Positions 1 to 32,410 of a stretch of 32,410 nucleotides of DNA are shown here, piece by piece. Each line of letters begins with the position of its first letter. The first letter of the stretch is position 1. The position numbers and the translations under genes are program-made. Source of the DNA: Bacteroidales bacterium (lineage in GTDB: Bacteria; Bacteroidota; Bacteroidia; Bacteroidales; UBA932); the NCBI GenBank assembly GCA_017626355.1, contig JAGAIY010000021.1, forward strand, positions 1-32,410. Reading direction: 5' to 3'. The notes under the pieces were generated by a model, which made no database searches, had not been told where the DNA came from, and saw only the letters and a list, made by a program, of their open reading frames with translations.

Positions 1-116
1 ATATACTAGTATATAATATCTATACAGCAACCTGCCCCACCCCAAGATAATCTCGCAAAAGATTGATAATTTTCGGATTTGGGGAGGAGAGATTCCGGCG
101 TTGGTATTCTGTTTGT

Positions 117-147
117 GTTGATGGTGCGATAAAAATGGCTATCTTTG
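117..147 (+). promoter_or_regulatory. Bacteroidetes-type promoter upstream of small secreted protein
   Basis: A GTTG at 117-120 is followed, after 19 bp, by TATCTTTG at 140-147. This matches the Bacteroidetes sigma-ABfr pattern (TTTG/TTG at -33, TAnnTTTG at -7). Transcription would start near 152-154, only a few bases before the ATG at 157, so the message would be nearly leaderless. Confidence 0.6.
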
Positions 148-156
148 CCTTCCGAA

Positions 157-537
157 ATGAAAGGTGTACTTAAATATCTGTTTCCGGTCATAGCGGTTCT
201 TGCCTTCTGGAACTGTATGGGTGCGTCTGCGTCCGCTGTTACAGAAGATGAGTCTTCTGCCGTTTCGCTTGAATATGCGGCTTACCAGACAGATATTTCA
301 GAAACCAGATCAGAGCTTTGCCTTCCACGTCAGGTTTCGTTTGCGAACTCACAACGGGTGCAGACAACCGTACAAAGGACTGCCGGTGCCGGCAGAAACA
401 ACATCGAGTTCACGAAGTCCGGCAAGGTCATCAATGCTGACATCAGATATTTCACACAAAGAAAATCAATATTAATACATTCTTCTCTGATAGAGCCCGC
501 CCTTAAACTGCTCTATCTCTGCAAACTTATCATTTAG
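157..537 (+). CDS. Small conserved secreted protein, function unknown
   Basis: This encodes 126 residues from the ATG at 157. A TTG start 12 bases upstream is possible, but it overlaps the promoter -7 element. The N-terminus (MKGVLKYLFPVIAVLAFW) is a hydrophobic signal peptide or anchor. The mature part has a polar C-terminal half with an RNNIEFTKSGKVIN stretch and ends in the hydrophobic LYLCKLII. From memory, Bacteroidales genomes contain short proteins of unknown function with a similar C-terminal half (RNN-EF-KSGKVIN), so I regard it as a real gene. That recollection was not checked by a search. The gene stands alone with its own promoter and no clear partner. No enzymatic motif is visible. 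Confidence 0.6.
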   Translation: MKGVLKYLFPVIAVLAFWNCMGASASAVTEDESSAVSLEYAAYQTDISETRSELCLPRQVSFANSQRVQTTVQRTAGAGRNNIEFTKSGKVINADIRYFTQRKSILIHSSLIEPALKLLYLCKLII

Positions 538-629
538 GATCAAGCACACAAATCTTTATGGCGACATTTTCCAGTCAAGGAAGATGCCGTCATCGGTGCC
601 GTATATTCTCTTCTGTACGGCCACGGTGT

Positions 630-649
630 CCTGTCAGCCGGATGACAGG
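630..649. terminator. Short hairpin between genes, possible weak terminator
   Basis: CCTGTCA (630-636) and TGACAGG (643-649) form a perfect 7-bp stem with a 6-nt loop. No T-tract follows, so it could equally be a leader structure of the downstream transporter operon. Confidence 0.3.
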
Positions 650-686
650 CTCAAGACTCAACATATAAACTTCTAAATGATAAAAA

Positions 687-1133
687 ATGGAAAAGACATT
701 CATCAGAGTACGCTCTGCCAAAGACATAACTATATTCGCATCCCTCATCATTCTCGGTTCCGTCCTTGTCGCACTCCCTACCGGTGCAGGCATAAACATC
801 GCCGGCTTCTTTATGATTTTTGCAGGAATAATCCTGGCTCTCATGCTCAAGACAGGTTATAAAGACATGGAAACAAACGAAAGATATCAGAAAAAGGAAC
901 ACTATTTCCAGCAGGCCGCCAAGCCTGAAATATCTTCGGCATTGGAATCCAGACCTGGATCCATCGATCTGACACAGGCGAACAAAGGCAATGCCGTGAA
1001 GTTGGACATCTTTTACAACATGGAAGCAGGTAAGGCATACGTGCAGCTTTTCGAATACATACCATACAGATATGAACCTTGTTCAAAAGTGTATGAGCAC
1101 GAAATATCCAAGGTTGAAAAGCTGATAAAATAA
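687..1133 (+). CDS. Two-TM membrane protein of unknown function
   Basis: This is a 148-residue protein with two predicted membrane helices near the N-terminus, roughly residues 13-33 and 37-55. A hydrophilic cytosolic or periplasmic tail of about 90 residues follows, containing a short aromatic stretch (YVQLFEYIPYRYEP). No family is recognised. It ends 2 nt before the ATG of the Na+/Ca2+ exchanger gene, so the two are very probably co-transcribed and perhaps translationally coupled. That suggests an accessory role in ion transport, but this rests only on position. The ATG at 687 is preceded by an A-rich stretch rather than a Shine-Dalgarno, as is common in this phylum. Confidence 0.7.
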   Translation: MEKTFIRVRSAKDITIFASLIILGSVLVALPTGAGINIAGFFMIFAGIILALMLKTGYKDMETNERYQKKEHYFQQAAKPEISSALESRPGSIDLTQANKGNAVKLDIFYNMEAGKAYVQLFEYIPYRYEPCSKVYEHEISKVEKLIK

Positions 1134-1135
1134 CT

Positions 1136-2089
1136 ATGGAATACATAATCCTGATAGCAGCACTGGCAGGCATTGTCTTCGGCGCAGACTTTCTTGTGGC
1201 CGGAGCAGTGTCCATCGCCAGGAAATTCAAGGTTTCCGACTTTGTAATAGGTGCGGCGATAGTAGGAGTCGGCACATCCATGCCTGAACTGGTAGTAAGT
1301 TTCATCGGAGCGCTGAACGGTAATCCGGATGTGGCAATCGGAAATGTCGTCGGTTCCAATATCTTCAATGTCCTCGGTATCCTCGGACTGACCGCCCTGT
1401 TCTTTCCTATAGCGGTAAGCAGGAGCAACATGAAGTTTGAGCTTCCCGTATGCATCGGCGTATCTTTCCTTCTTACCTTATTGGTTTTCAACTTCTTCTG
1501 CGGAGGAGCGCCGGCAATAAGCCGTCCGGACGGAATGGTACTTCTGGTATGCTTCGGTCTATTCATGTGGTATTCGTTCTACCGCGACCGCAAATCTGCT
1601 AAGAAAGCCGGTACCGTTCCTGCGGAAGAGGATAAGACACCGCTATGGCTGGCTGCGGTGAAAGTTGTCGGAGGACTGGCGATACTTATAACCAGCTGCG
1701 ACTTCTTTGTGGACAACGCTGTGCTCATAGCCAAATCTTTCGGAGTAAACGATGCCTTCATCTCACTTACTCTCATCGCCTGCGGCACATCGCTTCCGGT
1801 ACTTGCAGCCTCCATCGCTGCCGCACTGAAGAAAAACACTCAGCTGGCACTTGGCAATGTCATAGGCTCCAACATATTCAACATTACCTGGATTCTGGGC
1901 CTCAGTTCTCAGGTGATGCCTCTCAATTCTTCAGGAATCACTGCAGTTGACTATTGCGTGATGATAGCAGCAGCAATCATTCCGATGATTCTGGGTATCA
2001 AGGGCAAAATCGGACGATGGTCAGGAGCCATGCTGTTCGTATGTTTTGTAGCATACAACTGGTATCTGATTACTAATCAAATCGCTTAA
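1136..2089 (+). CDS. CaCA family Na+/Ca2+ exchanger (YrbG-like)
   Basis: This 317-residue inner-membrane antiporter shows the two inverted alpha-repeats that define the CaCA superfamily. The first has GVGTSMPELVVS and GNVVGSNIFNVLG. The second has ACGTSLPVLAASI and GNVIGSNIFNITW. In this family the repeats form the ion-binding centre and exchange Na+ (or K+/H+) for Ca2+. One difference is visible: the first repeat carries the usual acidic residue (PE) while the second has PVLAAS, so the second canonical Glu is replaced by Val. This may change ion specificity. Length fits bacterial YrbG-type proteins (about 310-330). It lies 2 nt after the two-TM protein gene and 2 nt before the Na/Pi cotransporter, which indicates one operon. 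Confidence 0.88.
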   Translation: MEYIILIAALAGIVFGADFLVAGAVSIARKFKVSDFVIGAAIVGVGTSMPELVVSFIGALNGNPDVAIGNVVGSNIFNVLGILGLTALFFPIAVSRSNMKFELPVCIGVSFLLTLLVFNFFCGGAPAISRPDGMVLLVCFGLFMWYSFYRDRKSAKKAGTVPAEEDKTPLWLAAVKVVGGLAILITSCDFFVDNAVLIAKSFGVNDAFISLTLIACGTSLPVLAASIAAALKKNTQLALGNVIGSNIFNITWILGLSSQVMPLNSSGITAVDYCVMIAAAIIPMILGIKGKIGRWSGAMLFVCFVAYNWYLITNQIA

Positions 2090-2091
2090 AT

Positions 2092-3822
2092 ATGGGAATT
2101 CTTCAGATTTTCACGCTTCTGGGCGCATTGGGTATGTTCCTTTATGGAATGAACCAGATGAGTTCAGGCTTGCAGAAAGCCGCCGGTGACAGACTCCGCG
2201 GTCTTCTTTCTGCGATGACTTCCAATCCGTTCAAGGGTGTGCTCACCGGATTGGGCATCACCTCGGTGATCCAGTCATCGTCTGCCACTACTGTAATGGT
2301 GGTAAGTTTCGTGAATGCCGGCCTGCTGACCCTGGCTCAGGCCATAGGTGTCATCATGGGAGCCAATATCGGTACCACCGTGACCGCATGGCTCGTTTCA
2401 TGGCTTGGCTTCAAGGCGGACATTTCAATTCTTGCTGTTCCGCTCATGCTCCTCGGTTTCCTTTTTTCAAATTCAAAGAGGAACCAGCGTCAGAACATCG
2501 GCGAGCTCATTGTAGGCTTCTGCCTTCTCTTCCTCGGTCTGTCGTTCATGAAGGAATCCGTTCCGGATCTGAACGAGACGCCTCAGGTTCTTGAGTTCGT
2601 AAGGTCATGGGCCGGACACGGCTTCGGTTCTGTGCTTATTTTCCTTGTATTCGGTACAGTCCTTACACTCGTCCTGCAGTCTTCGTCAGCAACGATGGCC
2701 ATTACCCTGATCATGCTCAGCATGGGCTTCATTCCGTTCAACATGGCCTGCGCCATGGTATTGGGTGAGAATATCGGTACTACCATCACAGCAAACATAG
2801 CAGCATCGGTGGGAAATACCCAGGCTAAAAGGGCTGCGATGTCTCATACGATATTCAACGTGTTCGGTGTGATATGGGCATTGATATTCTTCCGTCCGTT
2901 CCTTGGTCTGGTCGGAAAGATTATCGAGATGTTCGGTTTGCCGAATCCTGCTGCCGAAGGCTTTGCAGTCAGCGGACAGAATACTCCAGATGCGACAGCG
3001 GCCCTGTACGGACTCTCAATGCTCCATACTCTTTTCAACACCATCAACACATTTATACTGATATGGTTCACCAAGTTCATCGAAAAGGCTGTAGTATGGA
3101 TCATCAAGGCTCCGAAGAATCAGGAAAACGAAGTCTTCAGGCTCAAATACATCTCTGCCGGCCCTCTCGCCACTCCGGAACTTGCGACTCAGCAGGCCTT
3201 TGATGAAATCATCCATTTCGCTCAGATTTCCAGAAACGGACTGGGATATGCACGGGCTGCAATCAAGGAAACGGATTCGGACAAATTAGAGGAACTTCGC
3301 TCCAAACTGGTCAAATATGAAGAGATTTCCGACCGTATAGAGTATGAGATCGCGACTTTCCTGAATGCAGTTTCCGCAGGGGACATCAGCACAGAGACTT
3401 CGTCAAGAATCAAGGCTATGTACAAGATAATCGGAGAGCTGGAATCTCTTGGCGACTCCGGAGAAGCAATAAGCCGCATTCTTTCACGAAAGGATATCCA
3501 CAAGAAGACATTCAGTCCGGATATGATCAAGAAACTGGAAGATATGGCAGAAGCAGTGGATCATGCTTACGATGCAATGATCTACAATCTGAACGCAGCG
3601 TACAAGGACGAACTCACGGAGATTTCCAATGCATACAATGCTGAAGACCGCATAAACAACCTTAGGAACAATCTAAGGGATTCGGAAATAGAAGACATCG
3701 AAAGCAGCCAGAAAAACTACCAGACCAGCGTTTACTATATGGATATAGTCAACGAATTTGAAAAGATGGGAGACTTCATGATCAACATTTCCCAGTCACT
3801 TGAAAAAACTTTCATAAAATAA
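2092..3822 (+). CDS. Na/Pi cotransporter family protein with C-terminal PhoU-like domain
   Basis: This 576-residue protein belongs to the NptA/YjbB group. The membrane part (about residues 1-340) carries two Na_Pi_cotrans repeats, each with the hallmark QSSSAT motif (near residues 63 and 200), followed by GANIGTT and GENIGTT. The C-terminal part (about 370-576) is highly charged and alpha-helical, as in PhoU-like regulatory domains fused to this transporter. The family moves phosphate with sodium across the inner membrane, and YjbB-type members can export phosphate. It is the last gene of the run with the CaCA exchanger (2-nt gap) and is followed by a strong hairpin. Co-expression of two Na+-linked transporters suggests joint control of sodium, calcium and phosphate, which is inference. 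Confidence 0.92.
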   Translation: MGILQIFTLLGALGMFLYGMNQMSSGLQKAAGDRLRGLLSAMTSNPFKGVLTGLGITSVIQSSSATTVMVVSFVNAGLLTLAQAIGVIMGANIGTTVTAWLVSWLGFKADISILAVPLMLLGFLFSNSKRNQRQNIGELIVGFCLLFLGLSFMKESVPDLNETPQVLEFVRSWAGHGFGSVLIFLVFGTVLTLVLQSSSATMAITLIMLSMGFIPFNMACAMVLGENIGTTITANIAASVGNTQAKRAAMSHTIFNVFGVIWALIFFRPFLGLVGKIIEMFGLPNPAAEGFAVSGQNTPDATAALYGLSMLHTLFNTINTFILIWFTKFIEKAVVWIIKAPKNQENEVFRLKYISAGPLATPELATQQAFDEIIHFAQISRNGLGYARAAIKETDSDKLEELRSKLVKYEEISDRIEYEIATFLNAVSAGDISTETSSRIKAMYKIIGELESLGDSGEAISRILSRKDIHKKTFSPDMIKKLEDMAEAVDHAYDAMIYNLNAAYKDELTEISNAYNAEDRINNLRNNLRDSEIEDIESSQKNYQTSVYYMDIVNEFEKMGDFMINISQSLEKTFIK

Positions 3823-3830
3823 CCAATCAA

Positions 3831-3868
3831 ATCGCCCGACAGCGGAATGTTTCCGTCTGTCGGGCGAT
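3831..3868. terminator. Bidirectional terminator between convergent genes
   Basis: ATCGCCCGACAG-CGGAA (3831-3847) pairs with TTCCG-T-CTGTCGGGCGAT (3851-3868). This is a 17-bp GC-rich stem with one bulged T and a 3-nt loop. It sits between the Na/Pi gene (+) and the deaminase (-), and the flanks are only moderately T-rich on either side. Confidence 0.75.
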
Positions 3869-3879
3869 GTTCTTTATAC

Positions 3880-4359
3880 TTAATACTCGATCTTGTCCTC
3901 CTTGTCTCTCCATCTGATGAAAGGGACAAGAGCTTCCTTCTCCAGAGTTCTCTCTATCGGAAGGGCACGTCTGTTCTTGGCCAGGGCAAGTTCATCATAA
4001 ATGAACTTATCGCTGAAATTGACTTCCGCTGCATCTTCCGCACTGGCTCCATAGACGATTCTGCTGATTCCGGCCCAATAAATGGCACCGAGGCACATCG
4101 GGCATGGCTCGCATGAAGAATATATGGTATATCCTTTCAAGGAGAATGTTCCCACGCTTGCACATGCCGCACGTATTGCATTAACCTCCGCATGGGCTGT
4201 CGGATCGGAAGACTTGGTGACCGTATTGTTTCCGACGCAGACCAGCTCCCCGTCAGGAGATACTATGGCAGCACCGAAAGGGCCTCCACCGTTGTCGACA
4301 CTTTCAACCGCCTTGTCTATCGCAATCTGAAGAAAAACTTTATCTCTATCCTGTATCAT
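3880..4359 (-). CDS. guaD: Guanine deaminase, cytidine-deaminase-fold type
   Basis: This 159-residue zinc hydrolase probably converts guanine to xanthine in purine salvage or catabolism. The catalytic signature is complete: HAE at residues 56-58 (zinc His and proton-shuttle Glu) and PCPMC with zinc Cys86 and Cys89. The context SCEPCPMCLGAIYWA, the FIYDEL segment and the short C-terminus ending in EY closely resemble Bacillus GuaD. These features favour guanine deaminase over the tRNA adenosine deaminase TadA. The gene is monocistronic, with its own promoter overlapping the end of the upstream lipoprotein gene, and is convergent with the Na/Pi operon. The ATG at 4359 is the only plausible start. 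Confidence 0.85.
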   Translation of the reverse strand: MIQDRDKVFLQIAIDKAVESVDNGGGPFGAAIVSPDGELVCVGNNTVTKSSDPTAHAEVNAIRAACASVGTFSLKGYTIYSSCEPCPMCLGAIYWAGISRIVYGASAEDAAEVNFSDKFIYDELALAKNRRALPIERTLEKEALVPFIRWRDKEDKIEY

Positions 4360-4385
4360 AATCCCGTTTTTTTACACATTATCCA

Positions 4386-4416
4386 CAAACTTACGAAACT
4401 TTACTCCAAATTCCAA
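4386..4416 (-). promoter_or_regulatory. Promoter of the guanine deaminase gene
   Basis: On the minus strand, TTGG (4416-4413) is followed after 19 bp by TAAGTTTG (4393-4386), a good TAnnTTTG -7 element. It overlaps the 3' end of the lipoprotein gene and gives a leader of about 20 nt. Confidence 0.5.
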
Positions 4417-4811
4417 GGGGAAAGCCTGTCTAAAGAGATTGCAGACGGGTATGACATAAGGTCGGAACGCCAAAGAAGGAAGAGAGTGTCACCGCTTCTA
4501 TGCGCTTCAACAAATGAGATACGGGTTCCGTCGATGACGGGTTCGAGGCCGGTCAAGACAGCGACATGATCATCGCTGGCATATGTTCCATGCGCGATTA
4601 TCCTCCCACCGTCCTTGACGGTGATCTTGTTGTCGCACAGGAACTCTACAGTGAGTTCACCCGTATGAAAGATGCCGAGGGGGTCAGGAGTCGATTTCCA
4701 CAAGGTTCTGTAGAATTCGTCGCCGGGAGCATCGTAGATGCATGAAGTTACAGAGAATGCTGCCGCCATAAGGGAGACAATGGCTATACAGCTGATAATC
4801 AAACGTTTCAT
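4401..4811 (-). CDS. Small lipoprotein of unknown function
   Basis: This 136-residue protein has a lipoprotein signal peptide (MKRLIISCIAIVSLMAAAFS) and a lipobox ending in VTSC at residue 24. The mature domain is about 110 residues with alternating hydrophobic and polar residues (GELTVEFLCDNKITVKDGG, then HGTYASDD). This resembles the small beta-sandwich or barrel lipoproteins of Bacteroidales that carry lipocalin-like folds. No named domain is recognised with certainty. It lies downstream of DUF368, separated by a hairpin, so it may be transcribed by read-through or from its own promoter. Confidence 0.7.
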   Translation of the reverse strand: MKRLIISCIAIVSLMAAAFSVTSCIYDAPGDEFYRTLWKSTPDPLGIFHTGELTVEFLCDNKITVKDGGRIIAHGTYASDDHVAVLTGLEPVIDGTRISFVEAHRSGDTLFLLWRSDLMSYPSAISLDRLSPWNLE

Positions 4812-4814
4812 AAT

Positions 4815-4844
4815 GCAGTCTGTTAAAGTTCGTCAACAGACCGC
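4815..4844. terminator. Hairpin between DUF368 and lipoprotein genes
   Basis: GCAGTCTGTT (4815-4824) and AACAGACCGC (4835-4844) form a 10-bp stem with one mismatch and a 10-nt loop. It lies just after the DUF368 stop codon on the minus strand and may end or attenuate that transcript. It has no clear T-tract. Confidence 0.45.
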
Positions 4845-4854
4845 ATCTCAATGA

Positions 4855-5796
4855 TTATGCCGCTTTACGCTTGCTGAGCATCTTTCCGACAATCTCGATT
4901 CCTGTAACAAGACTGAAGCCTATCACCGCAAACAGAATGGCGCTTCCCACCTGCATATCGATCTGGAGGGAAGCCTCCGCAACAGATGCAGCATCAGGGA
5001 ACTGAGCCCTGACAATAGCTGCCTTGTCACTCCATGGCCATACCTTGACAAGCGAACCGATAATGAAACCTGCAAGAGTTATAAGAGTCTCCTTATGGAA
5101 ACGTCCAAGCAGCCAGTGAAGGAAACGGGAAAAGGTCAGGATTCCGCAAACCGCGCCCACTGCAAAGACGCCGAGGACAACGATGCTCTCCCCTACCGCC
5201 TGTCCTGAGGTGAGACCGGAGATGGCTCCCATTATATACTGATATTTACCCAGGATAAGCAAGATGAAGCTGCCCGAGATTCCCGGAAGGATCATGGCGC
5301 AGATAGCGATGGCTCCGCTCAGGAATATGAACCAGAGCGCATCAGGAGTCGTAGTCGGAGAAAGCGTACAGATAGTCACACCAAGGAAAACTCCGAATAT
5401 GAGGAACAGCACCGCCTTAAGGTTCCAGCCCTCTATACCCCTGAGAATGAATATGGAAGAAGCGACGATAAGGCCGAAGAAAAAGGCCCATGTCTGGATC
5501 GGATGATGCTCGAGAAGATATTGCATGAGACCGGCAATCGTAAGGACGCTTATAAGGATGCCGCAGAAAAGGCTGACCAGAAAGCTTCCGTTGATATGTT
5601 TCCAGAATTCCTTGAACTTTCCGGTGAAGAACAGCTTCACAGCTGTAGCGTCTATCGCATTGATAGAACCCAACAGATCATCGTAAATACCTGTTATGAA
5701 GGCAATTGTACCGCCTGAAACACCAGGTATGACATCTGCGGCGCCCATGCATGCGCCTTTGACGGCAACCATTATGTAATCTATAATTCTTCTCAT
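4855..5796 (-). CDS. DUF368 membrane protein, undecaprenyl-phosphate translocase (PopT) family
   Basis: This 313-residue polytopic inner-membrane protein carries the DUF368 signature GAADVIPGVSGGT near residues 18-30 and a second repeat-like motif, MILPGISGSF, near residue 167. The DUF368 family (PopT) was identified alongside DedA proteins as recycling undecaprenyl phosphate to the cytoplasmic face of the membrane for peptidoglycan and glycan synthesis. Length is normal for the family. Its ATG overlaps the stop of the DUF6913 gene by 4 nt (ATGA), so translation is likely coupled. It is the third gene of the adenosine kinase-DUF6913-DUF368 unit. Confidence 0.88.
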   Translation of the reverse strand: MRRIIDYIMVAVKGACMGAADVIPGVSGGTIAFITGIYDDLLGSINAIDATAVKLFFTGKFKEFWKHINGSFLVSLFCGILISVLTIAGLMQYLLEHHPIQTWAFFFGLIVASSIFILRGIEGWNLKAVLFLIFGVFLGVTICTLSPTTTPDALWFIFLSGAIAICAMILPGISGSFILLILGKYQYIMGAISGLTSGQAVGESIVVLGVFAVGAVCGILTFSRFLHWLLGRFHKETLITLAGFIIGSLVKVWPWSDKAAIVRAQFPDAASVAEASLQIDMQVGSAILFAVIGFSLVTGIEIVGKMLSKRKAA

Positions 5797-6332
5797 CTTA
5801 TCTTATTTAAAAAATCTTTTATTGCATTGAATATCTTAAGCGAATCGGATCTCAGCTCTGCGGTTTCATTTCCCGTAACCACCATATCGAAGGCATGCCC
5901 CTCATAGCCCCTGCGGCCTATCTTGAAGCGCGCCTTTGTGCATTTGCAAAGGAAATCCACAGGATAGTCCATACTGTCTATCATTGAGATGAACAGGTCA
6001 CTCTGCTCATCGATGAGCGGAGCCACCTTCTTCAGATCGGGAGTATCCAGCCAGTCCAGCTCCTTCTTCAGGATAGTGGTCTGTATGCTGGTAAGAAGCA
6101 GTTCATCCTTTCCAAGCTTACGGAAATCGAAGAAATAAATATTCACCTTGGCATTGATGCTCCTGCCCCATGCGAGAATCTCCTGCCTCAAGGCATCAAA
6201 GCCGGGTTCCTCTACATCGACAAGCACATTGACCACAGAGACATCAGACATAGGTATGAAACCGGTCTGCACATCACTTGCGTACTTCTTCAGCTTCCTT
6301 CTGCGAAATATATCCTTAACTGATTCTATCAT
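5793..6332 (-). CDS. DUF6913 family protein
   Basis: This 179-residue soluble protein has no signal peptide and a basic N-terminus (FRRRKLKKYA). It resembles the Bacteroidetes DUF6913 family, whose function is unknown to me. The sequence alternates hydrophobic strands (VVNVLVDVEE, VNIYFFDF, SDLFISMID) with helices in a Rossmann-like order. It ends with a conserved block (CTKARFKIGRRGYEG) that may contact a ligand. It overlaps both neighbours by 4 nt, the adenosine kinase upstream and DUF368 downstream. The coupling suggests a fixed stoichiometry, but no shared pathway is obvious. Confidence 0.75.
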   Translation of the reverse strand: MIESVKDIFRRRKLKKYASDVQTGFIPMSDVSVVNVLVDVEEPGFDALRQEILAWGRSINAKVNIYFFDFRKLGKDELLLTSIQTTILKKELDWLDTPDLKKVAPLIDEQSDLFISMIDSMDYPVDFLCKCTKARFKIGRRGYEGHAFDMVVTGNETAELRSDSLKIFNAIKDFLNKIR

Positions 6333-7324
6333 TTCGAGTTGGCTGCAATAAGTTCACGGATTTCAGCCTTTGCCGCCTTCCAGCGAGGGATGTCTATCTT
6401 TGTTCCGATGACCTCCACGACCTTTGCGGCTATGATCGAGCCGACCTCTCCGCAGACCCTCAGCGGCATTCCGAGAGAGTAGGCATATATGAAGCCGGCC
6501 GCGTAGGTGTCTCCGGCTCCCGTCGCGTCAACAGGAGTCGCAGGCCATGCTTCGATGAAATGGAACTCGTCGCCGCTCTTGACCATAGAACCGTCCTTGC
6601 CGACCTTCACCACAGCGATCTCGCACTGAGCGGCAATCTCATCGAGAGCCTCACGCGGCTGCTTTCCGGTGAATGCCATGGCCTCGGTCTCGTTCGCGAA
6701 CACGATATCCACGTAATTTTCGACGATATCGTGAAGAAAGGCATAGTTGGACTCCACGACATTGTAAGAAGCCATATCGATGGAAATCTTGCATCCTGCC
6801 GCTTTCGCGAGCTCGACAGCCCTACGCATAAGTGCCTGATTCTGCACAAGATAACCCTCAATATGAAAATAATCATAACCTTCGAAATATTCCGGCTTCA
6901 GATCCTCCGGCACAAGTTCAAGGGCCGCGCCGAGATACACGGCGAAGGTCCTTTCCGCATTCGGAGCCGTGATGAAGACCATAGAACGACCAGAAGACAG
7001 AGAGCCTTTCATAAGCATGGATCTGATGCCGTACTGAGCCTGATCGCTCTTGAAGAGATGGCCCAGATCATCATCACCGACCTTGCCGATAAATCCGGAC
7101 TCCATACCGAAGATTGCAGTACCGGTAATCGTATTGGCAGCCGAGCCTCCTGCCACAAGCTGCACTCCCATAGGCCTGAGAGTCTGCCAGATCTTGTCGC
7201 CCGTCTCCATATCGACATGCTGCATGCTGCCTCGCGGAAGATGGAACTCCTTGAGGAACTTGTCATCCGGAAGGACGGCAAGAATGTCCGTAAGTGCGTT
7301 TCCTATACCTAAAATTGACGCCAT
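6329..7324 (-). CDS. PfkB-family sugar/nucleoside kinase, probable adenosine kinase
   Basis: This 331-residue ribokinase-superfamily enzyme opens with the substrate-binding ILGIGNALTDIL strand, has AGGSAANT near residue 58, and carries the PfkB signature DATGAGDTYAAGF near residue 264. The Asp of GAGD is the catalytic base. Close relatives in Bacteroidales are usually annotated as adenosine kinase. Exact substrate (adenosine, another nucleoside or ribose) cannot be fixed from motifs. It is the first gene of a three-gene unit with 4-nt overlaps and is divergent from the flippase-like gene at 7409, with an 84-bp shared intergenic region containing a -7 element for each direction. Confidence 0.85.
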   Translation of the reverse strand: MASILGIGNALTDILAVLPDDKFLKEFHLPRGSMQHVDMETGDKIWQTLRPMGVQLVAGGSAANTITGTAIFGMESGFIGKVGDDDLGHLFKSDQAQYGIRSMLMKGSLSSGRSMVFITAPNAERTFAVYLGAALELVPEDLKPEYFEGYDYFHIEGYLVQNQALMRRAVELAKAAGCKISIDMASYNVVESNYAFLHDIVENYVDIVFANETEAMAFTGKQPREALDEIAAQCEIAVVKVGKDGSMVKSGDEFHFIEAWPATPVDATGAGDTYAAGFIYAYSLGMPLRVCGEVGSIIAAKVVEVIGTKIDIPRWKAAKAEIRELIAANSK

Positions 7325-7350
7325 AGCTTATGATTATCTGTTAAAACATG

Positions 7351-7379
7351 CAAAGTTAGAAAATTATTGGATAAATTTG
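7351..7379. promoter_or_regulatory. Divergent pair of -7 elements
   Basis: TAACTTTG on the minus strand (7358-7351) serves the adenosine kinase unit. TAAATTTG on the plus strand (7372-7379) serves the gene at 7409. The elements are only 13 bp apart, so the two polymerases would compete. A clear -33 box is not visible for either direction. Confidence 0.5.
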
Positions 7380-7408
7380 CGGCCTGAATTGCTTGCGTTG
7401 GAGCTTAT

Positions 7409-8455
7409 ATGGACAAAAAGATATCAAATATCATCAAATATATTCTGTCAGCCGGAGTTGCTGTTCTGTTGCTGTATTTTTCATTCCGGGAAGTGGAGTG
7501 GAAGGACTTCATGGACGGGCTGCGTTCCTGCCGATGGGAGTTCATACTGCTGTCGATGGCAGCCGGCATAGCCGCATTCTGGTTCAGGGGGCTCCGCTGG
7601 AGACAGCTCCTGCTGCCGATCGACCCATCTACCAGACGCATCACGACCTTCAATGCCGTCAATATCGGCTACATAGCTAATTTCGTATTCCCACGTATCG
7701 GAGAATTTGTGCGATGCGGAGTAGTTACCAGACGTTCGGCTCCGGAAACATTGGAATCCGACCCTGCCGGTCCGGACTCTGCAAATACAGGTCAGGCCTT
7801 AAGAAAGAAGGCGTCATACGACAAGGTCCTCGGCACTGTTGTATTGGAAAGAGGCTGGGACATGCTGACAATGCTTCTGCTGCTGGTCTTGCTTCTGTCC
7901 GCAAGATGGGAGAAGTTCGGGGGGTTCTTCATTTCCCAGATGTGGGAGCCTCTCTCCACAAGACTTGATTTCAGCATCTGGTGGATAGTTGTTATCCTTT
8001 CAATCATGGGAATTGCGTTCTTAGGAACCGTCTGGAAGTTCAGGAATTCCGGAGGACTATGCAGCAAGATCTGGGGACTTTTCAGCGGTCTCCTCCAAGG
8101 CTTCTCAAGCTGCTTCAGAATGAAGGACAAATGGCGTTTCTTCGCATCTACAGCCCTGATATGGGGTATGTACTGGCTCATGGCCGCAGCCACAATGTGG
8201 GCCATACCAGTCCTCGACGGACTCAACATGATAGACGCCCTCTTCCTGTCTCTGGCCGGCAGTCTCGGCTGGCTTGTCCCTGTTCCCGGCGGCTTCGGAG
8301 CCTTCCACTTCGTAGTATCCCTTGCCCTGCAGGCCATCTACGGCATCCCTTTCGAAACCGGAATCATCTTCGCCACCCTCTCTCATGAATCCCAGGCCAT
8401 AACAATGGCACTGTTCGGCGGCGGGTCATATGCTTATGAGAGTCTGAAGAAATAG
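7409..8455 (+). CDS. UPF0104 / LPG-synthase-TM flippase-like membrane protein
   Basis: This 348-residue multi-pass membrane protein belongs to the lysylphosphatidylglycerol synthase TM / YbhN (UPF0104) family. Diagnostic features are an N-terminal TM followed by FRGLRWRQLL, NIGYIANFVFPRIGEFVRC (the conserved N-P-R-GE-R region), VLGTVVLERGWDM, and the C-terminal VPVPGGFGAFHF. Only the membrane domain is present, with no MprF-type tRNA-dependent transferase domain, so aminoacylation of lipid is not expected. Related proteins are thought to move lipid or lipid-linked intermediates. A region at about residues 112-130 carries a Pro/Gly/Asp-rich insertion. A GGAG lies just upstream of the ATG. It ends 4 bp from the convergent gene, with no terminator between. 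Confidence 0.85.
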   Translation: MDKKISNIIKYILSAGVAVLLLYFSFREVEWKDFMDGLRSCRWEFILLSMAAGIAAFWFRGLRWRQLLLPIDPSTRRITTFNAVNIGYIANFVFPRIGEFVRCGVVTRRSAPETLESDPAGPDSANTGQALRKKASYDKVLGTVVLERGWDMLTMLLLLVLLLSARWEKFGGFFISQMWEPLSTRLDFSIWWIVVILSIMGIAFLGTVWKFRNSGGLCSKIWGLFSGLLQGFSSCFRMKDKWRFFASTALIWGMYWLMAAATMWAIPVLDGLNMIDALFLSLAGSLGWLVPVPGGFGAFHFVVSLALQAIYGIPFETGIIFATLSHESQAITMALFGGGSYAYESLKK

Positions 8456-8459
8456 ACGA

Positions 8460-9380
8460 TCAAGGCATGAAGGAAGCAATTTCCTTCTCATCAATTGAAA
8501 TATAATCATACTCCCTGACAGGTTCTCCATCATCCATAAGGATGACTATAGGCATAGCTCCGTTCGTAAGAGGAAGAAATGTATAGGGATGGAGAGTAGA
8601 ATATCGAAGTTCCAATCCTTCTCCATGTTCCCTGTAGAATTCCGTAACTACGGAATCCTGATTTTCATGCGTCTGCATAAATATGACAGAAACAGAATCA
8701 ACAGCTATATCATGTCTTTTGATGATACCGGCCATCTTAGACGCACAATGCTTGCAATGTTCGCATGTAGCACTATAGAAACATACAATACGATGACCCT
8801 CCGAAAGATTCAGACTATCAGCAACCGGACGGAAAGCTTCTGCTGAAAGGTCATTTGACTCCGAGCTGCTACGGAAATAAAAGTCTGGAGGGGATATCAT
8901 GAACACAGTTGCGGAGGATAACACTATCAGACTGATCGGCAACAACTTAGGATATTTATATACCTTTGGAACAGACTTCCATCCCACTATCAGCAAAAAA
9001 GCAAGAAAAAGATTCTTTAGAAGGGACTGGACCGGATTCATCTCAACCAGATCACCCATACAATGACATGACTCCGCATCACCTGAAATCACTCTCCAAA
9101 GAAGAAAAACCGAGAATCCTGCCAATGAGACTGCAGTTACCAGATTTACAGGCTTGATGAATATTCTCAAGAACAGGAAAAGTCCAAGAATAAACTCCGC
9201 TATGACCACAAGTCTGGCCGCAACCGAACACACGTCGAAAGGGGCAAAAGAAAAAGAGAATATATATAATTCGAAGCCCTCCATTGAGGAGAGCTTCGCA
9301 ACAGATGAGAGCATGAAAAGCGCCCCCAATAAGATTCTAGCTATTACAGACAGCACAGTTAGTCCTGATAATTGACACAT
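8460..9380 (-). CDS. MauE/DoxX-like membrane protein with C-terminal thioredoxin-like domain
   Basis: This is a 306-residue protein. The N-terminal part (about 1-165) has four or five membrane helices and a SCHCMGD motif (Cys105, Cys107), typical of MauE/DoxX-family redox membrane proteins. The C-terminal part (about 180-306) looks like a periplasmic thioredoxin-like domain with CEHCKHC at 206-212, where CEHC replaces the usual CxxC. The chain probably passes electrons or disulfides between membrane and periplasm. It overlaps by 22 nt the upstream gene for a Cys-rich lipoprotein, a likely substrate or partner. Bacteroides proteins of the same layout exist, but their function is poorly defined. 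Confidence 0.8.
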   Translation of the reverse strand: MCQLSGLTVLSVIARILLGALFMLSSVAKLSSMEGFELYIFSFSFAPFDVCSVAARLVVIAEFILGLFLFLRIFIKPVNLVTAVSLAGFSVFLLWRVISGDAESCHCMGDLVEMNPVQSLLKNLFLAFLLIVGWKSVPKVYKYPKLLPISLIVLSSATVFMISPPDFYFRSSSESNDLSAEAFRPVADSLNLSEGHRIVCFYSATCEHCKHCASKMAGIIKRHDIAVDSVSVIFMQTHENQDSVVTEFYREHGEGLELRYSTLHPYTFLPLTNGAMPIVILMDDGEPVREYDYISIDEKEIASFMP

Positions 9381-9604
9381 TTGATTGAACCGATCTTAGA
9401 GAAGTCAATAGAAACAATTTCTCCCTTGACATCCTCGACCTTGATCTGTCCACAACTCTTGTCTGTAGGGCGAGCGATGATCTGATCCTTAAGTTCAATG
9501 TCCAGAAAAGATGAATTCAGTTCAAATTTGCACTTACACTTATCAGGCTTTGCGCAAGACGACAATGCTAAAACTGCCAAAGCGACAATAAAAAACTTTT
9601 TCAT
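9359..9604 (-). CDS. Small Cys-rich lipoprotein
   Basis: This 81-residue protein has a clean lipoprotein signal peptide (MKKFFIVALAVLALSSC, Cys17). The mature part has four further cysteines: CKC near residue 23, SCGQ near 51 and KC near 76. It would lie in the periplasm or outer membrane. The stop codon overlaps the start of the redox membrane protein by 22 nt, so both are expressed together. The extra cysteines make a disulfide-exchange relation plausible, but this is inference. No domain is recognised. A good promoter precedes it. Confidence 0.75.
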   Translation of the reverse strand: MKKFFIVALAVLALSSCAKPDKCKCKFELNSSFLDIELKDQIIARPTDKSCGQIKVEDVKGEIVSIDFSKIGSIKCVNYQD

Positions 9605-9645
9605 CAGTAGTAAAATTTAATGGTTAGTTCTTATTCATTCATTGA

Positions 9646-9676
9646 CAAAGTTACTAAGTTTTTTCTGCGAAACAAC
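9646..9676 (-). promoter_or_regulatory. Promoter of the lipoprotein/redox pair
   Basis: On the minus strand, GTTG (9676-9673), a 19-bp spacer and TAACTTTG (9653-9646) form a Bacteroidetes promoter. The predicted leader is about 35 nt. Confidence 0.6.
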
Positions 9677-9794
9677 GAATTAACAAAATAGATCACATAA
9701 ATTATCTAACAAAATAAACATCAACCTCAAGAAACCGGCACCTTCATTATTTACGTGGAGGCTAACTAAATGATTTGCAGCGACTTGACATCCC

Positions 9795-9820
9795 AGCCTG
9801 CCTTCCCGGGAATGCAGGCT
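9795..9820. repeat. 26-nt palindrome, copy 1
   Basis: Arms AGCCTGC (9795-9801) and GCAGGCT (9814-9820) enclose a self-complementary TTCCCGGGAA core. Only the C/T pair at 9802/9813 breaks perfect symmetry. It is followed by TATGG. A second member of the same design lies at 10433-10458. Confidence 0.75.
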
Positions 9821-10031
9821 TATGGGTTACTTTATTGAGTAACAGAGAGTTATCTCCCATAACATCTGCAGAAAGATTGCTCTGGGGATCAAAAGTGAGA
9901 TATCAAGAGTCTGTAGAGAGCGCGAAGTACAAAATAACGGGTGGTTCTCTTACTTCGCGTATAATGCATCAGTTCCAAGAAAAAAATATGATCACATTGT
10001 AGTATACAATATCTTATGCAATTAACGGTGA

Positions 10032-10241
10032 TTATATTTCACTCACCCTCACATCTACAAAATTCTGACTGACAAAGAGTTAAGTGCCGCACAAAACATA
10101 TCCGATTATTACAGGAAGTTGGTCCAGCAACAGCCGGTCGGCGAGGAGAGCCCATCGGGCGAGCTCCCCACAGCCGATCCGAGCTGTAGCTGCCGAAAAT
10201 CGTATACTCCGGCAGCGGTGATGGTGCTTATAGATATCTAG
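10032..10241 (+). pseudogene. Possible gene remnant without start codon
   Basis: This is a 69-codon open frame bounded by TGA at 10029 and TAG at 10239. The middle reads like a soluble helical protein (TDKELSAAQNISDYYRKLV), then turns Ser/Pro/Glu-rich and finally hydrophobic. No ATG, GTG or TTG sits near its 5' end. I do not recognise it, and it could be chance. Confidence 0.2.
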
Positions 10242-10290
10242 ACATACTGCTCTGAGATAGGTTTGACAGAGAGTCACTCCTTATGTAACC

Positions 10291-10325
10291 TTCCCCGACC
10301 TTGATTTAATTTCAAAGTCGGGGAA
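10291..10325. repeat. CCCGAC-type hairpin, copy 1
   Basis: TTCCCCGACCTTGA (10291-10304) pairs with TCAAAGTCGGGGAA (10312-10325). This is a 14-bp stem with one mismatch and a 7-nt AT loop, followed by AAAATTT. A second copy of the same arms is at 10740-10771. Confidence 0.7.
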
Positions 10326-10432
10326 AATTTATAAATGAGATCCTCATCTGAGAGGAAAGATTGTATATGTTGCAACTCAGCACAGAAACAGCATGTCGCC
10401 TAAGCCACTGACCAGCAGCTGCTCATCGAATA

Positions 10433-10458
10433 AGCCTGCAACCCCGGGGCGGCAGGCT
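10433..10458. repeat. 26-nt palindrome, copy 2
   Basis: Arms AGCCTGC (10433-10439) and GCAGGCT (10452-10458) surround CCCCGGGG. Including the flanking TA/TA, the symmetry extends over 10431-10460. It has the same length, the same arms and a CCCGGG centre like copy 1, although the inner bases differ. Confidence 0.75.
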
Positions 10459-10739
10459 TATAGCATAAAACACAGATACTCAAGCAGATAGATGCACGCC
10501 CAGACATGAACATACCGGATGGTTACTGTGTTACCAGCAAGCATAAACAGGGGTATTATTCATCGTTGTCACTATTTTTGTATCACCTTGACATCTGACT
10601 CGTTGAACTAGTGTGTGACATATCTTTTCAAGAGCCTGAAGAATATTCAATATTAAAAGATGAAAGATGTCACTAATACCCAGTTCTGGCCGCATTTGAG
10701 ATTTCAATTGAATAATGTGAGTCTTATAGAAGGGGTTAA

Positions 10740-10771
10740 CCCGACTTTGACTAATTTTGATCAAAGTCGGG
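10740..10771 (-). terminator. CCCGAC-type hairpin, copy 2; probable terminator of the DUF4493 operon
   Basis: CCCGACTTTGA (10740-10750) and TCAAAGTCGGG (10761-10771) form a perfect 11-bp stem with a 10-nt loop. It lies about 75 nt past the last DUF4493 stop codon. On the minus strand it is followed by TTAACCCC, a weak T-tract, so termination is plausible but not strong. Confidence 0.5.
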
Positions 10772-10845
10772 ATAGTTCTGTGTCAGATTTGAAAAATAGG
10801 AAATTATGTTGTTGAGTCAAATTGAAGAAAATGACTTATCCGATG

Positions 10846-12864
10846 TTATCTATAATTAACAATTATACTATATATCCTTACGTTGGTATACTCAAAACCA
10901 GCATCTATTGTTCCATATGAATTTGTTGCTTCTATAGTAGGAGATGATGTTTTCAATTGAGCATCATTGTAAGTCTCATCAATATTAGTTGCTGTACCAC
11001 CTAAAGAGTATTGGTCTTTTGTATAATGTACTGTAGCTCCAACCTTAAAAGTATATGTACAATCATCTGCACGAGTATATTGGCGCGCTTTGTGATTTAC
11101 TGATACATTTATATCTCCAGGGATATGGAATGTTTGAGTAATTGTATTTTTATGAAGTCTTACGTATTCATCGTTCCAACTATTAGCAGATCCAGCCCAA
11201 GGATGATTCCCACTATTTGTAGGAGGTGCAGCTGTATACGGCAACCCGGTGATGACGCATGTACATTCTCCTTCTGATTCTTTTCCATCAAAGGTAACTT
11301 TTGCCTTTAGGGTGTGAGAATTCCAACTTAGACCGGAGATTTCTCCTTGGCTGTGTGTTTTAGAAGCTGAATATGTACCATAGACTGTCTTGCCATCTAC
11401 TTCGTAGGTTACTGTTGGTTTAGAGTAATTGCTGTTTCCCAATATGTTATCGGCAATAGTAATATTTGACGACACTTCATGGATAGTTTCGGCGTCCTTA
11501 GTATTCGCAACTGCAGCACCTTGTGAGGTGTAGTAACTGTATGAAGTCTTTCCCGACACACTGACACTAAACTCCGGCTCACCAACCTCAATGTCCGTCA
11601 TTGAGGATAATTTGTATTCTAACTCAGTTTTGAGTCTGTGTTTAACATTCAGTACATAGTCTGTTCCTTGTGGAAGGTATGGGTAGTTATTAGCTACAGT
11701 CATCGTGGTCTGTCCTGAGGCGGGAGCAGTTCGCATTGTTTTGTCATCCTTAACGAGTGTGATGTCACCCACGTCTATTTTAGCTGTCAGGAAATCATTC
11801 AGCTTAAGGTCAAGGGTTGCGGTTGTGCCTGCAAGGTTGCCACTGTCATCATTATAATGAGATGTTGTTACTGTTGGTGAGACAACAGTTATTTCTTTAA
11901 TATCCGATAAAAGGTTACCGACTTCTGCCCGCACATAATATTTTGTATTGTTTACCAAGCCATCAATAACAAGAACTTCTTGCGAAGATGATCCAACAAG
12001 ACTTGTGCATTTCTCATCAGAATAAACCTTATATACAATTTTCGAAAGATTTTCAGAAGATATTCCATCCACAGATGTCACCGGATTGACATAAAGTCGT
12101 CCTCCCCAAGCACCATCCTGCTGTTCCGGTAAGGTAATCGACGGGAGTGTAATTCCGGTAGCTGAAAGCGTAATATTGTATGCGGTGTTAGCTTCAGGGG
12201 CCAAGGTGACTGTAAAGTCTTTTTCGACTCCGGCTGAACTCTTTCCGTCTATCTTTACAGTAAGCTGTTCACCTGAAGGCACAAACACATATGTATCCAT
12301 TGCAGCAGCAATATTTCCGGAACTTCCTGAAATTGTCACAGGAGTGTCGCCTTCAGGTTCGAAATGATCATTAAAGCCTTCTGCCATAGTCACCTTCATT
12401 ACCGAGTTACCAAGAGTAAAAGTCACAGTTCCTTCAGCAGTTGCAAGGGCTGATACTGTAACCTCTCCAGAACCGACGAAGTATGGCGTGCCAAAGTCGT
12501 TTGAGCCGCTTGTTGCAGAAAGAGTATACTTTCCTGCAGGCAGTCTCAAATCTCCATCATTAATGGTCCATGTATAAAACGCAGGCTCCCCCTCCTGTGG
12601 CTGTTCAGGAGTCACTGTAACTTCTGACAATTCAGGTCTATTTTCGCCAATCAAATCAGAGATATCCATAGTAGACTCCCCCGCCTTAGTAGGCACAAGC
12701 TGCTCGACCTGGACGTCGAGGTCGAGGCCGGAGATTGTGAGGTAGCCGTAGGCTGCATCCTGTTCTTCTCCGAGCTGCACGCATGAGGTGAAGGCGATGG
12801 CCAATGAAGCTATCAGAGAAAGAGTACGGGTTACTGTATATTTGTTGTTAATGAACATTTCCAT
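10846..12864 (-). CDS. DUF4493-type surface lipoprotein with long C-terminal extension
   Basis: This is the last gene of the surface operon (672 residues). It has a lipoprotein signal with FTSC at Cys28. The DUF4493-like N-domain shows YGYLTISGLDLDVQVEQ, then TKA at 59-61, LPAGKYTLSATSG and the family block TLGNSVMKVTMAEGF, which lacks the usual Cys. After about residue 240 come several beta-rich segments of unknown family, one with a fibronectin-like YYVRAEVGN turn. The gene is a compositional mosaic: hand-counted GC is 34/60 at 12661-12720 but 18/60 at 10861-10920. A 95-nt gap separates it from the gene upstream, the largest in the operon, without a recognisable promoter. ATG 12864 was chosen; an in-frame ATG follows two codons later. 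Confidence 0.75.
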   Translation of the reverse strand: MEMFINNKYTVTRTLSLIASLAIAFTSCVQLGEEQDAAYGYLTISGLDLDVQVEQLVPTKAGESTMDISDLIGENRPELSEVTVTPEQPQEGEPAFYTWTINDGDLRLPAGKYTLSATSGSNDFGTPYFVGSGEVTVSALATAEGTVTFTLGNSVMKVTMAEGFNDHFEPEGDTPVTISGSSGNIAAAMDTYVFVPSGEQLTVKIDGKSSAGVEKDFTVTLAPEANTAYNITLSATGITLPSITLPEQQDGAWGGRLYVNPVTSVDGISSENLSKIVYKVYSDEKCTSLVGSSSQEVLVIDGLVNNTKYYVRAEVGNLLSDIKEITVVSPTVTTSHYNDDSGNLAGTTATLDLKLNDFLTAKIDVGDITLVKDDKTMRTAPASGQTTMTVANNYPYLPQGTDYVLNVKHRLKTELEYKLSSMTDIEVGEPEFSVSVSGKTSYSYYTSQGAAVANTKDAETIHEVSSNITIADNILGNSNYSKPTVTYEVDGKTVYGTYSASKTHSQGEISGLSWNSHTLKAKVTFDGKESEGECTCVITGLPYTAAPPTNSGNHPWAGSANSWNDEYVRLHKNTITQTFHIPGDINVSVNHKARQYTRADDCTYTFKVGATVHYTKDQYSLGGTATNIDETYNDAQLKTSSPTIEATNSYGTIDAGFEYTNVRIYSIIVNYR

Positions 12865-12959
12865 TAATTTTTGTTGGTTTCTATTTTCATTCAGACGGCC
12901 ACAGCAATTCTTGCATCACCATTACATTACGGGCAGTCTTCGGTAAGAGTATCAGGCAG

Positions 12960-13739
12960 TTACTGACCGGAACCTGTATCCTGGGTCGGATCGACTTCTA
13001 CCTCCACAGAGAGTTCTTCACAGTCTGTATCAACTTCAATTGTCGGTTTATTAAGATTGCCGGATTCATCACCTTTGATCCTGAACTGAAGGGTCAGGTG
13101 TGTTTTAGGCTGAATCTTCATACGATCCGAAATCTCAGGTATTGGATTACCTTCTTTATCTTCTCCTGTAAATTCATACACAAGGTAATACGATTCTGAC
13201 GGCTTGAAATATCCCACTGCAACATTGTCAGCATTGTACTCAAGCTTACGGGATTCATTATCTTCCGTCCAGACCTTTACCCCATACTCAGTGACATAAT
13301 TTGCAAAGTTTCCGATAAATTCAACGGATACGGCTGTATTCACCATTGAACACTTAAGTTCAAAAGTAGCAGCCTTTCCTGCCTCTACAGGCTTTGTAAC
13401 AGGATCACAGGCATATCTTACCTGTCCTCTGCCGGCCAGAGAAGCTCCCTCCGTCACATTGTCTGCATAGATGGTATAGTTACCGACACCTACTGCCATA
13501 ACAGCATCCAGTTCACGGTACTTCTTGCTTATCGGTTCGAAATCAAGGGCATCTTCCGATGTGATGTATACATTGAATTCATTCACATCTACAGAATCAT
13601 CTGCCTTTGTCACGACTTCCACTACCGGCGAGTTTTCAAGAAGAATGGATATAGCTCCATCCGCCTTGCCTTCTATCACGATTTCCTGACATGATACGGC
13701 AGAAAAAAGGACCGTAGCCATGAATAATACTCTTTTCAT
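12960..13739 (-). CDS. DUF4493 lipoprotein
   Basis: This 259-residue surface lipoprotein has a lipobox ending in AVSC (Cys17), followed by QEIVIE. The first strand (GAISILLENSPVVEVV) leads into TKA at residues 44-46. The next elements are EFNVYI, VGNYTIYADNVTEG, the block CSMVNTAVSVEFIGNF, and a C-terminal set of strands (THLTLQFRI) that ends in a Gly-Ser tail. It belongs to the shorter subtype B of this cluster, which has a Gly-rich RY segment (GRGQVRY) instead of the F..P.Y of subtype A. It starts 6 nt after the preceding stop, inside the operon. Function is unknown; see the type V pilin hypothesis in findings. Confidence 0.82.
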   Translation of the reverse strand: MKRVLFMATVLFSAVSCQEIVIEGKADGAISILLENSPVVEVVTKADDSVDVNEFNVYITSEDALDFEPISKKYRELDAVMAVGVGNYTIYADNVTEGASLAGRGQVRYACDPVTKPVEAGKAATFELKCSMVNTAVSVEFIGNFANYVTEYGVKVWTEDNESRKLEYNADNVAVGYFKPSESYYLVYEFTGEDKEGNPIPEISDRMKIQPKTHLTLQFRIKGDESGNLNKPTIEVDTDCEELSVEVEVDPTQDTGSGQ

Positions 13740-13745
13740 AATAAA

Positions 13746-14624
13746 TCAATTAACTTCAAGTTCGCAATCAATGACTATCGCATCATCTATTGCAGTATCT
13801 ACAAAAATTTTCGGCAGGTTCATTTCAACGACTTCCGCACCGCTGTCCGGATCTACGATTGCAGTCGTCGAATTCTCGCCCATAGTGTCATCCACAGATA
13901 TATCTGGGCCTCCAATGATTCCGTTATGGTTGCTCCTTATGACTACCTTAGCCCATTTTGCAGGAAGGAGTGTTATAGGGGAGGATGCATTTGTATATGT
14001 GAGACGTCGTTCCTGATCTGTCCCTTTGCATATGGTGGCAGCTACTGTATATATAAGCAAGCCACCTGATGAAGGGATATTGAAATATATTTCCTGACCA
14101 CCTTCCGGGTTTGCCGGTGTCAGAGGGATTTCCACCTCCCTGTCACCGACCTTCATTGATGCTGTTATATCGGTAAAGTCGGCAAGGAAACTCCGGTCAA
14201 GGGTCAGTGAAGCCTTGGCATTGACCATCGTGCAGCTTACGACAACAGGGACAGCCGTCTGCGAAGCTACCGTGAATTCGGGAGAAGTGCCATAGTATCT
14301 GACACAACCTGCTCCCACTTCCGCATCATCTTCAGAACAGTTTTCCGCTGAAACAGTATAAGTTCCGAAAGGTATCGCTTCTGAGGCGTCCATCTGCCCA
14401 TAGATATATTCCTGAAGATATGTTTCTCCCGTAGCCCGGTCTCCGTCAACGGTCACTCTGAAATTACTGCAGTCAACAGAACCAGCCTTTGTCGGAGCCT
14501 CTACTTCCACGTCAGACGACAACGAGAGGGAGATGGAGCCCATCTGTCCGGGTTCCATGATCATTTCGTTGCAGGCCGTCAGCAGAAGCAGGGCTGCGAA
14601 TATGTTTATGGCTGATTTCAACAT
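13746..14624 (-). CDS. DUF4493 lipoprotein
   Basis: This 292-residue lipoprotein has Cys18 in LLTAC, followed by NEMIME. The first strand is GSISLSLSSDVEVEA, then TKA at 45-47. Family elements follow: NFRVTVDG, IPFGTYTVSAENC, GAGCVRYYGTS and CTMVNAKASLTLDRSF. A Cys pair spaced by ten residues (ENC...GAGC) is shared with the homologue at 15511-16317 and could form a disulfide on the cell surface. The middle has a lysine-poor beta region with PEGGQEIYFN. Spacing is 9 nt from the upstream gene and 6 nt to the downstream gene. No catalytic motif is visible. Confidence 0.82.
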   Translation of the reverse strand: MLKSAINIFAALLLLTACNEMIMEPGQMGSISLSLSSDVEVEAPTKAGSVDCSNFRVTVDGDRATGETYLQEYIYGQMDASEAIPFGTYTVSAENCSEDDAEVGAGCVRYYGTSPEFTVASQTAVPVVVSCTMVNAKASLTLDRSFLADFTDITASMKVGDREVEIPLTPANPEGGQEIYFNIPSSGGLLIYTVAATICKGTDQERRLTYTNASSPITLLPAKWAKVVIRSNHNGIIGGPDISVDDTMGENSTTAIVDPDSGAEVVEMNLPKIFVDTAIDDAIVIDCELEVN

Positions 14625-14633
14625 TAATTCTGG

Positions 14634-15479
14634 TTAATTATTATTTATAGTTCCTCCTAATGGGTCCACCTCTTGATTTATGTTAACTGATTCTGAAATG
14701 GATGTATCAGCACTGATATCAAAAGTTATATTACCATTCTTGCCAGCCTTGAATGTAATCATATTCCATTTATTTGCTTGAACAGTGAATGTACCATTGA
14801 ACACTTTTGACTTATCATCTACAGTTGCCTCGATAGACCAGCTAAGAGTATCGTTATCAACATTAAAATATGCAACTGAAGTGTTATTTTCAGTTGTATG
14901 AGTGTAAGTTACAGAATTACCTTCTCCACTTGATTGCACGGTTGCAAGATTGCTCATCGTCAAATTACGGGTTCCATCTATAAGTTTTACAGTAGCACTG
15001 GTAAATGTCGTTGTAAAACCATCAGCAAAACCAACTGTAACCTTTGCATTGACTGGTGTACAATTTACTGTAACCTTCTGGGTAGTAGCTCCAGCTGTAA
15101 CAGTAATATCTCCAGATGTGCCTTTCACTCTTACATCGCCATAACCTCCGTTTGCAGATTCTGCTTCAGCTTCGGTATAATTCTCTGCCTCAATAACGTA
15201 AGCACCAGCTGGTACTTTAAGATCAGCTTCAGTAATCTCTGAATATTCTTTATAATTGTTAGACCACTGATAAGCACCATCCTTCTTAAGATATACATTA
15301 TATGTGCTATTGTTCTTTTCTACTGTAGTTTCAGCCTTAGTATCCACAATCTCTATATCCGAAGAAAGGCCGAAATTGATATAGCCATACTCAGAATCAG
15401 GCATAGGGCCTTCGATAAGTGTTTTGTTGCAAGCTGTCAATGCTGCAAGGACAGCTGCTGCAATCATGATTTTTTTCAT
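14634..15479 (-). CDS. DUF4493 lipoprotein
   Basis: This 281-residue lipoprotein has Cys17 in LTAC and the CNKTLIE start typical of this set. The first strand is YGYINFGLSSDIEIVD, then TKA at 47-49. The order then follows the family: TYNVYLKKDG, VPAGAYVIEAENYTEAEAE, GDITV and CTPVNAKVTVGFADGF. The last third has NKWNMITFKAGKNGNITFD, a typical terminal strand pair. Its DNA is more AT-rich than its neighbours (22/60 GC at 14821-14880, hand-counted, against 28/60 at 13981-14040 in the next gene). This suggests recent exchange of this cassette or different codon use. Confidence 0.85.
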   Translation of the reverse strand: MKKIMIAAAVLAALTACNKTLIEGPMPDSEYGYINFGLSSDIEIVDTKAETTVEKNNSTYNVYLKKDGAYQWSNNYKEYSEITEADLKVPAGAYVIEAENYTEAEAESANGGYGDVRVKGTSGDITVTAGATTQKVTVNCTPVNAKVTVGFADGFTTTFTSATVKLIDGTRNLTMSNLATVQSSGEGNSVTYTHTTENNTSVAYFNVDNDTLSWSIEATVDDKSKVFNGTFTVQANKWNMITFKAGKNGNITFDISADTSISESVNINQEVDPLGGTINNN

Positions 15480-15510
15480 ATTGGTATAGAATCTTTAATT
15501 GTTAATAATC

Positions 15511-16317
15511 TTATTCATATGGGTTAAAACTGCCAATGATGTCGTTTCCTTTTTCAATATCCGTATCAACTGATGATTCCAGAGTCAGGATACCGTTAGA
15601 AGATACTGCCTTTATATTGAGCTGGATATTATCTTTAGCCGCCAACTTGCCGCCTTCTCCGGTTCCGGTTATGGTTCCTGTCGCTGTAACACGCTCACTT
15701 GTAAGGGCTGAGGTTCCTGATATCTCATATACCACCAAGGAACCTGCATTGAACCAGAATTCTTTTCCACCGCCGGAATATCCTGCAACGCGGGATCTTG
15801 GCGGATCAGTACGCTTCAATGTCACGGTAAGGTCATCATCCTTGAATCTGCCGGCAACGGAAGCATCGAAAGCCACAGACACCTTGGCATTAACTACAGA
15901 ACAATCTACAATTGCACTTTCTGAAAAACCGGCACGAACTACGACTGCTTCACTTGTTCCTGCTAACCTCATGCATCCGTTTCCATTCTCGGCAATACCG
16001 GTCCCGCAGCTTTCCGCCCATACATAATATGTACCGGCTGGTATAAGAATAGGGTTTGAAAGTTCAGAATACTTTGTCTTGCCTACAACAGGATCCCCTG
16101 TGCATTCCGGATCAGAATATACGGCGATATAATAATCCTTAGCCTGGTCTGCCGTCAGTTCAGAAGACGCTTTGCTTACGACATCGACAACAGGTTCTCC
16201 GGCAAGCACTACCGACAGTTCCCCATAATCTGCCGGAGCCTCGATTCGAACGTCATTGCACGAAACCGCGCCAAAGGCCACAACCATCACATAAAGAAAA
16301 GCCTTTTTCATGTTCAT
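15511..16317 (-). CDS. DUF4493 lipoprotein
   Basis: This encodes 268 residues from the ATG at 16317 (MNMKKAF), which has AGGAAAAG five bases upstream. A longer open frame reaches 16398 but would overlap the preceding gene and destroy the signal peptide. Lipidation is at Cys20 (AVSC), followed by NDVRIE. The first strand YGELSVVLAGEPVVDVV leads to SKA at 48-50. Other family features are DYYIAVYSD, IPAGTYYVWAESC, NGNGCMRLAGTS and CSVVNAKVSVAFDASV. It shares the ten-residue-spaced Cys pair with the 13746-14624 product. It is a subtype B member and sits 10 nt downstream of the PCMD gene. Confidence 0.83.
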   Translation of the reverse strand: MNMKKAFLYVMVVAFGAVSCNDVRIEAPADYGELSVVLAGEPVVDVVSKASSELTADQAKDYYIAVYSDPECTGDPVVGKTKYSELSNPILIPAGTYYVWAESCGTGIAENGNGCMRLAGTSEAVVVRAGFSESAIVDCSVVNAKVSVAFDASVAGRFKDDDLTVTLKRTDPPRSRVAGYSGGGKEFWFNAGSLVVYEISGTSALTSERVTATGTITGTGEGGKLAAKDNIQLNIKAVSSNGILTLESSVDTDIEKGNDIIGSFNPYE

Positions 16318-16327
16318 ATATCTTTTC

Positions 16328-17911
16328 CTATTCATAAACAAATTCAAATTCATCAACATACAATGTACTTCCGACTCCGCCGGTGAAGTAGTCGCCAAGA
16401 TAGCTTGCTGCGCAGGCTATGACTATGTATTTCGGCCTGCGGGTCTTATCGCGATATTCAAGAGGCAGGTTGAATTCACGGTATTTTCCTCCTGTATCTT
16501 CATCCGATTCCAGACGGGCATAAGCGATTATGCCGGGATCGTTGTCAACATCGACGAAACGCCCTGCTGTGGTGTTGATTCTGAACGGTCCGCTCCAGTC
16601 TGTCAGGAAGACCGTTATCTGGCATCTGTCATTCTTTCCCTTCTTGTCTTCATGCGGAGCCTTTACATTGTCTATCGGCTTAGGCGAATAGCTGTAATGG
16701 CCTTTCAGGGCTACTGGACGTCCTGTGAACGGCACTCCCCAGTCGAGTTCCGCTCCCACACCCGCTATCTTTCCGAAGGCTCCGGTGTAGATATTTCCGG
16801 CAGCGAAAGCGATTACAGCGTATTTGCTTTCCATCCGGGCAGCCTTGCCGCTCACCACGAAACTTTCTTCCGGTGATGTGGACGAGCCGATGAAGGTGGC
16901 AGCGCCAGGGTTGGCCGAGTCCCATACCGACGGGCTGGCTCCCTGAGCATAAGGATACCATACATTACCCTTGCTGTGCCATTCGTCAAAGTTCATGTTG
17001 TAGAGCTGCTCCGGAGTATCTGTCACAAAGACATATTCGGAACTGTATGCCCCATCCTCCGCTACTCTTGCGACATATTCGGTACCGGCTTCAAGTCCTT
17101 TCACATCGGCAGAGATTCCGACTCCGGCAACGACTGCGTCCTGAACCGTAATCCATTCTGAATCAGAAGATTTCCTAAACTCCAGAGTAGGTGTTCCGGA
17201 ACCTGTGAAGACTCCGTAGATCTTTGCATGGTAGCACCATGTCTGGACTTCATTGACCTGCTGGCTGATCTTCTTCTTCAGCACCTTGAGCGTCCATTCG
17301 TATGTATTTCCTTCATAGTGCACAAGAAAAGAACGTCTGTGCACACAATCAAGGGTCATCGGGAACCTGCATGCGAGAGTTTCAAGGGAGCCATCATCTG
17401 CAGCTCCTGTGGTGGTACGCACAACAGATCCTTCAGGTTCAAGCTTGACGTCAAGGAAACGCACTTTCGAAAGCAGCTGATTTTCCGACACATACACTAT
17501 TGCATTACGGTTAGCCAGGTCAAGGTCAGCTTCTCCCACCTGATTCTCCACGGTGATGTATCTGTCAATCGGCTGGGTTGCGCTCACTGTCCAGAAATTG
17601 TCGATATATGTCCTTACATTGATTCTGACCGTATCCGTAAGGTCCAGATACTCGGGAACAGGCTCCGAAAGCTCAGCATCCTCGCTGACCGTAATGTTCA
17701 GAACCTTAAGCCTTGACATGTCCGAAACCTCGTCCAGCACGACATCTATGTGCCTTTTCTCAGCATCGATACTGACAGTCTCCTGCCCCTCTACCTCAAA
17801 TGCCACGATATCGGCAGGTATGTCCGGGTAGGCCATATCGTTTTCGAACAGACAGGATGTCGCCGAGAACAGCATGACAGCTGTAAGATATATGATGTTT
17901 CTTATCTTCAT
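16328..17911 (-). CDS. PCMD-domain surface lipoprotein (no DUF4493 domain)
   Basis: This 527-residue lipoprotein has Cys20 in ATSC. The N-terminal region (about 30-215) is a beta-rich segment (RLKVLNITVSEDAELS, then FWTVSATQP). A fibronectin-like stretch follows (LEAGTEYVARVAEDG). From about residue 303 comes a putative carbohydrate metabolism (PCMD) domain: YNMNFDEWHSKG, WYPYAQGA, WDSANPGAATFIGSSTSP, SKYAVIAFAAGN, RPVALKGHYSYSP, ASYLGDYFTGG. PCMD has a jelly-roll, carbohydrate-binding-like layout, but no proven activity is known to me. Its PCMD domain is strikingly close to that of the gene at 18723-20882. No [ST]KA site is seen near the Cys, which sets it apart from the DUF4493 members. Confidence 0.85.
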   Translation of the reverse strand: MKIRNIIYLTAVMLFSATSCLFENDMAYPDIPADIVAFEVEGQETVSIDAEKRHIDVVLDEVSDMSRLKVLNITVSEDAELSEPVPEYLDLTDTVRINVRTYIDNFWTVSATQPIDRYITVENQVGEADLDLANRNAIVYVSENQLLSKVRFLDVKLEPEGSVVRTTTGAADDGSLETLACRFPMTLDCVHRRSFLVHYEGNTYEWTLKVLKKKISQQVNEVQTWCYHAKIYGVFTGSGTPTLEFRKSSDSEWITVQDAVVAGVGISADVKGLEAGTEYVARVAEDGAYSSEYVFVTDTPEQLYNMNFDEWHSKGNVWYPYAQGASPSVWDSANPGAATFIGSSTSPEESFVVSGKAARMESKYAVIAFAAGNIYTGAFGKIAGVGAELDWGVPFTGRPVALKGHYSYSPKPIDNVKAPHEDKKGKNDRCQITVFLTDWSGPFRINTTAGRFVDVDNDPGIIAYARLESDEDTGGKYREFNLPLEYRDKTRRPKYIVIACAASYLGDYFTGGVGSTLYVDEFEFVYE

Positions 17912-17917
17912 GGCCTT

Positions 17918-18721
17918 CTATCTTTGCGGTCTGTTCTTACCTGTCTGGAAATAAACAGAAACTCCCATATTGATCGAGAACAAATTGATCTTGAAACTTG
18001 CATTGTTCTGCACCATCTGGCTCACCTCGACCTGATTCGTCGTCTGAACCGTCTTCTGATGGGTGAAGCCAAGCACGCCTACAGACACTTCAAGAGCCGC
18101 TTCATTGGTCACGAAACAGCAAAGTCCCGGAACCACGCTGAGAGAAGCCTTGTAGATGTCCTGATATGTACCGTATTTCTTCCCGTCCTGCACCTTGTAA
18201 GACTCCGACTGGGCATATGATCCTGTGGCTCTGAGTTCCGCGAACATCGCAAAACGCTTGCTGTCAGCGATAGGCATGTAGTTACGCAGAGTTATCGAGC
18301 CGGAATATGCCTGCTTGAGATAGTTCATATCGGAAACATTCAGGGTCATCAGATTTCCAAGCGAAAGGTCGAGTGCGTCGAGATTATAGCCGGACTTGTC
18401 ATAATCGAAACGAAGTCCGAGTGAAATGTTGTCCTTGATGAAGTACGAGACATAAGGAGCAAGTCCGAATGACTGCAAGGATCCATAGACATTGTCAAGA
18501 AGCGAAAAGAGCATCTTGTATCCAGCATCGTCCGATCCGTTTCCGAGCTGATAGTTGCTGTATGATACGGAGAGGCCTCCCCCGACAGTCCCCTTAGGGA
18601 TGAAGAGGGAGTTTGCCTTACCGATGCCTCTGTCAAAAGGTTCGGCTGCTGTCTGCTCGCTCTGCGCCCAGGCCGAAAGACCTGTGCAAAGCACTATCAT
18701 GACTGCAAATATCCTTTTCAT
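17918..18721 (-). CDS. Outer-membrane beta-barrel protein
   Basis: This encodes 267 residues from the ATG at 18721, one base after the upstream stop (TAG-T-ATG). Upstream in-frame starts would lie in the preceding gene. A signal peptide (MKRIFAVMIVLCTGLSAWA, cleavage at AQ) replaces the lipobox. The rest alternates hydrophobic and polar residues in amphipathic strands (GGGLSVSYSNYQLG, YVSYFIKDNISLGLRFDYD, LFSINMGVSVYFQTG) and ends near an aromatic strand, as expected of an 8- to 12-strand barrel. It is the only obvious integral outer-membrane protein in the middle of the operon and sits between the two PCMD genes. It may anchor or export them, which is inference. Confidence 0.8.
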   Translation of the reverse strand: MKRIFAVMIVLCTGLSAWAQSEQTAAEPFDRGIGKANSLFIPKGTVGGGLSVSYSNYQLGNGSDDAGYKMLFSLLDNVYGSLQSFGLAPYVSYFIKDNISLGLRFDYDKSGYNLDALDLSLGNLMTLNVSDMNYLKQAYSGSITLRNYMPIADSKRFAMFAELRATGSYAQSESYKVQDGKKYGTYQDIYKASLSVVPGLCCFVTNEAALEVSVGVLGFTHQKTVQTTNQVEVSQMVQNNASFKINLFSINMGVSVYFQTGKNRPQR

Positions 18722-18722
18722 A

Positions 18723-20882
18723 CTACTTGTTATATTGTACTTTTGCTTTCTCGGCATCCGTGAGCTTGGTCACATCGTATTCGAAGGAGAGTTCATCGAT
18801 GTACAAAGTACTGCCCTCTCCACCTGTGAAATAGTCTCCGAGGTACGATGCAGCCGCAGCGATCACAATGTATTTCGGTGTCTTGTCGGTATAGCGATAT
18901 TCCAAAGGTATCGTGAACTCCACATAATCGGAATGGGGATCGCTGGACTCGAGACGGCCGAAGGCTATGATGTCGGAGCCGTTCACATCAACAAACTGTC
19001 CCTTTGTCGTATTGATGGTGAAAGGCTTGCTCCAGTCAGCAAGAATGACGGTAATCTGAGCCTTGTCCTTCTGGCCTTTGTAAGATTCCATTCCTGAACC
19101 TGTCCTGTCGATATCCTTAGGGGAATATTTGTAATATCCTTTCAATGCAACCGGACGTGAAGTAAACGGAATACCCCAGTCGAGATAAGCACCCACTCCA
19201 TCGATCGCTCCGAATTTTCCTGTATAAAGGTTACCGGCAGCAAAGGCGATCACGGCATATTTACTTTCCATTCTTACAGCCTTGCCCTTGACAGCATCCG
19301 CACCTTCTACCGGTGAGGTCGAAGAGCCTATGAAAGTTGCCGCGCCCTTATTTGCAGAATCCCATACAGTCGGATTTGCGCCCTGAGCATAAGGATACCA
19401 GACTTTGCCATCCTGCCACCATTCATCGAAATTCATGTTGTACACTGAGGCGGCAGAACCGGTCGTGAATGATACCTCACGGGTATCTGTATCTGCAGCT
19501 GAAACGGCCTTGACTACATATGCCGTGTTCGGCTCAAGCGATCCGATCTCTGCATCGAAGGTCTTGGAAGAAGTGTTGAATTTCAGGTCGGAACTGTTCA
19601 CTGATGTCCAGGAAGACTCCGAAGCCTTCTTATACATGAAGGTTGTTCCCTCAGGAGCAGATGCACTGAAATATTTACCCTTAACAAGTACGAACTTGGC
19701 CCATGGCGATACAGAAACCACATCCGCATCCACTTCCGTAATCACAGATATATCCATAGGACAGTTTGCCACATGACCCTTGGTGTCGTAAAGGGTCACA
19801 TCAATATTGTAATCACCGGTAGGGAGACTCTTGATGTAGTCCGTGACATCTATGACTGCCGAAGTCGCACCGTAAGCGACAGACTGGGTCTTGATACCCT
19901 TTGAACGAAGTTCGTCAATATCTGCCTGCGAAGCATCTACAAGCTCATACCACTTAAGCGACGAACGTGTCTGGACTTCGCTGTCGATGGCGAGAATAAG
20001 AGACTTGATACCATCCGGAGCAGAGAACGTAAGCTCTTTCTTTGAGTCATCTCCCACAGGAACCGACATCTGGTTTGTAAGGTCGAAGCCTTCATTCGCA
20101 GAGAATGACGGAAGTTCCGACTCAGAGAAGTCAAGTTCTATCTCACGTGTATCTTCATTTACGGTATTGTCCACGATGAGCTTTATCGCAGAGAAACCGG
20201 AATCACCGAGATCATCGGAAAGTGCAAACCTGATGTTATAGCAGTGCTGAGCCTTCAGGTCTTCATACTTGTCCTTAGCCACATATTTATCTCCCTGATC
20301 ATTGATCAGGACAAGATGCCACTCCAGGTTTCCACCCGCAGGGAGATAACCCTTAGAGTTGAGATTGTAGGCATCCGAACTGTAAGTGAAGCCTACGCCT
20401 TTGCCATCCTCGACAAAGACGGAATATGACCTGAAGTTAGCTGTAATGGACTCATCGAACTCCACTGTCACCATCACATTGGCAAGCTTGCAGATCACGC
20501 TTGCCTCCGTAAGGTCGTCTGTGGTAATATTGGCCTGGGCCACGCCTTCATAATAAGGCTTATTGAAACCGATGCCGGCAGGATCACCATGCTTCGCCTT
20601 GAGATCATACTTACCCACAGGCAGTACAAGCGGTTCTTCCTTAGTCAATGTACGATGGTCCTCAACGGTCTCTTCTGTCTTGGCTCCTTTGACTTCGATA
20701 CTGAAAGCCATGTCAGGACCGGGAGTAATCTGAGCCTTGGTAAGCACTTCATCATCCATTCCCAGACTGACACTCAGGTAGCCCGTATCCCCGGAATGTT
20801 CGCTGAGGATGACATCGTTGCATGCCACCGTCAGCCCGATCAGGGAAACTGCTGTCAGAATTTTGGTTAAAAATCTTTTCAT
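18723..20882 (-). CDS. DUF4493-PCMD fusion surface lipoprotein
   Basis: This 719-residue protein has Cys21 in TVAC and the start NDVILS. The DUF4493 part (1 to about 230) shows GYLSVSLGMDDEVL, TKA at 48-50, LPVGKYDLKAKHGDP, GFNKPYYEG (subtype A) and CKLANVMVTVEFDESI. The middle (about 230-475) has Ig- and fibronectin-like beta segments (LPTGDYNIDVTLYD, LEPNTAYVVKAVS). The C-terminal PCMD domain (about 481-705) repeats YNMNFDEWWQDG, WYPYAQGA, SKYAVIAFAAGN and ASYLGDYFTGGEG almost word for word from the gene at 16328-17911. It begins 24 nt after the upstream gene and ends 1 nt before the barrel gene. Confidence 0.88.
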   Translation of the reverse strand: MKRFLTKILTAVSLIGLTVACNDVILSEHSGDTGYLSVSLGMDDEVLTKAQITPGPDMAFSIEVKGAKTEETVEDHRTLTKEEPLVLPVGKYDLKAKHGDPAGIGFNKPYYEGVAQANITTDDLTEASVICKLANVMVTVEFDESITANFRSYSVFVEDGKGVGFTYSSDAYNLNSKGYLPAGGNLEWHLVLINDQGDKYVAKDKYEDLKAQHCYNIRFALSDDLGDSGFSAIKLIVDNTVNEDTREIELDFSESELPSFSANEGFDLTNQMSVPVGDDSKKELTFSAPDGIKSLILAIDSEVQTRSSLKWYELVDASQADIDELRSKGIKTQSVAYGATSAVIDVTDYIKSLPTGDYNIDVTLYDTKGHVANCPMDISVITEVDADVVSVSPWAKFVLVKGKYFSASAPEGTTFMYKKASESSWTSVNSSDLKFNTSSKTFDAEIGSLEPNTAYVVKAVSAADTDTREVSFTTGSAASVYNMNFDEWWQDGKVWYPYAQGANPTVWDSANKGAATFIGSSTSPVEGADAVKGKAVRMESKYAVIAFAAGNLYTGKFGAIDGVGAYLDWGIPFTSRPVALKGYYKYSPKDIDRTGSGMESYKGQKDKAQITVILADWSKPFTINTTKGQFVDVNGSDIIAFGRLESSDPHSDYVEFTIPLEYRYTDKTPKYIVIAAAASYLGDYFTGGEGSTLYIDELSFEYDVTKLTDAEKAKVQYNK

Positions 20883-20906
20883 CTATAGTCGTCTGTTAAT
20901 TGATGA

Positions 20907-22316
20907 TTAATTGGCAGGAACATGGAATTTCAATGACCATTGATTCTCTATACCGTTCTTATCGGCAACCATCAAAGTAAAGGTGTGATATGTATCAGGG
21001 CCGGCCTGGCCTGCTGAAGGAATCATCGGTACAAGCATAGAGAGAGCAAAGCTGATTTCAGTTATACCATCACCTGTAAGCTCTTCACCTGTCTTCAGTC
21101 CTACGCTCTTAAAGGCTGTCACTGCCGCCTGGTCATTGACAAGGTCTACAATAACCGGGTCTGACGAAGGCTCCGTTCTAGGACTGCCGGTCATAAGGGA
21201 GACAAGGGTAAGGAACCCAGGAGTATCAGACTCAATCTTTATCTTGAACTGGTCGATACCAGCCGGAGAAGTCAGCTTAAGGTTGACATCCATTTCTTCC
21301 TGGATTTCAGTCACTTCCGGAAGAGAAGACTTACCTGTCCACTCAAGTTTGATAGGATTCTCGACAGCATCTCCGGAACCTTCATCACCATCGCCATCTC
21401 CATCTCCTGAGCCTGTATTATCACCTGAGCCGGTGTTGCCATCTCCTGAGCCTGTATCTCCGCCATCGACGGGCTTATCCCATGGATCCTCTACAGGATC
21501 CTCATCGAAACCGGGAACATTGGCTTCCTCATCACGCTCATTGACTGCAGGATCTATCGTAAGCTGAAAGCCTGACTGTCCTGTCACTTTAGCACCAAGC
21601 TTCACATTGACATGGTCCCTTGCTTCTGCATCAGAAAGAGCTATCTCGTGATATGCATCCGAGTTGTCGAGTTTCCTCTTCGCATCCACACGGATGACGA
21701 TATGAGGGGCAACCTCGAAATAGCCCGGCTTGCTCATATCCTTTGTCGTGAACTGATCTTCGACCTCAGACTCCACACTGGTCCAATACAGAGTATTCTC
21801 CGCTCCCTCACCATTGGAAACGGTTATAGTGTAGTCCTTGAGTTCCAAGGCGAACTCCTCTGCAAGTTGAAATGAAATCTTGATGTTCTGAAGAGTGCAG
21901 ACGAGCTTCTCAGAAGACACCTCGCCGATCTTTACATCAAACTCATGCTTTGCACCATAGACCGGCTGATCGAAGGCAGCAGGAAGAGCCTGTGGAGACG
22001 AGACCTCAAGAGTCCATCTTCCTGAAGGGATCTGAACCATCTGAGGCATATCGCCGAATCTGGCATATTCCTTAACCAATCCGTCAGACTCTCTCGTCAT
22101 CTTGATGGTAAACTCGTTGACGTCTTCATTACGAAGTTTCGCGCGAGTTTCAGAAGCCTTTGACACAGCCTCGAATTCATCCGATGCTGTAAGATCCAAG
22201 GTAAGCTCTCCGTACCCTGTATCTGTATCCTCGATAAGGGTATTGTTACAACCTGCAAAAATTGCAGAAGCTGCCAATATACTGATAAATATCTTTTTCA
22301 TCTTTTCCGATTTCAT
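20907..22316 (-). CDS. DUF4493 lipoprotein with Asp/Gly/Ser-rich linker
   Basis: This encodes 469 residues from the ATG at 22316, which follows the previous stop by one base (TAA-A-ATG). An alternative ATG at 22301 (MKKIFIS) is equally possible. Lipidation is at IFAGC, followed by NNTLIE. The first strand YGELTLDLTASDEFEAV ends in SKA, and the next codons add another basic site (SETRAK). The family block is CTLQNIKISFQLAEEF. Residues about 265-320 form a low-complexity linker of repeated GSGDG and DGDGDG units, rich in acidic residues and perhaps Ca2+-binding. A C-terminal beta-domain of about 150 residues follows (LEWTGKSSLPEVTEIQ). This domain is not PCMD and I do not recognise it. Confidence 0.83.
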   Translation of the reverse strand: MKSEKMKKIFISILAASAIFAGCNNTLIEDTDTGYGELTLDLTASDEFEAVSKASETRAKLRNEDVNEFTIKMTRESDGLVKEYARFGDMPQMVQIPSGRWTLEVSSPQALPAAFDQPVYGAKHEFDVKIGEVSSEKLVCTLQNIKISFQLAEEFALELKDYTITVSNGEGAENTLYWTSVESEVEDQFTTKDMSKPGYFEVAPHIVIRVDAKRKLDNSDAYHEIALSDAEARDHVNVKLGAKVTGQSGFQLTIDPAVNERDEEANVPGFDEDPVEDPWDKPVDGGDTGSGDGNTGSGDNTGSGDGDGDGDEGSGDAVENPIKLEWTGKSSLPEVTEIQEEMDVNLKLTSPAGIDQFKIKIESDTPGFLTLVSLMTGSPRTEPSSDPVIVDLVNDQAAVTAFKSVGLKTGEELTGDGITEISFALSMLVPMIPSAGQAGPDTYHTFTLMVADKNGIENQWSLKFHVPAN

Positions 22317-22317
22317 T

Positions 22318-24498
22318 TTAATAAACAAGTTCCATATCATCTATCGTCAGGAAGCATCCTGCATGCGCTTTCACGGTTTCTTCTCCGAGCCTGAACTCTT
22401 CTCCGACAGAGAAAGATCCTTCCCCATAAGACGAGCTTATCCTTACATAGATTTCAGCCGCCTTCTTATTGAACACAGTGTATGTAAACGGAAGTTCATA
22501 CCTTGTCCATGAATCAGCTCCAGGACCGTCCGTCACCTGAGCTGTTGCCAGTGTCGTTCCATCCTCAGCCTTCACCCATGCATCGATAAAGAACTTCTTT
22601 CCTTCCTTTGTCTGATATTTATAATAGAAGGCAAGTTTCGACGGGCGGCTGCTGAAAGCGTGACCCTGAGTCGCGATATTTCCGTCAGCATCGGAGGTTC
22701 CGATCCAGATTTCGCCTTCGTATGTAGTACCTACGGCAGTACCGTTTGTATTACTGTCACCGATATTCACACAATAAAGCATTGCGGCCTTGTTTCCGGA
22801 TCTTGCATCAGTGACATATCCTGATGAAGGGAAGTTCTTGCACCATGTTCCACTCCATCCGGTATGTCCGTCCGGCATGGACTGAAGGCTGTTGCATGCC
22901 CACCATGGATCGACTTCTCCCATCGCATAAGGAAGATACCAGTTACGGGTATAAGTACCTCCACCCAATGCGCCACCTGCCGGTGTGAATGAGGTCTGAA
23001 CAAGCTGATAGTCCTCAAATCCGCTGTTTCCAAGCTGGTCAGGAGACTCTGTCGTGAACGACACCTCATCAGAAACAGGCGCCCAATCGTCATAAAGCAC
23101 TCTGAGATAGTAAGTTGTTGCCGGCTGAAGACCGGATATCTCGTTCAGATGGAACGGATTTGCATCCAGGTTCCTTACATCCGACCAGTTCTCTCGGTCA
23201 GCACTGTACTGTACCTTTGCAAAAGACATGTTTCCGCCTGTGAGCTGTACTGTAGCATCTGCAAGCCTGGTAGCCCACACATCATAGTCCTGGACTGAAA
23301 TTGTCGCACTGGCATTCGGACTGACGAGAATCTTTGCTGTCTTTGTCACAGAGGCACCGGCAACATCGGTAACTGTCAGTCTGAATGTAGCCGTAACCGA
23401 ATTGCGTCCCTTATAAACCGCATTCTTCGATATTCCTGCGATGAAATCGGAAATATCTATCACACCGATTCCACCATAGAAAAGCCAGAAGAAACCTTTT
23501 TCCTCAAGAGCCTTGATCTGATCTGTGGTCTGGGCGGCGAAATCGATGCTTGCCGGAATGCCTATGCTCTCCATATAATCGTTGTCGATCTCAAGAACGC
23601 AGCTCTTCAGGCCTGAATATGCTCTGAGAGTGAAAGACAGATCATCCGCCTCAGCTTCCGTTCCCTCCTTGACATAGAAATTGCCATCGGCATCAAATGA
23701 AGAGAGAGTTATCCGAGGTTTAAGATCCGACACGGCATCAGCTGGAACCGCAAACTCCTTCTGCTCCACTGTGACGGAATCATCTATCTTGATACCGACA
23801 ATGAGACCGCCGTAATTGACGGCAGTATTGACATTGAATGTAATGTAGTCATTAGGTTCGGCATCGATCAGAAGCGGATCGCCGTTCTCGTCCTTGAGAG
23901 TATAGCACTTCAACTCTCCATCCACAGGAGCATAGACCGTAACGGACAGTTTGCCTCCCGGAATGTATCCCGGACGCTCTTCGTCAGCGTCGAACCTGAC
24001 TGAAGCCCTTGCAGACTCGTTTCTGATGATTGTGTAATAATCGGTATAGGCCTCCTTGATATGGTTGCCGTAGTCAACGGTCATCCTGACATTCGCAAGC
24101 CTGGCTGCTGCGTCGACAACGACCTTCTGGGCAGGAGCTACGGTAAATGTCTCCTTGGCCATATAGAAAGGTGCATCGAAGCCGAAGCCTAAGGAATCAC
24201 CATACTTTGCCATGAAAGTATAGTCTCCGGAATTTATCCGGATCGTTTTCTCAGGATCGTATGCTTCCCTGTAGAACTTGACATTTTCAGAATTGACCAA
24301 TTCAATCCTGAAGTCCTCCGGTGACGGCAGTGCAGTCTCCGTCCCGGACTTGGCACTTACGATCTCAACTCGTTCATCTGCAGTCAGATTTATGACAAGC
24401 TCACCCTCCGAACCAGGAAGCTGAGTGTCTATCAGGTTTTCATTGCATGCAGTGAACAAGAGAGCCGCAAGTACCGGCAGAAATCTTGTTCGTCTCAT
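22318..24498 (-). CDS. DUF4493 lipoprotein with divergent PCMD-like C-terminal domain
   Basis: This 726-residue protein has Cys18 in LFTAC and the start NENLID. The N-domain has GELVINLTADERVEIV, then AKS at 49-51 where the others have [ST]KA. Family elements follow: INSGDYTFMAKYGDS, GFDAPFYMAKETFTV and ARLANVRMTVDYGNHI, in which Ala replaces the usual Cys. Middle Ig-like segments include LQPATTYYLRVLYDDW. From about residue 490 (GNSGFEDYQLV) the C-terminus follows the PCMD pattern more loosely: WYLPYAMGE, GNKAAMLYCVNIG, SSRPSKLAFYYKY, GCFLTIDDMELVY. It is the first DUF4493 gene after the DUF3575 head gene, with a 19-nt gap. Confidence 0.83.
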   Translation of the reverse strand: MRRTRFLPVLAALLFTACNENLIDTQLPGSEGELVINLTADERVEIVSAKSGTETALPSPEDFRIELVNSENVKFYREAYDPEKTIRINSGDYTFMAKYGDSLGFGFDAPFYMAKETFTVAPAQKVVVDAAARLANVRMTVDYGNHIKEAYTDYYTIIRNESARASVRFDADEERPGYIPGGKLSVTVYAPVDGELKCYTLKDENGDPLLIDAEPNDYITFNVNTAVNYGGLIVGIKIDDSVTVEQKEFAVPADAVSDLKPRITLSSFDADGNFYVKEGTEAEADDLSFTLRAYSGLKSCVLEIDNDYMESIGIPASIDFAAQTTDQIKALEEKGFFWLFYGGIGVIDISDFIAGISKNAVYKGRNSVTATFRLTVTDVAGASVTKTAKILVSPNASATISVQDYDVWATRLADATVQLTGGNMSFAKVQYSADRENWSDVRNLDANPFHLNEISGLQPATTYYLRVLYDDWAPVSDEVSFTTESPDQLGNSGFEDYQLVQTSFTPAGGALGGGTYTRNWYLPYAMGEVDPWWACNSLQSMPDGHTGWSGTWCKNFPSSGYVTDARSGNKAAMLYCVNIGDSNTNGTAVGTTYEGEIWIGTSDADGNIATQGHAFSSRPSKLAFYYKYQTKEGKKFFIDAWVKAEDGTTLATAQVTDGPGADSWTRYELPFTYTVFNKKAAEIYVRISSSYGEGSFSVGEEFRLGEETVKAHAGCFLTIDDMELVY

Positions 24499-24517
24499 CT
24501 ATTTTCGGTTAAAAATC

Positions 24518-25930
24518 TTATCTGTTCTCATAATATTCCGGCTTGACCCTGCGGGCAGAAAACCTGTATGTAAGGTTGATTGCTGCACGGGTTATGCCTA
24601 TATGAGTTGCGTTCTGGTGCTCGTGTATGTACCATTTGCCATCGGCTTCATTCCATGAGCCGAGGTTCTGTCTGTAATCGCCGTAACCGACTCCTACAAG
24701 GAACTCAAGGCCCCAATGTGCCTTGCGGTCAAGGGCAAGGGAGTAGCCGTAGGTAAGGCCTATGCTCCATGCAGGCGCCCCACTTCCTGCATCAGCTCCG
24801 TACTGGCCTTCAGCTCCGTTCTGGTAAAGATATCCGTCAGTCCATTGCAGGGTGTACCATGCCACATTCGCATGGAGTCCGAGGAAGCTTCCTCTCTGCA
24901 TCGCATTATCCTTTGACCAGAATCTTATCTCCGGTGCAAAACCGTAAATATTCGTAGTCTCATCCTCCTTGCAGAAGATGTTTGTATTGCTGTACCATCC
25001 CTGAAGGTCAAGCGACACTCGTTTTCCTATCTGGAATTCAAGACCTGCCATAGGTATTGCGATGGCATCCGCCACAAGGTTGGTCTTAACGCCTATCATC
25101 CATGGGGTGTCATGGTATTTAACCTCTCTTGGAGCCTTGGTATAGACCGGTTCTACCGGAGCCGGTTCTTCCTGAACAGGCTTCTCTACCACTACAGTCT
25201 CCTTTATCATGACAACCGTATCCCTTACAAAGACAGTGTCGACCTGCACAGGTTCCGGCTCTGTTACCGGTTCCGGTTTCGGAGCCACCGGCGAGACAGG
25301 TTCCGAGAGATATGGCTTTGATGGATCCCATTTGCAGAAAATCGCAAATCTCACGCAACGGAGCTGCGGGAAGAAGTCCTCTTCAAGGATCCTCCATACA
25401 CGACCGCCGTCAAGCTTCTGAAGCGCCTTCTTGCGCTCGCCCCAATCCTTTGTCCTGATTATGTAAAGGACTTCATACTTGAAAGGGAGATCGGACTCCT
25501 GGACGAGTTCGGCAAGCTTATCCCAATCTTCGTTAAGGCTTTCCGCATGTATCATATAGTCCGGAATATTCATCACGGACTTGATATAGTCAACCGCATT
25601 CCTTGTCCTGGCCTCGCTAAGCCTTACATTATCGGCCCAAAGCCCGTCCGGAGACGCACTTCCGCATACCCAGACCTGCATAAGGTCGATGTCAGGATCT
25701 TCCAGAACCTGAAAAAGCTCGAAGGCTGCGACGTTGAATTTATAGTAATTGCTGAGTTTCGAGACACCTCGAGGCATGGTGATGGATGTGAGGACACTGT
25801 CAGCATACAGCGTCTTCGTTCCGAAATCCTCAGGTTTTACATATCTGACATACGAAGACTGGGCAGAAGCCGTCCAGCCAAGCACGAATGCGCAGATCAG
25901 TGTGAGTATAAGTGTCAGCTTTTTACTCAT
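24518..25930 (-). CDS. OmpA-like / DUF3575 outer-membrane protein, head of surface operon
   Basis: This encodes 470 residues from the ATG at 25930 (MSKKLTLILTLICAFVLGW, signal cleavage after SAQ). The open frame extends upstream to 25996, but that part covers the promoter. Residues about 25-200 resemble an OmpA-like domain (VWVCGSASPDGLW, then NVRLSEARTRNAVDYI). About 215-280 is a Pro/Glu/Val-rich linker (PVAPKPEPVTEPEPVQV). The C-terminal about 190 residues fit DUF3575 (WMIGVKTNLVADAIAIPM, ending in amphipathic strands and LTYRFSARR), probably a barrel. In Bacteroides, DUF3575 proteins occur in fimbrial gene clusters with FimB/Mfa2-type proteins. Here it leads a DUF4493 operon, so an anchoring or assembly role is a reasonable guess. 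Confidence 0.83.
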   Translation of the reverse strand: MSKKLTLILTLICAFVLGWTASAQSSYVRYVKPEDFGTKTLYADSVLTSITMPRGVSKLSNYYKFNVAAFELFQVLEDPDIDLMQVWVCGSASPDGLWADNVRLSEARTRNAVDYIKSVMNIPDYMIHAESLNEDWDKLAELVQESDLPFKYEVLYIIRTKDWGERKKALQKLDGGRVWRILEEDFFPQLRCVRFAIFCKWDPSKPYLSEPVSPVAPKPEPVTEPEPVQVDTVFVRDTVVMIKETVVVEKPVQEEPAPVEPVYTKAPREVKYHDTPWMIGVKTNLVADAIAIPMAGLEFQIGKRVSLDLQGWYSNTNIFCKEDETTNIYGFAPEIRFWSKDNAMQRGSFLGLHANVAWYTLQWTDGYLYQNGAEGQYGADAGSGAPAWSIGLTYGYSLALDRKAHWGLEFLVGVGYGDYRQNLGSWNEADGKWYIHEHQNATHIGITRAAINLTYRFSARRVKPEYYENR

Positions 25931-25960
25931 GGTACAAATTGGTAAGAATCTTTCAACCTG

Positions 25961-25991
25961 CAAAATTACAAGAAATTTTTCCAAATCCAAA
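25961..25991 (-). promoter_or_regulatory. Promoter of the 15-kb surface-protein operon
   Basis: On the minus strand, TTTG (25991-25988), exactly 19 bp and TAATTTTG (25968-25961) form the best consensus promoter in the window. It precedes the DUF3575 start by about 30 nt. Gaps inside the operon are 1-31 nt except for one of 95 nt, so this may drive all eleven genes. Confidence 0.7.
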
Positions 25992-26061
25992 CACATTTGC
26001 CCGATGATCGCCGCTTCTCGACATTTATATCAATTTATGTCCTTATACGCCAATTCCCCAC

Positions 26062-26092
26062 CTTGAATTTCGAGAAATTCTTCGTATATTTG
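26062..26092 (+). promoter_or_regulatory. Promoter of parE with an inverted repeat in the spacer
   Basis: CTTG (26062-26065), a 19-bp spacer and TATATTTG (26085-26092) form the promoter. The dyad GAATTTC (26065-26071), GA, GAAATTC (26074-26080) lies within the spacer and could be an operator. Confidence 0.55.
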
Positions 26093-26115
26093 CATGATTA
26101 TGTCTTAATGCGAAT

Positions 26116-28032
26116 ATGGCAAAGGAAACAATAAATAACACGGTAAACTACACTGAGGACAACATCAAGACACTCGAGTGGAACGAGCATATCCGCCGCA
26201 GGGCCGGCATGTATGTGGGAAGGCTTGGAAACGGAGATGACCAGAGCGACGGAATCTACGTGCTTCTGAAGGAGGTCGTGGACAATTCCATCGATGAGTT
26301 CGCTATGGGTTTCGGAAAGCAGATTCAGATCAGGATAGAGGGTAAGAATGTGACTGTCAGGGACTTCGGACGAGGTATCCCTCTCGGCAAGGTGGTAGAG
26401 GTGGTCAGCCAGCTCAACACCGGAGGAAAGTTCGATGACGAGGCCTTCAAGAAGTCCATAGGTCTGAACGGTGTGGGTACCAAGGCCGTGAATGCCCTTT
26501 CGTCTTCGTTCTTCGTGGAGTCATACCGCGACGGGGAAAGCGCATACGGAAGCTTCTGCAGGGGCGTGAAGACAGATTCGGGACGAGGCACGACCACCGA
26601 GAAGAACGGTACGCTCGTGAGATTCACCCCGGACGAGGAGATGTTCGGCGACTTCACATACAACATGGAGTATGTCGAAGCGATGGTGAAGAATTTCACC
26701 TATCTCAAGCGAGGCCTTGCCATAAATCTTAACGGCACGACATACAAGTCAGAGAACGGTCTGCTCGACCTGGTGAAGGACAATATGTCGGAAACCCCTC
26801 TGTATGAGCCGGTTCACATAATGGGAGACGACATAGAGGTCGTAATCACCCACGGCAACAGCTATGGCGAGAACATCGCTTCGTTCGTGAACGGACAGAA
26901 CACCCGCGAAGGCGGTACGCATCTGGCGGCACTGCGTGAGGCTGTCGCAAAGACCCTCAAGGAGTTCTTCAAGAAGGATTATGCTCCGGAGGACATCCGT
27001 CAGGGAATCATCGGAGCCATAAGCATACAGATCCAGGAGCCTAACTTCGAAGGCCAGACCAAGACCAAGCTCGGCTCCACTTACATGTGGGAGAAGAACA
27101 CCAAGGACGATGAGGGCAACATCGTATATGACAAAGGCCCTACTATCAGAAGTTTCGTCAACGACTTCGTGAAGACCAACCTCGACAACTGGCTTCACAT
27201 GCACAAGGAGATTGTCCCTGTGATCCAGGAGAAGATCGTATCTTCGGAAAAGGAGCGCAAGGAGATTTCCGGCATACAGAAGAAGACCAAGGAGAGGAAC
27301 AAGAGGACGAACATATACAACAGGAAGCTGCGCGACTGCAAGCTTCACTACAACGACAAGCTTCCTGCCGCGAAAAAGGAGATGGCCGAGAAGACAAGCC
27401 TCTTCATCACCGAGGGAGACTCTGCGAGCGGAACCATCACCAAGGCACGAAACGCAGAGGTGCAGGCAGTGTTCAGCCTTCGTGGTAAACCGATCAACTG
27501 CTACAAGGAGAGCCGCAGGAGGGTGGCCGAGAACGAGGAGCTCAACCTGCTCATAAACGCTCTTGGTGTGGAGGATGACATGGACAACCTCCGCTACAAG
27601 AACATAATCGTGGCTACCGATGCCGATGACGACGGAATGCACATCCGCATGCTCGTGCTCACCTTCTTCATGAAATACTATCCGGATCTGATCAGGCGCG
27701 GCCACGTGCACATACTCCAGACCCCGCTTTTCAGGGTCAAGAACAAGAAGGAGGTCCGCTACTGCTACAACATCGACGAGAAGGAAAAGGCTGTAAAGGA
27801 GCTCAAGACAGGAACAGAAATCACACGATTCAAAGGTCTTGGAGAGATCTCGTCGGACGAGTTCGTAGACTTCATCGGCGAGAACATGAGACTTGACAAG
27901 GTAAAGCTCAGCGACGAGGAATCCATTGCAGAGATAATGGAGTTCTACATGGGCGACAACACTATAGACAGACAGAACTTCATCCGTCAGCATCTGCGCA
28001 GCGAGGCTGAGCTTGAAGACGTTAACATTTAA
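26116..28032 (+). CDS. parE: DNA topoisomerase IV subunit B (type IIA ATPase subunit)
   Basis: This 638-residue protein is the ATPase half of topoisomerase IV, which unlinks daughter chromosomes. The N-terminal GHKL ATPase carries EWNEHIRRRAGMYVG, EVVDNSIDEF (Mg/ATP-binding Glu and Asn), DFGRGIPLG and LNGVGTKAVNALS. A transducer domain follows. The TOPRIM domain has TEGDSASGT near residue 432 and ATDADDDGMHIR near 501, with the metal-binding acids intact. The C-terminus (RFKGLGEIS, then DRQNFIRQHL) is typical. Choice of ParE over GyrB rests on length (about 640) and general resemblance. A GyrB-like role cannot be fully excluded, since parC/gyrA is not in view. It heads a three-gene unit with 11-nt gaps. 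Confidence 0.88.
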   Translation: MAKETINNTVNYTEDNIKTLEWNEHIRRRAGMYVGRLGNGDDQSDGIYVLLKEVVDNSIDEFAMGFGKQIQIRIEGKNVTVRDFGRGIPLGKVVEVVSQLNTGGKFDDEAFKKSIGLNGVGTKAVNALSSSFFVESYRDGESAYGSFCRGVKTDSGRGTTTEKNGTLVRFTPDEEMFGDFTYNMEYVEAMVKNFTYLKRGLAINLNGTTYKSENGLLDLVKDNMSETPLYEPVHIMGDDIEVVITHGNSYGENIASFVNGQNTREGGTHLAALREAVAKTLKEFFKKDYAPEDIRQGIIGAISIQIQEPNFEGQTKTKLGSTYMWEKNTKDDEGNIVYDKGPTIRSFVNDFVKTNLDNWLHMHKEIVPVIQEKIVSSEKERKEISGIQKKTKERNKRTNIYNRKLRDCKLHYNDKLPAAKKEMAEKTSLFITEGDSASGTITKARNAEVQAVFSLRGKPINCYKESRRRVAENEELNLLINALGVEDDMDNLRYKNIIVATDADDDGMHIRMLVLTFFMKYYPDLIRRGHVHILQTPLFRVKNKKEVRYCYNIDEKEKAVKELKTGTEITRFKGLGEISSDEFVDFIGENMRLDKVKLSDEESIAEIMEFYMGDNTIDRQNFIRQHLRSEAELEDVNI

Positions 28033-28043
28033 TTACAATCGAT

Positions 28044-28595
28044 ATGTGGAGAAAATTCTGCGGATGGCTACTCCGCACAATGGGTTGGACAGCAATAGAC
28101 CCAGTAGCCCCTGAAGACAAATGCATCATTCTCGGTGTCCCTCACACATCGTTCTGGGACTTCGTGATCTCCTACCTCTACTATGTGTCTGTCGGCGGAA
28201 AGCCGTACTGCATGGTGAAGGGCGAGCTCTTCGTAGGCCCCCTCGGATGGATACTACGCAAGATGGGAGGTATCCCTGTGGACAGGAAGAGAGGCAGCAA
28301 TGTCGCTCTGAGCGTGATCAAGGAGATGAAGGCGCAAAAGGTGGTTCACCTCGCTCTGGCACCGGAGGGAACCCGCCAGCCGGTGAAGCGCTGGAAGACC
28401 GGTTTCCACACCATCGCACGCGAAGTGGGCTGCCCTGTGTATATGGGATACTTCGACTGGGGAACCAAGCGCGTGAGCCGCGGTCAGAAGGTGGAGCTTA
28501 CAGATGACGCAAAAGCCGATATGGCGCGCATCCAGGCCCTTTACGAGGAAATGCATCTTGTAGGAAAACATCCTGAAATGTACATTACTCACTAA
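28044..28595 (+). CDS. PlsC-like 1-acyl-glycerol-3-phosphate acyltransferase family protein
   Basis: This 183-residue acyltransferase carries the four usual blocks: HTSFWDF (the HxxxxD catalytic dyad, near residue 34), MVKGELF, GGIPVDRKRG and APEGTRQP. It is shorter than typical PlsC (about 240) and has no obvious N-terminal membrane helix, so membrane association would be peripheral or through a short amphipathic segment. It likely transfers an acyl group in phospholipid or glycolipid synthesis. The acceptor is not fixed. It sits 11 nt after parE and 11 nt before an acyl-CoA/ACP synthetase, which suggests that the synthetase supplies its acyl donor. Confidence 0.85.
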   Translation: MWRKFCGWLLRTMGWTAIDPVAPEDKCIILGVPHTSFWDFVISYLYYVSVGGKPYCMVKGELFVGPLGWILRKMGGIPVDRKRGSNVALSVIKEMKAQKVVHLALAPEGTRQPVKRWKTGFHTIAREVGCPVYMGYFDWGTKRVSRGQKVELTDDAKADMARIQALYEEMHLVGKHPEMYITH

Positions 28596-28606
28596 ACCTA
28601 AAATAT

Positions 28607-30295
28607 ATGTTACAAGTCTACAAACGTATGAAGAGGATGAGGGAGAAGTATATCGACACCCTCGCCAAGTTGTACGAGTACGGTACCACTGTCTACTCAA
28701 AGAAACAGTACACACAGTGGTATGACACAAAGAAAGGTGGATACACCTTCAGTTCTTTCAAGGCAAAATGTGACAGTCTTTCAAAGAAACTGACACAATA
28801 TGGAATCGGAGCAGGAGACAAGGTAGCGATATTCTCGCAGAGCATGCCGAACTGGTCGGTGGCTTTCTTCAGCGTGGTCCCATTCGGACGTATAGCTATT
28901 CCTATCCTTCCAGACAGTTCCGAGAACGAGGTAACAAACATCATCAATCACTCCGAGAGCAAGGTTCTCTTCGTATCGCAGAGGAATGCCGGCAAGATCA
29001 GCCAGGAAGTCAAGGACAAGATGACCCTTGTCATAGACCTTGACACATTCGAAGTCCTCAAGGCGGACGACGAGAAGTTCACTTGCGACGGCAGGACAAT
29101 GGTTCCGACCCCTGATGACATCGCGACCATCATCTACACATCCGGAACGACCGGAAGCGCCAAAGGTGTGGTACTGAGCCACAGGAATCTCGCATCCAAT
29201 GTCATCACCTGCTACCACGCCTGCAAGAGGACGGAAAAGGACAGATGGCTTTCAGTGCTGCCGATGGCTCATGTGCTTGAAATGACCCTCGGAATGCTGT
29301 ATCCGATGTACTGCGGAGCAACAGTCTACTACCTTCCTAAGCCGCCTGCAGCATCGCTGCTGATGAAGGCGCTCAAGGTCGTGAAGCCGACAACCATGCT
29401 TACCGTACCTATGATCATAGAGAAGGTGTACAAAGGCAGCGTGCTTCCTACCATCCAGAAGAGCCGCACGCTCACATGGATGAACGAGCACATGAACGGA
29501 CTGATGTGCAGGATCATCGGTATGAAGATGAAGAAGACTTTCGGAGGCCATATCACCTTCTACGGAATCGGTGGTGCAAAGCTTGATCCTGAAGTCGAGA
29601 ACTTCCTGCTCAAGGCAAAATTCCCTTATGCCATCGGCTACGGTCTGACCGAGACCTCGCCTCTTATCGGCTATGCGATGCATAACTGGAGGGCAGTCGG
29701 CTCTTTCGGATATCCGGTATACAATGTGAAGCTCAAGCTGCATAATGTCAATCCTGAGACAGGAGAAGGCGAAGTCGTGGCAAAGGGCCCGAACGTGATG
29801 CTCGGTTATTACAAGGATCCGGTCCGCACAAAGAGCGTATTCACAGAAGACGGATGGTTCCGCACAAGCGACATCGCTGTCAAGGATGACAAGGGACGCT
29901 ACTACATCAAGGGACGTAACAGCAACATGATTCTCGGACCGTCGGGAGAGAACATCTATCCTGAGGAGATCGAGAACGTGATCAACAACGTCGAGGGAGT
30001 AGGCGAATCAATCGTAGTTGAACGTGACGGAAAGCTGGTAGCTCTCGTCCAGCCTAATGAGAATTACATCGAATGGGACAAGGAGATCGAAGACAAGCTT
30101 TACGAGAAGCTTGACAAATGGAAGGCAAAGATCCTCAAGGCTACAAACAAGAACGTGAACAAATCGTCACAGATAAGCTCTGTCGAGGTCATGAAAGAGC
30201 CTTTCGAAAAGACGGCCACCCAGAAGATCCGCCGCTTCAAGTACAAGGAGTCCGCTCCGACTGTAGAGTCCGAGAAGAAGGAAGAAAACAAATAA
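28607..30295 (+). CDS. AMP-forming long-chain fatty acid-CoA ligase family protein
   Basis: This 562-residue member of the ANL superfamily activates a carboxylic acid with ATP and transfers it to CoA or ACP. Visible motifs are the P-loop IIYTSGTTGSAKG (near residue 176), GYGLTETSP, and the C-terminal hinge DGWFRTSDIAVKDDKGR followed by GRNSNMILGPSGENIYPEEIE. Length fits long-chain fatty acyl-CoA synthetases. The start at 28607 gives MLQVYKRMKRMREK; later ATGs at 28628 and 28637 are also possible. The gene is third after parE and the PlsC-like gene, and its transcript ends at the hairpin at 30362. Exact chain length or an acyl-ACP role cannot be read from sequence. Confidence 0.88.
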   Translation: MLQVYKRMKRMREKYIDTLAKLYEYGTTVYSKKQYTQWYDTKKGGYTFSSFKAKCDSLSKKLTQYGIGAGDKVAIFSQSMPNWSVAFFSVVPFGRIAIPILPDSSENEVTNIINHSESKVLFVSQRNAGKISQEVKDKMTLVIDLDTFEVLKADDEKFTCDGRTMVPTPDDIATIIYTSGTTGSAKGVVLSHRNLASNVITCYHACKRTEKDRWLSVLPMAHVLEMTLGMLYPMYCGATVYYLPKPPAASLLMKALKVVKPTTMLTVPMIIEKVYKGSVLPTIQKSRTLTWMNEHMNGLMCRIIGMKMKKTFGGHITFYGIGGAKLDPEVENFLLKAKFPYAIGYGLTETSPLIGYAMHNWRAVGSFGYPVYNVKLKLHNVNPETGEGEVVAKGPNVMLGYYKDPVRTKSVFTEDGWFRTSDIAVKDDKGRYYIKGRNSNMILGPSGENIYPEEIENVINNVEGVGESIVVERDGKLVALVQPNENYIEWDKEIEDKLYEKLDKWKAKILKATNKNVNKSSQISSVEVMKEPFEKTATQKIRRFKYKESAPTVESEKKEENK

Positions 30296-30361
30296 GATCC
30301 TGCCTAATCAGGCCTTTGCCGGTTCGGTCCGGTCCGGTCACAAAAGGCATCTACTATCTAA

Positions 30362-30412
30362 GCCACGACACAGACGAATGGCAATTTCTGTCTGTGTCGT
30401 GGCATTTTTTTT
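30362..30412 (+). terminator. Rho-independent terminator formed by a REP-like hairpin
   Basis: GCCACGACACAGAC (30362-30375) and GTCTGTGTCGTGGC (30390-30403) form a perfect 14-bp stem, followed by A and eight T residues (30405-30412). It ends the parE operon. The stem shares the CGACACAG/CTGTGTCG core with the three hairpins around the RAYT gene. Confidence 0.85.
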
Positions 30413-30432
30413 GAGCATTATTACGGATTTTG

Positions 30433-30476
30433 TGTCATGACACAGAAAAATCAAGCCAATCATTTGTGTCGTGACA
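30433..30476. repeat. REP-like hairpin abutting the RAYT stop codon
   Basis: TGTCATGACACA (30433-30444) pairs with TGTGTCGTGACA (30465-30476): 12 bp with one wobble. It ends at the base before the RAYT stop codon (30477). The 5' arm is followed by GAAAAA, as in the other copies. Confidence 0.75.
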
Positions 30477-31412
30477 TTACAAAGGCAGGCCTCCAAGACA
30501 TCTGACAATCTGAGCCTTGGGCAGATGATACCTGCATGCTAAAATTCGAGCAACTTCCTTCAACTGGCTTCTCGTCATCCTGTAAACAGACACAGTTCCG
30601 AAAGACTTGATTATATTGATGTCAATCTCATGACATACCTCAATATCGGTCATCGACTTATAATTCGATCTTCCATACTCATTTGACAACAAGGTTTTCA
30701 TATCAAGTCCCCTGACACCCTGCTCTACATCTTCGATTCTTATCGGAGGACGTCCGTTCATGTCTTCCGCCTGCTCTGCTTCCCAATTCTTACCTGAAAT
30801 ACGATTCATGAAATACAGGTAGGATCTTGCTGTAGAAAACTGATGTTCCAAATCAGAAACATCAATGACTGACTCCGGCATTATAAGTCCATGGATATCC
30901 ATCTTTACCGTTTCAGGAAGCAGATTCCGGTCCGGAAGATATCGGTACAGCTTTTTCTCCGGCATGTATGAAACCTCATTAACATAACCGAGTTCCTTTC
31001 TGAAAGCCGCCCTTACTGAAGAAAATTCATATTCAAAAGGAGTAGAACATATGCCATGATGCAAAGGATTGCGCAGAACATACGCTATGGCAGTAAGAAA
31101 ATGGTACAATCCTTCTATTTCGAGAATGAAGAAATTTCTCTCCCCCAGTCTTCCTTTACGGAAATACCTGCTGTTGAAATAACGGGAATATGCATATCTG
31201 AAACATTTTATGAAATATTCCGTTCTTTCCGAATTCACACACATATGCACATGATTAGACATGAAGCAATAAGCAAGCAACCGTGTGTCACTCTTGACCG
31301 CCGCCAGACACAGGCAGATGATTCCATGCCGGTAATCTTCCTCACTGCGGAACAGAACCTCATCGCCACCGGACCAGCACAAATGTAAAATCTTCCTCAT
31401 GTTTTTTTGCAT
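30477..31412 (-). CDS. REP-associated tyrosine transposase (RAYT, Y1/IS200-like HUH nuclease)
   Basis: This encodes 311 residues from the ATG at 31412. A TTG at 31427 and an ATG at 31400 are alternatives. The HUH motif is HVH at residues 54-56 in YCFMSNHVHM, and the catalytic Tyr is expected at 111 in AYVLRNPLHHG, matching the YxxxNP pattern of Y1 transposases. These residues bind metal and nick single-stranded DNA at hairpins. A C-terminal extension of about 190 residues ends in a helix-turn-helix-like region (SQLKEVARILACRYHLP). The extension, the single-copy gene without IS ends, and flanking hairpins of one family fit a domesticated RAYT rather than an IS200 element. It lies between the parE operon and the ribosomal genes, apparently intact. 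Confidence 0.85.
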   Translation of the reverse strand: MQKNMRKILHLCWSGGDEVLFRSEEDYRHGIICLCLAAVKSDTRLLAYCFMSNHVHMCVNSERTEYFIKCFRYAYSRYFNSRYFRKGRLGERNFFILEIEGLYHFLTAIAYVLRNPLHHGICSTPFEYEFSSVRAAFRKELGYVNEVSYMPEKKLYRYLPDRNLLPETVKMDIHGLIMPESVIDVSDLEHQFSTARSYLYFMNRISGKNWEAEQAEDMNGRPPIRIEDVEQGVRGLDMKTLLSNEYGRSNYKSMTDIEVCHEIDINIIKSFGTVSVYRMTRSQLKEVARILACRYHLPKAQIVRCLGGLPL

Positions 31413-31501
31413 GAAGATAGGACTCAAGCACGAAATACCGTTAAAGAAAAAGAAAAACCGACATATAAATTAAATTTTATATGACCAAAATAAATTTTAC
31501 A

Positions 31502-31543
31502 GTCACGACACAGAAAATTTGGCGCAGATATCTGTGTCGCGGC
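31502..31543. repeat. REP-like hairpin upstream of RAYT
   Basis: CGACACAGA (31506-31514) and TCTGTGTCG (31531-31539) pair perfectly. The stem extends to 31502/31543 with one A-C mismatch and one wobble. The 5' arm is again followed by AAAA. Confidence 0.75.
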
Positions 31544-31571
31544 AGAAAAACTGTCTATTTCTTCTTTTCCC

Positions 31572-31615
31572 TGTCGCGATACAGAAAAAAGAGACAATCT
31601 GTCTGTATCGCGACA
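31572..31615. repeat. REP-like hairpin upstream of RAYT, variant
   Basis: TGTCGCGATACAGA (31572-31585) and TCTGTATCGCGACA (31602-31615) form a perfect 14-bp stem with a 16-nt loop. Compared with the other copies, changes occur on both arms, keeping the pairing (GATACAG/CTGTATC instead of GACACAG/CTGTGTC). Confidence 0.78.
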
Positions 31616-31795
31616 TACATACAAAGTCCTGCCCTCAGCATGATTAAATGATTACGGGGCTTTACCATAAGAACTGTTCTGAAACAGCAAAATGAAGCTA
31701 AAGTGGTCTGGGCAGCTGCGGCGTAAGTCTGGCTTGATTGTACCGAACCGCAGAAAAACAGAGGCCTATCTCCGTTCCTGACTGTAGCTATATAG

Positions 31796-31826
31796 AAAAA
31801 GAGGATGACCAAAATCAGTCATCCTC
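31796..31826 (-). terminator. Rho-independent terminator of the rpsR-rplI operon
   Basis: On the minus strand, GAGGATGAC (31826-31818), an 8-nt loop and GTCATCCTC (31809-31801) form a 9-bp stem, followed by TTTTT (31800-31796). It lies 24 nt past the rplI stop. Confidence 0.88.
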
Positions 31827-31849
31827 CTTATTCTTGTACTGAGAATAAA

Positions 31850-32290
31850 TTACTCAGCTACGATCTCATACTTGAAAGTACCCTTCACGTCGCGGTAGCA
31901 CTTAACGGTAGCCTCGTATGTACCGAGCTCTTTAGCTGCCTCAACTGTGATGTCCTTCTTGTCAACCTCGATTCCTACAGCTGCAAGAGCCTCAGCGAGC
32001 TGAGCAGTTGTAACTGAACCGTAGATCTTACCTGACTCGCTAACCTTAGCAGAAACCTGTACGGTAGTCTCAGCGAGCTTAGCTGCAAGAGCCTCAGCGT
32101 CACCTACGAACTTAGCGATCTTGTGAGCCCTCTGACGGAGGTTCTCAGCGTGTACCTTCTTTGCAGAAGCTGTAGCCATGATAGCGTAGCCCTGTGGGAT
32201 AAGGTAGTTGACAGCGTATCCTGTCTTTACATTGACGATATCGTCTGCGTGGCCAAGGTTTGCCACATCCTTCTTAAGAATAATCTCCAT
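31850..32290 (-). CDS. rplI: 50S ribosomal protein L9 (bL9)
   Basis: This 146-residue protein matches bL9, a two-domain protein of the large subunit that binds 23S rRNA near the L1 stalk. The N-terminal domain begins MEIILKKDVANLGHADDIV, followed by VKTGYAVNYLIPQG (the family signature). A charged connecting helix (KKVHAENLRQRAHKIAKF) and a C-terminal domain (SGKIYGSVTTAQLAEAL) follow. Length is normal. A strong AAGGAGG lies eight bases before the ATG, unusual among the genes of this window. It follows rpsR directly, as in the common rpsF-rpsR-rplI order, and ends at a clear terminator. Confidence 0.96.
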   Translation of the reverse strand: MEIILKKDVANLGHADDIVNVKTGYAVNYLIPQGYAIMATASAKKVHAENLRQRAHKIAKFVGDAEALAAKLAETTVQVSAKVSESGKIYGSVTTAQLAEALAAVGIEVDKKDITVEAAKELGTYEATVKCYRDVKGTFKYEIVAE

Positions 32291-32298
32291 ATTGCTGT

Positions 32299-32305
32299 CC
32301 TCCTT
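32299..32305 (-). promoter_or_regulatory. Strong Shine-Dalgarno of rplI
   Basis: AAGGAGG on the minus strand sits eight bases upstream of the rplI ATG and overlaps the second of the tandem rpsR stop codons. Most other genes here have only A-rich or weak sites, so this marks a gene that depends on classical ribosome binding. Confidence 0.7.
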
Positions 32306-32306
32306 A

Positions 32307-32410
32307 TTATTTCAAAAGGTCTGTTACGTATGGGAGAAGTGCAAGATGTCTTGCCCTCTTAACTGCCTGAGCCACCTTTCTCTGGAACTTGAGTGAAGTA
32401 CCTGTGAGAC
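32307..32410 (-). CDS. rpsR: 30S ribosomal protein S18 (bS18), C-terminal part
   Basis: Only the last 33 codons plus the stop are in the window; the gene runs off the right edge. The fragment reads [19 protein letters not shown] and then [14 protein letters not shown], which is the conserved C-terminus of bS18, a small-subunit platform protein that contacts bS6. Two TAA stops in a row (32309-32304) end it. It lies 16 nt upstream of the rplI start, and the two are co-transcribed. Confidence 0.93.

Follow-up and report, generated by a model that had tools for sequence, protein, structure and literature searches.

An eleven-gene Bacteroidales operon of DUF4493 lipoproteins as a probable divergent type V pilus system

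Genes and flanking elements of the operon

The window, by which we mean the whole 32,410-nt stretch of DNA analysed here, from an uncultured, gut-type member of the Bacteroidales, carries eleven genes between positions 25930 and 10846, every one on the minus strand. In the open reading frames as listed, the intergenic gaps were 19, -23, 24, -35, 6, 16, 31, 9, 6 and 95 nt. The two overlaps (-23 and -35) are a product of upstream in-frame starts. Starts at an internal Met beside the signal peptide (22301 for g03, whose longest ORF is 477 aa, and 18721 for g05) give gaps of 16 and 1 nt. Since this removes both overlaps, our recomputation agrees with the gaps of 1-31 nt and the single one of 95 nt described in the initial annotation. 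The genes and the elements at the two ends are as follows.

25961..25991, minus strand: match to the presumed Bacteroidetes-type promoter TTTG-N19-TAATTTTG (pattern search)
24518..25930, minus strand: g01, 470 aa, DUF3575 in the C-terminal half (PF12099, 6.4e-26), N-terminal half homologous to an OmpA/TPR-type accessory protein
22318..24498, minus strand: g02, 726 aa, DUF4493, middle domain, FN3-like domain and weak PCMD (PF14900, 2.6e-30; PF13201, 30.4 bits, cut-off 28)
20907..22301, minus strand: g03, 464 aa from the internal Met, DUF4493, Gly/Asp-rich linker and middle domain (PF14900, 1.5e-36)
18723..20882, minus strand: g04, 719 aa, DUF4493, middle domain, FN3-like domain and PCMD head (PF14900, 9.4e-41; PF13201, 4.7e-44)
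17918..18721, minus strand: g05, 267 aa from the internal Met, signal peptide without a lipobox (alignment with 15 relatives)
16328..17911, minus strand: g06, 527 aa lipoprotein, N-terminal region, FN3-like domain and PCMD (PF13201, 3.2e-43)
15511..16311, minus strand: g07, 266 aa, short DUF4493 subunit (PF14900, 4.2e-21)
14634..15479, minus strand: g08, 281 aa, short DUF4493 subunit (PF14900, 2.1e-25)
13746..14624, minus strand: g09, 292 aa, short DUF4493 subunit (PF14900, 7.2e-25), predicted type V pilin fold
12960..13739, minus strand: g10, 259 aa, short DUF4493 subunit (PF14900, 1.2e-28)
10846..12864, minus strand: g11, 672 aa, DUF4493, Ig-like region and C-terminal jelly roll (PF14900, 2.4e-17)
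10737..10774, minus strand: hairpin, candidate terminator (inverted repeat I5, about 70 nt past the g11 stop codon)

Pfam, run on all eleven proteins, gave DUF3575 in g01 and DUF4493 in g02, g03, g04, g07, g08, g09, g10 and g11. The DUF4493 scores were 64-140.5 bits with a cut-off of 27, and the eight proteins are 259-726 aa long, both the number and the lengths being those annotated initially. The middle domain is common to g02, g03 and g04. PCMD (PF13201) scored 151.3 bits in g04, 148.6 in g06 and 30.4 in g02 (gathering cut-off 28), and the PCMD part of g04 matches the solved structures 4jrl, 4het, 3hbz and 3s30. The lipoprotein g06 (family alignment of 56 sequences) reached only 4.0% in the profile comparison with DUF4493 and by this measure is not a DUF4493 protein. 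For g05 the Pfam search gave no match, and its fold looked barrel-like, as judged by eye alone. None of the operon proteins matched the pilin families FimA, Mfa2 or Mfa_like_1 (PF06321, PF08842, PF13149) in Pfam at E 0.1, nor were SusC- or SusD-type genes matched at this level. In NCBIfam, g03 matched the FimD tip adhesin so weakly (11.4 bits, cut-off 170) that we discarded the match.

The promoter match is positioned 30 nt before the start codon of the first gene. The pattern has three matches in the window, with 0.58 expected, and 4 of 100 shuffles reach three, which makes it weak as a match. The single near-consensus promoter annotated initially is therefore well placed (25991-25961) but statistically weak, and on the sequence the case for it is its location before the start codon, not its rarity. 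An invertible promoter is not claimed; near the start just one 11-nt inverted pair was seen. The hairpin at the other end was absent from the list given by the terminator scan.

Some neighbouring elements were also observed. Two copies of a REP-like palindrome, AAGCCTGC..CCCGGG..GCAGGCTT, lie in the gap of 1.4 kb behind the operon (9794-9821 and 10432-10459), and genome-wide it occurs in 15 places at no more than 3 mismatches (control 0). The minus-strand gene at 30477-31427 resembles IS200/Y1-type transposases, with a PF01797 score of 21.1 bits that is below the cut-off of 23; we assume that it may be a REP-associated transposase for these palindromes. An 81-aa lipoprotein-like ORF (9359-9604, minus strand) overlaps the start of a MauE/DoxX gene (8460-9380).

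The genome (1.70 Mb, 28 contigs) is 73.8% complete, and at this completeness nine DUF4493 genes were seen, eight of them inside the operon. The ninth lies away from it on contig C5 (L110:2029-3108, minus strand) and encodes 359 aa. Such lone DUF4493 genes of about 360-400 aa recur across the genus.

The DUF4493 domain: processing site and predicted folds

Invariant in all eight DUF4493 proteins are the lipobox-type Cys, a Lys, two Gly, one Leu and one Asn. The invariant Cys fits pilins made as lipoproteins, with lipidation being predicted. Since identity to g04 is only 16-26%, the genes are not copies of one another, as had been proposed from the start. Recent tandem duplication was ruled out by these low identities together with the order of the short subunits, which is kept in three other loci. 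Two of the motifs quoted initially turned out to be slightly too strict: [ST]KA is exact in seven of the eight proteins but g02 carries AKS, and [LIV]PxGxY holds in five, while g02, g03 and g10 deviate.

Among 242 aligned DUF4493 sequences, 226 have a Lys or Arg at the site that follows the lipobox Cys. The alignment that served for the g09 structure model has K/R in this column in 116 of its 119 rows, 226/242 being the fuller count; it holds seven window domains (g11 is absent), 108 of 130 non-redundant domains, from which the lowest-ranked 22 were excluded, and four more. Within the operon the spacing from Cys to K/R is 28-32 residues, which falls within the 24-35 residues past the Cys given in the literature for the Arg/Lys processing site of type V pilins. 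Both FimA homologues of the genome likewise have TKA and one Mfa_like_1 protein has TRA.

Lipoproteins usually have a flexible linker after the lipid, so the K/R-A/S site could be nothing else than such a linker and stay uncleaved, and 14 of 55 g06 relatives also have [KR][AS] at the corresponding place. We find this reading highly doubtful, as it does not account for K/R being kept in one column in 226 of 242 sequences and, in what is a small control, only one of eight unrelated lipobox-like ORFs from the same loci has the site. A C11 clostripain, a candidate processing protease, is present in the genome. The genome search found no C25 gingipain, but its control gave no match either.

Sequence links between DUF4493 and the known pilins are weak. 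The sole match of the DUF4493 profile among solved structures was the non-fimbrial 'Ferredog-Diesel', which we did not use as evidence, and searches with g02 alone and g10 alone returned no match. In the structure search with the model of g09 (pLDDT 80.4), FimA, Mfa2, Mfa3 and their kin matched it over nearly the full length and filled the first 13 rows. In the model, the strand 28-33 comes before the loop that holds K46. This one model predicts a two beta-sandwich pilin fold with a removable first strand.

The g11 model had a pLDDT of 75.9 and a pTM of 0.50. Because of this pTM, we used its domains and left their arrangement aside. Foldseek on the whole chain gave unspecific multi-domain matches only; by fold comparison, residues 541-672 are predicted to form a jelly roll of the carbohydrate-binding type, which makes g11 a tip-adhesin candidate. 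Seven g11-like genes (in L064, L067, L068, L071, L073, L075 and L090) share its C-terminal region and have a different N-terminal domain. For these N-termini Pfam at E 0.1 gave neither Mfa nor DUF4493, no solved relative was found, and the comparison with DUF4493 reached 9.5%. Against the profile of the genome's Mfa_like_1 proteins they reached 94% (E 1.3e-7; one comparison of small alignments). On this sequence comparison, DUF4493 has likely been swapped for a fimbrillin-type domain in these relatives.

Conservation of the core and of the accessory genes

In the genus sample, DUF4493 was found in 57 of 61 genomes, and some of the four without it are incomplete. One DUF4493 gene was seen in 31 genomes, four in 19, and two, three and six in two genomes each; the window's genome has nine. 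In the loci read, the four-gene state was a cluster of three with a lone gene elsewhere. Order-wide, 34 of 295 sampled genomes have DUF4493, the window's own included. Among 17 stretches with several DUF4493 genes (16 genomes, 15 outside the family), 14 consist of at least three such genes followed by g05- and g06-like genes, the exceptions being L123, L128 and L129.

A scan with the g04 family gave 511 relatives, and the best of them gave 78 distinct loci. Most of these are labelled Bacteroidales, with five Bacteroidia, seven Candidatus Cryptobacteroides, one Candidatus Egerieousia and one just 'uncultured bacterium', and some share their contig with other loci sampled or are closely related to them. 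The g04 gene is present in all 78 by construction, since it was the query. As the core we counted three long DUF4493 genes together with the PCMD lipoprotein and g05, the last of which is conserved in it. The core is complete in 66 of the 78 loci and the remaining 12 are truncated by a contig end. Of the gaps counted in the complete cores (those under 2 kb), 310 of 318 are no longer than 100 nt, overlaps included. Three loci (L038, L040 and L041) repeat the complete eleven-gene order, and in them g07, g08, g09 and g10 pair one-to-one with their counterparts at 35-49% identity. The short subunits keep subunit-specific tails; for g07, for example, this is NPY close to the end, and the window's copy ends in NPYE. 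Taken together, core, order and gaps do not bear out the refuting condition named in the initial annotation, genes that fail to travel together. This is limited by the many genus genomes without the cluster: about half of the sample, as only one DUF4493 gene was seen in 31 of 61.

Five loci (L015, L023, L024, L026 and L029) have a variant core, in which the first gene encodes about 600-640 aa and a DUF4493 gene about 245 aa. In these variant cores two g05-like genes were seen, except in L015, where one was recognised.

The commonest form of the core has no extra short subunits (50 of 66). DUF3575 and the accessory genes, meaning extra short DUF4493 or g11-like genes and including the 215-aa type between g02 and g03 in L032 and L061, occur both in 12 of the 66 cores; DUF3575 only was found in 2, accessory genes only in 4 and neither in 48. 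The Fisher p of 2.9e-8 is overstated since the genomes are related. Upstream of the core, L067, L068, L073, L075 and L090 carry a g11-like gene and one for a DUF4493 protein of 294-347 aa. This sequence pattern suggests that the core is stable and that the stalk-and-tip module was gained or has moved. The co-occurrence and the upstream pairs would also be expected if the pilus came from the accessory module (g01 and g07-g11) alone, with the core g02-g06 forming a different surface complex in one shared operon. We regard this as possible, if less than probable, for g02-g04 share their DUF4493 domain and site with g07-g11.

A probable type V pilus system

The genome's own FimA-Mfa2 cluster (L108) contains homologues of both halves of g01. 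Residues 35-195 align with the OmpA/TPR-type gene (L108:7924-9318, 3e-13) and residues 279-416 with the adjacent one (L108:9272-10024, 9e-13). Judged by these alignments, two adjacent proteins of that cluster seem to have been fused into g01.

With a probability of about two in three, we read the operon as coding for a divergent system of the type V pilus (donor-strand fimbria) kind. The predicted fold, the putative processing site and the apparent gene fusion point to type V pilus-like assembly. Together with the gene order, they support the original proposal that the proteins are subunits of one surface structure and not independent lipoproteins. We compared genes and predicted folds with the known type V pili, namely FimA-E and Mfa1-5 of Porphyromonas gingivalis and the Bacteroides Fim proteins. 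Lipoprotein precursors, a basic site 24-35 residues past the Cys, the predicted fold, several subunits per operon and tip proteins with extra C-terminal domains are alike. The operon differs in that its subunits are DUF4493 proteins and not members of the FimA/Mfa Pfam families, eight pilin-type genes stand together, and PCMD heads and the conserved g05 are present. Stalk and tip candidates are there, and no canonical anchor gene (Mfa2/FimB-type) was found in the operon.

Cleavage and polymerisation, the assignment of stalk, tip and anchor, and glycan binding are inferred. The eight DUF4493 proteins would start out as lipidated precursors at the outer membrane; in each, the lipobox Cys is followed by a first strand and then by the loop with the K/R-A/S site. 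The short subunits g07-g10, with their conserved tails at the end, would likely form the stalk. The long subunits g02, g03, g04 and g11, with their C-terminal PCMD, middle domain or jelly roll, would likely be tips or adapters, with g02 presumably a tip-type subunit. At a guess, g06 may remain lipidated as the anchor. For g01 and g05, an accessory role in the outer membrane or periplasm is likely. A more detailed version seems rather improbable to us: an ordered heteropolymeric fibre with g07-g10 as four non-equivalent stalk subunits that are kept one-to-one and in gene order, several glycan-binding heads, and g05 with the fused g01 as the missing outer-membrane assembly platform.

We take BT2081 to belong to the PCMD family (PF13201), which is solved in the four structures named above. 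The family forms the C-terminal head of g04, g06 and, more weakly, g02; here it either follows DUF4493 and FN3-like domains or is part of a lipoprotein encoded in a pilus-like operon. In the part available of its report, a putative carbohydrate-binding site is described for BT2081 (PMC2954218). This site, the PCMD heads, the predicted jelly roll of g11 and the prevalence of cores without extra short subunits would all suit separate membrane-bound glycan-binding lipoproteins that have the pilin fold by descent and do not polymerise. This is unlikely in our view, given the strongly conserved site, where cutting would free the lipid, the shared gene order, the subunit-specific tails and the lack of a SusC or SusD match in the operon.

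Under the type V pilus reading, the operon looks like an undescribed branch of Bacteroidales type V pili with sugar-binding-like heads on the subunits. DUF4493 has so far been a family of unknown function, and our literature search, with most subscription papers outside its reach, found no paper on it. If DUF4493 is a type V pilin branch, widespread surface operons of gut Bacteroidales gain a testable function.

In the parts available of two papers, no chaperone or usher of type V pilus assembly is identified (PMC5789003, PMC4789730). The fused g01 points to candidate accessory proteins of this assembly. In the FimA-Mfa2 cluster and the genome's Mfa_like_1 cluster (L109), homologues of both g01 halves likewise lie near pilin genes, but as two separate accessory genes in place of one and beside other pilin families. 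DUF3575 and DUF3868 appear in tables of iron-regulated genes in the part available of PMC10434189. Between Mfa2 and the OmpA/TPR-type gene, the FimA-Mfa2 cluster also encodes a 406-aa lipoprotein (L108:6656-7876, minus strand) with TKG at +28, the first 62 residues of which align with DUF4493 (92%, partly over the signal peptide).
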